A stretch of 64,000 bases of DNA, from positions 1 through 64,000 of the forward strand of contig NZ_JACIEP010000014.1 of assembly GCF_014196915.1 (NCBI RefSeq), in the 5' to 3' direction. Below, in pieces: positions 1 to 64,000 of the stretch. The notes below the pieces were generated by a model, which did not search any database, had not been told where the DNA came from, and worked only from the letters and a program-made list of their open reading frames with translations. This stretch comes from Dysgonomonas hofstadii (GTDB lineage: Bacteria > Bacteroidota > Bacteroidia > Bacteroidales > Dysgonomonadaceae). The position numbers and the translations under genes were made by a program. Position 1 is the stretch's first letter, and the number at the start of each line of letters is the position of its first letter.

Positions 1-1
1 T

Positions 2-112
2 CCAGGCGAAAGAGTACAACTGGATGTAACTAAATTGAGAGATAAAGCTTATCAATTTACTGCTATTGATGATTGTACCCGAATGAAAGTGATTACAAAC
101 AATCGGGAATAA
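2..112 (+). pseudogene. IS481-like transposase fragment
   Basis: Frame 2 reads PGERVQLDVTKL and then YQFTAIDDCTR before a stop at 110-112. From family knowledge this resembles the beginning of the DDE catalytic core of IS481-type transposases, around the first catalytic Asp. The left end is cut by the window edge. The similarity stops abruptly near 90-100, where an unrelated recombinase frame takes over, so this is a remnant and not a working gene. Confidence 0.55.
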
Positions 113-351
113 ATGAAATTATACAAGTCGTTCAGGCTGGCAAACCTATTAAGGATGAAAAATATAAATTTATTTCCAGCCATACAGCCAGAAGGTCATT
201 CGCAACAAATCTTTATGAAGCAACAAAAGATTTGGTTTTGGTCTGCCGATATATGGGGCACTCAAATGTCAAACAAACGCAACGGTATTTATGTGCGTCC
301 GGCGATCATTACATCGCTGCAAAAGCATATCTGAATCAATTTAATATATAA
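73..351 (+). pseudogene. Truncated tyrosine recombinase, C-terminal remnant
   Basis: The last 90 or so codons of a phage-type integrase remain. HTARRSFATNL carries the H..R pair of the catalytic domain, and CRYMGHSNVKQTQRYL carries the second His and the nucleophilic Tyr. The N-terminal arm-binding, core-binding and first-Arg regions are absent; the frame enters from the transposase fragment upstream. The ATG at 73 is therefore only the first Met of an open stretch, not a real start. It was most likely fused to the transposase piece by a deletion or insertion in an integrative element whose main body lies left of the window. Confidence 0.7.
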
Positions 352-389
352 ACAAGAAGTAATGACAGGTCTTTAAATTAAATATAATT

Positions 390-782
390 ATGGAAAAAGA
401 AAGTACCTTTTCAACACCCCAACAGGTGCTAAAAAACATTGAGTTCGAACTGCAAACTCTGGCAGAATACATGAAAATGTCACAGGGATAGAATAATAAT
501 GCTATTTTTCTCTCAAACGTTGGTAATGAACACCTAAACGCCAAATTAGGTAGCAATCTGGGATTAATGGGATTATTGGTTGATAGTATGTCCGATAATG
601 ACAACTTCGCAGACCTTATACTTCATTCTGCTATTTATTACATGAGAACCAACCAAAGAATGAAAGATAAGTGTATAATGCTACCGTCAAAATCGCCTAT
701 TGGCTCTGAAATTCTAAAAAGCGTACTTGAAATAATTAAAAATAGCACTAAAGACAACAACGATGGATCAGAAGAATGGTAA
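390..782 (+). pseudogene. Unknown small gene interrupted by an in-frame TAG
   Basis: An ATG at 390 opens a frame (MEKESTFSTPQQVLKNIEF...) that is stopped by TAG at 489-491. The same frame then stays open without another stop to 782, ending in NSTKDNNDGSEEW. The simplest reading is one 130-codon gene with a nonsense mutation. The part after the stop could also be translated separately from the ATG at 567 (71 codons). I do not recognise the protein family. It sits in the decayed end of the tRNA-Arg element, and the next gene begins inside its last codons. Confidence 0.4.
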
Positions 783-1164
783 TAAAAATATATTAAAGTC
801 TGAACTAAGGAAAATGGTTAGTTCCGGTAAAACGTTCGGTGAAAACATTTCAGATATAGGCGATTCCCTTTTGCTTATCGGCTGTATCAATGAAGAAAAT
901 AATAACGGTACAAAAGATCGTACTCACGCCGAAATTATAATGTGTGGAGAATCGGCAAATATATCACAGGCAATATTTGCAGCAATGATGAAAGAAACAG
1001 GAATAGCAAATATTATTCTTACGTCTCTGCATCTGTATGTAGACAGGGCAATTGAAAAAATGGATAGGTACATTCTGGCAAAAGTTATCGCTGCCCTTAA
1101 AGGTAATGCCGATCCCGATTTCCAGAAATTTAAAGAACAGGGTAAAAATAAAAACTGGAACTAA
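763..1164 (+). CDS. Hypothetical protein of the tRNA-Arg element
   Basis: This 133-codon frame overlaps the end of the preceding frame by 20 nt, which suggests translational coupling. The product is predicted to be soluble, with an acidic N-terminal half and a helical C-terminus, and I see no signal peptide, membrane segment or catalytic motif. I do not recognise a family. It is followed by about 70 non-coding bases and then by the convergent integrase gene. Its position between integrase remnants marks it as cargo or an accessory gene of an integrative element. Confidence 0.5.
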   Translation: MDQKNGNKNILKSELRKMVSSGKTFGENISDIGDSLLLIGCINEENNNGTKDRTHAEIIMCGESANISQAIFAAMMKETGIANIILTSLHLYVDRAIEKMDRYILAKVIAALKGNADPDFQKFKEQGKNKNWN

Positions 1165-1231
1165 ATTCTACATATCCTCTTAAATAAACTGTAATAGTAA
1201 AGAGGGATTGTTTTTGCAATCCCTCATATAA

Positions 1232-2455
1232 TTACAATAAATTCTTCATCGCTTCATCAATCTGACTATTTTCAAAGCTATCTAAATATATCTGTGTAAC
1301 TTTTTCTGAACTATGTCCTAATGATTCAGATATAATAGAGGTATTCACTCCACTACGTTTTAATACAGTTGCGTAGGTATGGCGTGCAACATAGGTAGTA
1401 AGATTAGTTTCTATTCCTGCTAATTTCTCAATAGCTTTCAAATTCTTGTTTATATGTCCTGTGTATTTGTGGATGCGATTAAATTTCTGTATTGCAGTAA
1501 TATGTATCTTCTTTTCTAAAATAGGAAATATATAATCATGCTCTGTTTTGGTAGCATCATAATATTTGTCTATGATATTTTTTGCTTCATCCTGTAAGAG
1601 AATATTAAACTCTCTTTTCGTTTTTTGACGAATATAATGTAGCCGTGTATCAATAATATCTTTATATTTCAAATTGGCAATATCTGTAAAATTTATCCCA
1701 CCTTGCAAATAGTTGAACACAAAAATATCTCTGCTTAATTGCATCAGCTTAGATTCTTTGTTAAGTTCAAGATTTATTATTCTCTTTATATCATCTTTTG
1801 TAATTGCTCGTTTTATCGTTTTAGTACTGAATTTCGATATTTTAAAAGAATTGAAAGGATAACTATCTTTCCGAACTATATTTTGCTCAATAGCCTTATT
1901 AAACGCACTCCTTAATGTTCTAAATAATAGACTTATGGTTGTTGATGCGCAATTCTTATTTAATAACCACTTTTCATATTTAATAAGCCAATCTGTATTT
2001 ATATCTGCAAATAGAAAATCAAGTTTATGAGTCTTTGTAAATGACTTTAAAGATAGAAGAGAGTCATTATAAATCTTTGCGTTCCCAATGTTATTAGCTA
2101 ATTTATAATTAGATATCAATTCTGTATAAAATTCTCCTACAGTCTGTATTTTTATCGTTCTCTCTGTATTCTGGATTAAAGTCGTTGCTGTATAATCTTT
2201 CGAAACGACATTCATTTCCAATATTTGTTCAGAATATTCAGCTAATTTATCCGCTATGATTTTTTGAATCTGTTCTTTATTCGGACAGTTTTTTCGTGGT
2301 TTATTCTTTTCGAAGTCCCAATATTGGGAATTAAGCGAAATACCAAGACTTTTATATTTCTTTTTGTTGTCTTTGCAGACACGAATCATTAAAGGGTGTT
2401 CTCCATTTGAAAGTGTTTTTGACTTGAATAACACTACATTAACTGTTGCGTTCAT
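1232..2455 (-). CDS. Tyrosine site-specific recombinase (integrase) beside tRNA-Arg
   Basis: The 407-aa protein has the three-part build of Bacteroidota integrases: an arm-binding domain at about 1-90, a SAM-like core-binding domain at about 105-200 and a catalytic domain at about 215-400. ARHTYATVL supplies catalytic Arg358, LGHSSEKVTQIYL supplies His381 and Tyr390. At the place of the first catalytic Arg (family pattern RG-I/M-NF) the sequence is QGGINF, so Gly252 replaces Arg; IntDOT of Bacteroides is a known case lacking that Arg. The gene lies 125 bp from the 3' end of tRNA-Arg and reads away from it, as expected for an element that uses a tRNA 3' end as attachment site and extends left out of the window. 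Confidence 0.9.
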   Translation of the reverse strand: MNATVNVVLFKSKTLSNGEHPLMIRVCKDNKKKYKSLGISLNSQYWDFEKNKPRKNCPNKEQIQKIIADKLAEYSEQILEMNVVSKDYTATTLIQNTERTIKIQTVGEFYTELISNYKLANNIGNAKIYNDSLLSLKSFTKTHKLDFLFADINTDWLIKYEKWLLNKNCASTTISLLFRTLRSAFNKAIEQNIVRKDSYPFNSFKISKFSTKTIKRAITKDDIKRIINLELNKESKLMQLSRDIFVFNYLQGGINFTDIANLKYKDIIDTRLHYIRQKTKREFNILLQDEAKNIIDKYYDATKTEHDYIFPILEKKIHITAIQKFNRIHKYTGHINKNLKAIEKLAGIETNLTTYVARHTYATVLKRSGVNTSIISESLGHSSEKVTQIYLDSFENSQIDEAMKNLL

Positions 2456-2580
2456 CGGTTTAACTGGTTTAACGCTTGGTTTAACTCAGTACAAAAAAAC
2501 ATTATAAACCGTATGAAAATAGTCTATATAATTAAAACAAAAAAAGCAGCTACTTTATCGTAACTACTTCATTGTGAAAG

Positions 2581-2654
2581 TGATCCGAGCGGGATTCGAA
2601 CCCACGACCCACAGCTTAGAAGGCTGTTGCTCTATCCAGCTGAGCTACCGGACC
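2581..2654 (-). tRNA. tRNA-Arg (anticodon TCT)
   Basis: The minus strand folds into a complete cloverleaf. The acceptor stem GGTCCGG pairs with TCGGATC using two G-U pairs, the anticodon arm ACAGC-CTTCTAA-GCTGT places TCT in the loop, and the T arm is GTGGG-TTCGAAT-CCCGC. The CCA end is not encoded. Its 3' end faces the integrase at 1232-2455, so it is the probable attachment site of that element. No second copy of the tRNA 3' end occurs in the window, so the other boundary must be to the left. Confidence 0.95.
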
Positions 2655-2728
2655 ATCCTTTTTGCTTTTTAGCGAGTGCAAAGATAATGTTTTTTGTAAA
2701 AATAAAAAGACTTTGTCTCAAAAGTTTT

Positions 2729-3262
2729 CTATTCCTGCCTGTTTATATTGTTCTCTAAACCATTCAACCCTTTGTACAGGAAGTTATTGAAATCAAGTTC
2801 GAAGTTGGTGGTGAAAATATCTTTTGCCAAAGAAGCTTCTATTTCAGAGAGTTTCCAGAAACGGCCATCGGAAAGTTCTTCCTTATTTAGTTCGAAGTCT
2901 CCATTATAAATAGTATAGAAACAATAACTCAGTTCCCGCTCATTATCTGTTTCTATTATATACTTTGTTATAAAATGAGGTCGGATATCAGATAAACCAA
3001 GCTCTTCCGAGGCTTCACGTAAAGCTGCCTCAACAGCAGACTCATTCATATCGATATGCCCTGCTACGGATGAGTCCCAGCGATTGGGCTGAACATCTTT
3101 CAGTGGAGATCGTTTTTGCAGGAACAATTGTCCTTTACTATTAAAAATATGAAGATGGATGACGGGATGCAGCAATTTTGAACCATTGTGGCAAACACTT
3201 CGCGGTGCCTGCCCTGTAATGTTGCCATCTTCATCCACTAATGGAAATATTTCTTCTTGCAT
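2729..3262 (-). CDS. Nudix hydrolase, IDI-like subgroup
   Basis: The 177-aa protein carries a complete Nudix box from Gly68 to Leu90, with Glu74, Arg82-Glu83 and Glu86-Glu87 in the Gx5Ex7REUxEExGU pattern; these bind the metal that activates water for diphosphate hydrolysis. The N-terminal section, in which LHIFNSKGQLFLQKRS precedes a Trp-containing AGHI segment, is like the isopentenyl-diphosphate isomerase-related Nudix enzymes. The substrate cannot be read from sequence. It is followed immediately by trhO in the same direction (3 nt between stop and start regions), so the two are probably co-transcribed. Confidence 0.88.
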   Translation of the reverse strand: MQEEIFPLVDEDGNITGQAPRSVCHNGSKLLHPVIHLHIFNSKGQLFLQKRSPLKDVQPNRWDSSVAGHIDMNESAVEAALREASEELGLSDIRPHFITKYIIETDNERELSYCFYTIYNGDFELNKEELSDGRFWKLSEIEASLAKDIFTTNFELDFNNFLYKGLNGLENNINRQE

Positions 3263-3265
3263 CTT

Positions 3266-4300
3266 TTAAATATCTCTGTACAAAAGACTTTCAGAACGAC
3301 CTTTACGGAAGATCATAGCATCATTTTTGATGCCTTTTCTTAACACCTCTTGTTGTTCCGGGGATAAAGATACTATTTCCTTGCAATGATCGGAGCAACA
3401 ACTATTCATTTTCGCAGCACATTCATCACATTGAATAAATAAAAGATGACAACCGTCATTCTTGCAATTGACATGTGTGTCACACGATTTTCCGCACTGA
3501 TGACAATGGGAAATTATATCATCGGTAATGCGTTCCCCCAGCCGGTTGTCGAAAACAAAGTTCTTACCGACAAATTTTGATTGTAATCCTTCGTCTTTGA
3601 CCTGTCGGGTGTACTCTATTATACCACCTTCGAGTTGATACACATTCTGAAAACCCTGATGCTTAAAATAAGCGCTGGCTTTTTCGCAGCGTATACCTCC
3701 GGTACAATACATCAATAGCTTCTTAGTTTCTTTATAGTTTTTCAGTTGTTCATTGATTATAGGTAAAGATTGCCTGAATGTATCCACATCGGGTGTTATA
3801 GCCCCCTCGAAATGACCGATCTCGCTTTCGTAGTGATTGCGCATATCTATCACTATTGTATCAGGATCTTCCATCATTCGGTTAAAGTCTCTCGCTTTTA
3901 GATGTATGCCGATATCAGTAACATCGAATGTGTCATCATTCAGCCCATCGGCGACAATTTTATCCCTGACTTTTATCTTCAGTTTCAAAAATGACATGTT
4001 ATCATGTTCCACTGCTATATTCAGCCTTATCCCATTGAGAGAAGGGTAGGAGTAAAGATGCTCTTTAAATATATCGAAATTACTAGCGGGCAGGGATAAC
4101 TGCGCATTGATCCCTTCGTTCGCCACATAGATACGCCCAAGTACATCCAGCTCGCTCCACCTGATAAACAATTCATCCCTGAACTGTTGCGGATCGGAGA
4201 TATGAGCATAGGCATAAAATGATAACGTTAATCGTCGTAATCCGGCTTCTTCTATGAGTTTTGCCCTTTCGTCGGCGCTCATCGTATTATATAATTGCAT
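3266..4300 (-). CDS. trhO: tRNA uridine(34) hydroxylase, rhodanese family
   Basis: The product (344 aa from the ATG at 4300) has the TrhO/YceA layout: an N-terminal acylphosphatase-like region, a rhodanese domain with the active loop CTGGIRC (Cys199), and a C-terminal Cys/His cluster (HCHQCGKSC ... CDECAAK) that probably binds zinc. Family members use oxygen to make 5-hydroxyuridine at the tRNA wobble position, the first step to cmo5U/mcmo5U or ho5U. The frame is open upstream to 4348, but the extra 16 residues are hydrophobic and unlike the family, so the inner start MQLYNTM is preferred. It is transcribed ahead of the Nudix gene. Confidence 0.9.
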   Translation of the reverse strand: MQLYNTMSADERAKLIEEAGLRRLTLSFYAYAHISDPQQFRDELFIRWSELDVLGRIYVANEGINAQLSLPASNFDIFKEHLYSYPSLNGIRLNIAVEHDNMSFLKLKIKVRDKIVADGLNDDTFDVTDIGIHLKARDFNRMMEDPDTIVIDMRNHYESEIGHFEGAITPDVDTFRQSLPIINEQLKNYKETKKLLMYCTGGIRCEKASAYFKHQGFQNVYQLEGGIIEYTRQVKDEGLQSKFVGKNFVFDNRLGERITDDIISHCHQCGKSCDTHVNCKNDGCHLLFIQCDECAAKMNSCCSDHCKEIVSLSPEQQEVLRKGIKNDAMIFRKGRSESLLYRDI

Positions 4301-4478
4301 GTTATATAAATTTAGAATGATTATATATAATGCAAAGGTATTATACAAGTTGGTTTCCGTTTATCCTTTTTCTATCGATAATTTTGATGTATGATAGATT
4401 GTTAAAAAGTTGAGCTTCTGAACATCTCATTTTCAGAAATATTGTTACTTTGCCATTCTTTAAATAGATGAAATTATA

Positions 4479-4889
4479 ATGGTAGAACAAATTGAATTTT
4501 CATTAAATCCTCATGCCAGAGGTTTTCACCTGATAACAGGGGAGATATTGCAGAATCTGCCATCCTTGCCCGAAAAAGGGCTGCTAAACCTGTTTATAAA
4601 ACATACTTCTGCCGCATTAACAATAAATGAAAACGCCGATCCTGATGTGAGGGAAGATATGGAAGCAATATTCAACCGTTTGGTGAAAGAGCGTGAGCCC
4701 TATTATGTTCATACTTTAGAGGGAGATGACGATATGCCTGCCCATGCCAAAGCAACACTCACGGGAGTAAGTATTACTATCCCGATAACAGGTAAAAGAC
4801 TGAATATGGGTATATGGCAAGGAATTTATTTATGTGAATTTCGTAACTATGGAGGAAGTCGTAAGATAGTGGCAACAATAATAAGTTAA
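4479..4889 (+). CDS. YjbQ/UPF0047 family protein
   Basis: The 136-aa protein is full length for the YjbQ (UPF0047) family. The signature HTSAALTINENADPDV at about residues 42-57 and the C-terminal GIWQGIYLCEFR segment line the conserved pocket. Family members are small beta-barrel trimers; some have weak thiamine-phosphate synthase activity, but the physiological role is not settled. The gene stands alone on the plus strand and its last 4 nt overlap the 3' end of the convergent hemW gene. Confidence 0.88.
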   Translation: MVEQIEFSLNPHARGFHLITGEILQNLPSLPEKGLLNLFIKHTSAALTINENADPDVREDMEAIFNRLVKEREPYYVHTLEGDDDMPAHAKATLTGVSITIPITGKRLNMGIWQGIYLCEFRNYGGSRKIVATIIS

Positions 4890-6016
4890 TCTACCCACAT
4901 CATATCACTCATTATGCCGTCGGAAATAAATATACCGTTGCGTGCCAGCTTCAGAACATTGTCCTGATTAGTGGCAAAGCCTTGATCCACGTACTTCTGT
5001 ACATTTCTTAGTGCATACTCTTTCATGAATGAACCAAACAGTTTTTCGAGTTTCAGTAAATCCACTCCCCACATTGTTCGCATTCCTGTAAGGATAAAGT
5101 CGTTGTAACGGGTGTTTTTATCCAGATATTCGATTTCTGTTTTTGGAACAGACATATTAATACCTTCGATGTATTTAGATATGGAAGCGATATTCCATGC
5201 GCGGTTCTGTCCATCATAAGAATGGGCGGCAGGCCCCAAACCGAGATACTTTGCATCCAGCCAGTACGAACTGTTATGTCTCGAATACAATCCGTTACGG
5301 GCAAAATTAGATATCTCATAATGTTCGAATCCTGCATCGGATAATTTATCTATCATTACCGAAAACATTTCCACACTCAGGTCTTCATTCACAGGCTTTA
5401 CATTACCGTGTTTAAACAGGCGGTACAGCCGGGTGCCTTGTTCGTATATTAAATGATAGGAAGAAATATGTTGTATGTTGAGGTTGATGGCCTCATGCAG
5501 ATTCTTTTGCCATATCTCCATTGTTTGATTTGGCAATCCATACATCAGATCGATACTGATATTTTCGAAGCCGTTATCCTGACTGCGTTTTACGGCTTCT
5601 TTCGCCTGAATGGCCGAATGCCTGCGTTTCAGGAATTGAAGTTCTTTATCATCAAAGCTTTGGATACCTATGCTTAACCGGTTGAACGGAAGGTTTTTTA
5701 TACTTTCCAGATAGCGGATATTCAGATCGTCGGGATTAGCTTCCATGGTGATCTCTGCGTCTCCGGCAATCTCGAAATTATTATTGAGCGTATCGAATAT
5801 ACGGAGGAAATTGTCATAAGATAGTTGCGATGGTGTTCCTCCGCCAAAATATATAGTGTTTACGGTTTCTTTTCCGATATAACTATTGCGTAATTCTATT
5901 TCTTTGCACAAAGCATTTACATAATCCTCTTTGGGTGATATATCGGTACGGGTATAGAAATCGCAATAGATACACCTCGTTTTACAAAACGGAACGTGAA
6001 TATAAATACCTGCCAT
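4886..6016 (-). CDS. hemW: Radical SAM heme chaperone HemW
   Basis: The 376-aa protein has the radical-SAM cluster CKTRCIYC (Cys11, Cys15, Cys18) near the N-terminus, followed by the GGGTPSQL and NPDDLN elements that bind S-adenosylmethionine. SRHNSSYW and LGLGPAAHS are typical of HemW, which carries heme to membrane targets, and not of true coproporphyrinogen dehydrogenase HemN. The C-terminal HemN_C domain is present. It lies 8 nt downstream of the acyl-CoA ligase gene on the same strand, so the two probably form an operon. Confidence 0.9.
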   Translation of the reverse strand: MAGIYIHVPFCKTRCIYCDFYTRTDISPKEDYVNALCKEIELRNSYIGKETVNTIYFGGGTPSQLSYDNFLRIFDTLNNNFEIAGDAEITMEANPDDLNIRYLESIKNLPFNRLSIGIQSFDDKELQFLKRRHSAIQAKEAVKRSQDNGFENISIDLMYGLPNQTMEIWQKNLHEAINLNIQHISSYHLIYEQGTRLYRLFKHGNVKPVNEDLSVEMFSVMIDKLSDAGFEHYEISNFARNGLYSRHNSSYWLDAKYLGLGPAAHSYDGQNRAWNIASISKYIEGINMSVPKTEIEYLDKNTRYNDFILTGMRTMWGVDLLKLEKLFGSFMKEYALRNVQKYVDQGFATNQDNVLKLARNGIFISDGIMSDMMWVD

Positions 6017-6024
6017 CGAAAGAA

Positions 6025-7836
6025 TTATTCTTTATACATCATATCAATAAGATCCTTGTACTTTTCTGCCACAAACTTACGCTTAATCTTCAGTGTATTG
6101 GTTAGTTCTCCACCTTCCATAGAGAATGGTTCGGGCAATATCGTATATTTTTTAATTTTTTCGTACGGCGCAAAATTGGCCTGCAACAATTCGATGCGCC
6201 CATCCAGCATCCGCAGGATATTGACATTCTCATACAAATCCTCAATTTTATCGTAGTCTATATGATGTTCATTCGCATAATCAATGAAAGCCTGAGGGTT
6301 CGGTATGATAAGGGCACTCACAAATTTGCGTTCATCGGCTATCACAGCTATCATATCTATAAATTTGTCTTCCGCCACTTTCATCTCGATAGCTTGCGGG
6401 GCAATATATTTTCCGTTAGCTGTTTTAAAGAGGTCTTTTATGCGCTCTGTAAGATAGAGTACATTCCCTTCGAGTCGACCGGCATCACCTGTGCGGAAAA
6501 AGCCGTCTTCGGTGAATACTTTTGAGGTTTCCTCTGGTTTATTATAATATTCCCTCATCACGGTTTTACCCTTTACCAGTATTTCGTTATTATCCGGATC
6601 GATCCTCACATATACTTCCGGCATGATTGTGCCTAAAGATCCGATGATGAATCTTTTTCCGGGATAGAAACTCACTGTTGCCGAGGTTTCTGTTAGTCCA
6701 TATCCCACTATTATAGGTATATTTACAGACTGTAGGAATTCATCTATCGAAGGGGAGAGCGGAGCGCCGGCACATGGAAATATATTCCCTTTTTCAATTC
6801 CCACAACCATTTTCAATACACGGAATATAGTGTTATTGTATAAAAAGAATTTGATACGTGTACCCAGCGGGGCTCTTAGCCCGTTGTTCTTAAAGTCCAG
6901 ATTATATTTTCTTCCGGTCTTCATCGAATCGGTATACAACCACTTCATAAGCCCTTTCGACTCCGATATCTTTTCCGATACTCCGGCGTATACCTTTTCC
7001 CAGAAGCGGGGTACACTACACATGATAGTCGGCCTTATCTGTTTGATGGATTTTTGAATTTCTTTGGCATCCTGATTAATGGCTATTGTCATCCCTTTAT
7101 GCAGGGCGTAGTATGTCCATGCACGTTCAAAGATATGCGCCAGTGGCAGGAAGTTCATAGACAGGTCTTTGTTTGATGTCATAGTCAGGCGCTCGTCATG
7201 GATATGAAAAACCTGAATGAAACAAGAGTGGGGGAGGACTACACCTTTTGGCTCTCCGGTAGTTCCCGATGTATAGATAATGCAAGCTATATCGTCGTCC
7301 TGCCGTGATTTCATCCTGACACGAACCATTACTTCCGCATTGGAATTCTCACCGGTGGCAATAAAATCATCAAAATAGATAGAAGTCTTATCTTCAGGGT
7401 GGAATTTTACATTCGGATCGAAAACTATAATTCTTTTTAGGGGAGACGATGCTTTTTGCTGTACTTTGAAAGCATTGTTATACTGGAATTGTTCGCCTGC
7501 GAAAAGTAGTTCCACATTGGCATCATTAACAATATATTCTACCTGTATGGGCGATGATGTGGCATAAATCGGTATGGAAATACACCGGTTTGCGTAAGAA
7601 CCAAAATCGGTGTACAGGTACTGTGGCATATTCTGGGAATATACGGCTATCTTGTCACCCTCATTCACACCCATCTCAGCCATTGCCCAGGCAGTCTTCA
7701 TAATATTGTCGGAAAATTTCCGCCACGATATGCTTTTCCACTTCTTTTCGTACGGGTTCCTATACTTCAAGGCTGTTTTTTTTCCGTACCTGATGGCTTG
7801 ACGATGCACCAGTATTGATAGATGATAATAGTTCAT
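6025..7836 (-). CDS. Long-chain fatty acid-CoA ligase (AMP-forming)
   Basis: The 603-aa enzyme belongs to the adenylate-forming superfamily. The P-loop-like motif YTSGTTGEPKGVV binds the ATP phosphates, GYGLTETSA forms the acyl-adenylate pocket, and FRTGDAGRL carries the Asp that contacts the ribose. The long-chain subgroup is indicated by ERAWTYYALHKG and by the C-terminal LTNTLKIKRK, which holds the catalytic Lys. It activates fatty acids to acyl-CoA at the cytoplasmic membrane for lipid synthesis or breakdown. hemW follows closely on the same strand. The upstream 600 bp have no convincing gene. Confidence 0.93.
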   Translation of the reverse strand: MNYYHLSILVHRQAIRYGKKTALKYRNPYEKKWKSISWRKFSDNIMKTAWAMAEMGVNEGDKIAVYSQNMPQYLYTDFGSYANRCISIPIYATSSPIQVEYIVNDANVELLFAGEQFQYNNAFKVQQKASSPLKRIIVFDPNVKFHPEDKTSIYFDDFIATGENSNAEVMVRVRMKSRQDDDIACIIYTSGTTGEPKGVVLPHSCFIQVFHIHDERLTMTSNKDLSMNFLPLAHIFERAWTYYALHKGMTIAINQDAKEIQKSIKQIRPTIMCSVPRFWEKVYAGVSEKISESKGLMKWLYTDSMKTGRKYNLDFKNNGLRAPLGTRIKFFLYNNTIFRVLKMVVGIEKGNIFPCAGAPLSPSIDEFLQSVNIPIIVGYGLTETSATVSFYPGKRFIIGSLGTIMPEVYVRIDPDNNEILVKGKTVMREYYNKPEETSKVFTEDGFFRTGDAGRLEGNVLYLTERIKDLFKTANGKYIAPQAIEMKVAEDKFIDMIAVIADERKFVSALIIPNPQAFIDYANEHHIDYDKIEDLYENVNILRMLDGRIELLQANFAPYEKIKKYTILPEPFSMEGGELTNTLKIKRKFVAEKYKDLIDMMYKE

Positions 7837-8081
7837 GGGGGCTATTTTTGGTTTTTAGTATCTGCAAAGTTACTGTTTAATATGGAAAAATGATTATAGA
7901 AAGCTGTTTTTTATAGTTGCGCAGGCATTAGTTGTCGTGTGAATAAATGGCTGTTTATCTATTTATTACTGGACTTGCAGGCAAAATCTGCATTTTTCTT
8001 TAGGAACTTTATCAATGAAGAAATAGTAGTTAGTAGAGATGATTTTTTTTAATGAAGAATATCGAAAATAAAATATGTAAG

Positions 8082-8145
8082 AAACAACGTTCATCAGAAC
8101 GTAGAGTAGCTAATTGGCTCCGCTTTACTCTGCCGAACGTTGTTT
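8082..8145. repeat. Nested hairpin in the acyl-CoA ligase-dnaK gap
   Basis: An 11-bp perfect inverted repeat, AAACAACGTTC at 8082-8092 and GAACGTTGTTT at 8135-8145, encloses a second pair, AGAGTA (8103-8108) and TACTCT (8126-8131). The left arm can also pair locally as ACGTTC-ATCA-GAACGT. The 602-bp gap 7837-8438 has no other gene that I trust; a 62-codon frame at 8052-8240 simply runs through these repeats. Confidence 0.6.
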
Positions 8146-8162
8146 GTCAGGTTTTGTTACTT

Positions 8163-8222
8163 GTCATGCCGGAGCGAAGCGGAGCATCTGACAAAGAAAA
8201 TCTTTCGTCTCTCAGGATGACA
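8163..8222. repeat. Short intergenic repeat with TGTCAT ends
   Basis: The 60-bp unit starts TGTCATGCCGGAG and ends CTCAGGATGACA, so its tips are inverted copies (TGTCATGC / TGTCATCC on the other strand), and it contains the palindromic core GGAGCGAAGCGGAGC. From memory, similar TGTCAT-bounded units are dispersed in many Bacteroidota genomes; copy number here cannot be tested from one window. Confidence 0.5.
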
Positions 8223-8350
8223 GAAGAAAATAAAAAATGAAAATATGCGTCAACTTTGTCAACTTTTAATAAATTCAGGTATATTATTTCTAATGAATAA
8301 AGACTCTGCCAAATCGTCATATTTTATTTTTTCTTCTTTAATTTTCTATT

Positions 8351-8367
8351 TTGGCACAGCATTTGAA
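8351..8367 (+). promoter_or_regulatory. Sigma54-like -24/-12 promoter of dnaK
   Basis: TTGGCAC-AGCAT-TTGAA matches the sigma54 consensus TGGCAC-N5-TTGCW at the invariant positions with the exact 5-bp spacer. It lies 72 bp upstream of the dnaK start, which predicts a leader of about 60 nt. The same arrangement occurs before htpG and I found no other perfect TGGCAC-N5-TTG match in the window. No CIRCE element is visible. Confidence 0.55.
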
Positions 8368-8438
8368 CAATAAATAGTGTCGCTGAAAGGCGGGAAAATA
8401 TAGAATTGAAACAATAACAAATAAATATAAATTACAAA

Positions 8439-10346
8439 ATGGGAAAAATCATAGGAATTGACTTAGGTACCACAAACTCTTGTGTGTCGGTACTTGAAGG
8501 TAACGAACCGATCGTTATCGCAAACAATGAAGGTAAAAGAACGACTCCTTCTGTAGTTGCTTTTATCGAGGGAAATGAACGCAAGGTGGGTGATCCTGCA
8601 AAACGTCAGGCTATTACTAATCCTGAAAAGACAATATATTCCATAAAGAGATTTATGGGAGAAACATGGGATCAGGCGAAACCTGAAGTTCCACGAGTAC
8701 CTTATAAAGTGGTAAAAGGTGATAATAACACACCTCGTGTAGACATAGACGGACGTCTTTACACTCCGCAGGAAATCTCTGCTATGATACTCCAGAAAAT
8801 GAAGAAAACAGCAGAAGATTATCTTGGACAGGAAGTTAGCCGTGCAGTGATCACTGTTCCTGCATACTTTAACGACGCACAGCGTCAGGCAACTAAAGAA
8901 GCCGGGGAAATTGCTGGTCTGAAAGTAGAGCGTATCGTTAACGAACCTACAGCCGCTGCTCTTGCTTATGGTCTTGATAAAACAAATAAAGACATGAAGA
9001 TCGCGGTGTTTGACCTTGGTGGTGGTACATTCGATATCTCCATCCTTGAACTTGGTGATGGTGTATTCGAAGTAAAATCAACAAACGGTGACACGCACCT
9101 CGGTGGTGACGACTTTGATAACGTGATCATCAACTGGCTGGCCGAAGAATTCTTAAATGATGAAAGAGTTGACCTGCGTAAAGATCCGATGGCTCTTCAA
9201 CGTCTGAAAGAAGCTGCGGAAAAAGCTAAAATTGAGCTTTCTAGTACAACTTCCACAGAGATCAACCTGCCATACATTATGCCGGTAGATGGTATTCCAA
9301 AACACTTGGTAAAAACCTTGACCCGTGCTAAATTTGAACAATTGGCTGACACTCTTATCCGTAAATGTATCGAACCTTGCCGTCAGGCTTTGAGCGATGC
9401 CGGATACAGTGCGAAAGATATAGATGAAGTAATTCTTGTGGGTGGATCGACACGTATACCTGCAGTACAGACTGAAGTAGAGAAATTCTTCGGAAAAGCT
9501 CCGTCAAAAGGTGTTAACCCGGATGAAGTGGTTGCTGTAGGTGCTGCTATACAAGGTGGTGTATTAACTGGGGAGGTAAAAGATGTATTGTTGCTTGATG
9601 TTACTCCGCTTTCACTTGGTATAGAAACGATGGGTGGTGTAATGACTAAACTGATAGAATCGAATACAACTATCCCTACAAAGAAAAGCGAGACATTCTC
9701 TACAGCTGCCGACAATCAGCCGTCTGTACAGATCAATGTGCTACAGGGAGAACGTCCGATGGCAAGAGATAACAAGCAGATCGGAGTATTCAACCTCGAT
9801 GGTATACCAGCTTCTCCTCGTGGAGTGCCTCAGATCGAAGTTACATTCGACATCGATGCTAACGGTATATTGAGCGTATCGGCAAAAGATAAAGCAACCG
9901 GTAAGGAACAGTCGATCCGTATCGAAGCATCTTCTGGTCTTAGCGACGCTGAAATCCAGAAGATGAAAGATGAAGCCGCCGCTAACGCCGAAGCAGACCA
10001 GAAAGAAAAAGAAAGAATAGATAAACTGAATCAGGCCGACTCTATGATCTTCCAGACTGAAAAACAATTAAGCGAATTGGGAGACAAAGTTCCCGCCGAA
10101 CAGAAAGCTCCAATTGAAGCAGCTTTGAATAAACTGAAAGATGCACATAAAGCTCAGGATATTGCAGCCATAGATTCTGCTATGGAAGAAATGAACAAAT
10201 TGCTGCACGAAATGAGCCAGAATATGTATAATCAACAGCAACAGGCGGGTGCAAATCCGAACCAGCAGGCTGGCGGCAATGCAGGAGGTCAGTCAAACGG
10301 AGGAGACAATGACGTGACCGATGTAGATTTTGAAGAAGTGAAATAA
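8439..10346 (+). CDS. dnaK: Molecular chaperone DnaK (Hsp70)
   Basis: This 635-aa Hsp70 is full length. The nucleotide-binding domain (about 1-380) shows [11 protein letters not shown], the FDLGGGTFD phosphate loop and the VGGSTRIP adenosine motif; then come the linker region [15 protein letters not shown], the peptide-binding domain and a helical lid. The C-terminal tail is Gln/Gly/Asn-rich and ends in DVDFEEVK, the usual docking tail. There is no dnaJ or grpE next to it. The last codons (from 10328) are part of the attachment site of the 16.66-kb IME: the final AAA-TAA is on the element side of the crossover, while the native AAG-TAA remains at 26998-27003. The protein sequence is unchanged by the insertion. 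Confidence 0.98.
10328..10342 (+). other. attL core of the IME, inside the dnaK 3' end
   Basis: TTTTGAAGAAGTGAA occurs here, encoding the last residues of DnaK, and again exactly at 26986-27000. The repeats extend as ...AATAA here and ...AGTAA on the right, so 18 of 19 bases match and both copies spell FEEVK-stop. This pair bounds the IME. Confidence 0.85.
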
Positions 10347-10377
10347 AAGTCGATTAAAATCGATTAGTAAAAATAAT

Positions 10378-10413
10378 AAAACCGCAGTAAATGAACTACT
10401 TACTGCGGTTTTT
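10378..10413 (+). terminator. Rho-independent terminator behind dnaK, element-borne
   Basis: ACCGCAGTAA (10381-10390) pairs perfectly with TTACTGCGGT (10400-10409), preceded by A-rich and followed by T-rich sequence. It lies on the IME side of attL, so the element seems to bring a replacement terminator for dnaK; the original one is at 27026-27054. Confidence 0.8.
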
Positions 10414-10439
10414 ACTTTGTATAAAGTTTTCAATATTGC

Positions 10440-10470
10440 TTGTTTTTAATCAATTTTTATCATATATTTG
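10440..10470 (+). promoter_or_regulatory. Promoter of the IME integration operon
   Basis: TTG at 10440-10442 and TATATTTG at 10463-10470 fit the Bacteroidota -33/-7 pattern (TTTG, 19-21 bp, TAnnTTTG). It precedes the double-HTH gene and the integrase, which are in one operon. Confidence 0.6.
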
Positions 10471-10510
10471 TACCATACTTGTACCGGAACTTATTTAGTG
10501 GCGAAGTGGA

Positions 10511-10550
10511 ACTTATGAGCACTTATGACTACTAATGAGTACTTAAATAG
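10511..10550 (+). promoter_or_regulatory. Four tandem 10-bp repeats before the double-HTH gene
   Basis: The blocks ACTTATGAGC, ACTTATGACT, ACTAATGAGT and ACTTAAATAG follow each other without gaps at an exact 10-bp step, one helical turn each. A further similar word, ACTTATTTAG, begins at 10490. They sit between the promoter and the start codon of the DNA-binding gene, where a regulator or excisionase could bind cooperatively along one face of the DNA. Confidence 0.6.
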
Positions 10551-10552
10551 TG

Positions 10553-11101
10553 ATGAAGATACCGATGAATAAGATTCAGAAACAATGTGAAGTGTGTGGA
10601 CAGTCTTTCGTTCCGAAGACGGTCGATTCTGTTTATTGCTCAAAAAAATGTGGTGCAGCAGCATATAGAAAGAAGAAAGAACAGAAGAAAAAGGAAGAAG
10701 AACAGCAAGCTGTAATAGAAAAGATTTCTGCTGACCGCCAATATATTTCTGTTCCTGAAGCAATCGCACTTTTTGGAGTTGCTAAAAGCACACTTTATCG
10801 CCTTATTCGCCAAAAACGAATTCCGGCGATCAATTTAGGTGCTCGTTTAGTTAGAATTGATCGCGCAGCCATAGAGGAAATGTTTCCGATTAGACAAACA
10901 CCCCTTAAAGAAGCAAAACCCACAGCAAAATTATATAGTCTTGAACCACAAGATTGCTATACAATTGGTGAAGTATCCAAGAAATTTGGAATCTCAGACA
11001 GTTCCGTTTACAAACATATCCGCAAATATTCCATTCCCACACGGCAGATTGGAAAATATGTTTATGTGCCAAAATCGGAAATCGACAACATATATATATA
11101 A
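10553..11101 (+). CDS. Double helix-turn-helix protein with zinc ribbon, excisionase-like
   Basis: The 182-aa protein begins with a small Cys4 cluster (CEVCGQSF ... YCSKKCG), followed by a basic, Gln/Lys/Glu-rich linker and two MerR/excisionase-type helix-turn-helix domains (about residues 66-111 and 137-180). Each contains an S-T/S-x-Y-R/K-x-I-R core. Proteins of this type precede integrases in Bacteroidales mobile elements and are thought to control integration and excision. The integrase starts 9 nt after its stop. Starts at 10550 (GTG), 10553 (ATG) or 10565 (ATG) are all possible; the first overlaps the 10-bp repeat array, which may be its own operator. Confidence 0.8.
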   Translation: MKIPMNKIQKQCEVCGQSFVPKTVDSVYCSKKCGAAAYRKKKEQKKKEEEQQAVIEKISADRQYISVPEAIALFGVAKSTLYRLIRQKRIPAINLGARLVRIDRAAIEEMFPIRQTPLKEAKPTAKLYSLEPQDCYTIGEVSKKFGISDSSVYKHIRKYSIPTRQIGKYVYVPKSEIDNIYI

Positions 11102-11110
11102 AATAAGCCC

Positions 11111-12370
11111 ATGAAAGAACTCACGAACACCAAAGTAACCGTTCGGCTTCGCAAAGCAGAAGACCGAAAGGAGTGGTATGTTTATATCGAAAGTTATCCG
11201 GTGTTCGTTCCGGGCAAACAAACACCACAACGTATTCGTGAATACCTCAATCGCAGTGTAACCACAGTAGAATGGGATAAAAAACGAACTGCCCGAACCG
11301 AGGCAGATGGAACAAGAACCTATAAACCCAAGCGTGACGATAACGGAATTATTATGTGTCGAAGTGAAAAAGATCAGGAAACTATGCTGTATGCCGATGG
11401 TGTTCGTAAGCTTCGACAACGTGAGTACGACAATGCCGATTTATACAGCGATACAGAAAACGCTCAAGCCGAGCAAAAAGAACGTTTGCAACAGGATTTT
11501 ATAACTTATTTCAATAAAGTGGCAGCCAAACGTCATGCAAACAGTTCAACCTCTATTCAAACCAATTGGCAGCGTACCAACGAATTTCTAAAGCAATCTA
11601 CAGAAGGTTCTTTGCTGTTTTCTCAAATTGACAACCGCTTTGCCGAAGGGTTTAAACGGTTCCTGTTATCTGCTCCATGTGGGGGTAATCGCAGTGGAAC
11701 GATTTCGCACAATACGGCTGCTACTTATTTCTCTATTTTCAAGGCTGCACTGAAACAAGCTTTTGTGGATGGCTATCTAACGGTAGATTTATCGGCTAAA
11801 ATCAAAGGTATTCAGGAACAGGAATCCAGAAGAGAATATTTGACCGTTGAAGAACTCAACACCCTTGCCGCTACTCCTTGCGAACGGGATGTATTGAAAC
11901 GGGCAGCGCTTTTTTCTGCACTTACAGGCTTGCGACATTGTGATATCCAAAAGCTTCGTTGGAAAGAAATTAGCATAGACGGCAAGCAAGCCAAATTGCA
12001 TTTTACGCAACAGAAGACGAAAGGCGTTGAGTATACTCCTATTTCAGAGCAAGCCTTATTACTATGTGGTGAACCCCGACAACCCGAACAATTGGTATTT
12101 GAAGATCTTCCGGATCCGGCATGGATCTCCAAGCCTTTAAAACGTTGGGTAGAAGCAGCCGGAATTACCAAGAAGATCACATTCCATTGCTTTCGGCATA
12201 CGTATGCTACTCTTCAACTAAGCAGTGGTACAGACATTTATACCGTTAGTAAAATGTTGGGACATACCAATGTGAAAACGACACAGATTTATGCCAAAGT
12301 GGTAGATGAGAAGAAGAGTAAAGCGGCACAAGCTATTCGATTAAAAACAATAAATACCACAAAAGAATGA
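11111..12370 (+). CDS. Tyrosine integrase of the IME
   Basis: The 419-aa recombinase has an arm-binding N-terminus, a SAM-like domain (about 120-220) and a catalytic domain. In contrast to the integrase at 1232, all catalytic residues are present: ALTGLRHCDIQ (Arg), FHCFRHTYATL (His, Arg), LGHTNVKTTQIYAK (His and nucleophilic Tyr). It lies 0.77 kb inside attL and is predicted to recombine the 15-bp core in the dnaK 3' end. The next gene overlaps its last 4 nt, so it is transcribed with the double-HTH gene and the membrane-protein gene. Confidence 0.95.
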   Translation: MKELTNTKVTVRLRKAEDRKEWYVYIESYPVFVPGKQTPQRIREYLNRSVTTVEWDKKRTARTEADGTRTYKPKRDDNGIIMCRSEKDQETMLYADGVRKLRQREYDNADLYSDTENAQAEQKERLQQDFITYFNKVAAKRHANSSTSIQTNWQRTNEFLKQSTEGSLLFSQIDNRFAEGFKRFLLSAPCGGNRSGTISHNTAATYFSIFKAALKQAFVDGYLTVDLSAKIKGIQEQESRREYLTVEELNTLAATPCERDVLKRAALFSALTGLRHCDIQKLRWKEISIDGKQAKLHFTQQKTKGVEYTPISEQALLLCGEPRQPEQLVFEDLPDPAWISKPLKRWVEAAGITKKITFHCFRHTYATLQLSSGTDIYTVSKMLGHTNVKTTQIYAKVVDEKKSKAAQAIRLKTINTTKE

Positions 12371-13086
12371 AAAACAACCTTTTGGAACAGATTATTCTCT
12401 ATGTATTGGTTGCCTGTGTCGCTATGGCAATCGCAACATTGGCGCGGATATCTGCTGTATCGTTAGGAGCTGACAGTTTCACGGCATTTATTGTGTTTGT
12501 GGTAGTAATAGGAATTGAGGTGGTGGTATACCTGAGTATTCATGTGATTTTACAAAGTTTAATGCTGCCTTGGATAGAAAAACTGTTATTGAAAATCCCA
12601 TATTTCAAAAACAAATCTAGACTGAAACCTACTGTTAAATCCTCATCTGAGACAATCACAGAACAACCCTCTCCGCCTACTTTAGACGAAATTCGGAACG
12701 AGCAACAGCAAAACAAAGCGAAACAACAGGAAGAAAAATTGAGGGTAGCTTTAGACTATACCCGAAAAGTTTTTGCGCTGTATGTTTCTGATCAGCATGT
12801 CGAATTGCTCTGCAACAATGTAAAAGTATATGCCAATAAATTGGATTTGGAAAACCTGCAAGCAATAAAAACCAATCAAGAATTAGCACAAATTGATATT
12901 TTGCATTTCGGGTGGAATATTTGGAATCACTTCAGGGTTGGAAAACAAATTGAAGTTGCCCGTTTCCTGAAAATTGTATTTCCTGATATTCTAAAGGAAG
13001 CTGAAGTTGATAGTATTAAAAGTCATTTGAAAGATGATGAGTTAAAAGGGGTGATTAAGATACAAGAGAGTTTTACAAAAAAATAG
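12367..13086 (+). CDS. Membrane protein of unknown function, IME-encoded
   Basis: The 239-aa protein has two strongly hydrophobic segments (about residues 8-30 and 36-65) followed by a charged, Gln/Lys-rich cytosolic part with coiled-coil character and a helical C-terminal domain. I do not recognise a named family. It overlaps the integrase stop by ATGA, so translation is coupled, and is followed 7 nt later by the HEPN-like gene. Operon position suggests a role in element maintenance, or a membrane-linked partner for the next protein; that is inference only. Confidence 0.7.
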   Translation: MKNNLLEQIILYVLVACVAMAIATLARISAVSLGADSFTAFIVFVVVIGIEVVVYLSIHVILQSLMLPWIEKLLLKIPYFKNKSRLKPTVKSSSETITEQPSPPTLDEIRNEQQQNKAKQQEEKLRVALDYTRKVFALYVSDQHVELLCNNVKVYANKLDLENLQAIKTNQELAQIDILHFGWNIWNHFRVGKQIEVARFLKIVFPDILKEAEVDSIKSHLKDDELKGVIKIQESFTKK

Positions 13087-13093
13087 ACAAAAA

Positions 13094-14563
13094 ATGGATC
13101 AGAAAACTATCAAATTTCAACAGATAAGTGACACTATTTTTGAAGATGACAATGCTGCATTAAAACTAATCTCATTGTTTGAATCTGGGAAAGTTGATTT
13201 TAAACTTGCGACAGCTATAGAAAATATTATAATGGATGCAAATATGCTCCGAGAGGATAATGGGGAGTTTTTAGTCCATTTTAACTTGCTTCCAGAATGG
13301 GAAGAAAAATTCAGAATGGATTATTTCTTCGAGAAGCCAGCAATACTCGCAACACATGGAGTCAGAATATTAATAAAAAATACAGATGTTACTGCATTTA
13401 AACAATCAATTGGAGAAGGTATAAAACAAGCCTCTATAAAAATTAATGCATTTCGAGGAGATTTAGATGATAACAAATGGGAAAATGCCAAACAATCGGC
13501 TTTTTATCGGTATGATTGCGATAAATTTGCTGCTTATTCTTGTGGAATACTTTATGATATTACAACGAGTAAGGATCAAGATTCTTCATGGAAAAATTGT
13601 GTAAAAATAGAAATTAACAATCGAACAATATTATTTTATCATGTGAGAATCGAAGATAGTCTTGGATACTTTGTATTCAAAACAAATGATCCAATTAATC
13701 ATGATGATTTTTTACATATTATTAATGCAATAAGAGCCGCATTTTCTCTAATTTCAGGTTTTTATATCGCAGATAGTGCTTATTTCTTTTCTATGCAAAA
13801 GGGAAAGAAAGATACATTAACCTATCGTTATGAAAATTTTAATGAAACAATACATACAGAAAGACCTCTATTAGACAATCATTCATATCAAGATATCTCT
13901 CAAAAAGAATTACAGTTAACCTCTGATCAATTCGCATATCTTGTAAAGTTGCTATGTGAAAATGAAGAGTTACTTCGCTCCTGCATATTACTCACGCAAG
14001 CTAGTAATATAAACGGTTTGTCTAAGGGATGTCTGGCTGCAGTTGCATTAGAAACTATTACTAATGTAATTGTACCTAAAGATAAAATAATCAAACCACT
14101 AATAGAAGATAAAGAAATCAATAGTCAACTGAAATATGAATTAAAAAAGTCACTAAAAAAAATCAAAAATAAAGTAGCAAAATCTATATACGATTCATTA
14201 GAGAGTAAATTAGGCAAAATAAATGAACAGTCAAACTCTTCAAAGTTAGGCTCTCCATTTGCAGCTCTAAACATTGATTTAGACGACGAAGATCTATACT
14301 GTATATCATGTAGAAATCGTTTTCTGCACGGTTCTTTACCTACACCAACGACAGAACTTTTCAAGTCATTAACGAATGATGAATTATTGAAACTTGTCTG
14401 CAATCGTTTGATAATGCTATCCACTATGCTTATCTTAAAAAAGATAGGCTATGAACATGATGTTGTTGATTGGGGATATACTGAAATCGGAATAAGAAGA
14501 ATGATGATAAAGGGAGAATCTGTTAGTGGTATAGGTCGAGCACATAGAACAATTGGTAATTAA
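13094..14563 (+). CDS. Large protein with a C-terminal HEPN-like motif
   Basis: The 489-aa protein has no signal peptide. Near its C-terminus the segment CRNRFLHGSL (Arg407, His412) matches the R-x4-6-H motif of HEPN RNases, in a setting (RN..HG, then a long helix with LLKLVCNRLI) like Apea-type HEPN domains. The first 350 residues are mixed alpha/beta and unknown to me. HEPN proteins are common as ribonucleases in toxin-antitoxin and phage-defence loci. AT content is higher than in the flanking mobilization genes, suggesting a separate origin. It is the last gene of the int operon; a 155-bp control region with phased repeats follows. Confidence 0.65.
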   Translation: MDQKTIKFQQISDTIFEDDNAALKLISLFESGKVDFKLATAIENIIMDANMLREDNGEFLVHFNLLPEWEEKFRMDYFFEKPAILATHGVRILIKNTDVTAFKQSIGEGIKQASIKINAFRGDLDDNKWENAKQSAFYRYDCDKFAAYSCGILYDITTSKDQDSSWKNCVKIEINNRTILFYHVRIEDSLGYFVFKTNDPINHDDFLHIINAIRAAFSLISGFYIADSAYFFSMQKGKKDTLTYRYENFNETIHTERPLLDNHSYQDISQKELQLTSDQFAYLVKLLCENEELLRSCILLTQASNINGLSKGCLAAVALETITNVIVPKDKIIKPLIEDKEINSQLKYELKKSLKKIKNKVAKSIYDSLESKLGKINEQSNSSKLGSPFAALNIDLDDEDLYCISCRNRFLHGSLPTPTTELFKSLTNDELLKLVCNRLIMLSTMLILKKIGYEHDVVDWGYTEIGIRRMMIKGESVSGIGRAHRTIGN

Positions 14564-14632
14564 AACCTATAAGCAACTTTTATCTTTTTCATGATTCTCA
14601 TCCACCAATAACTAAAGAATATCAGCAACTTA

Positions 14633-14680
14633 AGTGTTTTCTTAGTGTTTGTCTAGTGTTGCGGAACACAGGGGAAACAC
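14633..14680. repeat. Five 11-bp-phased short repeats, three forward and two inverted
   Basis: AGTGTT occurs at 14633, 14644 and 14655, an exact 11-bp step. The inverted word AACAC follows at 14665 and 14676, again 11 bp apart. The array lies 39 bp before an HTH gene that heads the replication/mobilization module. It could be an iteron-type origin or a cooperative operator. Confidence 0.6.
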
Positions 14681-14718
14681 TTTTTTCATTTGCACCATAA
14701 CCATTAAAAACAATTGTT

Positions 14719-15072
14719 ATGAGTACGAATGAAATTACTTTTGAAAATCTGCCCAAGGCAGTAGCCCGATTGGCTGACGAAATAGCCGAGATCAAATTTT
14801 TAGTCGAGAAAGGACAAACGTCTGTTGTCTCAAAAAAACGAATACCGATAGGTATTGATGAAGCATGCCAAATAATTGGTAAAGCAAAACCCACCGTTTA
14901 CACACTTGTCCGCAAACGACAACTCCCTTGCTACAAAAACGGTAAAAAACTCTACTTCTTTGAAGATGAATTACTGGATTGGATTGCGAAAGGAAAAAAG
15001 AAAACCATGCAGGAGATTGAAGCTGAAGTAGAAGCCAATTTCAAAAAACGTTCAAAAGACTTATCAAAATGA
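14719..15072 (+). CDS. Helix-turn-helix protein of the replication/mobilization module
   Basis: The 117-aa protein has a helical N-terminal part (FENLPKAVARLADEIAEIK) and an excisionase/MerR-like HTH at about 48-95 (GIDEACQIIGKAKPTVYTLVRKR, with a conserved PTVYTLV recognition helix and a following KKLYFFEDELLDW wing). Its stop overlaps the next start (ATGA). Similar proteins head the mobilization modules of Bacteroides mobilizable transposons. The phased repeat array just upstream is a likely binding site. Confidence 0.8.
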   Translation: MSTNEITFENLPKAVARLADEIAEIKFLVEKGQTSVVSKKRIPIGIDEACQIIGKAKPTVYTLVRKRQLPCYKNGKKLYFFEDELLDWIAKGKKKTMQEIEAEVEANFKKRSKDLSK

Positions 15073-15461
15073 ACCTGTTTGAACTGTTAGCCAACTTTTG
15101 GCGATTGGACGAGCATCACAATTTCAGCGGTAACGAAACCCGTTTATATTTCTTTCTGATTCATTTGGCAAACCGTTCGTTTTGGCCAGAGTGGATTGAG
15201 TTTGCAGATAAACGGATGGTTGCCAACGCCAATTTCTCTTTACAGGTATTGAAGTCTGCCCGCGACCGCTTGAAAGCTGCCGAACTGTTGGACTACCTAC
15301 CCGGAGGAGGCTTTAGGGTTAAAACTAAGTATCAGATTCTGACACCTAAGTCTAACCTTAAACCCGCACCATACTATATAAATACAAAAGACAAAAAATC
15401 AAATATAAAATCAAATGGAAAAAAGAAAGGATTTGTCCATACGGGAAGTGATTTCGACTAA
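15069..15461 (+). CDS. Winged-helix replication-initiator-like protein
   Basis: The 130-aa protein begins MNLFELLANFWRLDEHHNFS and has the look of the N-terminal winged helix of DnaD/replication-initiator proteins (NETRLYFFLIHLANRSFWPEW, then a VLKSARDRLKAAELL recognition region). The C-terminal tail is Lys/Asn-rich and disordered. Start and end overlap the neighbouring genes by 4 and 47 nt. With the DnaC-like ATPase behind it, this forms a small replisome-loading module, which suggests the excised element can replicate. Function is inferred from arrangement and weak fold resemblance. Confidence 0.65.
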   Translation: MNLFELLANFWRLDEHHNFSGNETRLYFFLIHLANRSFWPEWIEFADKRMVANANFSLQVLKSARDRLKAAELLDYLPGGGFRVKTKYQILTPKSNLKPAPYYINTKDKKSNIKSNGKKKGFVHTGSDFD

Positions 15462-16140
15462 TCAGCATTTTTATCAGGCATTGCAGAAAGATGCCCAAGA
15501 AATTGTTTCCGGTGAAAAAGAAAAAATACAGAAACGTCGTTTGTGTCTGCCGCTCTCCTATTCCGATTTTCGGGAGCTTTTTCTTTCATTCGGAACAGTA
15601 TGTTTATGCAGCCGAAATCAAAATAGGGAGTTTATTATTGATGAAAACAACGAACCTTTGATAGAACAGCTTTACTATTATGTTACCAACAACACCTCTT
15701 TCGCAGGCGATTTAAACAAAGGAATAATGCTGCAAGGAAAATACGGCAGCGGTAAAACTATTATTATGGAAACTTACGCACTGCTTCACAATCATATTAT
15801 ACGAAAATTTTGCTTGAATCAGCCTTTGTATCTTTTCATTAAGTCCGTTGAATTGCAGGAGCAAATCGTAAAACAATCGGCAAGCACATTTGCTCGGCGA
15901 CCATTAATCATTGACGAATTTGGGCGGGAATCAAAAACGGTACAAGATTTTGGCAATATCAGCCACCCCATATCAGAATTGTTAAGCCTAAGAAGTGATG
16001 TTGGAGTGGTTACGCACGGAACGACCAACTTCACTATGAGTACACTTTCGTCCGATGATTTTTATGGCGGAATGATTGGTGACCGCCTCAAAGCGATGTT
16101 CAACTTTATGACATTAAAAGGTGAAAGCCGTCGAGTTTAA
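15415..16140 (+). CDS. DnaC-like AAA+ ATPase
   Basis: The 241-aa protein has a Walker A motif GKYGSGKT (108-115), a Walker B motif LIIDEFGRE (about 164-172) with the acidic pair DE, and a sensor-like THGTTNF segment before GDRLKAMFNF near the end. This is the layout of DnaC/IstB helicase-loading ATPases. It starts 47 nt inside the winged-helix gene, so the two are translated together. It is predicted to load a replicative helicase on the element. A 180-bp non-coding stretch with several hairpins separates it from the mobilization genes. Confidence 0.8.
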   Translation: MEKRKDLSIREVISTNQHFYQALQKDAQEIVSGEKEKIQKRRLCLPLSYSDFRELFLSFGTVCLCSRNQNREFIIDENNEPLIEQLYYYVTNNTSFAGDLNKGIMLQGKYGSGKTIIMETYALLHNHIIRKFCLNQPLYLFIKSVELQEQIVKQSASTFARRPLIIDEFGRESKTVQDFGNISHPISELLSLRSDVGVVTHGTTNFTMSTLSSDDFYGGMIGDRLKAMFNFMTLKGESRRV

Positions 16141-16167
16141 GCTTCCACATAATGGCTCTCTATTCGC

Positions 16168-16310
16168 GAGCAATGTAGCAAGAGGGAACTGGACAAGCCC
16201 TGTTCTATCCTCTTGCCCTGCGGGATTACTTGCTGTTAATCAGCAAGATATTAAGAATGAGTTTTATAAAAACTCATATAAGCCTAATCAACAAAATCCT
16301 GTTGATTAGG
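16168..16310 (+). other. Candidate oriT with stacked inverted repeats
   Basis: Between the ATPase and mobilization genes lie several inverted repeats: GCAAGAGG...CCTCTTGC (from about 16170 to 16217), CTTGCTG-TTAAT-CAGCAAG (16229-16247), GAGTTTT-ATA-AAAACTC (16259-16275) and a perfect 10-bp stem CCTAATCAAC/GTTGATTAGG (16283-16310). Transfer origins of Bacteroides mobilizable elements lie directly before their mob genes, and closely spaced hairpins are typical. The nick site cannot be assigned. A 62-codon frame through this stretch is not considered a gene. Confidence 0.5.
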
Positions 16311-16321
16311 TGATTAACAAA

Positions 16322-16936
16322 ATGAATTCTTATAAAAATGTTATAAATATGGAAGGAAATAAGAATAAATCGGTATTGACTACGATTGGAATTGATAAAT
16401 CAACCAATCGCTTAATTGATAAATTGAGCAATCGATATAACTTGAAAAAAGGAGAGATTGTTAAGCTTGCATTTGAATACATGGATAAAGCCTGTATCAA
16501 TCCGTCAGAACCTCCTGAATCAGTAAAGACAGAGATGGCGAAAATAAACAAACGACAAGATGACTTGATACGTTTTATTCGCCACTTTGAAGAGGAACAA
16601 CTAAATCCAATGATTCGGGCGACACATTCAATAGCTATTCGTTTTGATGGGATAGTGAAAGATTTGGAAACACTTGTTCTTTCACAGTTGGAGAATAATC
16701 ATGAAAAGTATAACACCGTACTTCAAAAAATCAGCGATACCCTTACTCAACATGCTGATGTAATAAACAATCAGGGAAAACAAATCAACTCACTACATCA
16801 ACTATTGAAGCAGGATAATAAAAAGTTGTTGGAATTAATCGGACTGTATGCCGAACTTACAGCATGCGGAGTCATGGATGGGAAGCGAAAAGAAAACCTA
16901 AAAGCTGAAATCTACCAATTAATCAATGCTGAGTGA
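16322..16936 (+). CDS. BfmA/BtgA-family mobilization accessory protein
   Basis: The product (204 aa from the ATG at 16322; a GTG at 16310 and ATG at 16352 are alternatives) has an N-terminal ribbon-helix-helix-like region (TTIGIDKSTNRLIDKLSNRY, then LKKGEIVKLAFEYMDK) and a long helical, coiled-coil C-terminal half. This is the layout of BfmA/BtgA proteins, which bind oriT and recruit the relaxase. The relaxase gene overlaps its stop (TGATG). The candidate oriT is immediately upstream. Confidence 0.8.
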   Translation: MNSYKNVINMEGNKNKSVLTTIGIDKSTNRLIDKLSNRYNLKKGEIVKLAFEYMDKACINPSEPPESVKTEMAKINKRQDDLIRFIRHFEEEQLNPMIRATHSIAIRFDGIVKDLETLVLSQLENNHEKYNTVLQKISDTLTQHADVINNQGKQINSLHQLLKQDNKKLLELIGLYAELTACGVMDGKRKENLKAEIYQLINAE

Positions 16937-17817
16937 TGAATATCGACTTTCCACCACCCTCTAACGGAGTCTATAATAATGCAGGCAGTAGCCGACAGTT
17001 GGCAAACTACCTCGAACATGAAGATATGGAACGAATGCAAAAAGGCATTTACACTGAAGGTTTTTTCAACCTGTCAGAGGACGATTTGTATAAAAGCCAA
17101 GTTGTTAAGGATATTGACAGTAATATTGGTCAGCTACTGAAAACGGATGCCAAGTTTTATGCTATCCATGTCAGCCCATCTGAAAAAGAATTGCAGCGAA
17201 TGGGCAACACCGAGCAGGAACAAGCCGAAGCCATGAAACGGTATATTCGGGAAGTATTTATTCCCGAATACGCCAAAAACTTCAACAAAGGACTATCCGC
17301 AGAAGATATCAAGTTCTACGGAAAAATCCATTTCGACCGTGACCGCTCAAATAACAAACTAAATATGCACTGCCATTTGATTGTAAGCCGCAAAGACCAG
17401 TCTAATAAAGTAAAGATAAGTCCGCTCACCAATCACCGAAATACTAAGAAAGGAGCTATCAAAGGAGGATTTGACCGTGTAACACTATTTGAGAATGTAG
17501 AGAAAGGTTTTGATAAACTATTCGGCTACGATCGACAACTCTCCGAAACTTTTGAGTATTGTAATACAATGAAAAATGGCTCTCTTACAGACAAACTACG
17601 GATGCAGGAAAAAGAAATTGCTGGGATGGACATACCACCAAACGTAAAGCTGTTTAGTCAGCAAAACGACCAATTAGCCAACCAATCAAATATCATTCTT
17701 GATACCGCTTCAGCATTATTTTCTATTCTGCCATCAGGAGCAGAAAACAATAATATAGAAGAACCATTAATCAGACCAAAGAAAAAAAAGAAGAAACGAA
17801 GACCAAGAATATCCTAA
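16936..17817 (+). CDS. Relaxase/mobilization protein, BtgB (DUF5712) type
   Basis: The protein is 293 aa from ATG 16936, which overlaps the preceding stop; a GTG lies at 16933. The motif NMHCHLIVSRKDQ has the closely spaced His residues of relaxases that coordinate the metal at the nicking site. IHVSPSEKELQ and FYGKIHFDRDR are further conserved parts, as in the BtgB/clindamycin-transfer-factor proteins of Bacteroides. The C-terminus is a short Lys/Arg-rich tail. It should nick oriT and lead single-strand transfer using the conjugation machinery of a co-resident element. Confidence 0.85.
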   Translation: MNIDFPPPSNGVYNNAGSSRQLANYLEHEDMERMQKGIYTEGFFNLSEDDLYKSQVVKDIDSNIGQLLKTDAKFYAIHVSPSEKELQRMGNTEQEQAEAMKRYIREVFIPEYAKNFNKGLSAEDIKFYGKIHFDRDRSNNKLNMHCHLIVSRKDQSNKVKISPLTNHRNTKKGAIKGGFDRVTLFENVEKGFDKLFGYDRQLSETFEYCNTMKNGSLTDKLRMQEKEIAGMDIPPNVKLFSQQNDQLANQSNIILDTASALFSILPSGAENNNIEEPLIRPKKKKKKRRPRIS

Positions 17818-17892
17818 TATAGTTATTCCTTTTTCATTCCGAAAACAAAGGTATATTCCAAGAATAAAACTTCAACACCAAGCCGCAAGCGG

Positions 17893-17947
17893 TTTTACTG
17901 GAAATCTCCACACCTTCGCTACGCTTCGGGTAGTATTTCCTGTAAAA
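17893..17947. repeat. Imperfect hairpin after the mobilization genes
   Basis: TTTTACTGGAAAT (17893-17905) pairs with ATTTCCTGTAAAA (17935-17947) at 12 of 13 positions, closing a loop that contains the GC-rich run CTTCGCTACGCTTCGGG. CCGC-AA-GCGG lies just before it. It may be a terminator or processing structure between the mobilization module and the cargo; there is no T-run after it. Confidence 0.45.
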
Positions 17948-18016
17948 GTATTGCCTTATTTATTCTTTCCATAGAAAGGGTGTTTACAGATTGAAAAAGG
18001 GAAAGAATATGTAAAA

Positions 18017-18052
18017 TTTGGTGGAAAATACGAGGTTCATTTCGTATATTTG
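18017..18052 (+). promoter_or_regulatory. Promoter of the XRE-Fic operon
   Basis: TTTG (18017-18020) and TATATTTG (18045-18052) fit the Bacteroidota -33/-7 pattern, with a spacer of 24 bp, slightly long. It lies 30 bp before the preferred XRE start at 18083, and the upstream in-frame ATG at 18050 falls inside the promoter, which argues against that start. Confidence 0.6.
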
Positions 18053-18082
18053 CCAAATAATGTCAAGATAAAATTATTCAAT

Positions 18083-18361
18083 ATGCTCTTTTCCGAAAAG
18101 ATAAAACAGCTACGTGAAGAAAGATCCATGCCGCAAAGATTACCGGCTGCTGAGTTGGAAATAGACACCGCAACCTACTGTAAGATTGAGCGTGGCGACA
18201 GACGAGCGAAACGCAATCAAGTTACTACTCTATCTAAAATTTTCAAAGTAAATGAGGAAGAGCTTGTTGTATTATGGCTTGCCGACCAAATAATGACATT
18301 GGTAGAAAACGACAAACAGGTAGCTGCAAAAGCACTGGAAATTGTAAAACAAAACGTATGA
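18083..18361 (+). CDS. XRE-family helix-turn-helix regulator, probable antitoxin
   Basis: The product (92 aa from ATG 18083) is a compact XRE/Cro-type HTH protein: FSEKIKQLREERSMPQRLPA, then TATYCKIERGDRRAK, the recognition region, and a helical tail. The stop overlaps the Fic start by ATGA, the usual coupling of an autoregulating antitoxin and its toxin. It probably represses its own promoter at 18017-18052; no clear palindrome is visible there. Whether it binds Fic directly is unknown. Confidence 0.8.
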   Translation: MLFSEKIKQLREERSMPQRLPAAELEIDTATYCKIERGDRRAKRNQVTTLSKIFKVNEEELVVLWLADQIMTLVENDKQVAAKALEIVKQNV

Positions 18362-19086
18362 ACGAACTATTAACATATCTCAAAGAAGAGAAACAGGCAA
18401 AGCGAAAAGGAGGCTTGTATCATAAAACACAAGTAAACCTTGCCTATAATTCAAACCGGATAGAGGGCAGCAAGTTGACTGAAGAGCAAACTCGCTACAT
18501 TTTTGAAACCCGTACAATAGGTTTTAAAGATCAGGAAGCTGTACCTGTAGATGATATTATAGAGACATCCAATCACTTTGTAGCATTCGATTATCTGCTT
18601 GATACAATAGATCAGCCTCTTTCAAACGAAATTATAAAAGAGTTCCACCGAATATTAAAAACAGGAACCTCGGACGCTACCAAAGAATGGTTTCGTGTGG
18701 GTGACTGGAAAAAACTACCCAATGAAGTAGGTGGAACAGAAACTACTTTACCTCAGCATGTAGAAGCTGACATGAACAAACTTAACGATTGGTATCATGC
18801 TATCTGTGAAATTTCTTTTGAGCATATTGTTGAATACCATTCCCGTTTTGAAAAAATCCATCCATTTCAGGATGGTAACGGTCGAGTGGGTCGCCTGATT
18901 ATGTTCCGAGAATGCTTGAAAAATAAGATCGTGCCATTTATCATTGACGATAATCACAAGCAATTCTACTACCGTGGCTTAAAAGAGTTTGCACATATAA
19001 GAGGCTATTTAGTAGACACCTGCCTTTCGGCGCAAGATACTTACAAAGAGTGGGTGAAGTATTTTTATCCCAATTTGGAAGATTAA
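18358..19086 (+). CDS. Fic-domain AMP transferase with built-in inhibitory helix
   Basis: The 242-aa protein has the Fic active motif HPFQDGNGRVGR at 168-179. The His deprotonates the target hydroxyl, and Asp, Gly-Asn-Gly and Arg hold the nucleotide and Mg. The N-terminal segment SNRIEG (32-37) matches the class II inhibitory motif (S/T)xxxE(G/N), whose Glu blocks productive nucleotide binding until relieved. Such proteins AMPylate host targets and often act as toxins or regulators. It is coupled to an XRE gene and precedes the methyltransferase operon by 27 nt. Confidence 0.9.
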   Translation: MNELLTYLKEEKQAKRKGGLYHKTQVNLAYNSNRIEGSKLTEEQTRYIFETRTIGFKDQEAVPVDDIIETSNHFVAFDYLLDTIDQPLSNEIIKEFHRILKTGTSDATKEWFRVGDWKKLPNEVGGTETTLPQHVEADMNKLNDWYHAICEISFEHIVEYHSRFEKIHPFQDGNGRVGRLIMFRECLKNKIVPFIIDDNHKQFYYRGLKEFAHIRGYLVDTCLSAQDTYKEWVKYFYPNLED

Positions 19087-19113
19087 GCATTGCAAAAGGA
19101 AAAATAAAAGACA

Positions 19114-21822
19114 ATGACCAGTAAAGAAATAGAAAGCAATGTAAGGCAAATCTTTGAAAATTTCACAAAAGAGGAATTTATCTTTGATCTTTTGATTGCC
19201 TATGGTATCTCCAAAACATCTGTTACAAGAATAAAAAATGGAGACTTCAACCTTTCAAAAGTTGAGGGAGAGGTTCTTTATAAAAAGAAAGTTTTTTTTA
19301 AAGAAGGAGAATCGGATAAGCTACTTAGTACAATCGAAATACTTTCAAGAGAGGAGCGAATACTTAAGCACAATCCTCGATTTATCATTGTTACCGACTA
19401 CAAAACGTTAGCCGCAAAAGATTTAAAGACAAAAAAGAATCTGGATGTTGCATTGGATGAATTACCAAAGTATTTCGATTTCTTTCTGCCTTTGGCCGGA
19501 AGCGAAGTATACATTACCAAAAATAACAACAAAGCAGACAGAGAAGCGGCATATAAAATGGCCGAACTATATGATAAGCTGATTGAAGGTAATCAGGATA
19601 CATATAACTCGAAAGAGAGTGTACATGAGCTGAATATATTTTTATCGCGGTTGCTGTTTTGTTTTTTTGCTGAGGATACCGAAATTTTCGAGGAAGAAGG
19701 GATGTTCACAAGCACCCTCGTACAGCATACGTTAGAGAATGGAAGCGATACACATCTTTTTTTAAACGATCTATTCAACCGCTTAAACACACAAGACGGA
19801 AGCTTGCTACCCTCGTATTTGGCTAAATTTCCTTATGTGAATGGAGGGCTTTTTAGAGACAGTATAAATTCACCTGTATTTACACCTAAAGCCAGAAGAA
19901 TTTTAATTGAGCTGGGCGAGCTGAACTGGCAGGAAATCAATCCTGATATATTCGGATCGATGATTCAAGCCGTTGTTTTACCCGAATACCGAAGCGATTT
20001 GGGTATGCACTATACATCGGTAGAAAATATACTAAAGCTTATAAAGCCGTTATTTTTAGACGAGCTGTACGAAGAGTACGAAAAGTGTACTACCGAGAGT
20101 CAGCTAAGAAAGTTGATTCTCAGAATATCGAAAATAAAATTTTTCGACCCTGCCTGCGGAAGTGGTAATTTTCTGATTATCACATATAAAGAGATTAGAC
20201 TTTTAGAAATACTGATTCTTCAAAAAATAATAGAGTTAAATCCAAATCCCCGTTTTGAATATACGCAAATCAGCCTTTCTCAATTTTACGGTATTGAGAT
20301 TGATGACTTTGCCCACGAAATGGCTATTCTCTCACTTTGGCTGGCCGAACACCAAATGAACCTCATTTTTGAAGAACGACTTTACGGTTATGGCAAATCA
20401 AAACCTATTTTGCCTTTGAAAGAAGCAGGCAAAGTAACACAAGGAAATGCTACCCGTATTGATTGGAAAGCAGTCTGCCCTGTGTCGAAAGATGATGAGG
20501 TGTATATTATCGGAAACCCCCCATATTTAGGTGCTAGGCTTCAGGATGATGAGCAGAAAAAAGATATGCGTATTGTTTTTCATGGAGTAAATGGCTATAA
20601 CAACATGGATTATATTTCATGTTGGGTTTATAAATCAAAAGATTATATATCGGGCAATAACGCTGAGGCTGCTTTTGTTACAACAAACTCTATATGTCAG
20701 GGAGAACAGGTTGCTTTACTGTGGCCTCATATACTAAATGGTCAAATAGAAATTGGGTTTGCATACCATTCTTTTAAATGGACAAATAATGCAAAAGGAA
20801 CAGCCGGAGTTACAGTTATTATTTTAGGGCTACGAAATGTTTCCAATAAAGCAAAATACCTGTTTGACGAAAATATAAAAAGACTGGCAAAAAATATTAA
20901 CCCCTATCTGCTCGATTCGAATAATATAGTTATTCAAGGAAAAAGTAAACCGATTTCAAAACTCCCGGAAATTAGTTTTGGAAATATGGCTAATGATGAT
21001 GGGAATTTACTTTTATCAAAAACTGAAAAAGAAGATCTATTGCGAAATGAACCTGAATCTTCTTTATTTATTAAAAACCTTGTAGGAGCATTAGAGTTTA
21101 TTAGGGGAATTGAGAAATATTGCCTTTGGATAGATGACGAAAATGCTGAATTCGCTTTTTCTTTACCTAAAGTTGCTGAAAGAATTGAAAGGACAAGATT
21201 GGCAAGGCAAAATAGTAAAAGAAAGTCAACACAAGAATTGAGTTCAATTCCCTATAAATTTGCAGAAATTAGATATTTACCTACAGAGGTAATAATCATA
21301 CCAAGTGTATCATCGGAAAAAAGAGAATATATTCCTATAGGTTTTTTAAATTCCAATAGCATTGTCGTAGCTCCTAATTTTGCAGTCTATAACGCCCAGC
21401 CGTGGATTTTTGCTGTAATTACTTCACGCATGCACATGGTGTGGGTAAGAGCTGTTGGTGGCAGACTAAAGACTGATTATAGATATTCAGCTAAGCTATG
21501 CTACAATACTTTCCCTTTTCCCGATATTAATGTAAAACAAAAGGAGAATTTGAATCTTTACGTTTTTGCTATACTGGAAGAAAGAGAAAAGCACCCCGAA
21601 AAAACAATGGCATGGCTATACAACCCCGATACCATGCCGACAGGACTTAGAAAAGCCCACAAGGAGCTGGATGAGGCGGTTGAAAAATGCTATCGCCTCC
21701 AGCCTTTCACTACCGATACCGAACGTCTGGAGTACCTGTTTAGGCTATATGAGGAAATGACCCAAAAAGACACCTTGTTTGCCAAACAAAAGAGTAAAAG
21801 AAACCCAAAGAGTAAAAAGTAA
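19114..21822 (+). CDS. Class I DNA adenine-type methyltransferase, MmeI/YeeA-like
   Basis: This 902-aa protein has motif I FFDPACGSGNF (343-353) for S-adenosylmethionine, an acidic motif GIEIDDFA, and the N6-adenine/N4-cytosine catalytic motif NPPY (468-471). A long target-recognition region follows (about 560-860). RFIIVTDYKTL and the helical spacer before motif I are as in MmeI-like enzymes. In true type IIL enzymes the N-terminus is a PD-(D/E)XK nuclease; here residues 40-75 (GDFNLSKVEGEVLYKKKVFF) give no clear D...ExK triad, so cutting may be left to the partner genes. The helicase gene starts 3 nt after its stop. Confidence 0.88.
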   Translation: MTSKEIESNVRQIFENFTKEEFIFDLLIAYGISKTSVTRIKNGDFNLSKVEGEVLYKKKVFFKEGESDKLLSTIEILSREERILKHNPRFIIVTDYKTLAAKDLKTKKNLDVALDELPKYFDFFLPLAGSEVYITKNNNKADREAAYKMAELYDKLIEGNQDTYNSKESVHELNIFLSRLLFCFFAEDTEIFEEEGMFTSTLVQHTLENGSDTHLFLNDLFNRLNTQDGSLLPSYLAKFPYVNGGLFRDSINSPVFTPKARRILIELGELNWQEINPDIFGSMIQAVVLPEYRSDLGMHYTSVENILKLIKPLFLDELYEEYEKCTTESQLRKLILRISKIKFFDPACGSGNFLIITYKEIRLLEILILQKIIELNPNPRFEYTQISLSQFYGIEIDDFAHEMAILSLWLAEHQMNLIFEERLYGYGKSKPILPLKEAGKVTQGNATRIDWKAVCPVSKDDEVYIIGNPPYLGARLQDDEQKKDMRIVFHGVNGYNNMDYISCWVYKSKDYISGNNAEAAFVTTNSICQGEQVALLWPHILNGQIEIGFAYHSFKWTNNAKGTAGVTVIILGLRNVSNKAKYLFDENIKRLAKNINPYLLDSNNIVIQGKSKPISKLPEISFGNMANDDGNLLLSKTEKEDLLRNEPESSLFIKNLVGALEFIRGIEKYCLWIDDENAEFAFSLPKVAERIERTRLARQNSKRKSTQELSSIPYKFAEIRYLPTEVIIIPSVSSEKREYIPIGFLNSNSIVVAPNFAVYNAQPWIFAVITSRMHMVWVRAVGGRLKTDYRYSAKLCYNTFPFPDINVKQKENLNLYVFAILEEREKHPEKTMAWLYNPDTMPTGLRKAHKELDEAVEKCYRLQPFTTDTERLEYLFRLYEEMTQKDTLFAKQKSKRNPKSKK

Positions 21823-21825
21823 GCT

Positions 21826-23787
21826 ATGCAAAATTTAGTACAAGTAGAATATAGCCAAACAGGGCAAAGTAAAAAGACGAACGAGCTGGGTATGCGCGAA
21901 ATGCAGCAGAAAGCCTATGCAGCCAACACAGCACAGTACCTGTTAATAAAAGCGCCTCCAGCTTCGGGCAAATCAAGGGCACTTATGTTTATTGCTTTGG
22001 CAAAGCTGCAACATCAAGGAATAAAAAAAGTAATTGTAGCCGTTCCCGAACGAACGATAGGTGCTTCATTTGCACCCACTGAATTAAAAAAACACGGTTT
22101 TTTTGCTGACTGGAATCCCAACGACCGATACAATCTTTGTACGCCCGGTTCCGAAAAAAGCAAAGTATCGGCATTTCTCAATTTCCTCGATAGTGATGAG
22201 CAGATTTTAATCTGCACACATGCCACATTGCGCTTTGCTTTGGATGGACTGGATGAAAAAAGGTTGAACAACGCACTGATAGCTATTGATGAGTTTCATC
22301 ATGTTTCGGCTGATGGCGATAATCGGCTGGGAGAAGTAATGAGAAACATCATGGCAAAATCGACTGCGCATATCGTTGCCATGACTGGATCATACTTCAG
22401 GGGCGATAATGTACCCGTTTTATTACCCGAGGATGAAGCAAAATTCACCCGTGTAACGTATAACTACTACGAGCAGCTGAACGGATATGAGTACCTGAAA
22501 TCGTTGGGCATCGGTTATCACTTCTATCAAGGTCGGTATTTCAAAAAGCAACCCGATAAGGAAATGTCGGCCTTAGAAGAAATTTTAGACGAAAACAAAA
22601 AGACAATCATACATATCCCGAGTGTCAACTCGGCCGAATCATCTAAAGAAAAATATGAAGAGGTAAGCCATATCATCGATGTACTGGGCGATTTAGAATA
22701 TCAGGATGAGAAAACGGGTGTATTATTTGTAAAGAGTAAACGAACGGGTAAAACTCTTAAGGTTGCCGATTTGGTAAATGACGACCCTCGCGCAAGAGAA
22801 AAAATAACAACTTACTTACGTGAAATAAAATCGCCCGATGATATTGACATTATTATTGCATTAGGCATGGCTAAAGAGGGATTTGACTGGCCTTACTGCG
22901 AGCATGCCTTAACCATAGGTTATCGTGGCTCGTTAACAGAGATTATCCAAATCATAGGACGTGCAACCCGGGATAGTAATAATAAAACACATGCCCAATT
23001 TACTAACTTGGTTGCTGAACCGGATGCAGAAAATGAAGAAGTAAGAGTTGCCGTAAATAATATGCTTAAAGCAATTACAGCCTCTCTACTGATGGAGCAA
23101 GTACTAGCACCCAACTTCAAATTCAAAGCTAAGAAATCGGATGATGACGATGATGATGAATCGGATGAAAACACAATTAAAATACATGGGTTTAAGCTTC
23201 CAACTTCGCAAAGAGCAAAAGACATTATCGAAAGCGATTTGAATGATTTGAAAGCTCGCATTTTACAAGATGATCAGATGCTAAAAGCAATGCCCGGAAA
23301 TATTGAGGCTGAAGTGATAAACACAGTTTTAATTCCCAAAATAATACGGGAAGTTTACCCTGATTTAAGCGAAGAGGAAGTTGAAGCCGTACGTCAGCAT
23401 TTGGTTGTTGATTCTGTGATTAAGAATAGTACGATAGAAGAGCAAGGAGGTAGAAAATTTATCCGTATGGCAGGTAGCTTTGTGAATATTGACGATATTC
23501 ACATTGACTTGATTGACCAAATTAATCCATTCCAAAAGGCTTTTGAGATACTTTCCAAATCGGTTACTACCCAAGTCTTGAAATTGATTGACGACCATAT
23601 TCAAGCTGTTAAAATAGATATGACTGAGGAAGAAGCGATTCTTTTGTGGCCTAAAATAAAAGAGTGGAGAGAAAAAACAGGCGAAGCTCCTAATATCCAC
23701 TCCTATGACCCTAAAGAAAAGCGAATGGCAGAAGCCTTGGTATTTTTAAGAGAATTGAAAAGACAAAGAGCATTATCAAATGAGTAA
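21826..23787 (+). CDS. Superfamily 2 DEAD/DEAH-type helicase
   Basis: The 653-aa protein has Walker A APPASGKS (43-50), Walker B DEFHH (155-159), a MTGSY motif III-like segment and motif VI QIIGRATRD (375-383), so it is a complete SF2 ATPase/translocase. After the core come an acidic stretch of six consecutive Asp (about 444-449) and a helical C-terminal domain of about 200 residues that ends in a basic tail. Restriction systems use such translocases to move along DNA. The start is 3 nt after the methyltransferase stop and the end overlaps the GIY-YIG gene by 8 nt: one tightly coupled operon. Confidence 0.88.
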   Translation: MQNLVQVEYSQTGQSKKTNELGMREMQQKAYAANTAQYLLIKAPPASGKSRALMFIALAKLQHQGIKKVIVAVPERTIGASFAPTELKKHGFFADWNPNDRYNLCTPGSEKSKVSAFLNFLDSDEQILICTHATLRFALDGLDEKRLNNALIAIDEFHHVSADGDNRLGEVMRNIMAKSTAHIVAMTGSYFRGDNVPVLLPEDEAKFTRVTYNYYEQLNGYEYLKSLGIGYHFYQGRYFKKQPDKEMSALEEILDENKKTIIHIPSVNSAESSKEKYEEVSHIIDVLGDLEYQDEKTGVLFVKSKRTGKTLKVADLVNDDPRAREKITTYLREIKSPDDIDIIIALGMAKEGFDWPYCEHALTIGYRGSLTEIIQIIGRATRDSNNKTHAQFTNLVAEPDAENEEVRVAVNNMLKAITASLLMEQVLAPNFKFKAKKSDDDDDDESDENTIKIHGFKLPTSQRAKDIIESDLNDLKARILQDDQMLKAMPGNIEAEVINTVLIPKIIREVYPDLSEEEVEAVRQHLVVDSVIKNSTIEEQGGRKFIRMAGSFVNIDDIHIDLIDQINPFQKAFEILSKSVTTQVLKLIDDHIQAVKIDMTEEEAILLWPKIKEWREKTGEAPNIHSYDPKEKRMAEALVFLRELKRQRALSNE

Positions 23788-24985
23788 GAAAATAACCATA
23801 GATGAGATATTTAATGATGATGACTTTGGGTTGTTAGACTCAAAGGCAAAGTCTACTTCCATAAAATCAGCTGATGACAGACTTATTGATTCTTTTGAAG
23901 AAATAAATCAGTTTATCGACAATAATAATCGGGAACCAAATAGTACGAGTATGTCTGAGTATAGTTTGATGGCCAGATTAAAGACATTCAGACAAGACGA
24001 TGTTAAGAAAAAAATATTAAAGCCATTTGATAGGCATAATTTGCTTGGATTTGTTGAAATGGAAAGCCCTTCAATTGACGATATATTATCTGACGATGAT
24101 TTTGGCTTGTTAGATACAGACAAAGACTTATCCATTTTCAGATACAAAAATATTCCAAAACAGGAAGAGAGAGCCGAAGCCGATTTTATAGCTCAAAGAA
24201 AATCGATGAAAGAAGATGAATTTGAACCTTATGAAAAAATGTTTCAACAGGTTCACAAGGAAATCAAAGAAGGAAAGCGAAAGATCAAGCCATTTCAAAA
24301 TATTGAAAAAAACCTTCATGTTGGCAACTTTTACATAATAGATGGAATCCTTTTATTTCTTGAGTCAGCAGAAATAGAACAAACAAAAAGGTCATTGAAA
24401 TCGGGTGATAGAGTAAGGAAAGATGGTAGAACTAAAACAATATTTGAAAACGGGACATATAGCAATATGCTTTATAGATCATTAGGAAAACAAATTCAGA
24501 AAGATGGAAAACTTATAACCAACACGTATGAGACCATCGAAAATGGATTGTTTGTAAATGCCAACATTGTAAAAGAGGAAGACATTCAAACAGGTTGGGT
24601 TTACATATTAAAATCGAAATCCACCAACCCTCAAATATCTGCAATTAAGGATTTGTATAAAATTGGATTTTCTACTACACCTATAGAGGAACGAATCAAG
24701 AATGCAAAGAATGAAGCCACTTATTTGTTTGCAGATGTTCAAATAGTTATTTCATATAAATGCTATAATCGGAATGCAGATAAGTTAGAGCAACTATTGC
24801 ATAGGTTTTTCGCTTCTACCTGCTTGAATGTTGATTTGTTTAATGAAAGAGGACTTAGAATTACACCGCGAGAATGGTTTGTTGTACCATTAAACATAAT
24901 TGAAGAAGCTATCCAGCTGATTTTGAATGAAAGTATCGTAAACTATAAATACAATGTAGAGACTCAAATAATAGAACTGAAATAA
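23780..24985 (+). CDS. GIY-YIG (MUG113/T5orf172-like) nuclease with duplicated acidic motif
   Basis: The C-terminal part of this 401-aa protein (about 272-371) is a GIY-YIG-type domain of the MUG113/T5orf172 group: GWVYILKS, LYKIGFSTTPIEERI (catalytic Arg side), KLEQLLHRFF (catalytic Glu) and REWFVVP. The N-terminus carries the near-identical motif ID-E/D-I-x-x-DDDFGLLD twice (residues 7-20 and 99-112), separated by a helical segment with an INQFIDNNNREPN stretch. The repeated acidic motif may be a docking peptide for the helicase or methyltransferase. It overlaps the helicase stop by 8 nt. It probably supplies the DNA cleavage step of the three-gene system. Confidence 0.85.
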   Translation: MSKKITIDEIFNDDDFGLLDSKAKSTSIKSADDRLIDSFEEINQFIDNNNREPNSTSMSEYSLMARLKTFRQDDVKKKILKPFDRHNLLGFVEMESPSIDDILSDDDFGLLDTDKDLSIFRYKNIPKQEERAEADFIAQRKSMKEDEFEPYEKMFQQVHKEIKEGKRKIKPFQNIEKNLHVGNFYIIDGILLFLESAEIEQTKRSLKSGDRVRKDGRTKTIFENGTYSNMLYRSLGKQIQKDGKLITNTYETIENGLFVNANIVKEEDIQTGWVYILKSKSTNPQISAIKDLYKIGFSTTPIEERIKNAKNEATYLFADVQIVISYKCYNRNADKLEQLLHRFFASTCLNVDLFNERGLRITPREWFVVPLNIIEEAIQLILNESIVNYKYNVETQIIELK

Positions 24986-25033
24986 CATAGAAATCAATAG
25001 GAGTCTGCCAGCATAGTATACACAGAACAGACA

Positions 25034-25804
25034 ATGAAAAATAACATTCGCTTTCAAGATATAGATAATTTACTTTTTTGTGGCGATATCCACGGAGAGT
25101 TTGAGACCATTGTCTTTAAGCTTAATCAATACAATAATGCTGTTCTGATTGTTTGTGGTGATATTGGGATGGGATTTTATAAGGATGAATACTATTATAC
25201 GCTGTTTAAAAAGCTGAATAGCAAGCTGTCAAAACAAAACAATCATTTACTTCTTTTTAGGGGCAATCATGATGATCCGACCTTTTTCAGCGGCTCGTTT
25301 AAAAAATATCCACACATACATCTGATACCAGATTACGGCGTGATTTCGGTTAATCAAACCAACGTTTTATGTGTGGGTGGAGCAACTTCCATAGACCGAA
25401 AGTATCGAATAGAAACAGAGTGGAGAACCGGGAAGAAATCTTACTGGGGAGAAGCAGAGCTGCCTTACTACGATAGCGAAAAATTGGATATGATTCATCA
25501 GCAATTTGCTAATGCGATTCACTTGGTAGCATCTCATACAGCTCCATCATTTGCTTATCCCACTTCAAAAGCAAATATTGCAACTTGGATAGCAGCTGAT
25601 GAGGGATTAAATGACCTTTTGGATAAAGAAAGAGCGATCATGGATCAACTCTTTGCCAACTTACAAAAGTTGCAACCTAACATAACCGATTGGTACTACG
25701 GCCATTTTCATGAACATAAATTGGAGCAACATTACAGCATCGATTTTCATTTGTGTGATTGTTGCGAAATAAATGAGTTTAGAAAGTTTGACAAAATGAA
25801 TTGA
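25034..25804 (+). CDS. Calcineurin-like metallophosphoesterase
   Basis: All signature blocks are present in this 256-aa protein: CGDIHGEF (D-x-H), VCGDIGMG (GD), FRGNHDDP (GNHD), ASHTAPS (His) and GHFHEH (GHxH). They build the two-metal centre of Ser/Thr phosphatases, cyclic nucleotide phosphodiesterases and nucleases of this superfamily; the substrate is unclear. It starts 48 nt after the GIY-YIG gene and is 15 nt before the Bro-N gene, so it may belong to the same transcript. It may serve defence, signalling or repair on the element. Confidence 0.88.
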   Translation: MKNNIRFQDIDNLLFCGDIHGEFETIVFKLNQYNNAVLIVCGDIGMGFYKDEYYYTLFKKLNSKLSKQNNHLLLFRGNHDDPTFFSGSFKKYPHIHLIPDYGVISVNQTNVLCVGGATSIDRKYRIETEWRTGKKSYWGEAELPYYDSEKLDMIHQQFANAIHLVASHTAPSFAYPTSKANIATWIAADEGLNDLLDKERAIMDQLFANLQKLQPNITDWYYGHFHEHKLEQHYSIDFHLCDCCEINEFRKFDKMN

Positions 25805-25819
25805 GAAAGGAATTGTATT

Positions 25820-26665
25820 ATGAAAAAAATGAATAATAAAATACAGTTATTTGAAGAACGGAAAGTCCGATCTATATGGGACGAAGAAACCGAGGAATGG
25901 TATTTTTCAATTGTAGATGTAGTTGGAGTACTAACAGATAGTCCAAATCCGAATAATTATTGGAAAGTACTGAAAAACAGACTAAAGAAAGAGGGAAGTC
26001 AGTTGGTTACAAATTGTAACCAACTGAAAATGCAATCTTCTGATGGCAAATATTACAAAACAGATGTTGCTGATACAGAACAACTTTTTCGATTAATACA
26101 ATCTATCCCCTCACCCAAGGCTGAACCATTCAAACTATGGTTAGCCGAAGTAGCCAAACAAAGGCTTGACCAACTACAAGACCCTGAACTCTCCATAGAA
26201 CAGGCAATGACTGACTACAAACGTCTGGGGTATTCCGACAATTGGATAAACCAACGTTTGAAGAGTATTGAGATTCGCAAAGAATTAACCGATGAATGGA
26301 AACGACTTGGATTGGAAGAAGGGATCGAATTTGCTGTACTCACTGATATTATTTACCAGACATGGGCAGGTAAAAACGCCAAGGAATACAAGAAGTTTAA
26401 GGGCTTGAAGAAAGAGAATCTTCGCGACAATATGACTAATAAAGAATTGGTGTTGAATATGCTTGCCGAATTGTCTACCAAAGAAATTTCAGAAACAACG
26501 AATCCTGAATCATTTCCTGAACACGAAGATGTGGCACGTCGTGGAGGGAATATTGCGAAAGAAGCTCGCTTAAAACTGGAAGCAGAAACAGGAAAGAAAG
26601 TGGTAAGCCCGCTCAATGCAAAAAGCATTCACTCTATTGAACAAAAAAAAGAAGAAAATGAATGA
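25820..26665 (+). CDS. Bro-N domain protein (phage antirepressor/DinD-like)
   Basis: The 281-aa protein opens with a Bro-N domain (about 5-115: VRSIWDEETEEWYFSIVDVV, YWKVLKNRLKKEGSQ, and LPSPKAEPFKLWLAEVAKQR-like helix), known from baculovirus BRO and phage antirepressors as a DNA-binding unit. The C-terminal half is helical and Lys/Glu-rich, with a DVARRGGNIAKEARLKLE segment as in DinD-type relatives. It could regulate element or prophage genes under DNA damage. The DUF3781 gene overlaps its end by 8 nt. Confidence 0.82.
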   Translation: MKKMNNKIQLFEERKVRSIWDEETEEWYFSIVDVVGVLTDSPNPNNYWKVLKNRLKKEGSQLVTNCNQLKMQSSDGKYYKTDVADTEQLFRLIQSIPSPKAEPFKLWLAEVAKQRLDQLQDPELSIEQAMTDYKRLGYSDNWINQRLKSIEIRKELTDEWKRLGLEEGIEFAVLTDIIYQTWAGKNAKEYKKFKGLKKENLRDNMTNKELVLNMLAELSTKEISETTNPESFPEHEDVARRGGNIAKEARLKLEAETGKKVVSPLNAKSIHSIEQKKEENE

Positions 26666-26906
26666 CTTGTTATCCAATATTGACAAAATACATACAACAG
26701 AATTAGGCATAGTACGGATAAAGAGAAATCTTTCGATAGAAACCGATGATGTTGTAAGTTGGTGTAAGCAGCAAATTCAGCAAGCAGACAGTATCATCAG
26801 AAGAGGTAAGAATTGGTATGCATCTATCAATAATGCGATAATAACTGTAAACGCATACAGCTATACTATAATAACCGCCCACAAAAAACAGAAAGTCAAG
26901 CGATAA
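26658..26906 (+). CDS. DUF3781 family small protein
   Basis: The 82-aa product from ATG 26658 (MNDLLSNIDKIHTTELG) is full length for DUF3781, with the conserved TDDVVSWCKQQI and IIRRGKNWYASINN blocks followed by ITVNAYSYTIITAHK. The function of the family is not known. Its start lies 8 nt inside the Bro-N gene, so it is the last gene of the IME, 80 bp before attR. The longer open frame from 26616 lies within Bro-N and is not preferred. Confidence 0.75.
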   Translation: MNDLLSNIDKIHTTELGIVRIKRNLSIETDDVVSWCKQQIQQADSIIRRGKNWYASINNAIITVNAYSYTIITAHKKQKVKR

Positions 26907-26985
26907 TGTTACCGATGTTACGCATATTATCTGTATCTTATTTGTACCATGGAATTATAACCAATTGATTTACACATATCATTTC

Positions 26986-27000
26986 TTTTGAAGAAGTGAA
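26986..27000 (+). other. attR core of the IME
   Basis: This is the second copy of TTTTGAAGAAGTGAA. It continues AGTAA, which recreates the native dnaK end FEEVK-stop, and 26 bp later the native terminator follows. Inside the element the word ATTTGTACCAT occurs near both ends (10466-10476 and 26940-26950), a possible integrase arm site. Confidence 0.85.
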
Positions 27001-27025
27001 GTAATTACTATTTAAATATAAGTAG

Positions 27026-27054
27026 AAGCCGGTGAATTTCTCATCGGCTTTTTT
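27026..27054 (+). terminator. Displaced native dnaK terminator
   Basis: AAGCCGGTGA pairs with TCATCGGCTT (one G-U pair) around the loop ATTTC, followed by a T-run. It sits 23 bp after the reconstructed dnaK stop codon at attR, which is the expected place for the dnaK terminator before the IME was inserted. Confidence 0.75.
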
Positions 27055-27188
27055 GTGAACAAAAGTTAAATTATAGAGAGGGTTGCAACTTAACATATGA
27101 TCTTTCGCATCAAATATTATGAAGGCCGGAATACACATAAACAATTAACACACAGTTCTACACAATATTAACTTAAACCACAAACGTT

Positions 27189-28181
27189 ATGAAGAAATTT
27201 TTATTAATGCTGGTATTAGGAGCATTCTTTTATTCGTGTAATGATGATGAAACCAGAATAAACTGGGATGAACCGGACCCCAATTACCATGCTAAGGAAT
27301 TTTTGCAGGATACAAAAGAATCCCTGAAACAGGAACATAAGATCAATACAGCCGATCTGCCTGTGACCATTACTCTGAAAGAAGGTGTGAAGATTACGAT
27401 TCCTCAAAATGCATTCACTAAAAACGGGCAGCCAATTACAGGTGAGTTTACCGTTGAGGCATACGAAATGCTCAAGCCAAGCAGCATGATCTTTTCGGGA
27501 ACGAATACAAACTACTACAATGGCTCATACTTCGAGTCGGATGGTTTCATCTTCATCGATGTAAAACAGAATGGAGTAAGCGTTGATCAGCAGTTGAATG
27601 CTCCGGTTACTATCAGCATCCCTACAGATAAAGAAGACGGCACATTTACTCAACTCTGGAAAGGAAATGAAGAAAGCGGAGACAATGACGATCAGTTTGC
27701 CTGGGAAGATCCGGAAAAAGATGACTTTGTAGAAGTTGGCCAGGAAGAGAGAGGGGTATTCTCCAATAACAAGCAATTCGAATTCCTTATTGGTAAACTT
27801 GGCTGGATCAACTGCGATATATCCTGGAATAGTACCAATGGTATGACAACTATCCGGATCAATTTGTATGGCCAATTTGATAAACTGGCTTCTTATCTAG
27901 GTTACGAAGGCGATACATTCGTATTCTTCCGTGCAAAAGGAGTATTGGTTCTGGTGCAGATCTATACTGCTGATGGTACTAATACAGTGAAGAGCTACGA
28001 CAACGGAATGCCGATTGGTGCTGAAGGTAAGCTTGTAGCTTACTCTGTCAAAGAGGGTAAATTCTCATACGACGAAAAAGAGATTACAATAACAGCTGAT
28101 ATGTCTATTGATCTCGATCTGAAAGATATCAGCAAAGATGATCTGGAGAAGAATATAAAAGCACTGGATACATATGAATAA
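27189..28181 (+). CDS. Putative surface lipoprotein
   Basis: The 330-aa precursor has a short signal peptide ending in the lipobox FYSC (Cys17), followed by an acidic NDDET stretch of the type that can send Bacteroidota lipoproteins to the cell surface. The mature part begins with VTITLKEGVKITIPQNAFT, which resembles the ZU5-like beta-sandwich start in other Bacteroidota lipoproteins, and continues as beta-rich sequence. Function is unknown. It is a single gene with its own strong terminator at 28200-28233, and before IME insertion it would have been the gene after dnaK. Confidence 0.8.
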   Translation: MKKFLLMLVLGAFFYSCNDDETRINWDEPDPNYHAKEFLQDTKESLKQEHKINTADLPVTITLKEGVKITIPQNAFTKNGQPITGEFTVEAYEMLKPSSMIFSGTNTNYYNGSYFESDGFIFIDVKQNGVSVDQQLNAPVTISIPTDKEDGTFTQLWKGNEESGDNDDQFAWEDPEKDDFVEVGQEERGVFSNNKQFEFLIGKLGWINCDISWNSTNGMTTIRINLYGQFDKLASYLGYEGDTFVFFRAKGVLVLVQIYTADGTNTVKSYDNGMPIGAEGKLVAYSVKEGKFSYDEKEITITADMSIDLDLKDISKDDLEKNIKALDTYE

Positions 28182-28199
28182 CTAAACAATCACTAGATG

Positions 28200-28233
28200 A
28201 AAAAGGCAGGCCTGTGCTCAGGCCTGCCTTTTT
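28200..28233. terminator. Strong bidirectional terminator
   Basis: A 15-bp perfect stem (AAAAAGGCAGGCCTG and its complement) with the loop TGCT separates the plus-strand lipoprotein gene from the minus-strand dpp7 gene. A-run and T-run on both sides allow termination in both directions. Confidence 0.9.
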
Positions 28234-28250
28234 CGTCTATATAAGATATT

Positions 28251-30368
28251 CTATTTCACTTCCAATTCTTCTATCAACCGCGGGCATTTCATCACCTTGT
28301 CGATGATATAAAGGACATAGCGGATATCTACATTGATACACCGTTGCAACTCCGGCTCGAACACAATGTCGCCGCTCAGGGCTTCCCAGTTGCCATCGAA
28401 AGCCAGTCCGATCAACTCTGCTTTACCATTGAATACAGGGCTGCCCGAGTTTCCGCCGGTTATGTCATTGTTAGACAAGAAGTTTACATGCATCTTGCCA
28501 TCCGGAGCGGCATATCTGCCGAAATCACCCTTAGCCAGATCATCGAGGATATACTGCTGCACACCGAATTCAGGATCGCCCGGTTTCTGTTTGTCCAGTA
28601 CACCCTGAGATGTGGTGTAATAGTCATAGTACACGGCATCGGCCGGTTTATATCCACCGACAGAACCATAACTCAAACGTTGGGTAAAGTTGGCGTCCGG
28701 ATAGAAAGCCTTTTTTGGTTCCATTTCCATCAATCCTGCCATGAATAAACGGCTTCCTTTGCTGAGGCTTGCGCTATATGGTGCAACTCCTTTTTTCAGC
28801 AACTCGAGACAGGGCTCTAATGATTTGGAAAGCTCTATAGCCGGATCGCTCATCATAGCCTCTTTATCGCCTGATGAAGCAAGGGCAATAGCGCCGTCCA
28901 GTGACGTGAGCTTGGTATTGTTGTAGAACCATTCAGCATATTTATCGTAATCTCCCCCGAATTCGTTTTCTATCTTACCATAAACAGAAGGAAGATATTC
29001 GGCAGGGACACGTTCTGCATATAGTTTTAGCAGAACTGGCATCACTTTACGATCAAGAGATGGCTCGTAGTCTTTATAGATATTTGTCATCCGGCCTTTC
29101 AGTTCTTCTGCAACACCTCCTTTATCCATTTTGGTTGCAAACAAAACTGTATTGGCAAAGCGAACGATCTCTATACCATTGTAGAATGTTTCGAACAGGT
29201 AGGTCTGTATCTTCGCAGTCTCCATAGTCGCAGTATATCCTTCTTTCAGTGAAGGCAATACATTTCCGTATTGAGCTTCTTTACCGGATGATGTTACCCA
29301 CAGAGAGAACTTATCTTCCAATTTTTCCTTATCCTTGATAACGCCCAGTTTGGCAATAGCTTCGTTCATACCCATTGCGTTTTTCCAGTAATTGGAACTA
29401 CCTGCATATTTTGAAGCATATTTGATACGCACAGCATCGCTCGCATTCATAGCCGCACGCCATATATCCTGTTTTGCGCCACGCACTTCGATGCGGGGTT
29501 TATGTTCAGATTCTACCATCTGGGTAATTCCCCACGAGGACATATAGCGCTCGGTACTGCCCGGATAGCCGATAGTCATCGCATAATCCTTTTCCTTGAA
29601 ACCTTTGATAGAAACGGGAACCGAATATTTAGGACGGTAAGGCACATTGTCGGGGCTGTAATTTGCTGCCTGATTGTCTTTATTGGCATATACACGGAAA
29701 ACGGAGAAGTCTCCCGTATGGCGTGGCCACATCCAGTTGTCGGTCTCACCACCGAATTTACCCACAGATGATGGCGGTGTAAATACAAGCCTTACATCTC
29801 TGAATACTTCATATATTACCACATAGTATTTGTTTTCCGCATAAAAAGGGATTACCTGTGCACGGATAAACTCATTTCCTTTATATTGTTTCAGATATTC
29901 GTTTGATAATGAATCTATCTTTTGATCACGAACATCTTCCGTATCGTTTGCAGACAGACCTGAGGTCACATATTCTGTTATATCTTCAGTCTTTTGCAGG
30001 AATGATACGATCAGTCCCTCTGCAGGCAGTTCTTCGGCAAAAGTCTGGCTGACGAAGCCATCTTTCAGGTAATCGTGCTCTACCGAACTAAGCTTTTGTA
30101 TATCGCCATATCCGCAATGGTGATTGGTGAATATAAGTCCCTGTTGCGACACAGCCACGCCGGTACATCCCCGGCCAAAGATAACGACAGCATCTTTCAG
30201 CGAAGGATTATTTTCATTATACAGGTTATCGATAGGAAACGTAAAGCCCAGTTCTTTCATGCGGGCGGCACTTATCCTGTTCAGCTCTTTCAGGAGCCAC
30301 ATTCCTTCGTCGGCTTTGACCATCAGCACGGAAAGGAACAGCGCAAATAATGTGAATATTTTTCTCAT
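28251..30368 (-). CDS. dpp7: S46 family dipeptidyl-peptidase, DPP7 type
   Basis: The 705-aa secreted protease has a signal peptide (about 1-19). TNHHCGYGDIQ holds catalytic His84 and GGNSGSPV holds catalytic Ser641, in the S46 (chymotrypsin-like double barrel) family. The residue 18 positions after the Ser is Gly659 (FDGNWE); in the family Gly at this point marks DPP7, which prefers hydrophobic P1 residues, whereas Arg marks Asp/Glu-specific DPP11. It acts in the periplasm, removing N-terminal dipeptides from oligopeptides in asaccharolytic peptide nutrition. It is a single gene between two hairpins. Confidence 0.93.
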   Translation of the reverse strand: MRKIFTLFALFLSVLMVKADEGMWLLKELNRISAARMKELGFTFPIDNLYNENNPSLKDAVVIFGRGCTGVAVSQQGLIFTNHHCGYGDIQKLSSVEHDYLKDGFVSQTFAEELPAEGLIVSFLQKTEDITEYVTSGLSANDTEDVRDQKIDSLSNEYLKQYKGNEFIRAQVIPFYAENKYYVVIYEVFRDVRLVFTPPSSVGKFGGETDNWMWPRHTGDFSVFRVYANKDNQAANYSPDNVPYRPKYSVPVSIKGFKEKDYAMTIGYPGSTERYMSSWGITQMVESEHKPRIEVRGAKQDIWRAAMNASDAVRIKYASKYAGSSNYWKNAMGMNEAIAKLGVIKDKEKLEDKFSLWVTSSGKEAQYGNVLPSLKEGYTATMETAKIQTYLFETFYNGIEIVRFANTVLFATKMDKGGVAEELKGRMTNIYKDYEPSLDRKVMPVLLKLYAERVPAEYLPSVYGKIENEFGGDYDKYAEWFYNNTKLTSLDGAIALASSGDKEAMMSDPAIELSKSLEPCLELLKKGVAPYSASLSKGSRLFMAGLMEMEPKKAFYPDANFTQRLSYGSVGGYKPADAVYYDYYTTSQGVLDKQKPGDPEFGVQQYILDDLAKGDFGRYAAPDGKMHVNFLSNNDITGGNSGSPVFNGKAELIGLAFDGNWEALSGDIVFEPELQRCINVDIRYVLYIIDKVMKCPRLIEELEVK

Positions 30369-30451
30369 ATTTATTTAATTATATTGATAATTTATGTTTA
30401 TGTCTTCAGTATTTCATTTTAACTAAAAAGTTACAAAGCTGACAGATTTTT

Positions 30452-30483
30452 AGCTATTAGCTATCAGCCGATAGCTAATAGCT
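30452..30483. repeat. 14-bp perfect palindromic repeat (AGCTATTAGC family)
   Basis: AGCTATTAGCTATC and its exact complement are separated by AGCC, with A-rich sequence before and a T-run after. It lies upstream of dpp7 and downstream of the flippase gene, so it may end flippase transcription. Related words recur at 61775-61795 in the pst operon, and TTAGCATATTAGCA-type words recur at 30567 and 58997. Confidence 0.6.
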
Positions 30484-30613
30484 TTTTAACTAAAACCTGA
30501 CAAACCTTACAGATTTTACTGTTTTTTCAAAGAACTCCTTATCATTGGTATATCGGCATATTAACCTATTAGCATATTAGCATCTTATAGATAAACTTTC
30601 TCGATTCCGATCA

Positions 30614-32125
30614 CTACTTCTTCTTAAAGTATCTATTGACAAAAGGTATCTGCGATAACGGCATATCTTTCTTTACAATGATTGCTGCAAAGGCAACAAG
30701 GAAAATAGTCCTGTATGCCAGACGCAACACATCGTTCTCTATTTCGGGATACATAGCCACAAGATAGAACGCGATAGCCAGAACGAAATACACGAATATA
30801 TTTTTCAGATCGTATCTAATAGGGAAATATTTCTGTCCGATGAAGTAAGATATAATAACCAGTATAAGGTTACAGATAAGTGTAGCCCAAGCACTGGCCA
30901 TATAGCCGTATATAGGTACAAATATTATATTTATAGCCAATTGCAATACACACCCGAATACGGAAAAATAAGCCCCGTATTTAGTTTTGTCTGTCAACTT
31001 GTACCAAACCGACAGATTGAAATACACACCGAAAAGTATCTCCCCCATCATGGCTATCGGGATAATTTTCAGTCCCCCGACGTAATTTTTCCCAATCAGC
31101 TGCATAATGTATTTTATAATATCTATATAGAATACCACAGCAAGGAATACCAGCAGGGCGAATATGATATAATATTTCATCGCATTGGCATAGGGCTTTG
31201 TGTTTCCTTTTTCATTGCTTTTGCCAAAGAAAAACGGCTCATATGCATAACGGAATGCCTGAGTGAACATAGTGATAATAACAGCTATTTTGAGGCTGGC
31301 GCTATATACCCCCAACTGATAATCTGCATCTGCCCGTTCATCGAAAAGGAATGGATACAGGACTTGAGCCACCGTTTGGTTTATTACTCCCGCCAAACCT
31401 AATATCAATAACGGAAAAGAATACATGAGCATCCTGCGCAACAATTCTTTATCGAACCGGAACTTTACATCCTTCATTGTCGACGGAATCAGTAATAGCA
31501 ATGTGGACAATGTGGCGATAAGGTTAGCTAAAAACACATATCCGATTCCCATACCAGGATGATAGAACTTAATCAGAGGAAAGTCTGGATGATTATCGTA
31601 TAACCATGGACACAGAAGCAGGAAAATCAGATTGAAAAGTATATTGATGCCTATAAACGTAAGCCTCAGTGTCATAAATTTGAAGGGTCTTTTCTTGTAT
31701 CTGAGATAAGCAAACGGAATAGCCATAAAGGCATCGGCCGCTACCACAAAAGCCATTATCATAATGTGTTCTTTATTCGGGTAGCGCATCAATTCCGAAA
31801 TAGGATTAATGAAACAGATGCAGAGCAAAACAAAGAGAAGAGAAGTTACTCCTAACGAAATGAGTGATGTAGAGTATACATTGCCGGCATCTTCTTCTTT
31901 TTTATTCATGAAACGGAAAAAACCAGTCTCCATTCCGTAAGTCAGCAGGACAAAAAGAATTGCTACTATTCCGTAAATATTGCTGATTCTGCCATATTCT
32001 TCCGGGTTTGAGAATACATACATATGCAGCGGAACAAGGCAATAGTTAAGTATACGGCCTAATATACTGCTGGTTCCGTAGATCGCAGTATCTTTTGCCA
32101 AACTTTTCATTCCGCTTCCAGCCAT
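30614..32125 (-). CDS. Polysaccharide flippase (Wzx/MATE-like)
   Basis: About 503 aa from ATG 32125, with 12-14 predicted membrane helices, an N-terminal SLAKDTAIYGTSSILGRILNY start and the YKKRPFKF loop typical of oligosaccharide/polysaccharide exporters in the MOP superfamily. It should move lipid-linked sugar repeat units across the inner membrane. No glycosyltransferases are next to it, so the pathway is open. The frame extends upstream to 32167, but a TATTTTTG -7 element on the minus strand (32153-32146) lies inside that extension and supports the later start. Confidence 0.85.
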   Translation of the reverse strand: MAGSGMKSLAKDTAIYGTSSILGRILNYCLVPLHMYVFSNPEEYGRISNIYGIVAILFVLLTYGMETGFFRFMNKKEEDAGNVYSTSLISLGVTSLLFVLLCICFINPISELMRYPNKEHIMIMAFVVAADAFMAIPFAYLRYKKRPFKFMTLRLTFIGINILFNLIFLLLCPWLYDNHPDFPLIKFYHPGMGIGYVFLANLIATLSTLLLLIPSTMKDVKFRFDKELLRRMLMYSFPLLILGLAGVINQTVAQVLYPFLFDERADADYQLGVYSASLKIAVIITMFTQAFRYAYEPFFFGKSNEKGNTKPYANAMKYYIIFALLVFLAVVFYIDIIKYIMQLIGKNYVGGLKIIPIAMMGEILFGVYFNLSVWYKLTDKTKYGAYFSVFGCVLQLAINIIFVPIYGYMASAWATLICNLILVIISYFIGQKYFPIRYDLKNIFVYFVLAIAFYLVAMYPEIENDVLRLAYRTIFLVAFAAIIVKKDMPLSQIPFVNRYFKKK

Positions 32126-32145
32126 ATATTTCTTCAATTTGGGTA

Positions 32146-32153
32146 CAAAAATA
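32146..32153 (-). promoter_or_regulatory. -7 promoter element of the flippase gene
   Basis: On the minus strand TATTTTTG matches the Bacteroidota TAnnTTTG -7 element. It places the transcript start near 32139, just before ATG 32125. Confidence 0.45.
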
Positions 32154-32328
32154 GCAAAATTAGTCATCAGTAGCGAGATATATCAGATAAGATTTTGCAC
32201 AAATTGTTACATAACAGTAAGTGGAATCATGTAAATAAAGTGGAATAATCGGAGAGGGAATACAGGAAATGAGAACATTAAGCGTTTTAGATTTGTTAAA
32301 GGCATAAATAGGTTTTTAATTACACAAT

Positions 32329-33192
32329 ATGATTATTCGTCCGCCTACTGTAGATCAGGTATCAAATGAATACGAAAATTCCCTGCAGGATTATATTTTA
32401 CCTCTCGAAAAAGATGACTCATTTAAAGTACATTACTTAACCGGAGATAAAGAGTTCATGATGGGGATACCTGGCGAAAACAGTATTGTTTTTATAATGA
32501 AAGGTAAGATATTGATTCAAAAAGATGATTCGGATTATATGATGTTCAGTACCAACAATATGTTCTTTATATCTAAAGCTTTTGGCCCTTACAAAAGCAT
32601 TACGAAAGAGAGTTCTATATATATTGAACTGAAATCAGATAATCTTTTACCTTTTATCGATCAGGTATTGCTCAACCGGATTGTATCGCTGTATGCTCCT
32701 GATGCAATAGAACTGAACAAACTGCAAATAAAGAAAACATTGCGCTATTTTTTATCAGGGATTATCTATTACAGGCGCAATAAGATATTTTCAAAGTATG
32801 TGTATGACATTAAGAAAAAAGAATTTGTCTTCCTGATGAGAACCCTTTACGACAAACAGACCCTGGCCGGTTTCTTTTCTCCGGTATTACTCAGCCAGAA
32901 CCATTTCAGAATGGATGTGCTGGCCAATTATACTCACGATAGTACTGTAAAAAGTTTATCGAAAAAATGTTTTATGACTACCAAGACTTTTACCCGGAAG
33001 TTCAAGGCTGAATTTGGAATGACTCCCCATAAATGGATTGTAAATCAGAAGGTAAAGAGTCTGGAATACTATCTGGTACATAAAACAGTGTCCGTAGATA
33101 ATATCCTTACCGAATTTCATTTTTCCAGCATGACCGAATTTCTTCATTTTTGCGACAAGTATAATTTAAAGGCTAAATTGTTAGGTAAATAA
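32329..33192 (+). CDS. AraC-family transcription regulator
   Basis: The 287-aa protein has an N-terminal cupin-like sensing region (about 1-130; EFMMGIPGENSIVFIMKGK, then MFSTNNMFFISKAF) and a C-terminal AraC-type double HTH (about 190-285: TVKSLSKKCFMTTKTFTRKFKAEFGMTPHKW and a second helix pair ending in LHFCDKYN). The arrangement is like regulators of fimbriae and surface proteins in Bacteroidales. It lies directly upstream of the fimbrillin gene and in the same direction; two 16-bp direct repeats in the gap between them are its likely target. Confidence 0.85.
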   Translation: MIIRPPTVDQVSNEYENSLQDYILPLEKDDSFKVHYLTGDKEFMMGIPGENSIVFIMKGKILIQKDDSDYMMFSTNNMFFISKAFGPYKSITKESSIYIELKSDNLLPFIDQVLLNRIVSLYAPDAIELNKLQIKKTLRYFLSGIIYYRRNKIFSKYVYDIKKKEFVFLMRTLYDKQTLAGFFSPVLLSQNHFRMDVLANYTHDSTVKSLSKKCFMTTKTFTRKFKAEFGMTPHKWIVNQKVKSLEYYLVHKTVSVDNILTEFHFSSMTEFLHFCDKYNLKAKLLGK

Positions 33193-33199
33193 GCTGGGA

Positions 33200-33236
33200 T
33201 TATTTTGTCCCTTTTAAGACTTATTTTGTCCCTTTT
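33200..33236 (+). promoter_or_regulatory. Two 16-bp direct repeats, probable AraC activator sites
   Basis: TTATTTTGTCCCTTTT occurs at 33200-33215 and again, without a mismatch, at 33221-33236. The 21-bp step is two helical turns, typical for AraC-type monomers side by side. The second copy ends 28 bp before the -7 element of the fimbrillin promoter, so bound protein would touch the -33 region. Confidence 0.7.
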
Positions 33237-33264
33237 TTCTGTTATGGAATATTACAATTCATCT

Positions 33265-33272
33265 TACTTTTG
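33265..33272 (+). promoter_or_regulatory. -7 promoter element of the fimbrillin gene
   Basis: TACTTTTG fits TAnnTTTG. It predicts a leader of about 190 nt before the fimbrillin start at 33466, unusually long. Confidence 0.55.
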
Positions 33273-33465
33273 CGGCGTAAATAAGCATGTGTGATTTTTG
33301 TCGGCAAACATCATTATTCTCTTTATAGATATTGACAGGAGAATATTTCCAGACCTGTTTTTACAAGAGAAAAGACAAGGGAGAATCGGGATTCTTCTGT
33401 AGGAAACGATTGTCTTATCTGAATTAAAAAGAAAAATGAAATTATAATTTATTAATCTGGTCAAA

Positions 33466-34605
33466 ATGAAATCAAAAAGTATGTTTTTAAGTGCAATTAT
33501 AATTGCATTTTGTGCTGTGTCGTGCGATAATTCGGAGGAAACTGTAATACCTGAACCCACCGTTATAGAAGGAGAAAAGGCTACTCTAAGCTTACAAATT
33601 TCGGGAACACCACAAACCAAAGCCCAGGGTAACCCGGAACAGGAGGATAAGGTGCTGAAACTGGATGCATTTGTTTTTAATATGGATGGAACTATAGAAT
33701 CTCAAAAAAGCGCAACCAGCCAAAATAACACTATTACCAAGGTAGATAATATTGCTGTGACAAGCGGAACGAAGAAAATATTTGTATTGGCTAACTATAC
33801 CGGAGATGTATCGTCGGTAAAAACTTATTCGGAACTGCAACAGGTGGTGTCAGACCTGAAGAATGAAAAGGATAACGGACGGTTGACCATGTCTACCGAA
33901 GTGGTTGATGTTATAATCATTCCTGGTAAGAACTATTTAGGATACACAACCAACCCTACGGATGGTGTCTCTATAGAGCCTCATACATTCACCCTTACCA
34001 GACTGGTTGCAAGAGTGAAAATAGAAGACATGCAATGGCAGGGTGGGGAGTATACATTTGAAGATCCTACTGCTTTCATCTTGAATGCGGCAAAGAGTTC
34101 AAATATTGTGAAACTGGCGGCAGCCTCTTTGCCAACCGGTTATTACCAGGGGTTATCGGGAACAGGAGACTTGTATCCTTCATCCAGTACAGTATTGTCG
34201 GGAGCCGATAACTTCCTTACATCACCGGCTTCTAACAACAGTACATACTTCTATATCTATGAAAACCAGCCTGTGGAAGATAATATATTTCCTACGATAA
34301 TTGTGTTGAGAGCAAAAGTCAAACAAAACGGGATATATATAAATAACATTCCCGGTCGTGTAGATACTAACGGATATACTTACTTCCCTGTTATTATAAA
34401 CAAGGAAAGCGCTAACTCGACTATTTCGGGAGCATCAGACAATCATAAATATGTAAAACGAAACAATACATATAATATAAAAACTGTTGTAAAAGGCTTG
34501 GGAACCAGCAATCCTTTCAGCTCCGAGGCTCCTTCATCCTTGAATGTACAGATTTCGGTAGCCCCCTGGGCTTTGAATATTTCTCAGACAGTAGTTTTTG
34601 AATAG
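33466..34605 (+). CDS. FimA/Mfa-type fimbrillin lipoprotein
   Basis: The 379-aa precursor has a lipoprotein signal with Cys20 (FCAVSC), as in Bacteroidales type V fimbriae, where the lipidated pre-protein is exported and then cleaved. The mature N-terminal domain contains KATLSLQISG, the VFNMDG strand and KKIFVLANYTG, the standard fimbrillin beta-sandwich core. FTLTRLVARVKIEDM follows in the C-terminal domain. It is probably the shaft or accessory subunit of an adhesive fimbria. No anchor or tip genes follow directly, but three paralogous secreted proteins lie 1.7 kb downstream. A T-rich terminator follows. Confidence 0.85.
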   Translation: MKSKSMFLSAIIIAFCAVSCDNSEETVIPEPTVIEGEKATLSLQISGTPQTKAQGNPEQEDKVLKLDAFVFNMDGTIESQKSATSQNNTITKVDNIAVTSGTKKIFVLANYTGDVSSVKTYSELQQVVSDLKNEKDNGRLTMSTEVVDVIIIPGKNYLGYTTNPTDGVSIEPHTFTLTRLVARVKIEDMQWQGGEYTFEDPTAFILNAAKSSNIVKLAAASLPTGYYQGLSGTGDLYPSSSTVLSGADNFLTSPASNNSTYFYIYENQPVEDNIFPTIIVLRAKVKQNGIYINNIPGRVDTNGYTYFPVIINKESANSTISGASDNHKYVKRNNTYNIKTVVKGLGTSNPFSSEAPSSLNVQISVAPWALNISQTVVFE

Positions 34606-34622
34606 TCTATCTGTCCTGTATG

Positions 34623-34669
34623 GATACTTGCTTGATGCAATATTGTGTCAGGCAGGTATTCTTTTTTTT
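34623..34669 (+). terminator. Terminator of the fimbrillin gene
   Basis: GATACTTGCTTGA pairs with TCAGGCAGGTATTC (two G-U pairs) followed by eight T. The remaining gap to 35028 is AT-rich and holds two small hairpins built on AAAAAGA (around 34875 and 34935) but no gene or clear promoter. Confidence 0.65.
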
Positions 34670-35028
34670 ATCTGAAATTGTTTTTTTTTTAGGGAATGAG
34701 ACCGATTGAGAGTCGATCTTGTATCTGTAAATCCAAAAAATGCCCTTCTGTTAATTTTATATCTATTATAGATGCTCGTATTTTTTTGATACTGTAAATA
34801 GAAAATATCAGGGGCGATAATACACTCAAAATAGCTATTTATATTATAAAGTTAGCTATAGTTTTACATTTATAAAAAGAATGTCTTTTTACTGAAGAGA
34901 TATAAGGAATTCTGTCTGTTTATAATATTGAGATAATAAAAAGAATCTCTTTTCTCCATTTTTTTAATCATTCTTATTTGTCAGGTCTAGTAAACAAAGG
35001 GAATTAACATATAATCAATAATTAAGAA

Positions 35029-36030
35029 ATGAGAACAAATGTACATGAAGATCTAATAGAAACAATAAAGACATCATTAAGCGAAAAAGATATAACGTTA
35101 ACTAAAATAGAAAAAGACAAAATAGTTTCCATACTGGCCGATATTCTTTGCTTGGGCAAAGAGGCAATCTACAGGCGTCTCAGGGGCGAAGTCCGTTTTA
35201 CATTCGAAGAAGTGGCTAAAATTTCTCTTTCTTTAGGCTTCTCGATAGATAATATAATAGGAGTTAAAAGTAATGAGAGGGCGATCTTTGACCTCAATCT
35301 GGTGGAAACAGATGATATTAACCGGAACTATGTGAGGCGGCTCGAAGAATATATTAATCTTTTTAAAAGAGCAAACAGAAGGTCTGGGGCAAAACTAAAG
35401 TGTGCTTTCAATAGCCTTCCTTATTTCTTTTATCTGCGATATGAGAACCTGGCGAAGTTTAAACTTTTCAAATGGGCATATCAGGTAAAGAAACTATATT
35501 CATTGCCTTTCAGGGAAATGGAAATTTCGAAAGAAGCGGTCGCCGCCCAAAGAACATTTGTACAGGAAGCCCGTAATATCAAGAGTGCCAGTATAATACT
35601 GAATCAGGATATTTTCTCATCTTTTATCAGAGAAATAAATTATTTTCATACTCTCAACCTCATAGATGAAGATGATATACAAAATATAAAGAGTGAATTG
35701 AATCAGCTATTGACAGAGATGGAATTGCTTACCATATCGGGAACATATAATACCGGAGCAGATATATTGCTGTATCTGTCTAATATCAATATCGATGCTT
35801 CATATATATTGCTGAATTATGATGTACATTCTTATGCGCACCTGAATCTGTATGGAATCAGTGGGATAGATTCCCAGAGTAATAAGGTATGCCAGACTCA
35901 TAATGAATGGATAGACTCGCTGAAGAGATACTCGATACTGATAACGCACGGAGGCGAAATGCAGCGGTATAAATTCTTTCAGGAACAGAGAATGGAGATA
36001 AATTCATTGTGCAGCTTTATAAGTGCGTAA
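35029..36030 (+). CDS. Helix-turn-helix regulator of a Bacteroidota-specific type
   Basis: The 333-aa protein starts with an HTH of the Cro/BetR kind (about 20-80: KIVSILADILCLGKEAIYRRLRG, then FTFEEVAKISLSLGFSID), followed by a long helical domain that may sense a ligand or bind a partner. Similar proteins stand beside fimbrial and surface-protein genes in Bacteroidales. It lies between the fimbrillin gene and the three paralogous secreted-protein genes, all on the plus strand, and could control either. No operator is evident. Confidence 0.7.
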   Translation: MRTNVHEDLIETIKTSLSEKDITLTKIEKDKIVSILADILCLGKEAIYRRLRGEVRFTFEEVAKISLSLGFSIDNIIGVKSNERAIFDLNLVETDDINRNYVRRLEEYINLFKRANRRSGAKLKCAFNSLPYFFYLRYENLAKFKLFKWAYQVKKLYSLPFREMEISKEAVAAQRTFVQEARNIKSASIILNQDIFSSFIREINYFHTLNLIDEDDIQNIKSELNQLLTEMELLTISGTYNTGADILLYLSNINIDASYILLNYDVHSYAHLNLYGISGIDSQSNKVCQTHNEWIDSLKRYSILITHGGEMQRYKFFQEQRMEINSLCSFISA

Positions 36031-36260
36031 GAATTGCATAAAAGCTTTTTTCATCTGTCTGGCAATCTGTGAAGCATAAAAGGAGGAACATATTGTATTC
36101 AGATTCGATTTAAGAGTGTAATGTTTCACCGGATGGTAAAAATAGAAAGGGGGCAACAGTCAAATAGACAATATCTGTACCGAAAGCCGATAGTAGTTTT
36201 AATAGGTTTGCATCGGAAATAAATAATAATTCCTGATGCAGATTTAATAGAACTATTAAA

Positions 36261-37193
36261 GTGAAAATGAAAAGGTTTAACATATTACAAAATTGTACAG
36301 TAATTTTTTTTGTTGTCTTTGCTTATTTGCCTCTGTGTGCGCAGGTAACTATCGGTTCTGGGATAGAACCGGATATTGATGCAATCCTCGACCTAAAGGA
36401 GCAGGAGAGCGGAAGATCGACCAAAGGGCTGTTGTTGCCCAGGGTTTCCCTTAATTCAGTTGCGGGTAGCTACCCGTTAACAAAACATGTGGCCGGGATG
36501 ATCGTATATAATAAAAATTCTAATACAGAAGTCACTCCCGGCCTATATTTCAATGACGGGTCAAAGTGGGTAAGGATGGATTTGCCTGACGGGACACCGG
36601 GACAGGTTCTCTCTTTGTCTGAGAATTTGCAGCCTAAATGGGTAACATTGAATGTTCCCGATATAAAAGATGATAACTTTATCCTGATGAATTCGAGTAT
36701 ATACATATATGAAGGAGGGGCAGACTTCAGCACAAATAATGGTATATCAACAACAACTATCGATTATCCTTTAAATAGTAAATGGGTTAAACTGGGCCCG
36801 TCATTTTCCATAACTCCCAAATATAAGAAGAACCGGCTGTTTATAACGGTACAAACCACAGTGCAAAAAAGCGGTACAGCGAACGGGTGGGTGTCGTATG
36901 CCGGAGGAATATTTGTAAACAATTTGCTGAAGTCGGTCAATATGGGGCAATTATCTTATTCTAACACGGGATCCAATACTTTCGAAACCATCTTGTTGCA
37001 TATGGTTGTTGAAAACCTGTCTGCAAATAAACAAGAGATAAGTGTGGCGGTGACAAGGGTTAACAGCAGTGCTGGCCAAACTTATATAAGTATAGGCAAA
37101 CCTTCGGCTAACGTTACAAACCTGAATAATTTTATGGCGAGACCATCAATATATTACCAATACTACGAAGATCCCACATCCGAAATATTTTAA
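36261..37193 (+). CDS. Secreted protein, paralog 1 of 3
   Basis: The 310-aa precursor has a signal peptide (about 1-27, ending in LCAQ) directly before QVTIGSGIEPD. The mature N-terminus has the pattern ILDLKE...TKGLLLPRVSL...PLTKHVAGMIVYN, seen in many secreted Bacteroidota proteins. The C-terminal part is beta-rich with WVSYAGGIFVNNLLK and ends in YYQYYEDP. All these blocks recur in the two following genes, so the trio arose by tandem duplication. A role as surface adhesin, possibly with the fimbria upstream, is inferred from context only. Confidence 0.75.
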   Translation: MKMKRFNILQNCTVIFFVVFAYLPLCAQVTIGSGIEPDIDAILDLKEQESGRSTKGLLLPRVSLNSVAGSYPLTKHVAGMIVYNKNSNTEVTPGLYFNDGSKWVRMDLPDGTPGQVLSLSENLQPKWVTLNVPDIKDDNFILMNSSIYIYEGGADFSTNNGISTTTIDYPLNSKWVKLGPSFSITPKYKKNRLFITVQTTVQKSGTANGWVSYAGGIFVNNLLKSVNMGQLSYSNTGSNTFETILLHMVVENLSANKQEISVAVTRVNSSAGQTYISIGKPSANVTNLNNFMARPSIYYQYYEDPTSEIF

Positions 37194-37201
37194 TTACTAT
37201 A

Positions 37202-38095
37202 ATGACTTTGATAAATTATAAATTAATGGGGCTCATCCTTTCGCTGAGTTTGGCTACCTGTGCGAAAGCTCAGGTAACAATCGGTTCACCGGACGAACCC
37301 GACGAGAATGCCCTGCTCGATCTGAAAGAATCGGGAAACTTAGCATCAAAAGGATTATTGTTGCCAAGAGTAGAGTTGAAATCTGTAACCGACCCCCATC
37401 CTTTGACGATGCATATAGAGGGCGCTATTGTGTATAATACCGTAACAAATGGGCTGATTCCGACCGGATTATACAGGAATGACGGGAGTAAATGGGCGTT
37501 GGTGCAGGTTCCCGAAGGTGGATCGGAAGGACAATTTCTGATGCTGGACAAACAAACGCTGGTGCCAAAATGGACGACCGTTTTTATTCCTGAGGTGCAA
37601 ACAGAAGAATTTTCATTGATAGAAGTGGGGGCGTACAGCCAGAATACCGGAGCCGAGTTTACTACTAATTCGGGCGCCGGAATGTATACAGAAAACAGCA
37701 TTATGACAAGCTCATGGAAGACAATTGCCGATCCGTTTCAAATTACGGTAAAGAAGGCGAATAACAGGACCATTCTATTTGTCCAGACCACTATATTACA
37801 GTCAGTATACAGTGCTTCGGGCTGGACGTCGTATGCCGGGGGAGTGTTCATAAATAAACTGTTGAAAGGTGTACGTGTGGGCACATTGAGATCATCGGGA
37901 AATAATAACGAGTTATCCAAGTCTGAGACATTGTTCTTCATTATCGAGAACCTTCCGATAGGGGTGAATACTATTCAGATCGCTTTTATCCGTCGCAACA
38001 GCAATACTACTGTCCCGTCTTTATATATAGGCAAATCTTTGAGCGCAAGCATGCCCGGATCAACATCCTTATCCTATCAGTATTATGAAAAATAA
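37202..38095 (+). CDS. Secreted protein, paralog 2 of 3
   Basis: The 297-aa precursor has a signal peptide (about 1-23, KAQ) followed by VTIGSPDEPDENALLDLKE and SKGLLLPRVEL. WTSYAGGVFINKLLKG and the C-terminal SLSYQYYEK correspond to the same blocks in the neighbours. It starts 8 nt after paralog 1, and its last 11 nt overlap paralog 3, so the three are translated from one message. The middle part (about 130-200), with TNSGAGMYT, is the most divergent, as expected for a variable recognition face. Function is unknown. Confidence 0.75.
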   Translation: MTLINYKLMGLILSLSLATCAKAQVTIGSPDEPDENALLDLKESGNLASKGLLLPRVELKSVTDPHPLTMHIEGAIVYNTVTNGLIPTGLYRNDGSKWALVQVPEGGSEGQFLMLDKQTLVPKWTTVFIPEVQTEEFSLIEVGAYSQNTGAEFTTNSGAGMYTENSIMTSSWKTIADPFQITVKKANNRTILFVQTTILQSVYSASGWTSYAGGVFINKLLKGVRVGTLRSSGNNNELSKSETLFFIIENLPIGVNTIQIAFIRRNSNTTVPSLYIGKSLSASMPGSTSLSYQYYEK

Positions 38096-38969
38096 AGGAT
38101 TTACTATTGTGTTAGGAGTCTTTACCCTGTTTTCAGTGGCCATAAGAGGGCAGGTCACTATAGGTTCGGGATTGGAGCCTGTAGCAGATGCATTACTGGA
38201 TATGAAAGAATTTGTAGACGGCACTTCTGCAAGAGGTCTGTTGTTACCCAGAATGAGCCTTCCGTCATATACATTGGCCACTCCTTTATCGCGGCATGTA
38301 GAAGCTATGCTGGTATACAATCATACAAACGGAGGGGAGACCTGTATCAATAACGGAGTGAGATGGACAAGCCTGACAGTTCCGCAAGGAGATGTTAACG
38401 GACAATTTCTGGTGCTGAACGCAGAACTGAAACCCGTGTGGACAGTAATAACCATTCCGTTGGCTATGGAAAACAAGTATTCGCTGATAGAGTCTAGGTC
38501 TATACCTATAAACAGTGGTATAGCCTTTTCTTCCGATAATACAGGTTGGATTCAATTGGGCGATTTCTTTAATATAACTCCCGCTCATGTAAAGAACAGG
38601 ATTGTTATTACTGTCCAAACTATCGCACTGAAAGAATACAGGAACAACTATACTTCGGGCTGGATATCCTATTCAGGAGCTGTCTTTGCCAATGGCCTGA
38701 TTATGGATTCCCGTATAGGGAGGCTTGTTTATGAAAGTTATAACAATACCGAGGTGTTTCAGGTCGAAACATTACATTTTGTGCTGGAGAATATGCCCCT
38801 GTCGGAACAAAAAATACACATTGCCTATAAGCGTCGCAACAGTATGAATTCGGGTGGGCAGGCTCTCTATATCGGAGCTCGCGGAACAAATAACACCCTG
38901 AATAATTTTGTTACACGGTCGATAATTTCATATCAGTACTATGAAGACAGGACGTCCCCGGGAGAGTAG
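38085..38969 (+). CDS. Secreted protein, paralog 3 of 3
   Basis: The 294-aa precursor has a signal peptide ending before QVTIGSGLEPVADALLDMKE. ARGLLLPRMSL, PLSRHVEAMLVYN, WISYSGAVFANGLIM and ISYQYYEDR repeat the family blocks. It overlaps paralog 2 by 11 nt. The end of this three-gene operon is followed by a 466-bp non-coding stretch that contains a probable MITE. I see no lipobox or type IX sorting domain, so the route to the surface, if any, is not evident. Confidence 0.75.
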   Translation: MKNKGFTIVLGVFTLFSVAIRGQVTIGSGLEPVADALLDMKEFVDGTSARGLLLPRMSLPSYTLATPLSRHVEAMLVYNHTNGGETCINNGVRWTSLTVPQGDVNGQFLVLNAELKPVWTVITIPLAMENKYSLIESRSIPINSGIAFSSDNTGWIQLGDFFNITPAHVKNRIVITVQTIALKEYRNNYTSGWISYSGAVFANGLIMDSRIGRLVYESYNNTEVFQVETLHFVLENMPLSEQKIHIAYKRRNSMNSGGQALYIGARGTNNTLNNFVTRSIISYQYYEDRTSPGE

Positions 38970-39153
38970 TGTTTAATTATTATATTTTTAAAGGAATGAC
39001 CTCTTGTGAAAATATTTTGCAAGGGGTTTTTCTTATTTTTTCTGTTGAGAATAATATTTTCACCATATAGAGGCCTGTCAGCCACATCTTCTATCATCCA
39101 TCCCCAATAATTATCGGCTGTTATTTGTTTTTCAACTATCTTTGCAGGATTAA

Positions 39154-39368
39154 GAGTCTGTTTAAATTTTATAGCAAATCTTTTTTATAGCAACATTTAG
39201 ATGGATTTTTTATATTTTACTCGCTGGTTTAGCGGGCTAAACCAGCGAGTAAAATATAAAAAAGACGCTAAAAGAGCAGAAAAAAGTTACTAAGAATTCG
39301 AAGAATCGACGGAGTCAATTATTTGTATGGACCTATAATAAAAATTTCGCTAAAATTTAAACAGGCTC
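39154..39368. mobile_element. 215-bp MITE with a long internal palindrome
   Basis: The ends are inverted repeats: GAGTCTGTTTAAATTTTA on the left and, read from the other strand, GAGCCTGTTTAAATTTTA on the right (one mismatch). TAA flanks both ends (39151-39153 and 39369-39371) as a possible target duplication. Inside, positions 39206-39263 form a 58-bp palindrome, 28 bp on each side of GG, containing ACTCGCTGGTTTAGC. There is no coding frame. It was probably moved by an IS5-like transposase encoded elsewhere; that family assignment is tentative. Confidence 0.7.
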
Positions 39369-39435
39369 TAAGATTAATATTATTTATAACTGATAAGCTA
39401 AACATTTATCTACACCGTACGTTTAAACTTAAAGC

Positions 39436-40128
39436 ATGAAAAAAATTGTGATCGCGATCGACGGCTTTTCGTCAAATGGTAAGAGTACTATGGCTAAAAG
39501 CCTTGCTAAAAAGATAGGTTATATTTATATAGACAGTGGAGCCATGTACAGGGCTGTTACTTTATATTGTATTCAGAATAATTTATTTGAAGGCGGTAAA
39601 TTGGATAAAGAACGATTACAAAATGAAATAAACGGTATAAAGGTAGAATTTCGTATAAATAAAGAGACAGGATTGCCTGATACCTATTTAAACGGAACGA
39701 TCGTAGAATCTGCCATTCGTACTATGGAAGTATCGTCGAGAGTGAGCGAAGTAAGCGCTATCCCTTTTGTGCGTCATGCCATGGTCGCCTTACAGCAGGA
39801 AATGGGCAAAGCCAAAGGGATAGTAATGGACGGTCGCGATATTGGTACGGTAGTATTTCCCCATGCAGAAATGAAAATATTCGTTACGGCCGATCCCGAA
39901 ATAAGAGCCAAACGGAGGTTTGACGAATTACGTTCGAAAGGCGATGATAAAACCACTTTCGAAGAAGTACTTGAAAATATAAAGAACAGGGATCATCAGG
40001 ATCAGACGCGGAAGGAAAGCCCGTTGAAACAGGCCGGTGATGCAATCCTGTTGGACAACACATATATGACCATTGACGAACAACTGAAATGGTTGATAGA
40101 TAAGTTCAAACAAATAACTACAAACTAA
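39436..40128 (+). CDS. cmk: Cytidylate kinase
   Basis: The 230-aa enzyme has the P-loop GFSSNGKST (10-18), the [13 protein letters not shown] substrate segment, the [13 protein letters not shown] motif and the Arg-rich lid around [13 protein letters not shown], all diagnostic for bacterial CMP kinase. It phosphorylates CMP and dCMP with ATP in the cytoplasm. The ispH start codon overlaps its stop (TAATG), a common pairing in Bacteroidales. Confidence 0.95.
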
Positions 40129-41003
40129 TGAGTAATATAGAGATAGACGAAAAGTCAGGCTTCTGTTTCGGAGTCGTAAATGCCATAAAGAAGGCCGAGG
40201 AAGAACTGGCCAAGGGAGGAACTCTCTACTGTCTGGGCGATATTGTACACAACAATCTGGAGGTAGACAGGCTGGAAAAGCTGGGATTGAAAACCATCAA
40301 TCACGAAGAATTCGCCAAACTGAAGAATGCCCGGGTTTTGTTGCGGGCACATGGTGAGCCGCCATCCACATACCAGACAGCAAAGGAAAACAATATCGAG
40401 ATCATCGATGCCTCGTGTCCGGTGGTACTCCGTCTGCAAAAAAAGATACACAACAAATATAACGACGAAAAGAACAATAATACACAAATTGTAATTTACG
40501 GGAAAAACGGCCATGCCGAAGTAAACGGATTGCTGGGACAAACCGATTCGAGTGCTACAGTCATAGAAAAGAAAGAAGACCTCGATAAACTTGATTTTAC
40601 AAAAAATATCTGCCTGTTCTCTCAGACAACCAAACCCCTTGACGGATTCCAGGAGATAATAGATATTATACAGAGCCGTATGCAGGGCGACGCTAAGTTT
40701 GAGTTTTTCGATACCATTTGCCGCCAGGTTTCAAACCGTATTCCTAATATCAAAGAATTTGCATTGAAAAATGATATAATTTTCTTTGTGGCAGGAGAAA
40801 AAAGCTCGAACGGAAAAGTTCTTTATGCCGAGTGTAAAAAGTATAATCCGAATTCATATTTTATAACCACCCCGTCCGACATAAACCCCGAAGTAGTAAG
40901 TAAAACAGCATCTATTGGTATTTGCGGTGCTACTTCTACACCAAAGTGGCAAATGGAAGAAGTAGAAGCTAAAATAAATGAAATCCGATTAGGGTTAAAT
41001 TAA
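40128..41003 (+). CDS. ispH: 4-hydroxy-3-methylbut-2-enyl diphosphate reductase
   Basis: The 291-aa protein carries the three Cys ligands of the [4Fe-4S] cluster in GFCFGVVNAIKKAE (Cys13), IIDASCPVV and FDTICRQVSNR. HGEPPST and GKNGHAEVNGL contain the conserved His residues and CGATSTPKWQMEEV lies near the C-terminus. It makes IPP and DMAPP in the last step of the methylerythritol phosphate pathway. Translation is coupled to cmk by a 1-nt overlap. Confidence 0.95.
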   Translation: MSNIEIDEKSGFCFGVVNAIKKAEEELAKGGTLYCLGDIVHNNLEVDRLEKLGLKTINHEEFAKLKNARVLLRAHGEPPSTYQTAKENNIEIIDASCPVVLRLQKKIHNKYNDEKNNNTQIVIYGKNGHAEVNGLLGQTDSSATVIEKKEDLDKLDFTKNICLFSQTTKPLDGFQEIIDIIQSRMQGDAKFEFFDTICRQVSNRIPNIKEFALKNDIIFFVAGEKSSNGKVLYAECKKYNPNSYFITTPSDINPEVVSKTASIGICGATSTPKWQMEEVEAKINEIRLGLN

Positions 41004-41046
41004 CCAAAATGCTTTTAAAATTTAACTTTATCAATTATTTTATTCT

Positions 41047-41054
41047 TACTTTTG
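41047..41054 (+). promoter_or_regulatory. -7 promoter element of pfkA
   Basis: TACTTTTG matches TAnnTTTG 49 bp upstream of the pfkA start; a -33 TTTG is not obvious. Confidence 0.45.
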
Positions 41055-41102
41055 CACTGGATTTCACAAAAGGCATAGTTATAGAATAAAATTAGGTAAG
41101 TT

Positions 41103-42083
41103 ATGGCTAATATTAAGTGTATTGGAGTTTTAACATCCGGAGGTGATGCCCCGGGGATGAATGCCGCTATCCGTGCTGTTACCCGCGCCGCTATTTTCAA
41201 CGGAATCGAGGTAAAAGGTATTATGCGCGGTTACAAAGGTCTGATCTTCGATGAGATCGTCCCTTTCAAGACGAATAGCGTCAGCAACATCATCCATCAG
41301 GGTGGAACTGTCCTGAAAACAGCGCGCAGTAAAGAATTTCAGACTCCCGAAGGACGGCAGATAGCTTACGAAGCCTTGCAAAGAGAAGGTATAGATGCAA
41401 TGGTTGTTATCGGAGGGGACGGATCGCTTACTGGTGCGCGTATATTTGCGCAGGAATTCAATTTTCCGATTGTAGGATTGCCGGGTACTATCGATAATGA
41501 CCTTTTGGGTACCGATCTTACCATTGGTTACGATACAGCACTAAATACGATAATGCAGGCTGTGGATAAAATCCGTGATACTGCCAGTTCCCATGAGCGT
41601 CTGTTCTTTATCGAGGTAATGGGACGTGAATGTGGTTTTCTCGCTCTTAACGGAGCTATAGCTTCCGGAGCAGAAGCCGCCATTATCCCTGAAATGATGA
41701 TGCAGCAGGACCAGTTGGCCGACCTTATATCGAACGGGTTCCGCAAAAGTAAAAATAGTAGCCTTGTGCTAGTTACCGAAGGCGATATAACGGGTGGTGC
41801 TATGGCAATGGCCGAGCGTGTGAAGACGGAGTATCCTCAGTACGACGTGCGAGTGACTATTCTCGGGCATGTTCAGCGTGGAGGCTCTCCGACAGCCAAC
41901 GACCGCATTCTGGCAAGCCGGATGGGTGCTGCGGCAATAGATGCCCTGCTCGACGGCCAGCGCAATGTGATGATTGGTATCCAGAACGATGAAATCGTAT
42001 ATGTGCCATTCTCTAAAGCGATTAAAAAGAACAAGCCTATCCAGCAGAATCTTGTGGATACTTTGAGGATATTGTCGATATAA
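41103..42083 (+). CDS. pfkA: ATP-dependent 6-phosphofructokinase
   Basis: The 326-aa enzyme has the nucleotide loop [16 protein letters not shown] (11-26), [10 protein letters not shown] for ATP and Mg binding, and the catalytic [12 protein letters not shown] with the general-base Asp. [14 protein letters not shown] binds fructose 6-phosphate. Gly after GGDGS is the usual mark for ATP instead of pyrophosphate as donor. It catalyses the committed step of glycolysis. The gene is monocistronic, with its own promoter and a terminator at 42104-42135. Confidence 0.96.
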
Positions 42084-42103
42084 CAGATAAAATAGAATAT
42101 CGG

Positions 42104-42135
42104 AAAGGGAAGCCTATATAAGCTTCCCTTTTTTT
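42104..42135 (+). terminator. Terminator of pfkA
   Basis: AAAGGGAAGC pairs exactly with GCTTCCCTTT, followed by a T-run. Confidence 0.9.
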
Positions 42136-42156
42136 ATTGGAAGAGTATTTTATTAT

Positions 42157-42164
42157 TATCTTTG
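42157..42164 (+). promoter_or_regulatory. -7 promoter element of the small lipoprotein gene
   Basis: TATCTTTG lies 25 bp before ATG 42189. The alternative in-frame ATG at 42162 lies inside the element, which supports 42189 as start. Confidence 0.55.
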
Positions 42165-42188
42165 GAATATCAATTATCGTATAATGCT

Positions 42189-42629
42189 ATGAAAAAACTA
42201 ATTACCTTATTTTTAATTTTGCCGTTATTGTTAAGTTGTAGTAATGATGATGAAGATCAGGAAGAACCTGTGGAAGATCATGCTATTGTTGGCGTTTGGA
42301 AATCATTAAACGGTATGCCTTATTGTATTAGATTTACCAGGGGAGGAAAGGCTTATGCATGCAACGAATATGGGATTGAAGAGAAAGTGTATTATGCTGA
42401 GTATACTTTGGAAGGATCAGTATATACTGTAAAGGATGATCGTGTCCATATTGTAAGGACTGTCCGGTTTAAAGAATCAGGTCTGATAGATGATATTTCG
42501 CTAGAAAGCAAATATGAAATATTAAACCATCATCCAGATGATGCGTATATAGAAGGGGCATTTCTCATAACAGAATATAATTTAAAAGATGACAAAAAAG
42601 AAACCTGTTATTACCAAAAGGTAGAATAA
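42189..42629 (+). CDS. Small putative lipoprotein
   Basis: From ATG 42189 the product has 146 aa with a lipoprotein signal (MKKLITLFLILPLLLSC, Cys17) followed by the acidic SNDDEDQEEPVED, a likely surface-export signal in Bacteroidota. The mature part (VGVWKSLNG...IRFTRGGKAYACNEYG...) resembles the small beta-barrel/lipocalin-like lipoproteins that begin with a G-x-W stretch. I cannot assign a function. It converges with htpG, and both share the terminator at 42655-42693. Confidence 0.75.
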   Translation: MKKLITLFLILPLLLSCSNDDEDQEEPVEDHAIVGVWKSLNGMPYCIRFTRGGKAYACNEYGIEEKVYYAEYTLEGSVYTVKDDRVHIVRTVRFKESGLIDDISLESKYEILNHHPDDAYIEGAFLITEYNLKDDKKETCYYQKVE

Positions 42630-42654
42630 TATAAAGATGAACCTGTTTATAAAT

Positions 42655-42693
42655 AAAGAGAGGCTGAATCTGTAAAATTCAGCCTCTCTTTTT
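42655..42693. terminator. Shared convergent terminator
   Basis: A 15-bp perfect stem (AAAGAGAGGCTGAAT and its complement) with a 7-nt loop and A/T runs on the two sides serves the lipoprotein gene (plus) and htpG (minus). Confidence 0.9.
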
Positions 42694-42715
42694 ATGTGAT
42701 ATGTAACTTATTTTG

Positions 42716-44605
42716 TTAAATATTATCCATATTCCGTTTGATGAACTTATTCAAAGCCTCACCTTTCAGCATACCATTTGCCAGTAATGCGAGGTCTACC
42801 AGCTGGCGAATGTCCTTACTTTCTCCGGCATAGGCAGCCACCGCTTCTTTGTCTTTGCCGTCAACATCAGTCATAATCTTCTTGATCAATGGATGCTCCA
42901 CATTCAATACAAGATTATAATTGTCCGGCATTTCACCGTAGAATGCCATTCCTGCCTGCATGGCCGACATTTCTTTCATCCGGCGCATGAATTCATTCTG
43001 GGTGATCTGTATAGGCTGTGCATTTTCATCCAGAGCTTTATAATCGACAGTAAATTCAGTCTTATCTATTTTAGGTATTTGAGAAGTAAATGCTTCGTTC
43101 AGTTCTTCTTTCTGCTTGTCGGTCAGTTTTACTTCTTTCGAGTCTTCTTTTTGTATCAGGTTCTCTACTGTATCACTGTCGACACGGATAAAGCGGCTCT
43201 TCTCAAATTTCTGCTCCAGGAAACTGGCCATATGTACATCGAGTTGTCCGTCAAAAAGTAAGACATCATAACCTTTATCCTTAGCTGTGCCAATGTATGA
43301 GTACTGCTCGTCTTTATTGTTGGCATACAAATATATAAGGTTGCCATCTTTGTCTGTCTGATCCGGAGATATGAGCGTTTTGTATTCCTCGAAAGTGAAA
43401 GCCTTACCATCAGTGTTTTTCAGCAGGCAGAATTTCTGGGCACGCTCATAGAATTTATCATCAGTCAGCATACCGTATTCGATGAATACTTTCAGGCTGT
43501 CCCACTTATCTTCAAACTGGCCACGGTCGTTTTTAAATATCTCTTCCAGCCTGTCAGCCACCTTTTTAGTGATGTGGTTCGATATCTTCTTCACATTCTG
43601 GTCACTTTGCAGATAAGAGCGCGATACGTTCAGCGGAATATCCGGGGAATCGAGTACACCGTGCATCAATGTTAAAAATTCAGGTACGATTCCTTCCACC
43701 GAATCGGTAACGAAAACCTGGTTGCTGTAAAGCTGTATTTTGTTGCGGTTGAGGTCTATATTACTTTTTATCTTAGGGAAGTAAAGTACCCCTGTCAGTT
43801 TGAACGGATAATCCACATTCAGGTGTATCCAGAACATAGGCTCGTCTGAAAGCGGATAAAGCTCCTGATAAAATTTCTTATAGTCTTCATCATTCAGATC
43901 AGCGGGCTTGCGTGTCCAGAGGGGAGTAGTATCGTTTATTACATTATCTTCGTCGGTGTCGACCGATTTTCCGTCCTTCCATTCGGTCTTTTTCCCGAAT
44001 ACAACAGGGGTAGGGAGGAAGCGGCAATATTTCTTCAGCAGGCGGTCTATCTCTCCTTTTTCGAGGAAATTTTTATTCTCGTCGTCTATATATAATATAA
44101 TATCGGTTCCTCTGTCTTCTTTTTCTACCGGTTCTATTGTATATTCCGGCGAACCGTCGCAACTCCATTTCACAGCTTCGGCTCCTTCTTTATAAGACTT
44201 GGTCACGATTTCTACTTTCTTGGAAACCATAAATGAAGAGTAGAATCCAAGTCCGAAGTGTCCGATTATTGCGTTAGCGTCATTCTTGTATTTATCGAGA
44301 AATTCGTTTGCCGACGAAAAGGCGATCTGATTGATATATTTGTCTATCTCCTCGCTTGTCATACCTATCCCTCTGTCAGATATGGTGAGAGTACCCTTGT
44401 CCTTATCCAGTGTTACCCTGACAGCGAGGTCACCCAATTCTCCTTTAAAATCGCCCAGCGATGAAAATGTTTTTAGTTTCTGTGTTGCATCTACTGCATT
44501 AGATACCAATTCGCGGAGAAATATTTCATGGTCACTATATAAAAATTTCTTGATAATAGGGAAAATATTCTCCGTTGTTACACCAATTTTTCCTTTTTGT
44601 TCCAT
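42716..44605 (-). CDS. htpG: Molecular chaperone HtpG (Hsp90)
   Basis: The 629-aa Hsp90 has the GHKL ATPase domain in the first 220 residues: ELVSNAVDATQKLK with the Mg-binding Asn, ISDRGIGMTSEEID, and GHFGLGFYSSFMV as lid. A middle domain with the catalytic-loop Arg (SRSYLQSD) and a C-terminal dimerization domain follow. It remodels client proteins, often together with DnaK. The upstream region has a sigma54-like promoter of the same form as that of dnaK, which suggests joint stress control. Confidence 0.96.
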   Translation of the reverse strand: MEQKGKIGVTTENIFPIIKKFLYSDHEIFLRELVSNAVDATQKLKTFSSLGDFKGELGDLAVRVTLDKDKGTLTISDRGIGMTSEEIDKYINQIAFSSANEFLDKYKNDANAIIGHFGLGFYSSFMVSKKVEIVTKSYKEGAEAVKWSCDGSPEYTIEPVEKEDRGTDIILYIDDENKNFLEKGEIDRLLKKYCRFLPTPVVFGKKTEWKDGKSVDTDEDNVINDTTPLWTRKPADLNDEDYKKFYQELYPLSDEPMFWIHLNVDYPFKLTGVLYFPKIKSNIDLNRNKIQLYSNQVFVTDSVEGIVPEFLTLMHGVLDSPDIPLNVSRSYLQSDQNVKKISNHITKKVADRLEEIFKNDRGQFEDKWDSLKVFIEYGMLTDDKFYERAQKFCLLKNTDGKAFTFEEYKTLISPDQTDKDGNLIYLYANNKDEQYSYIGTAKDKGYDVLLFDGQLDVHMASFLEQKFEKSRFIRVDSDTVENLIQKEDSKEVKLTDKQKEELNEAFTSQIPKIDKTEFTVDYKALDENAQPIQITQNEFMRRMKEMSAMQAGMAFYGEMPDNYNLVLNVEHPLIKKIMTDVDGKDKEAVAAYAGESKDIRQLVDLALLANGMLKGEALNKFIKRNMDNI

Positions 44606-44653
44606 ATTTTATTTGTTCTTTTAATATTTATTTGTTTCTTTGTAATACAGGAA

Positions 44654-44671
44654 GACAAATTGAGTGCCAAA
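44654..44671 (-). promoter_or_regulatory. Sigma54-like -24/-12 promoter of htpG
   Basis: Read on the minus strand, TTTGGCAC-TCAAT-TTGTC fits TGGCAC-N5-TTG with exact spacing. It predicts a leader of about 37 nt. The palindrome ATGAACTGTTCAT (44671-44683) lies just upstream and could bind an activator. Confidence 0.55.
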
Positions 44672-44849
44672 TGAACTGTTCATGCCAAATTGACCGACCC
44701 AAAGAAGTATAATTAATATACTTTCTCTTCTGATAGAAAATATTTATTAAGCATAAAGCTTTTTTTTGTAAGTGTAATAGTTTGATTACTAATGCTTTAA
44801 TTCCGATAAATGCTTATTTTAACATCCTTATTTTTTTATAAGATATTTT

Positions 44850-44883
44850 TTTGTTTTGGAACTGGAAAAAGTATATAACTTTG
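44850..44883 (+). promoter_or_regulatory. Promoter of the ECF sigma factor gene
   Basis: TTTG at 44850-44853 and TAACTTTG at 44876-44883 form a -33/-7 pair with a 22-bp spacer. The leader to ATG 44979 is about 90 nt. Apart from this and the htpG control region, the 373-bp gap holds nothing that I can name. Confidence 0.55.
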
Positions 44884-44978
44884 ATCTGTCAAGCAACAAA
44901 GACATATAAATAAAGCGTTATTTAAAAACTTGTTGTACTAATTTGAGCCATATGCACTAATTTAAAAACTATAAAGAA

Positions 44979-45512
44979 ATGGCAGCACTAGATAACAACA
45001 CCAAAGGATTTGAAGACAAGTTGATAGACTTGCAGAATAATATGATGAATTTTGCTCTTACCCTTACCTCAAATAGGGAAGAGGCAAAAGATTTGATACA
45101 GGAAACTACCCTCAGAGCTCTTGATAATAAAGAAAAATATTATGAAAATGTTAATTTCAAGGGGTGGGTGTTTACTATCATGCACAATATTTTTGTGAAC
45201 AATTATCGCCGTGTGGTTCGTAGCCAGACAATGATAGACCAGACAGAAAATCTCTATCATCTGAATATGCCACAGGATTCGGGTTTCGATACACCTGAGG
45301 GCGCATACACTGTAGCCGAAATAATGAAGGTAATGAATAGTTTCACTGACGAGTACAAAGTACCATTCAGTATGCATGTGTCCGGCTACAAATATGAAGA
45401 AATAGCACAACGCCTTAGTTTGCCTATAGGCACAGTTAAGAGCCGTATATTCTTTGCCCGCAAACGCCTTCAGCAAATGCTTGCCGATTACAAATATCAG
45501 GACAGGGTATAG
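44979..45512 (+). CDS. ECF-type RNA polymerase sigma factor
   Basis: The 177-aa protein has sigma region 2 (about 20-85: NFALTLTSNREEAKDLIQETTLRAL, then FKGWVFTIMHNIFVNNYRR for -10 recognition) and region 4 (about 120-170: VPFSMHVSGYKYEEIAQRLSLPIG, with TVKSRIFFARKRLQQML as recognition helix). No anti-sigma gene is adjacent, unlike the FecI/FecR pairs of this phylum, so control may be at the level of expression. Its regulon cannot be predicted here. Confidence 0.9.
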   Translation: MAALDNNTKGFEDKLIDLQNNMMNFALTLTSNREEAKDLIQETTLRALDNKEKYYENVNFKGWVFTIMHNIFVNNYRRVVRSQTMIDQTENLYHLNMPQDSGFDTPEGAYTVAEIMKVMNSFTDEYKVPFSMHVSGYKYEEIAQRLSLPIGTVKSRIFFARKRLQQMLADYKYQDRV

Positions 45513-45541
45513 AATTGATTTATTAGAGCGGAAATAATATG

Positions 45542-45574
45542 AAAAGGCCTGCATGTATTTGCAGGCCTTTTTTG
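45542..45574 (+). terminator. Terminator of the ECF sigma factor gene
   Basis: AAAAGGCCTGCA pairs exactly with TGCAGGCCTTTT around a short loop, followed by further T. Confidence 0.9.
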
Positions 45575-45626
45575 TATATCGATAGAGTTTTTTTATAATT
45601 GAATAGACGCTGTGAATTAAATTTAT

Positions 45627-45634
45627 TATATTTG
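45627..45634 (+). promoter_or_regulatory. -7 promoter element of the DUF4494 gene
   Basis: TATATTTG fits TAnnTTTG, 40 bp before the start at 45674. Confidence 0.5.
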
Positions 45635-45673
45635 TATGGATAAATTATAGATAAAAATAATAAGGAAAATTAT

Positions 45674-46129
45674 ATGCATAATTGGTTTGAATGCAAGGTT
45701 AGTTACGAAAAAACACTAGAGAACGGAATGCAAAAAAAAGTAACAGAACCTTATCTTGTAGATGCTTTGTCTTTTACCGAAGCCGAAGCCCGTATAACAG
45801 AAGAAATCAGGCCTTATATATCAGGAGAATTTACAATAGCTGACATTAAACGCGCCAAACTATCGGAATTATTCTTCAACGATAACGGAGACCGCTTCTT
45901 TAAAGCAAAAGTAATGTTCATCACGCTGGATGAAAAGAGCGGCACAGAAAAGAAAACAGCCGCACAAATGCTGGCTCAGGCTTCAGATATTAAAGAAGCG
46001 CTGAAAGTCGTGGAAAAAGGCATGGAAGGAACGCTTGCCGACTATGCTATAGCCTCATTGACAGAAAGCCCGATTATGGACGTGTTCCCATATTCGGAAG
46101 ATGAAAAGAAAAAAGTCATTCTTACATAA
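45674..46129 (+). CDS. DUF4494 domain protein
   Basis: The 151-aa protein is full length for DUF4494, a family of Bacteroidota. It begins with MHNWFECKVSYEKTLENG, and has the block LVDALSFTEAEARITEEIRPY and the central KAKVMFITLDEKSG. It is soluble, and no enzyme motif is visible. It heads a likely operon with the YggS-type gene (29-nt gap) and oxyR (17-nt gap). The role is unknown. Confidence 0.85.
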   Translation: MHNWFECKVSYEKTLENGMQKKVTEPYLVDALSFTEAEARITEEIRPYISGEFTIADIKRAKLSELFFNDNGDRFFKAKVMFITLDEKSGTEKKTAAQMLAQASDIKEALKVVEKGMEGTLADYAIASLTESPIMDVFPYSEDEKKKVILT

Positions 46130-46158
46130 ACATATATTAAGGAGGTCATAATTTACTA

Positions 46159-46827
46159 GTGAGTATTGCTGATAATTTAAATGCTATTAAAAAGAACCTG
46201 CCCGACGGTGTGAAACTGGTTGCCGTTTCTAAGTTTCATAGAAATGAAGCTATTCTGGAAGCCTATAACGTAGGTCAACGCATATTCGGAGAAAGCAGGA
46301 TGCAGGAGATAGACCAAAAGCATGTCATACTACCCGGTGATATCGAATGGCATTTTATAGGGCATTTGCAGACAAATAAGGTGAAAACGATAGTGCCGTA
46401 TGTACACACTATACATAGTGTAGATAGTATCAGGCTATTGTCGGAAATAGAAAAACAATCTTCTGCGATAAACAAGACAGTGCGTTGTCTTTTAGAGATT
46501 CACATTGCACAGGAAGATGAAAAGTATGGGTTTTCGTTCGACGCTTGCCGGCAGTTTTTATCCAGTGGCCAGTGGAAAGATTATAAATATGCCAGGATAA
46601 CAGGCCTGATGGGCATGGCCACTTTTACAGACGATCAGGAACAGGTAAGAAAAGAATTCAGGAACCTGAAATACTTTTTTGATGAAATGAGAAATACTTA
46701 TTTCTCCGATGATCACAATTTTCATGAACTATCGATGGGTATGTCAGATGATTATCTGATAGCCATAGAAGAAGGTTCCACAATGATACGCGTAGGATCT
46801 TCCATATTCGGAAACAGAGAATATTAA
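46159..46827 (+). CDS. PLP homeostasis protein, YggS family
   Basis: The 222-aa protein has the TIM-barrel alanine-racemase-like fold of YggS/PLPBP. VKLVAVSKFH supplies the Lys that binds pyridoxal phosphate, IEWHFIGHLQTNK and GLMGMATF are conserved blocks, and SMGMSDDYLIAIEEGSTMIRVGSSIFG binds the phosphate. It keeps free PLP and amino-acid pools in balance. The start is GTG at 46159, preceded at 46139-46146 by AAGGAGGT, an unusually strong Shine-Dalgarno match for this phylum, with a 12-nt gap. Confidence 0.92.
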   Translation: MSIADNLNAIKKNLPDGVKLVAVSKFHRNEAILEAYNVGQRIFGESRMQEIDQKHVILPGDIEWHFIGHLQTNKVKTIVPYVHTIHSVDSIRLLSEIEKQSSAINKTVRCLLEIHIAQEDEKYGFSFDACRQFLSSGQWKDYKYARITGLMGMATFTDDQEQVRKEFRNLKYFFDEMRNTYFSDDHNFHELSMGMSDDYLIAIEEGSTMIRVGSSIFGNREY

Positions 46828-46844
46828 CACTAAATATTAAAGGT

Positions 46845-47786
46845 ATGAATATACAACAGTTGGAATATATTATAGCAGTGGACAATCACCGTCACTTTGC
46901 TAAAGCGGCTGAGGCGTCATTCGTAACCCAGCCTACTTTGAGTATGATGATCCAAAAGTTGGAAGATGAACTGGGTGTGAAAATATTCGACCGGAGCCAA
47001 CTACCCGTGCAACCAACAGTTATCGGAACGCAAATTATCAATCAGGCCAGGGTTATAGTATCGCAGGTAAAGCAGATAAAGGAAATTATCCAGGAAGAAA
47101 AAGGCATTGTACAGGGTGTCTTCAAGCTGGGGATTATACCTACTATCGCTCCTTACCTCTTGCCGAAACTGATGAAGGCCCATGACGAAAACGGATACGA
47201 CATCGTGCTGGTGATAGAAGAAACTACAACAGCGCAAATAGTGGAGAAATTGATGAATGGCGCTCTTGATGGTGCGATACTGGCAACTCCCCTGAAAAAT
47301 GAGAAGATAACGGAGCATCCGATCTATTACGAGCGTTTCTATGCGTATGTATCGCCTCGTGAAACTTCTTTATATGCCAAAAAAGAACTGGAAGAAGACG
47401 ATCTGAATATAAACCGCTTGTGGTTGCTCGAAGAAGTACACTGTTTCCGGGGACAGATATTAAGGATCTGTAATATGCGGAAACGGAAAAGTTCACACTC
47501 GCTGTTCTCTTACGAAGCTGGTAGTATTAACACATTGATAAACATCGTTGACAATAACAGCGGCCTGACCATTATTCCCGAAATGGCGATAGAAGAACTG
47601 ACCGAAAAACAAAAACGTAATATCCGTCCGTTGAAAGGTATTTCACCAGTCAGGGAGATCAGTCTGGTTACCCGCCGAGAATTTTTGCGGGAAAGAGTTC
47701 TTGATATTATTATGTCAGAGGTGAAACAATCTGTACCACAGGCGTTATTAAATCCCGAACTGAAAAAATTTATAATAGATATTTAA
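46845..47786 (+). CDS. oxyR: Hydrogen peroxide-sensing regulator OxyR (LysR family)
   Basis: The 313-aa LysR protein has an N-terminal winged HTH (MNIQQLEYIIAVDNHRHFAK, then ASFVTQPTLSMMIQKLE). The effector domain has Cys200 and Cys209 in EEVHCFRGQILRIC; the 9-residue spacing is that of E. coli Cys199/Cys208, which form the redox disulfide. It should activate catalase, peroxiredoxin and Dps genes after peroxide stress; none of these is in the window. It is the last gene after DUF4494 and yggS and has its own terminator. Confidence 0.93.
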   Translation: MNIQQLEYIIAVDNHRHFAKAAEASFVTQPTLSMMIQKLEDELGVKIFDRSQLPVQPTVIGTQIINQARVIVSQVKQIKEIIQEEKGIVQGVFKLGIIPTIAPYLLPKLMKAHDENGYDIVLVIEETTTAQIVEKLMNGALDGAILATPLKNEKITEHPIYYERFYAYVSPRETSLYAKKELEEDDLNINRLWLLEEVHCFRGQILRICNMRKRKSSHSLFSYEAGSINTLINIVDNNSGLTIIPEMAIEELTEKQKRNIRPLKGISPVREISLVTRREFLRERVLDIIMSEVKQSVPQALLNPELKKFIIDI

Positions 47787-47806
47787 GTAAATACGGTTAT
47801 ATATCT

Positions 47807-47837
47807 AAAAAAGCTCTTCATTGTGAAGAGCTTTTTT
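47807..47837. terminator. Convergent terminator of oxyR and the OmpH gene
   Basis: A 14-bp perfect stem, AAAAAAGCTCTTCA with its complement, closes a TTG loop. A/T runs allow use from both sides. Confidence 0.9.
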
Positions 47838-47862
47838 GTGCTTGTATTGAAAATGAAACGTA

Positions 47863-48360
47863 TCAGTTAGTTATTCCAAGCTTTGTTTTCAGCTGGGGAT
47901 TGGCATCGAATGTGTCAGAGCCGGCATGCAATATTGCTCCCGAATTGAAAATAAAAGAATATCCGTTCTCATCACCGACCTCCTTTATTGCTTTCATTAG
48001 TTTTTCTTCGAGAGGAGCCAGTAATGTCCTGCGTTCTTTTTCCATCTCCTGCTGGCTGTTTTGCACAAACAGGCGGTATCTGTTTTGTAGATCCAGAAGT
48101 TCTTTTTGTTTGTCGGCGGCAATGGCTTCAGTCATTCCCTCTTTCGACATTTTTTCGTATTCATTGCTCTTTGTTTCATATTCGGCCTCCATCGTGTCTA
48201 TATTTTTCTTTACAGATTCACTTTTTACGGCAATCTTGGACTCCACATCTTTCAGTTCCGGCATTTTCGAAAACACCTCTTCCACATTTACATAAGCCAG
48301 TTTGTTTTGTGCGACAACAAATGTAGGCAGTACAAATAATAATAAAAGTAAAGTTCTCAT
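47863..48360 (-). CDS. OmpH/Skp-family periplasmic chaperone
   Basis: The 165-aa precursor has a signal peptide (about 1-17) and then KLAYVNVEEVFSKMPE, the standard start of OmpH/Skp proteins. A long charged coiled coil (about 40-125) follows and the short end domain contains YSFIFNSGAIL. Skp trimers hold unfolded outer membrane proteins in the periplasm. It is monocistronic. The 772-bp region upstream holds a non-coding element with terminal inverted repeats. Confidence 0.85.
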   Translation of the reverse strand: MRTLLLLLFVLPTFVVAQNKLAYVNVEEVFSKMPELKDVESKIAVKSESVKKNIDTMEAEYETKSNEYEKMSKEGMTEAIAADKQKELLDLQNRYRLFVQNSQQEMEKERRTLLAPLEEKLMKAIKEVGDENGYSFIFNSGAILHAGSDTFDANPQLKTKLGITN

Positions 48361-48427
48361 AAGTTTCGTTTTAGGTAAATAATTAGTAATAATAAATGTA
48401 TATTGTTCATGTTTTAATAGTTTGCTT

Positions 48428-48898
48428 TAATCGTTCTATTATACTAGCGCGCCTATCGGCTTGTTTTCTCAACTTTTTTCTTGATAAAAAAGTTGCAAAA
48501 AATCAAGGCTACAGTCCTCGCAGACCCACCATCTGCTCAGCAGCTAAACGGGCTGAACTCGCCTACGGCTCAGACAGCACCCCGTTTCACGCTGCTTTCA
48601 CAGGGTGGGTACCCCTTCTGCGGACATGATGCCGGAATCGCAATGCGCAGACAAGAATTACTCTGCCTTGTCGTGGCTTTGCCCGGTGGCATTAGTCCGA
48701 AGTGCGGGGCACCCGTCAGACGAAAGGGGCGTGAAATGGAAAGCGTCCGCAGGACAATCTTTCCATTTAGCCCGTAAGTCTGTAACGGGTCGCACGCAGG
48801 ATGAGCCACCAAAGCATTTTTGCATTCTTTTGGGGCTTTGGCCAAAAGAATGACAAGCAATCTTTGATTGCGCGTAGTAAAAAATAATAGAACGATTA
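48428..48898. repeat. 470-bp non-coding element with terminal inverted repeats
   Basis: TAATCGTTCTATTAT at 48428-48442 is exactly complementary to 48884-48898. A second pair follows inward: TACTAGCGCGC against GCGCGTAGTA with one bulged base. Next to the ends lie hairpins AACTTTTTT/AAAAAAGTT (48471-48494) and ATTCTTTT/AAAAGAAT (48824-48851). The interior is richer in G and C than the flanks and is open in several frames on both strands (98 codons at 48481, 96 codons on the minus strand), none of which resembles a protein. It may be a MITE-like repeat or a large structured RNA. Confidence 0.6.
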
Positions 48899-49132
48899 TT
48901 CATTACAATCATAATGATCCCAATTACTGATTTGCACTAAATATACAATTCTTTCTAAAATGTTAAATACAATACTTATCTGTTCTCCCGATATTTATGT
49001 ATAATTAATATCAGAGAGGCATTTATGTGATTTTTCAATAAAATTCAGATTTGTTTAGACTTTGTTGTTCTAATTTTATTTGGATAGAACGTTTCATGCG
49101 AATATCTTTACATTCTTAATTATTGAAGATAT

Positions 49133-50395
49133 ATGGAAATCATTATTGTAGTTGCCCTTATCTTATTGAATGGCATCTTTGCCATGTCGGAAATAGCCGT
49201 CATATCGGCACGGAAATCAAGCCTTACTACTGAAGCTAAACATGGAAACAAACTTGCGCGGGCGGCATTGAGCCTGTCTGATCAACCCGACCGTTTTCTC
49301 TCTACTGTTCAGGTGGGGATCACCCTGATAGGGATACTTACAGGTCTTTATTCGGGAAGTGTACTGGCTGATGATTTTTCGGTATTTTTGTTGAAACTTG
49401 GAGTTCCTGAAGCATATACTTTTCGTGTATCTCAGGCTACCATCGTTATTCTGGTAACGTATTTCACAATCATCTTCGGAGAGCTTGTGCCAAAACGTAT
49501 TGGGATGAGTGCCGCCGAAAAAGTTGCGAAAATAATAGCCCGTCCTATGCACTGGTTATCTATCATAGCATCCCCTTTTGTCTGGATTTTGTCGAAAAGT
49601 TCGGCTCTGATATTCCGTCTGCTAGGTATCAAGGGAAATGGTTCGAAGGTAACCGAAGAGGAAATAAAGTCGATGGTAAAAGAAGGTGCCGAAGGTGGTG
49701 AGGTGCAGGCTGTAGAGCAAGCTATCGTAGAGCGTGTATTTACTCTTGGCGACAGAGATCTGGAATCGATAATGACAAACCGCAGCGAATTGATATGGAT
49801 AGATACGGATATGTCTGCTGAAGAAATAATGGAGATTGTGAGGAATAACCCGTTTGATAAGTATCCGGTAGGAACTAAAAGCCTTGACAATATAGAAGGT
49901 GTTGTTCATCTGAAAGACCTGTTCGGACGGTTGATGCAGCCTGACTTTGATATACGAAAATATGTGCGCCCTGTTCATTTCTTTTACGAAAACATGGAGG
50001 TGTACAGCGCTTTGGAAGAAATGAAGTCGAAGCATCTGCAATATGCGCTTGTGTGCGACGAATTCGGTACGGTCAGAGGACTTGTTTCACTTAAAGATAT
50101 TCTGGAAGGACTGGTGGGAACTATTCTCGATCCGCACGAAGAGCCTGAGATCGTACAGCGTCAGGATGGAAGTTGCCTTGTGGACGGACAAATATCTTTT
50201 TATAATTTCCTCACCTACTTTAAAAAAGGAGATTTGTATAATAAATACGAATATAACACCATTAGCGGCCTCGTTCTCGACGTATTGGAGCATATTCCCA
50301 AGGCCGGCGAACAAATAGAGTGGAACGGTTTCTCTATTGAAATAGTGGATATGGACGGTACACGCATCGATAAATTGCTCGTCAAACTACTTTAA
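49133..50395 (+). CDS. CNNM/CorC-type membrane protein (hemolysin C family)
   Basis: The 420-aa protein has the DUF21/CNNM membrane domain (about 1-190; three to four helices, MSEIAVISARKSSL), a CBS pair (about 205-335; IMTNRSELIWIDTDMS, KYPVGTKSLDNIEGVVHLKDL) and a C-terminal CorC_HlyC domain (about 350-420). Related proteins export Mg or Co or regulate Mg efflux, with the CBS pair sensing Mg-ATP. The old name hemolysin is misleading. It converges with the DUF3943 gene and overlaps it by 4 nt. Confidence 0.92.
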   Translation: MEIIIVVALILLNGIFAMSEIAVISARKSSLTTEAKHGNKLARAALSLSDQPDRFLSTVQVGITLIGILTGLYSGSVLADDFSVFLLKLGVPEAYTFRVSQATIVILVTYFTIIFGELVPKRIGMSAAEKVAKIIARPMHWLSIIASPFVWILSKSSALIFRLLGIKGNGSKVTEEEIKSMVKEGAEGGEVQAVEQAIVERVFTLGDRDLESIMTNRSELIWIDTDMSAEEIMEIVRNNPFDKYPVGTKSLDNIEGVVHLKDLFGRLMQPDFDIRKYVRPVHFFYENMEVYSALEEMKSKHLQYALVCDEFGTVRGLVSLKDILEGLVGTILDPHEEPEIVQRQDGSCLVDGQISFYNFLTYFKKGDLYNKYEYNTISGLVLDVLEHIPKAGEQIEWNGFSIEIVDMDGTRIDKLLVKLL

Positions 50396-51873
50396 AACTT
50401 ATAAGTAACCATAAGGCGTCCTTCGGATGTTTTGGAAAAAATATCATCGTGATATTTGTAATTGGTATCCCGGGTATAATTATAGCCTATTCCTGTCAGG
50501 TACCAATGCTTCTTCAGTTTCACATCTATGCGCAGCGAAATGGCATGAAGTATTGCCTGCGACCTGTCGCCTTGCGCATCCAGGGTGCGTTCGTCTATTG
50601 TGTTCCAGTCTATATCTTTGTCATAGCCTTTCCATGTAAAAATGCGATATCCATCGTAACTACTTGAGACACTTACCTTATCTTTATATGAAATGCTAGC
50701 TCCAAGCTTCCATCCGAATCCGCTTCCAAGGTTGTAATTACGGTTTTTGAGGCGGTAGTGGTCACTCTGTGCTGTTCCTAAAATTATGGCATTAAAATGA
50801 GCGGAAGAATTGAAATCCCAGTTCGAAAAACGCTTGCTTTTATGTATCAGTCCTATACCTGCAGATGCAGGAGTGCTGAACTTGTATGGTATTTTATTGG
50901 ATACATCCGAAATTGTGTCCGAATCATAAAAATCGTAATGCTGATATACCCCGATACTGAGAAAATCTGTTGAATTATCAACTAATTCGGCGGAGTAGAG
51001 GCGCCCCATGATATTCATCTGACTTAATATCGGTTGTGATCCTTGCCCATTGATATTAGCTCTGAATGTAAAATAGTCAAACGGTTTGTTTGTCTCAGCC
51101 TCAAAGCGGTCACCATATTCAACACTTATCGTAGTGGCAAAACCAACCCCCTGGTCGAATATTCCGTCTTTCAGTTCAAGAGCTCTTATCCCCATTGAAA
51201 TGTCTACACTGACGTCGGGCACACCGAATTGTTTTCCCGATGTGGGTCTTTTGCGCCAGGCATCGCCGTTTACAATGCGGGTAAGTCCGCGCATAGGCGA
51301 AATCAGGAATCCCGAAAGTTCCTGCCCAAAGCGTGACCAGCCCGTCCGGCGGTCATCCAACACAAGGTCTGATGTGCGATACAAGACCTCGCCCAGAGCC
51401 ATTCCTCCGATCGGAGTGGCAATGATATCATTCGTCGAAGGATATTCCGATTCCATAAACAGTTCCCACATAGCGCTACCGCCCAGTGCAACCAGTCCCG
51501 ATTCCCAGTAATTGAGCCCGTTAGCCCGCCCCGAATTAAAATACAGGTTACCATGATAAGGATGCAGGAACATATTCACGGCCATATTGTCATTGTCCCA
51601 TATAAAGCCTTTCCTGAAGTTTGCTCTTATTGTGCCCCCATCGATGTAGGCATAATGGGCTTTTTGTATATAACGGTCGAAAGCCCATACTCCCATGTTT
51701 ACAGTGAAGGCCGTAATTCCTGCCTGAAACCATTTTTTCTTTGAATAATAAGCTATATCAATGGAGTCGGCAGGCTGTGGGGTTCTTACCTGATTCCTTA
51801 TTGCAATTTGTGAAAAGACAGGAATTATACCTGGTATCATAAATATAGCAATAAGTATATTTTTTTTTATCAT
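50392..51873 (-). CDS. DUF3943 outer membrane protein
   Basis: The 493-aa precursor has a signal peptide (about 1-21, ending near VFSQ). NMFLHPYHGNLYFNSGRANG and the small-residue-rich ALGGSAMWELFME are typical of DUF3943. The second half alternates hydrophobic and polar residues as in beta-barrel strands and ends in LMVTYKF with a terminal Phe, the usual outer-membrane sorting signal. Function is unknown. Its end overlaps the CNNM gene by 4 nt on the opposite strand. Confidence 0.82.
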   Translation of the reverse strand: MIKKNILIAIFMIPGIIPVFSQIAIRNQVRTPQPADSIDIAYYSKKKWFQAGITAFTVNMGVWAFDRYIQKAHYAYIDGGTIRANFRKGFIWDNDNMAVNMFLHPYHGNLYFNSGRANGLNYWESGLVALGGSAMWELFMESEYPSTNDIIATPIGGMALGEVLYRTSDLVLDDRRTGWSRFGQELSGFLISPMRGLTRIVNGDAWRKRPTSGKQFGVPDVSVDISMGIRALELKDGIFDQGVGFATTISVEYGDRFEAETNKPFDYFTFRANINGQGSQPILSQMNIMGRLYSAELVDNSTDFLSIGVYQHYDFYDSDTISDVSNKIPYKFSTPASAGIGLIHKSKRFSNWDFNSSAHFNAIILGTAQSDHYRLKNRNYNLGSGFGWKLGASISYKDKVSVSSSYDGYRIFTWKGYDKDIDWNTIDERTLDAQGDRSQAILHAISLRIDVKLKKHWYLTGIGYNYTRDTNYKYHDDIFSKTSEGRLMVTYKF

Positions 51874-52001
51874 CGAATATATAATTTTCTAATACCTGTA
51901 CAGGCAAAAATAAAGGAACCCCCGGGCTTTATGCAAACATTCGGTACACCTCTGCAATTACTTATTTTAAATTAACAAAATTTTACTAAAAGTATACTGT
52001 T

Positions 52002-52328
52002 TCAATGTGATACAAACTTCAATCCGATGACTGATATTATCAATGTCGAAATAAAGAATATACGCATTGCACTTGCTGGCTCTTTAAATACAAGTATTCC
52101 CAATATTGCTGTTCCTGTGGCTCCGATTCCTGTCCACACGGCATAAGCGGTTCCCATTGGGATCGTCTGAGTGGCTTTGATTAGTAATACCATACTGGTA
52201 ATAATGCATACCCCAAAACCGATATACCAGTAGTAAGACTGTGGTGCGGCAACCTCTTTGGCTTTCGATAATGAAAATGTAAACCCGACCTCAAATACAC
52301 TAGCCAGTAATAAGAATACCCAATTCAT
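52002..52328 (-). CDS. SMR-family exporter, Gdx (SugE)-like
   Basis: The 108-aa protein from ATG 52328 has four membrane helices, with the essential Glu13 in LASVFEVGF. The conserved MGTAYAVWTGIGATG segment and the end VIGLKF are closer to the guanidinium exporters (Gdx, formerly SugE) than to EmrE, but the substrate is an inference. The frame is open upstream to 52364, but that part overlaps the operator. A perfect 16-bp palindrome lies 20 bp upstream of the start, and the same palindrome precedes the TetR gene, so the pair is very likely controlled together. Confidence 0.88.
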   Translation of the reverse strand: MNWVFLLLASVFEVGFTFSLSKAKEVAAPQSYYWYIGFGVCIITSMVLLIKATQTIPMGTAYAVWTGIGATGTAILGILVFKEPASAMRIFFISTLIISVIGLKFVSH

Positions 52329-52348
52329 AATAGTCTGATCTTTATTTA

Positions 52349-52364
52349 TTGAACAATTGTTCAA
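52349..52364. promoter_or_regulatory. Operator copy 1 (SMR gene)
   Basis: The perfect palindrome TTGAACAATTGTTCAA lies between tetR and the SMR gene. An identical copy is at 52995-53010. Confidence 0.8.
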
Positions 52365-52387
52365 TGTAATTTTAAAAAAATATTCGT

Positions 52388-52993
52388 TTATCTTAATAGT
52401 TCAATGTAATGGAGCAATGCATTCTCCAGACTTTTTATAGCAATTTTTCCATCCGTGCTGAACTGGCTTTGAAACCAGATTCCATCGGTGAGGGTGAAAA
52501 GCTGTTGTGCCGATTTGGTAATGTCAATATCTTTCCGGAGTTCACCTTTGCTTATGCTGTTTCTCAGGGCATATTTCCAACTGATAAGCTCTTTCTCGAT
52601 TGTGTTCTTATATTTGTCGCGAAACACACTATCCCGCTGCATTACCTGATAGAACAGAAAATGATAGTTAAGTAGCGAGCTCTTTGCGGAGCCGTCTAGC
52701 TCAGACACTATATCACTTATCGATTTTATTGCTTTTCTGAAACGTTTGCATATATAATCGGTAAATTCATAGACGGTATATTTATCAGTCTTACTGACAT
52801 TATAATCGAATATCCGGATAAAGTATTTCTCCGTCACCTCTATAAACAATTCTTCCTTATTTTTGAAATAATGATACAAAAGGCCACGCGACAAACCTGT
52901 TCCTTTCTGTATATCGGAAATAGAAACAGCATCAAAGCCCTTAGCCAACAATAGGTTTAATGTCTTTTTTAGTATTATTTCCTTTGTATCCAT
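52388..52993 (-). CDS. TetR-family repressor of the SMR exporter
   Basis: The 201-aa protein from ATG 52993 has a TetR-type HTH at about 8-50 (ILKKTLNLLLAKGFDAVSIS, DIQKGTGLSRGLLYHYFKNK) and an all-helical ligand domain. The frame extends to 53041, but the palindromic operator lies within that stretch, and MDTKEIILKK is the usual TetR-type start. It presumably represses itself and the SMR gene, and lets go when a cationic substrate binds. The SMR gene follows 59 nt downstream. Confidence 0.88.
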   Translation of the reverse strand: MDTKEIILKKTLNLLLAKGFDAVSISDIQKGTGLSRGLLYHYFKNKEELFIEVTEKYFIRIFDYNVSKTDKYTVYEFTDYICKRFRKAIKSISDIVSELDGSAKSSLLNYHFLFYQVMQRDSVFRDKYKNTIEKELISWKYALRNSISKGELRKDIDITKSAQQLFTLTDGIWFQSQFSTDGKIAIKSLENALLHYIELLR

Positions 52994-52994
52994 A

Positions 52995-53010
52995 TTGAAC
53001 AATTGTTCAA
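52995..53010. promoter_or_regulatory. Operator copy 2 (tetR gene)
   Basis: TTGAACAATTGTTCAA, identical to the copy at 52349-52364, ends 1 bp before the tetR start codon, a position for autoregulation. Confidence 0.8.
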
Positions 53011-53155
53011 CAAAAATACGATGTTTATTTAAATCACGCAACTATACGATATTAAAAATTGATATATTTTGATAAAAGCGGGCCTTTGCTCCCAGGATGG
53101 ATGCTGATGTTTTTTGTGTTTTGGGGAAAGTAATAACAGGATTTCGCCTCATGTA

Positions 53156-53187
53156 AATAAAAAAGCCGTTGAACTTATCAACGGCTT
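53156..53187 (-). terminator. Terminator of tRNA-His
   Basis: AAAGCCGTTGA pairs with TCAACGGCTTT. On the minus strand the stem is followed by a T-run, so it ends the tRNA-His transcript. Confidence 0.8.
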
Positions 53188-53198
53188 TCCTCTTTTCC

Positions 53199-53273
<75 letters not shown>

Positions 53274-53426
53274 CATATTTTGCAATTGCGGTGCAAATAT
53301 ATGCAATTTTATTATAATAACAAGCGGTGGTGCGAAAAAATGATCGAGAATTTTATACCCGTTGGGATCTGTTTATATTTTATCCTTTTTTCATTCAATT
53401 AGATAATGGAATTTCACAAAGTTCGC

Positions 53427-53434
53427 TATTTTTG
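53427..53434 (+). promoter_or_regulatory. -7 promoter element of the symporter gene
   Basis: TATTTTTG lies 29 bp before the start at 53463; no clear -33 element is seen. Confidence 0.45.
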
Positions 53435-53462
53435 CTACTCTAATACAATCTGAACTGCGAAT

Positions 53463-54698
53463 ATGAATGTTCTAAAAAATTATGCGTTTACCTTACTTTT
53501 GCTTTTGGGTATACTGACAGGAGGAGTCTGTGGTATTATATTCGGTGAAGATGCGTCAATTGTAAAGCCTGTGGGCGATGTATTTCTCAACATGATGTTT
53601 GTGCTCATCGTACCGTTGGTGTTTTTCAGTGTATCGTCTTCCATCTGCAACATGAAGCAGTCGGGCATGGTCGGACGTGTGATAGGCAGCATTCTGTTTG
53701 TATTCCTGCTTATGGCTGTTGTGGCTGCTGTTGTCGCTTATATATTTACCTTATTGTATAACCCGCTGGGTGGTATCGATCAGGCGGAAGTGTTGAAAGA
53801 CCTGCCTGCGCAACAAGTTAAAGGCTTATCTACAGGTGAAATCTTTGTCAATACTTTTACTGTATCCGATTTTCAATTACTGTTTACTAAATCGAATTTG
53901 TTACCCCTTATCATATTCTCTATTTTTCTGGGGCTGGCCACTTCCCTTATCGGAGAAAAGGGTAAACCTGTGTCAGACCTGCTGAATGCTGCGACCAATG
54001 TGATTCTGAAGATGATGAACATCATTATGCTGGCTGCCCCAATAGGTCTGGGTTGTTACTTTGCCGATACGGTGGGCAAGCTTGGGGGACAGATACTCAG
54101 TGGATATATGCATGTGTTTTTGCTTTACCTGATGCTTACGGTTTTTAGCTTTTTTGTGCTGAATTCATTATATGTATTTATTGCAGGCGGTAAGAGTGGT
54201 TTTGTTATTTTTTGGAAAAATATAATAACACCTTCACTGATGGCAATAGCCACGTCGTCGAGTGCAGCCTGCATTCCTGTGAATATCGAAGCTTCGAAAC
54301 GAATGGGGGTTTCGTCCGGTATTGCTGAGACGGTTATCCCTTTGGGGACGAATATCCATAAAGACGGTTCTGTAATGGCCGGAGTACTGAAAGTCGTTTT
54401 CCTGTTCACTATATTCGGGCACGAACTGACCGATTCGTCCAATATGTTTGCTATTATAGGTATGGCTTTGCTTGTAGGGGCTGTGATGGGCGCAGTGCCA
54501 AGCGGAGGGATGACAGGCGAACTGCTTATTTGTTCGGTCTTTGGCTTTTCGCCTCAACTGGCAGGAACATTGCTTATTATCAGTGCTATTGTGGATATTC
54601 CCGCTACATTACTCAATTCTACAGGCAATGTGGTGGGAGCTGTGTTAGTAGCACGACTGACAGAAGGAAAAGAATGGGTGAAAAAGAAGTTACCGTAA
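53463..54698 (+). CDS. Dicarboxylate/amino acid:cation symporter (DAACS family)
   Basis: The 411-aa transporter has eight predicted helices and two re-entrant loops. [12 protein letters not shown] is the serine-rich motif of hairpin 1 and [12 protein letters not shown] corresponds to the conserved substrate- and Na-binding NMDGT-type segment of helix 7, here as [17 protein letters not shown] and [13 protein letters not shown] form hairpin 2 and helix 8. The changed helix 7 motif is closer to Ser/Thr-type (SstT) than to glutamate carriers, but the substrate stays open. Confidence 0.88.
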
Positions 54699-54717
54699 AT
54701 ATCATGGAGTTTTTGAT

Positions 54718-54725
54718 TATCTTTG
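54718..54725 (+). promoter_or_regulatory. -7 promoter element of rluF
   Basis: TATCTTTG ends 1 bp before an in-frame ATG at 54727. Transcription would start a few bases later, past that ATG, so ATG 54760 is preferred as the start of rluF. Confidence 0.5.
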
Positions 54726-54759
54726 CATGAAATTATTTCCTGGTATCACTCATATTAGA

Positions 54760-55791
54760 ATGGAATACAGATTAAACAAATATATCAGCAGCTCCGGATT
54801 TTGTTCCCGGCGCGAAGCCGACCGCTTTATCGAAGAGGGACGTGTAACTATCAATGGCAAACGTGCACAGGTGGGGATGCGGGTTTTGCCCGGACAAAAG
54901 GTGAGAGTAAACGGCGAACTTATCATAAACAAAATAGAACCGGTATACATCGCTTTTAACAAGCCTGTGGGGGTTGTGAGCACTACCGACCCGCAGGAAA
55001 AAGATAACATCGTCAATTTTATACGGCACGAACAACGGATATTTCCCATCGGACGATTAGATAAGGATTCTCAGGGCCTGATCCTTTTGACCAACGACGG
55101 AGATATTGTAAATAAGATACTACGTGCCGGAAACAATCATAAAAAAGATTACCTGGTAAAGGTAGATCGTCCTATCACAAGCGATTTCCTTACACGGATG
55201 GCGCAAGGGGTTCCCATATTGGACAGGGTAACCCGCCGGTGCGAGATAGTGGAAATAAATCCGTACATGTTCCGTATATCACTCATACAGGGGCTCAACA
55301 GGCAGATCAGGCGCATGTGTGAGTATTTTGGATATGAAGTGGTCAAACTGGAACGTATTCAGATAATGAATATCAAGCTTGGTGACCTGGGGCAGGGTAA
55401 CTGGCGCGACCTGACACATGCCGAACTGGAAGGTCTGTTCGATATGCTGGAAAACTCAGAAAAAACGGAAATCAAAAAAGCTCCGAGCAACAAGGCTTTT
55501 AATAAAGCACTTGAAGAATATGATATAAAAACGAATTACAGAAAAGCCGGTATCGCTGCCAAATACGGAAAGACAGAGAAAACTGAAAAATCAGATAATC
55601 CGAAGAAGACATCAAATGCTTCTGTTGATTACACCGATGAAGGAGAAAAGAAAGCAAAGCCTAAAAGAAAAGGTAAACAAGCTACCGGATTGCGTGTGGG
55701 TAAACAGAAAGTAGCTGCGAACAAGCCAAAAGCCAGTTCAAAACCGAGACCAAAGGCTAAAAGCCAATCGAAAAAGAAACCTCTGAACTAG
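54760..55791 (+). CDS. rluF: 23S rRNA pseudouridine synthase RluF-type
   Basis: The 343-aa product from ATG 54760 ([13 protein letters not shown]) has an S4 RNA-binding domain (about 1-60), the catalytic [15 protein letters not shown] with the nucleophilic Asp, and [22 protein letters not shown], which fits the RluF group (U2604 in E. coli numbering). The last 110 residues are a Lys/Ala/Ser-rich basic tail that is not part of the fold and probably adds rRNA affinity. The tail has the low-complexity look of Bacteroidota extensions. The gene converges with phoR. Confidence 0.9.
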
Positions 55792-55801
55792 GAACGAAAA
55801 G

Positions 55802-57529
55802 TCATTTCCTCAGTGTAAACCAGAATTCCAATCCGCCTCCTGCATGATTTTTCACTTGCACTTCGCCTTTGTGGAACAAAATGGCGTTTTTCACTATGGA
55901 TAACCCCAGTCCCGAACCTCCCGTATCACGGGTGCGTCCTTCATTTACTCGATAGAAACGTTCGAACAAGCGTGGCAGGAATTGTTCTTCTACGCCAATT
56001 CCTGTGTCATAATAAGAGAAATAAATGAACTCAGCATCTTCCAGATAATTGTTGATATGTATCTCTATGTGATTCCCGGCATAGCTGATCGTATTATCCA
56101 CCAGATTGCGGAAAACAGAATAGAGTAGGGTATAATTCCCGTTTATTATCAGATTATTTTTTATCTGGGTATGAAACTTAATGTCGTTTTCTTCCAGTTT
56201 TTCGGTCAGGTCTATTCTTACATCCTCCACCAGTTGCGACAGGTTCACTTTTTCCATCTTAAATTTCGATGGCGCTTCCTCTATTTTGCTTATCAGGCTA
56301 ACGTCGTCTATCAGCATCGACAATCTTACTGACTGTTGATACGCGCGGTCGATGAACTGTGCTTGTTTACTGGCAGGTAGAGTTTGCTCGTTGAGTGTTT
56401 CCAAATAACCTCTCAGACTGGTAACCGGTGTGCGTAGCTCGTGGGCTATATTGTTGGTCATCTCTTGTTTCAGCAGACGGGTTTTTTCCAGTTTGGTTAT
56501 GTCTTTTATTGTGATTTCGAAACTTTCGTCCTCAAAGACAATTGTTTGGATAGAGAAAGTCTTACCGTTTTTATTCAGTTGGTAAGTATGATGATTTTCA
56601 TCTTTCTTACGGTTGTTTATAAATTCGATAGCCGGATCGAATATAGCTTCCTTTATAATGGCTTCGAGATTGAAAACCGGCTGATCGGCAATGAAATTGA
56701 AATACTGGAAAAAGTTGGTATTGGCATAAATTTTCTTTATGTCTTTGTCGAATATGCAAATACCTTCCTGTGAATAATGGAAATGCTGGATCAGTTTCTC
56801 ACGTTCAGCCTCTAATTCTCTTTTTCCATGCTCTCTTTGTTTTAGCATGGTAACCAACTGATTACCTATCTCTCCAAGTTCGTCGTCGGGGAAAGTTATT
56901 TTTTCGGACAAGGGCTTGTTATCTTTTATCTTCACAGCCAGATTCTGCAATTGGGATATGGACTCGCCGAATCTTCCGGCTACGTAGTTGAGCAGGAGTA
57001 ATACAAGGATAAACATGCCGATGACAATGTATATAAACATATTGTCAGCCTTTAGCATGCCTTTCGTTTGTATATTGTATGGCAAGGCCACACGTACATA
57101 ATAATCTTTGTAGTGCTTAGCATAATAAAGATATTCGTGTTGTGTAGAGGCGGACATACGTATATTCGAACCTGTTCCCTGATACGAAGCATTGCGTATC
57201 TCGGGACGGTCGAGGTGGTTTTCCAGTTTGCTCAGGTTCTCCACATCCTTGTCGAAAGAAACGTTCCCGTCGTTATCTATTATTGTAATCCGGATGTCCA
57301 TCGGCATAGCCATAGCCAGTGTATGTATCTGACTCATATTGCTGTCCGATAAGTGATTGAGGTTCATGTAGGTATGGATCATTTCTGCATAGCTGTCGAG
57401 ACGGTCTTGCAGATTTTCGGTACGCTGGGCTTTTTCTTCTCTTTGCTCTACCAATACTATCAGGACAGTAAACAAGGCAAAGATAATGAGGAAATAAGTG
57501 AATATCCGTTGTTTGTAGGTTAGTTTCAT
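55802..57529 (-). CDS. phoR: Phosphate-regulon sensor kinase PhoR
   Basis: The 575-aa kinase has two membrane helices (about 9-28 and 165-184) around a periplasmic domain, then a HAMP-like linker, a PAS domain (about 245-345), the H-box with His363 in NNIAHELRTPVTSLRGYLE, and an ATPase domain ending in GGSGLGLSIVKNA. It is named PhoR because it ends the pst-phoU-phoB operon. Unlike E. coli PhoR it has a large periplasmic domain. A repetitive 82-bp gap (TAGACAGTAGACAGTAG words) separates it from phoB. Confidence 0.9.
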   Translation of the reverse strand: MKLTYKQRIFTYFLIIFALFTVLIVLVEQREEKAQRTENLQDRLDSYAEMIHTYMNLNHLSDSNMSQIHTLAMAMPMDIRITIIDNDGNVSFDKDVENLSKLENHLDRPEIRNASYQGTGSNIRMSASTQHEYLYYAKHYKDYYVRVALPYNIQTKGMLKADNMFIYIVIGMFILVLLLLNYVAGRFGESISQLQNLAVKIKDNKPLSEKITFPDDELGEIGNQLVTMLKQREHGKRELEAEREKLIQHFHYSQEGICIFDKDIKKIYANTNFFQYFNFIADQPVFNLEAIIKEAIFDPAIEFINNRKKDENHHTYQLNKNGKTFSIQTIVFEDESFEITIKDITKLEKTRLLKQEMTNNIAHELRTPVTSLRGYLETLNEQTLPASKQAQFIDRAYQQSVRLSMLIDDVSLISKIEEAPSKFKMEKVNLSQLVEDVRIDLTEKLEENDIKFHTQIKNNLIINGNYTLLYSVFRNLVDNTISYAGNHIEIHINNYLEDAEFIYFSYYDTGIGVEEQFLPRLFERFYRVNEGRTRDTGGSGLGLSIVKNAILFHKGEVQVKNHAGGGLEFWFTLRK

Positions 57530-57611
57530 AATTTTTAAAAGTAGACAGTAGACAGTAGCTAGTAGTAGGTAGGCAGCAGTATTTTTTCTGCAGGCTACCG
57601 ATTACCGGCCA

Positions 57612-58313
57612 CTATCTACTATTATGAGTAAATGTATATCCGTATCCTGTACGATTGATTATAGAGTCACCATAAGTTCCTATCTTTTTCCTTAGCCGGG
57701 CTATATGCACATCTACAGTCCGTTCCAATACTATACCGTCATCTTTCCAGGCTTTGTCGAGAATGTCGGAACGCGAAAATATCTTGCCTGTATTCTGTAC
57801 GAGCAACACCAGAATGTTAAATTCTGTTTTAGTAAGCTCTATTGTTTTATTATCTATAGCAACTGTCTTTGTATCGAAATCGATAACAAGGTCGTTTACT
57901 GTCAGTTTATTCTGCGATTTATTGTCCGGGGTGTTTTCGGATGTGCGTTTCAATACACTACGCACACGGGCAATCACTTCCTTTATCGAAAAAGGCTTCG
58001 ATATATAATCGTCTCCACCTATCGAAAATCCGGTGAGCATATCGTTTTCGGTATCTTTTGCCGTAAGGAAAATAATAGGTGTATTGTTCCCGTTCTTACG
58101 TAACTGGTCGGCGAACTTGAAACCCGAAATGCCGGCCATCATTACATCCAGTAGAATCAACTTATGCTTTGGTTGCAATATCTTTGCCGCTTGTTCCGAC
58201 GATTCGGCCAGATCTATATCATAACCTTCGTTTTGCAGATTGAATTGCAGTATTTCCCTGATATCGGGTTCATCGTCTACTATCAGGATCGATACGTTAT
58301 TTTTTGTTTCCAT
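57612..58313 (-). CDS. phoB: Phosphate-regulon response regulator PhoB
   Basis: The 233-aa protein has a receiver domain with the acidic pocket VDDEPD, phospho-acceptor Asp56 in LILLDVMMAG and Lys in LTAKDTEND. An OmpR/PhoB-type winged helix follows (about 135-230), with ELTKTEFNILVLLVQN and VDVHIARLRKKIG. Its start overlaps the phoU stop by 17 nt. It should bind Pho boxes such as the candidate upstream of pstS at 62914-62935. Confidence 0.93.
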   Translation of the reverse strand: METKNNVSILIVDDEPDIREILQFNLQNEGYDIDLAESSEQAAKILQPKHKLILLDVMMAGISGFKFADQLRKNGNNTPIIFLTAKDTENDMLTGFSIGGDDYISKPFSIKEVIARVRSVLKRTSENTPDNKSQNKLTVNDLVIDFDTKTVAIDNKTIELTKTEFNILVLLVQNTGKIFSRSDILDKAWKDDGIVLERTVDVHIARLRKKIGTYGDSIINRTGYGYTFTHNSR

Positions 58314-58977
58314 GTCTGATATCTTTTCCTTCGGTTAAATAAATGGCGGCTTCGGCAATATTGGTGGCACTGTCGCCTATACGTTCCAGATTATAAGAAA
58401 TAGCATTGGCGTTTATAATGCTTTGCACCTCAGCTTTACTTAGTGGCTTACCTGTGAAAGCGTCCTGTAAAGATAGGGCTATTTCGTGAAATAAACGGTC
58501 TACTTTGTCATCGTCTTCAATTACCTGGTATGCAGTGTGGCTGTCTTCATTCGAAAAAGAAAAAATGGCATTGCGGAGCATTTCCCCGGCATATTGCATC
58601 ATTTTGTCTATCTTTTTACAAATGTTTTCAAATTCAGGGGCAGCAAGATTTGTTTCTCTCAGAAAGTGGATGATATTGAGTAGCATATCTCCCACACGTT
58701 CCAGATTGGTCGTCACATCCTGATAGGTAATGATCTTGCGCAGATCGGCAGCTATCGGGTTGAACTGGAAAATGGTGAATACCACTTCTTCACGTACTTT
58801 TATCTCCAGTCTGTCCATGATGATCTCGTTCGATTCGGCTTCTTCATAAAGCGATACTATCTTGTTGTCGTGTAACAGCTTATGTGCTATCTGCATTTGT
58901 ATCATAGCTGTTTTCGACAGTAGTTCGAAATCATTGAGTAGTAATTCGAGTTGTTTACTTTTTATATTTGAGGTCAT
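58297..58977 (-). CDS. phoU: Phosphate signalling protein PhoU
   Basis: The 226-aa protein has the two symmetric three-helix bundles of PhoU. Each has the metal-binding E/DxxxD pattern: ITYQDVTTNLERVGDMLLNI in the first half and NAISYNLERIGDSATNIAEA in the second. PhoU links the phosphate transporter to PhoR and turns the regulon off when phosphate is sufficient. It lies between pstB and phoB and overlaps phoB by 17 nt. Confidence 0.94.
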   Translation of the reverse strand: MTSNIKSKQLELLLNDFELLSKTAMIQMQIAHKLLHDNKIVSLYEEAESNEIIMDRLEIKVREEVVFTIFQFNPIAADLRKIITYQDVTTNLERVGDMLLNIIHFLRETNLAAPEFENICKKIDKMMQYAGEMLRNAIFSFSNEDSHTAYQVIEDDDKVDRLFHEIALSLQDAFTGKPLSKAEVQSIINANAISYNLERIGDSATNIAEAAIYLTEGKDIRHGNKK

Positions 58978-59065
58978 AACTTTTTAATTTGATAATTAGT
59001 AAATTAGCATATTAGCAAATATTATTTCATTTTCGAATTTGCTCATTGGCATATTTGCTCATTGA

Positions 59066-59830
59066 TTAACTGAACACCCCTGTCAGATAATCCTCTGTCC
59101 GTTTATCTTTCGGTTTAGTGAACATCTGTTTTGTTGTACCATATTCCACCAGTTCGCCTAGATACATAAACATCGAATTGTCGGACAAGCGCGCTGCCTG
59201 TGACATATTGTGCGTAACGATCACTATCGTATAATCCTTTTTCAGTTCGAATATCAGTTCTTCTACTTTGCCTGTCGATATCGGGTCGAGGGCAGAGGTC
59301 GGTTCATCCATCAGCAAAAGTTCGGGTTTCAGCGCAAGGGCACGGGCTATGCACAGGCGTTGTTGCTGTCCTCCCGATAAGAATGTCCCTTTCTTGGTCA
59401 TCGAATCTTTCACCTCGTCCCATAATGCAACGTTGCGCAGGCTATTTTCCACTATCTCGTCTTTTTCTGTTTTGCTCAACCCTATATTGTTGAGCTTATA
59501 TCCTGCGATTACATTATCGTAAATACTCATCGTCGGAAACGGATTTGGCCGCTGAAATACCATCCCTGCCAGCCGGCGGACTTTCATAGGGTTCATATCG
59601 AATATGTTCTTCCCTTTCAGCAATATTTCACCGGTAGTGACAATATTGGGATAAAGCTCATGCAGACGGTTAATGGCCCGCAACAAGGTGCTTTTTCCAC
59701 AACCCGAAGGACCCATCATCGCCGTTACTGTATTCGGACTGATAATGGCGCTGACATTATTCACCGCATTTTTGCCCGGCGTGTACGAGACCGAAACGTT
59801 TTTTAGTTCTAAGATATGTTGTTCATTCAT
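59066..59830 (-). CDS. pstB: Phosphate ABC transporter ATPase PstB
   Basis: The 254-aa ATPase from ATG 59830 has Walker [10 protein letters not shown], the ABC signature [16 protein letters not shown], Walker [14 protein letters not shown] and the switch His in [47 protein letters not shown]-like spacing is typical for PstB. The open frame goes on to 59866, but those codons run into the inverted repeat that fills the gap to pstA, so [10 protein letters not shown] is the likelier start. It energises phosphate uptake through PstC and PstA. Confidence 0.94.
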
Positions 59831-59843
59831 AAGTTTAATTATA

Positions 59844-59934
59844 AGATACAGGTAAACGAGATACAAGATACGAGTTTTGAGACAAAATGTTTTAATAAAA
59901 AACCTGTTTACTTGTATCTCGTTTACCTGTATCT
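59844..59934. repeat. 24-bp perfect inverted repeat between pstA and pstB
   Basis: The arm at 59844-59867, containing GATACAGGTAAACGAG, is exactly complementary to 59911-59934 across a 43-nt loop. The arms consist of repeated words (AGATACA, GAGATACAAG). On the mRNA this makes a long hairpin between the two cistrons. Confidence 0.85.
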
Positions 59935-59938
59935 ATAT

Positions 59939-60817
59939 TTACTGTATTTTCCATCTTTTTGCTATACTTTTTGCTATAAGATTTATACCCAGCACAAATA
60001 GCAGGAGCAGGAGTGATGATGACCACACCAGATCTGCCAGATTAGGGTCGTTATAGAATTCCCATATCAACAGTGATATGGCACTTGTAGGATTCGTTAC
60101 ATCCCAGTTGACCGCGGCTGCGCCTAAAGCCGTTACCAGTAAAGGCGCTGTTTCGCCCATTACACGCGATATGGCAAGTAAAGAACCTGTAAACAGTCCG
60201 CTGAATGCCGAAGGGATTAATATTCTCATTACTACCGATGTATATGAGCCGCCTAATGCCAGTCCGGCTTCCTTGAGCGAAACAGGCAGCATTTTCAGGC
60301 TTTCTTCGGTAGAGCGGATAATCATAGGTAGCATCATTACAGACAATGCTATACTGCCTGCCAGTGCCGAATAGCCCGACATGGGTATCACTATCCAGAT
60401 ATATACTACTACCCCGATCACGATAGAAGGAATTCCTTGCAGCAGGTCACTGAGATTGCGTACAAGATTGGCTAGTTTCTTATCCTGATTTTCTGCCAGA
60501 TAAACTCCCGCCATTATTCCTATAGGAATGGCTATGACTATGGCTACAGCAAGAATCAGCAATGTACCTGTGATACCATTCAGTATTCCGCCCGGAATGG
60601 GACTGTCGCTGATGCGGGCAAGCATGGCCTCCATCGAGGTGGGTGCCACTTCGGTGAACAGGCTCAGGTTAAATTGTTTATAACCTTTTTTTATAAGTTC
60701 CCACAGGATGAGGAACAAAGGTATCATAGTCAGAGACGACAAGGCACAAACCCCGAAGAAGAATATCCTGCTCTTCATCAGCCTGTATTTCGATGTTGCT
60801 CTTATTCCTTTTCTCAT
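59939..60817 (-). CDS. pstA: Phosphate ABC transporter permease PstA
   Basis: The 292-aa protein has six predicted helices and the binding-protein-dependent permease signature around EEALKMLPVSLKEAGLALGG and SAFSGLFTGSLLAISRVMGETAPLL. GGILNGITGTLLI and GIPSIVIGVVVY are PstA-like. It forms the channel with PstC. The order pstS-pstC-pstA-pstB on the minus strand matches the E. coli operon. Confidence 0.93.
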   Translation of the reverse strand: MRKGIRATSKYRLMKSRIFFFGVCALSSLTMIPLFLILWELIKKGYKQFNLSLFTEVAPTSMEAMLARISDSPIPGGILNGITGTLLILAVAIVIAIPIGIMAGVYLAENQDKKLANLVRNLSDLLQGIPSIVIGVVVYIWIVIPMSGYSALAGSIALSVMMLPMIIRSTEESLKMLPVSLKEAGLALGGSYTSVVMRILIPSAFSGLFTGSLLAISRVMGETAPLLVTALGAAAVNWDVTNPTSAISLLIWEFYNDPNLADLVWSSSLLLLLFVLGINLIAKSIAKRWKIQ

Positions 60818-60909
60818 ATTTATTTAGTTACAAGATACTTCGCCCTGTGGGCAGTTACAAGTTACGAGTTTGCCGCTTTGCGTCATTGGCACATTTTCAA
60901 ATTGGCACA

Positions 60910-61758
60910 TTATTTATTTACCATTTTCATTATATACTTAGCCACAAAATTGATACAAGCCGTAATAAGGAACAACAACAATCCGATAGCCATCAACGAA
61001 CTAAGTTTCAGTCCACTGGCTTCACCAAACTGGTTGGCTATGATACTGGCCATTGAATTTCCGGTGTCCGACAATCCCGAAGGTATGTTTATCGTATTTC
61101 CTATCAGCATGGTTACTGCCATTGTTTCGCCTAATGCCCGTCCAAATGCAAGTACGTAAGCTGCAAATATTCCCGATCCCGCAACAGGCAGGTTGACCGA
61201 ACTGATTACTTCGAGATGTGTAGCTCCGAGGCTGTAGGCTCCTTCTTTCAGTTCATTGGGAACCATAGCTATAAATTCCGTACTAAGCGATGATGCGTAA
61301 GGAATGATCATTATAGCCAGAACGATAGACGATAACAATACGCCGAATCCCTGATCATTAACGCCCATATCGATAAGAATCGGGCGCAGGGTATAAAATC
61401 CCCACAGCCCGTATACTATAGATGGTATGCCTGCCAAAAGGTCGACCACTGAACTGACTATTGTCGATACTTTTTTATTACGAAAATATTCACCGTTGAA
61501 AAGCGCTACCGATAGTGAAAACGGAATACAAAACAGCAAGGCGAGTATAGATGTCAGCATCGTTCCTGCAATAAAGGGAAGCGCCCCGTATTCATCTTTC
61601 AGTGAATCCCATTCGGTAGAAGTGATGAAATTGAATATTCCAAATTCCGAGAATGCTCCTATACTCTGGCTTACCAATCCGTATATAATGCCTGCTGTGA
61701 GCAGTATGATCAGACAGGAGGCGATCAGGAGTATAGCTTTGAATATTTTATCTTTCAT
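60910..61758 (-). CDS. pstC: Phosphate ABC transporter permease PstC
   Basis: The 282-aa protein has six helices, GIPSIVYGLWGFY, and the cytoplasmic coupling loop with VPNELKEGAYSLGATHLEVI, followed by AYVLAFGRALGETMAVTMLIG. These are typical for PstC, although it lacks the long N-terminal extension of some relatives. The gaps before and after it contain TTGGCACATT and AGCTATTAGC word repeats. Confidence 0.93.
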   Translation of the reverse strand: MKDKIFKAILLIASCLIILLTAGIIYGLVSQSIGAFSEFGIFNFITSTEWDSLKDEYGALPFIAGTMLTSILALLFCIPFSLSVALFNGEYFRNKKVSTIVSSVVDLLAGIPSIVYGLWGFYTLRPILIDMGVNDQGFGVLLSSIVLAIMIIPYASSLSTEFIAMVPNELKEGAYSLGATHLEVISSVNLPVAGSGIFAAYVLAFGRALGETMAVTMLIGNTINIPSGLSDTGNSMASIIANQFGEASGLKLSSLMAIGLLLFLITACINFVAKYIMKMVNK

Positions 61759-61799
61759 GTTTAAAAGCTGTTAGCCGTTAGCTATTAGCTGATAGTTTT

Positions 61800-62849
61800 T
61801 TATTGTTGACTGTTGACTGATACCTGTTGACCGTTATATGTCATCGACTCTATCAATGCTTTTGTTTTTTCAACAGCAACAGCAGGAAGTGGCGCATAAT
61901 GTGTTTTTGTAGCTATTTCCTGCCCTTCCGGGCTGATTATATAGCTAAGCAAACTTTTCAATGCTTGTGCCTGTTCTTCGGCTCTGTTGTTGTAGGCTTG
62001 TTCCTTGTAGGCGATAATCCAGGTAAATGTACTGATCGGATAAGCTTCGGGGTTCGGCGAATTAGTGATTACCACACGTGTATCGGCTGGTATATCTACG
62101 TTTGCCGATGCTGAAATACTTTTGCTGTCGGCAGCCACAAAGTTACCCGCGCTGTTTTGTAACAATGCAGTTGACATATTTAGTGCCAGTGCGTATTCCG
62201 AACCAATATAACCTATCGAACCTTCTGTTTCCACTACGATGCCTGCCACACCCGGATTTCCTTTGGCTGCGATGCCTGCAGGAAATTTAAGTGATTTACC
62301 TTCGCCAATTTCGCTTTTCCATGCTTCGTTTACTTTCGTCATATATTCCGAAAATACCGATGTGGTACCGCTACCGTCCGAGCGGTAAACAGGAGTTATT
62401 TTTTTATCCGGGAATGTAATGTCCGGATTCAGTTCTTTGAGCTTAGGATCGTTCCAGTTAGTTATCTTTCCTCTGTAGATGTCCGATATTAATTCAGCTG
62501 TGAGTTTAAGGTTTTTCACATCAGGAAGATTGTATGACAATACCACACCACCTAATGCAGTAGGAATGTGTATGATATCTGCTCCCATTTCCTGTAGTTC
62601 GCTGTCCGACAAGAATACATCTGTTGCCCCGAAGTCCACGGTCTTGTCTTTCAGGCTGCGGATACCGCCACCACTGCCAATGGCGCCGTAAGATACGTTT
62701 GTACCTGTTTTGGCATATTCCTTAAATACGATATTATAGAACGGAGCCGGGAATGTGGCTCCTGCGCCCGATAATGCCGCTTCTTTCTTACCACATGATG
62801 TTAGTGCAACTATTAGTGCAACTGCTGTAAAAAATAATGTTTTTTTCAT
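61800..62849 (-). CDS. pstS: Phosphate-binding lipoprotein PstS
   Basis: The 349-aa precursor has a lipoprotein signal (Cys19 in ALTSC). The mature protein has GAGATFPAPFYN, SGGGIRSLKDKTVDFGATD and RSDGSGTTSVFSEYM, the phosphate-coordinating loops of PstS. It captures phosphate in the periplasm and passes it to PstCA. The last 11 residues (NGQQVSVNSQQ) are encoded by a TTGACTGTTGACTG-type repeat that also fills the gap behind it, so the C-terminus may have been extended by repeat invasion. Confidence 0.94.
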   Translation of the reverse strand: MKKTLFFTAVALIVALTSCGKKEAALSGAGATFPAPFYNIVFKEYAKTGTNVSYGAIGSGGGIRSLKDKTVDFGATDVFLSDSELQEMGADIIHIPTALGGVVLSYNLPDVKNLKLTAELISDIYRGKITNWNDPKLKELNPDITFPDKKITPVYRSDGSGTTSVFSEYMTKVNEAWKSEIGEGKSLKFPAGIAAKGNPGVAGIVVETEGSIGYIGSEYALALNMSTALLQNSAGNFVAADSKSISASANVDIPADTRVVITNSPNPEAYPISTFTWIIAYKEQAYNNRAEEQAQALKSLLSYIISPEGQEIATKTHYAPLPAVAVEKTKALIESMTYNGQQVSVNSQQ

Positions 62850-62913
62850 CTTTTCTTTTTTCCTTTTAATTCTGGTACAATATTATTATGTTATTATAAC
62901 AAACAGACTAAGG

Positions 62914-62935
62914 ATATGTTACGATACGGTTAAGA
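62914..62935 (-). promoter_or_regulatory. Candidate Pho box upstream of pstS
   Basis: On the minus strand CTTAACCGTATCGTAACATA has TTAACC and GTAACA 11 bp apart. This is close to the 11-bp direct repeats bound by PhoB/PhoP (TT-A/C/T-ACA with 5-bp spacers). It is about 70 bp before the pstS start. A Bacteroidota consensus is not known to me. Confidence 0.4.
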
Positions 62936-63000
62936 ATTGAGGGAATTTTGTTTTCTTTGTAATGAAATATAAATCCCAAATAGAAAATGGGTATTTTAGC

Positions 63001-63116
63001 TGCCTCCACTTTCAAGTGGAGGAATAATAATTAACAAAAAAGACTTTAGTCGAAACTTATTTGGCTCGAGCCTTTTAAAATATATTGAAATATTCCTCCG
63101 GCTAAAGCAGGAGGCA
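63001..63116. repeat. Nested hairpin repeat upstream of the C26 gene
   Basis: Two hairpins, CCTCCACTT-TC-AAGTGGAGG (63003-63022) and CCTCC...GGAGG (63095-63114), are joined by longer pairings: TGCCTCC (63001) with GGAGGCA (63110), and GGAGGAATA (63018) with TATTCCTCC (63091). The palindrome GGCTCGAGCC lies between them at 63063. The unit ends 14 bp before the C26 start and may be part of its leader. Confidence 0.55.
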
Positions 63117-63130
63117 ATTAATAAAAAATA

Positions 63131-64000
63131 ATGAAAAAGATATCATCACTTTTATTTACCCTCTTCACTTTGTTTACTGGTTATACCTATAGCCAGCAAA
63201 CCCTTCCCACAGACCTGAACAAGCTGTATGAAATCACCGACAAACAGTTTGTCGATCTGCGCCACAAACCTGCGCCCGTTATCGGTGTATCGGCTTCACG
63301 AGGAAGCCATGGCGGTTCTATTGTTTCTGGGACTTATATAGAGTCCATACTGAAAGCGGGGGGCATACCCCTGATTATCCCTGTAATGACCGATGGAGTG
63401 GTTTTACGTGATATAATAAAACAAATCGACGGACTGGTAATGGTTGGCGGCGACGATGTGAATCCATCATATTATAACGAAAAGGCCATACCGGAAATAA
63501 ATGAAATAGATTCGATACGTGATGTTTACGATCTTGTATTGCTCAAACTGGTTACCGACCGCAATATTCCCGTACTGGGCATTTGCCGGGGCGAACAGCT
63601 TATGAATGTGGCATTCGGAGGTACACTTTATCAGGATATTCCGTTACAGGTGAAAAACAGTAGTATAAAGCACAAGCAAACCGAACCTCGGGAAATAGGG
63701 ACACATGATATTCAGATAGAAAGAGATTCGAAACTGGCGTCTATCCTTGGCGTTGCTGAATATAAGGTGAATTCATACCACCATCAGGCAGTCCGGAAAG
63801 TAGCCCCCGGATTCCGTGTGGTAGCTAAATCACCCGACGGTATCATAGAAGCAATAGAAGCCTACCCCAATCGTTCGATACTCGGCGTACAATGGCACCC
63901 CGAAAGCCATGCGGCGGCAGGCGATACGACTATGCTGAAGCTCTTTAAGTTCATTGTCAGCGAAGCCGAAACATTTCGCAAAGCAAAAGAGTTGCATAAC
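63131..64000 (+). CDS. Gamma-glutamyl-gamma-aminobutyrate hydrolase-like amidase (peptidase C26), partial
   Basis: The frame is open from ATG 63131 to the window end (290 codons), so the C-terminus is missing. It begins with a signal peptide (about 1-21), unusual for this mostly cytoplasmic class I glutamine-amidotransferase-like family and suggesting a periplasmic enzyme. GLVMVGGDDVNPSYY forms the oxyanion strand, LGICRGEQLMNVAFGG holds nucleophile Cys152, and VQWHPESH holds the catalytic His and Glu. It hydrolyses gamma-glutamyl amide bonds; the substrate is unknown. It is divergent from pstS. Confidence 0.88.
   Translation, partial: MKKISSLLFTLFTLFTGYTYSQQTLPTDLNKLYEITDKQFVDLRHKPAPVIGVSASRGSHGGSIVSGTYIESILKAGGIPLIIPVMTDGVVLRDIIKQIDGLVMVGGDDVNPSYYNEKAIPEINEIDSIRDVYDLVLLKLVTDRNIPVLGICRGEQLMNVAFGGTLYQDIPLQVKNSSIKHKQTEPREIGTHDIQIERDSKLASILGVAEYKVNSYHHQAVRKVAPGFRVVAKSPDGIIEAIEAYPNRSILGVQWHPESHAAAGDTTMLKLFKFIVSEAETFRKAKELHN

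Follow-up and report, generated by a model that had tools for sequence, protein, structure and literature searches.

The three-gene operon described here, located in a window (the whole analyzed stretch of 64,000 nucleotides) from Dysgonomonas hofstadii, is apparently an intact instance of the published DnmA-YeeB-YeeC trio. It is best explained, with good though not full confidence, as a Type I-like ATP-dependent restriction system with a separate nuclease: probably the trio marks the host's own DNA, and a separate motor and cutter act on unmarked invading DNA. Such trios were already known from Bacillus subtilis and other bacteria. PMC7261158 credits Morgan et al. 2009 with MmeI homologues without nuclease motif beside yeeB/yeeC and with the suggestion of a Type I-like R-M system, and PMC9973331 reports conserved synteny of dnmA-yeeB-yeeC. 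As the trio is already in print, the view of a preliminary description of this DNA that the operon matches nothing known has to be given up. The placement in a known system, which that description had itself named as decisive against its candidate, came from the literature and not from profile searches. Its modular reading (methyltransferase, translocase and nuclease on three proteins), the common travel of the families and the defence-like mobile setting were borne out. Added here are the split of the nuclease triad between linked and unlinked methyltransferases, an acidic duplication in YeeC, a module shared by YeeB and YeeC, accessory genes at a junction, a predicted recognition site and the element at dnaK.

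The gene coordinates, the strand, the 3-nt spacing between the first two genes (21823-21825) and the 8-nt overlap of the last two had all been given exactly (Table 1; our script for open reading frames accepted ATG starts only). All three frames are open. As in the published cluster (PMC7261158, PMC9973331), a methyltransferase without nuclease motif is followed by a SF2 helicase as next and a T5orf172/GIY-YIG protein as second downstream gene, in the same order and in a mobile or defence-island setting. The Pfam domain matches of the three proteins are far above chance: MTase (2.7e-102), TRD (8.9e-80), N (3.9e-27), C (1.3e-25) and spacer (7.1e-24) for the methyltransferase, DEAD, ResIII and Helicase_C (each above its cut-off) for the helicase, and MUG113 (1.1e-14) and T5orf172 (2e-12) for YeeC. 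In PADLOC-DB 2.0.0 the only strong match was that of the methyltransferase (type IIG, 1011 bits); YeeC matched PDC-S57 weakly (25 bits) and YeeB gave only weak foreign matches. Profiles of the YeeB and YeeC alignments found no match among PDB sequences.

Table 1. Features of the operon and of the element that carries it.
Feature	Position	Strand	Evidence or remark
Left att-like 15-bp repeat, 3' end of dnaK	10328..10342	.	empty site in congener G310
Tyrosine recombinase of the element	11111..12370	+	Phage_integrase 3.9e-21
BfmA/BtgA-type mobilization protein and MobB-like relaxase (DUF5712)	16310..17817	+	NF041200 above cut-off
Fic/DOC-family gene, 27 nt upstream of methyltransferase, non-core	18274..19086	+	PF02661 4.2e-17, PDC-S04
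DnmA/YeeA-type MmeI-like adenine methyltransferase with TRD	19114..21822	+	five MmeI Pfam domains, 5hr4 alignment
YeeB-type SF2 helicase/translocase, 653 aa	21826..23787	+	Pfam domains, motifs, hhalign slice test
8-nt overlap coupling yeeB and yeeC	23780..23787	+	same 8 nt in 42/84 loci
YeeC-type protein, 401 aa, C-terminal T5orf172/GIY-YIG nuclease domain	23780..24985	+	Pfam, invariant residues
YeeC acidic motif copy 1 IDEIFNDDDFGLLD, residues 7-20	23798..23839	+	copy 1 in 55/66 rows
YeeC acidic motif copy 2 SIDDILSDDDFGLLD, residues 98-112	24071..24115	+	copy 2 in 53/66 rows
Metallophosphoesterase, 48 nt downstream of YeeC, associated	25034..25804	+	PF00149
BRO-N domain gene, associated accessory	25820..26665	+	PDC-S13 1.3e-137
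DUF3781 gene, last found inside the element	26616..26906	+	PF12636
Right att-like 15-bp repeat, direct	26986..27000	.	empty site in congener G310

The methyltransferase, helicase and GIY-YIG motifs are intact and the nuclease triad of the methyltransferase is lost. MmeI (Type IIL/IIG, PDB 5hr4) aligns with residues 87-884 of the window methyltransferase (2.4e-185), the alignment beginning only at residue 87 and comprising the methyltransferase, TRD, spacer and C-terminal domains. MmeI cuts by its own N-terminal PD-(D/E)XK domain, whereas here D, E and K are replaced and helicase and nuclease are encoded by separate genes. The earlier remark that no clear nuclease triad is seen was confirmed: in the linked enzymes, other residues occupy the alignment columns where nuclease-bearing relatives have D/E/K. 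DPACGSGNF and NPPY are conserved. In this column test the triad D-x9-E-x-K was present in 16/16 untruncated MmeI-like enzymes without YeeB-YeeC (three further ones being truncated) and in none of the 62 that are linked, a single one of these having a gap at the triad columns. The unlinked enzymes belong to one phylum and come from 30 listed loci; five in YeeB-bearing genomes were set aside, and six of the other 25 were dropped for an ORF below 780 aa. The linked ones stem mostly from a YeeB pattern scan of which the best 80 were kept. A quick tree separates the two groups by a single branch (SH-aLRT 100). A position-insensitive expression, D-x(8-11)-[EQ]-x-K, was also tried; relative to the residue-87 anchor, its nine matches among 61 linked methyltransferases are out of register with the motif that the unlinked enzymes carry, and the column test was used instead. 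Judged by these columns, the N-terminal nuclease domain is catalytically degenerate. Single-chain restriction in the manner of MmeI, with nuclease, methyltransferase and TRD active in one polypeptide, was rejected owing to the lost triad. For MmeI-family enzymes a specificity code is available (PMC4833311, PMC4081073). Its positions can be mapped onto the window enzyme, and the predicted recognition site is the asymmetric 6-bp 5'-NAN(R/G)AG-3'.

Both partners retain their catalytic signatures. Motifs I, II, III, V and VI of YeeB are near-invariant over the 67 rows of its alignment (the window sequence plus 66 of 76 remaining homologues), and Y275, R305, E337, N330 and H341 of YeeC are invariant in 66/66 rows (the window sequence plus 65 of 74 remaining homologues); four YeeB and six YeeC rows with a stop or too short a sequence had been dropped beforehand. 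A small module is common to the C-terminal part of YeeB (residues ~611-643) and to YeeC (~42-72), the matching slices reaching an hhalign score of 93 vs at most 3.1 for controls (18 YeeB and 9 YeeC slices). YeeC additionally carries an acidic motif in two copies, both present in 48/66 rows. In three loci (L132, L133, L166) a natural split of the yeeC gene lies between the copies. Beyond YeeC, a loose form of the acidic pattern was found in 19 YeeB ORFs, always in the same helicase stretch (NNML) and judged unrelated there, and in six of 1201 other ORFs, one of them a fragment in YeeC position (L077).

That the three families occur together, the check proposed in the preliminary description, is strongly supported. 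Linkage of YeeB and YeeC is near-obligatory: YeeC adjoins YeeB in 79/80 GTDB loci (the best 80), the 80th running off its contig. Among 296 genomes of the window's phylum both are found in the same seven, six of which also have the methyltransferase, once as a fragment. Homologous trios occur in Bacillus mediterraneensis (L087) and in genomes of its order, where among 397 genomes all ten that bear YeeB have the complete trio, with broken frames in two. On IMG/VR contigs with room, YeeC is adjacent in 39/40 and the methyltransferase upstream in 29/29. Overall, the methyltransferase precedes YeeB-YeeC in 73/75 judgeable loci, follows in one and is lacking in one; 11 of the 86 loci had too little upstream sequence for a judgement. 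In the exception (L010) no MmeI-like methyltransferase was found in 8.6 kb upstream, nor in the genome at E 1e-30, so the methyltransferase is not strictly required. The overlap of yeeB and yeeC is exactly 8 nt in 42/84 pairs and thus itself conserved. A YeeB relative is encoded by at least 552 stretches of GTDB contigs and by 263/72,556 plasmid records; phage records gave just two partial matches. A megablast search of E. coli genomes with a Providencia operon found no match; a distant DNA search gave partial YeeB matches (up to 38% of the query) in 12/5426 E. coli genomes, and the one that was opened, MRE162, shows the trio.

The operon resides in a 16.7-kb element integrated at dnaK. The mobile element that had been postulated is bounded by a 15-bp direct repeat, and a congener possesses the empty site. 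In its mobilization region NF041495 reached 161 bits, under its cut-off of 200 (NCBIfam). Of the neighbours named earlier, the Fic gene is present directly upstream of the methyltransferase. The supposed HEPN-like gene (13094-14563) is only plausible: its product contains a R-N-x3-H string, which we take to be a HEPN-like motif, and gave no Pfam, PHROGs or NCBIfam match. For the metallophosphoesterase, a tblastn search of 86 other loci gave no hit at 1e-5. Homologues of the BRO-N gene (51-54% identity) lie between methyltransferase and YeeB in three loci (L038, L048, L081). This junction is often interrupted, frequently by RhuM, AlbA_2, Fic or BRO genes, and the YeeB-YeeC junction rarely; these accessory genes may act as linked extra defences. 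In Type I R-M systems, too, accessory genes are inserted between the modification and motor genes.

In the mechanism we propose, the MmeI-like protein would bind its predicted site and methylate the adenine at the fifth position, by which host DNA would be protected. At unmethylated sites it would recruit or license YeeB, a putative SF2 motor translocating on DNA, and YeeC, whose translation is coupled to that of YeeB and whose acidic repeats probably keep it in the complex, would cut DNA with its GIY-YIG domain. Complex formation, translocation, cleavage and the recognition site are inferred. An unlikely alternative is a relic, as proposed for B. subtilis, in which the methyltransferase works as an orphan epigenetic enzyme and YeeB-YeeC no longer restrict. 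It agrees with the unchanged plaquing of three phages on B. subtilis single-deletion mutants (PMC9973331) and with the unchanged transformation of the dnmA mutant (PMC7261158). Against it stand the catalytic residues of YeeB and YeeC, kept across many phyla, the open frames in the window, the conserved 8-nt coupling, and Vibrio crassostreae, for which PMC9973331 relays from another study that dnmA and yeeB deletions raise the sensitivity to some phages. As described there, B. subtilis YeeB and YeeC are without C-terminal-domain stretches of the V. crassostreae proteins; its cluster was inactive against the three phages, and the site of the window enzyme is a predicted one. For restriction by the trio as such, the V. 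crassostreae phenotypes count in favour, and the B. subtilis null results, a recognition site that is reportedly not under-represented in phages and the locus without methyltransferase count against. The methyltransferase of one further locus (L147) has the NPPY tyrosine at position 465, as DnmA Y465 (PMC7261158). In the passages on the trio neither YeeB nor YeeC is shown to be biochemically active, and term searches of PMC12839542, PMC10333322, PMC12707154 and PMC10952713 yielded only that DnmA is called an orphan methyltransferase; we found no established mechanism in print.

Among established systems, Type I R-M resembles the trio in uniting modification, motor and nuclease functions. In contrast, the window has no HsdS, its TRD is fused to the methyltransferase and the GIY-YIG nuclease is separate and not part of HsdR; neither HsdS nor HsdR profiles matched in the ten proteins scanned (PADLOC, Pfam, NCBIfam). 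With Class 1 DISARM the operon shares a MmeI-like methyltransferase region (DrmMI profile, 100 bits) and a helicase, and in the same ten proteins DrmA (DUF1998), DrmB, DrmC (PLD) and DrmD had no match. PglZ, BrxC, BrxL, DUF1998 and PLD were found neither in these ten nor in ten further proteins (Pfam only); BREX combines PglZ and BrxC with PglX, for which the best NCBIfam match reached 29 of 500 bits. Classical Type I/III, BREX and DISARM were rejected as no defining partners were found in the proteins scanned, and the earlier statement to this effect holds. Slightly less likely than the relic is a BREX-like exclusion, in which methylation is a self mark and YeeB-YeeC block the replication or injection of unmarked DNA without cutting, or kill the infected cell. 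The logic of BREX and DISARM is suggested by a separate methyltransferase that marks a single asymmetric site, helicase and nuclease being supplied in trans, and many relatives carry inserted genes of toxin-like families (Fic, RhuM, AlbA_2), but the partner proteins are missing in the proteins scanned and the invariant GIY-YIG residues favour cutting. That YeeB-YeeC form an independent helicase-nuclease module, loosely paired with any nearby sensor or modification gene, is very improbable: it is suggested by the locus L010, where SIR2-like, HerA-like and AlbA_2 genes precede YeeB-YeeC, and by the unequally interrupted junctions, but the methyltransferase stands upstream in nearly all judgeable loci.

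Type I-like restriction with a separate nuclease is our preferred reading. More tentatively, the trio may represent a restriction class of its own, in which a MmeI-like sensor and methylase with dead nuclease, a motor and a GIY-YIG cutter are joined by a duplicated acidic docking motif, the methyltransferase-motor junction is a standing slot for the exchange of guard genes (RhuM, AlbA_2, Fic, BRO) that step in if restriction fails, and the sensor is swapped in some lineages such as that of L010. The trio is widespread, yet the B. subtilis model, which was studied in detail, appears inactive. As the window copy looks intact, keeps its catalytic residues, has candidate docking motifs and allows a recognition site to be predicted, it makes three-protein restriction directly testable. 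The accessory-gene slot, finally, ties the trio to a wider theme, namely defence genes lodged within the operons of other defence systems.

The operon codes for an MmeI-like adenine methyltransferase (MTase, DnmA/YeeA-type), an SF2 helicase (YeeB) and a T5orf172/GIY-YIG nuclease (YeeC). Its three-gene outline, with 3 nt between MTase and helicase and an 8-nt overlap between helicase and GIY-YIG gene, was confirmed in coordinates and strands, and the domains are supported by Pfam.

Genes of the methyltransferase–helicase–nuclease operon
Gene	Position	Strand	Product and domains
MTase	19114-21822	+	902 aa; all five MmeI Pfam domains
helicase (YeeB-type)	21826-23787	+	653 aa; DEAD/ResIII/Helicase_C (Pfam)
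T5orf172/GIY-YIG protein (YeeC-type)	23780-24985	+	401 aa; MUG113 + T5orf172 (Pfam)

The preliminary description could not match this operon to BREX, DISARM or classical type I/III layouts. The literature places the trio as the dnmA-yeeB-yeeC cluster. Two publications (PMC7261158, PMC9973331) describe DnmA (YeeA) as homologous to MmeI but devoid of the nuclease motif; genes for a helicase and then a T5orf172/GIY-YIG protein come after it in conserved synteny, and a Type I-like system is relayed as a suggestion of Morgan et al. 2009. All anatomical features of that cluster are present in the window operon, which is likened to the Bacillus subtilis genes by this published description. The profile search proposed earlier placed the MTase in type IIG (PADLOC-DB, 1011 bits) and gave only weak matches for the helicase and the third protein. 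Our best reading, which appears probable, is Type I-like restriction in which MTase, motor and GIY-YIG nuclease are separate proteins.

The catalytic residues of MmeI are D70, E80 and K82 according to PMC4833311. The pattern D-x9-E-x-K is present in all 16 untruncated MmeI-like MTases from genomes without YeeB (unlinked enzymes, from one phylum only; three more are truncated in that region). In the 62 MTases encoded beside YeeB-YeeC (linked enzymes) these columns contain D once and E and K never (one row is gapped) and read mostly E, K and V/E/A, while SAM motif I and NPPY are retained. Linked and unlinked enzymes are divided by one branch of a quick tree (SH-aLRT 100). Because the triad columns are lost and the sets split in this way, the N-terminal domain of linked MTases appears to be a degenerate nuclease, with cutting transferred to another chain; the preliminary impression of an N-terminus without clear nuclease triad is thus borne out.

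The recognition site was predicted by mapping the MmeI specificity code (PMC4833311, PMC4081073) onto the window MTase. By this code K786/D788 (MmeI 806/808) predict G as the sixth base, M625 (645) A as the second, and R790 (810) with P754 (774) a purine or G as the fourth, the pair S731/A753 (751/773) being uninformative. The predicted site is 5'-NAN(R/G)AG-3', in which the A at the fifth position would be methylated, and the DnmA site GACGAG agrees with it. At 806/808 the 62 linked MTases carry KD in 33 cases, ER in 18, RD in eight and another pair in three.

YeeB keeps helicase motifs I, II, III, V and VI almost unchanged over 67 rows, and in YeeC Y275, R305 and E337, which we take to be the expected GIY-YIG catalytic residues, are invariant together with N330 and H341 (66 rows). 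YeeB and YeeC overlap in 67 of 84 loci, in 42 of them by exactly 8 nt, so that translation of motor and cutter seems coupled. An acidic motif near SIDDILxDDxLGLLD is duplicated in YeeC, with both copies in 48 of the 66 rows. On two plasmids (L132, L133) and one IMG/VR contig (L166), near-identical and therefore probably a single lineage, YeeC is broken into two genes between the copies and each half has one motif near its start; since this natural split leaves one copy per half, it suggests that the motif may serve to dock each half to a partner. The YeeB C-terminus and the YeeC region past the first acidic motif have a module in common, about 31 residues long (hhalign probability 93; 27 control slices score 3.1 or less). 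According to the same publications (PMC7261158, PMC9973331), transformation of B. subtilis is the same after dnmA deletion and three phages plaque alike on single deletions, and dnmA and yeeB mutants of V. crassostreae gain sensitivity to some phages. That the trio is a relic appears rather unlikely, and BREX-like exclusion slightly more so.

The three families travel together, as the proposed neighbourhood analysis revealed. A genome-contig scan with the YeeB alignment gave at least 552 relatives, and the best 80 loci were taken further. Going by their record titles, these loci belong to Bacteroidota, Campylobacterota, Gammaproteobacteria, Bacillota, Planctomycetes, Spirochaetes and others including a Methanosarcinaceae MAG, metagenome bins being numerous. 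YeeC adjoins YeeB in 79 of these best 80. With six further loci added (86), 73 have the MTase upstream, one (L050) has it beyond YeeC on the downstream side, one (L010) lacks it despite room, and 11 could not be judged. Of 296 genomes from the window's phylum, seven have both YeeB and YeeC and none has only one of the two; six of the seven have the MTase (one a fragment), and MmeI-like MTases occur in 35 of the 296. YeeB was found in ten of 397 genomes from the order of Bacillus mediterraneensis, all ten with the three genes in order (including L087), the MTase of L151 being in two frames and YeeC of L153 apparently broken. No YeeB was detected at E 1e-20 in 24 other congeners of the window genome, some of these genomes being incomplete. 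YeeB is present in 263 of 72,556 plasmid records and 41 IMG/VR contigs. Two of five plasmid records inspected (L134, L197) have the trio as single genes; L132 has MTase, YeeB and split YeeC, L133 an MTase annotated in two pieces and split YeeC, and L135 lists no MTase, its YeeB-YeeC pair beginning 1.95 kb into the record. An independent YeeB-YeeC module is the least credible alternative. In L010 (G238:C3, 3635-12080) SIR2-like, HerA-like (DUF87) and SLFN_AlbA_2 genes stand ahead of YeeB-YeeC, and no MmeI-like MTase was found in the part of the stretch that precedes them or, at E 1e-30, elsewhere in that genome; this is possibly a sensor swap.

The MTase-YeeB interval (junction) contains ORFs of 60 aa or more in 39 of the 73 loci with upstream MTase, counting L013 with only an MTase fragment. 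YeeB-YeeC gaps above 200 nt occur in just four of 84 loci: in L052, L077 and L092 the YeeC match starts ahead of the ATG-started ORF, and L008 has a real gap of 384 nt. Among inserted ORFs of at least 80 aa, 66 were considered (nine of 75 were excluded, three from L013 and one a YeeB piece); 12 of the 66 match RhuM, 12 SLFN_AlbA_2, five Fic and three BRO-N, and PDC-S23 and PDC-S05 are the top PADLOC candidate families among the matches listed. Fic and BRO-N of the window belong to the same accessory set but lie outside the junction; relatives of this BRO-N gene (25820-26665) at 51-54% identity lie within it in L038, L048 and L081. A guard role for inserted genes is our guess. In six loci (L020, L023, L024, L026, L027, L059) a small protein of 65-80 aa that looks HTH-like by eye, perhaps a controller, is encoded just upstream of the MTase, its ORF stopping no more than about 10 nt from the MTase start or overlapping it; in the window Fic takes this position.

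The location in a mobile element near Fic, proposed earlier, was corroborated. A 15-bp repeat at the dnaK 3' end (10328-10342) recurs at 26986-27000, and between lie an integrase, two excisionase-like HTH genes, a DnaC-like loader, a BfmA/BtgA mobilization gene, a MobB-like relaxase, the trio with Fic ahead of it, and genes for a metallophosphoesterase, BRO-N and DUF3781. In a congener with empty site (G310) dnaK and dpp7 are about 0.8 kb apart with a single copy of a 14-bp version of the repeat; past the repeat its similarity to the window's right flank is short (44 bp at 82% before dpp7). The whole has the look of an integrative mobilizable element, about 16.7 kb long. An open frame at 27189-28181, between right repeat and dpp7, has no match in the G310 stretch and is therefore likewise variable, though outside the element. 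A second tyrosine recombinase beside tRNA-Arg (1232-2455 and 2580-2654) probably marks the border of a further integrated element. On the Escherichia coli MRE162 chromosome (L198) an MTase-helicase-GIY-YIG trio lies between IS and phage/satellite-like genes, and an integrase is close by.

The window system is ordinary in being already known. Its interest is that the trio is common and here apparently intact.
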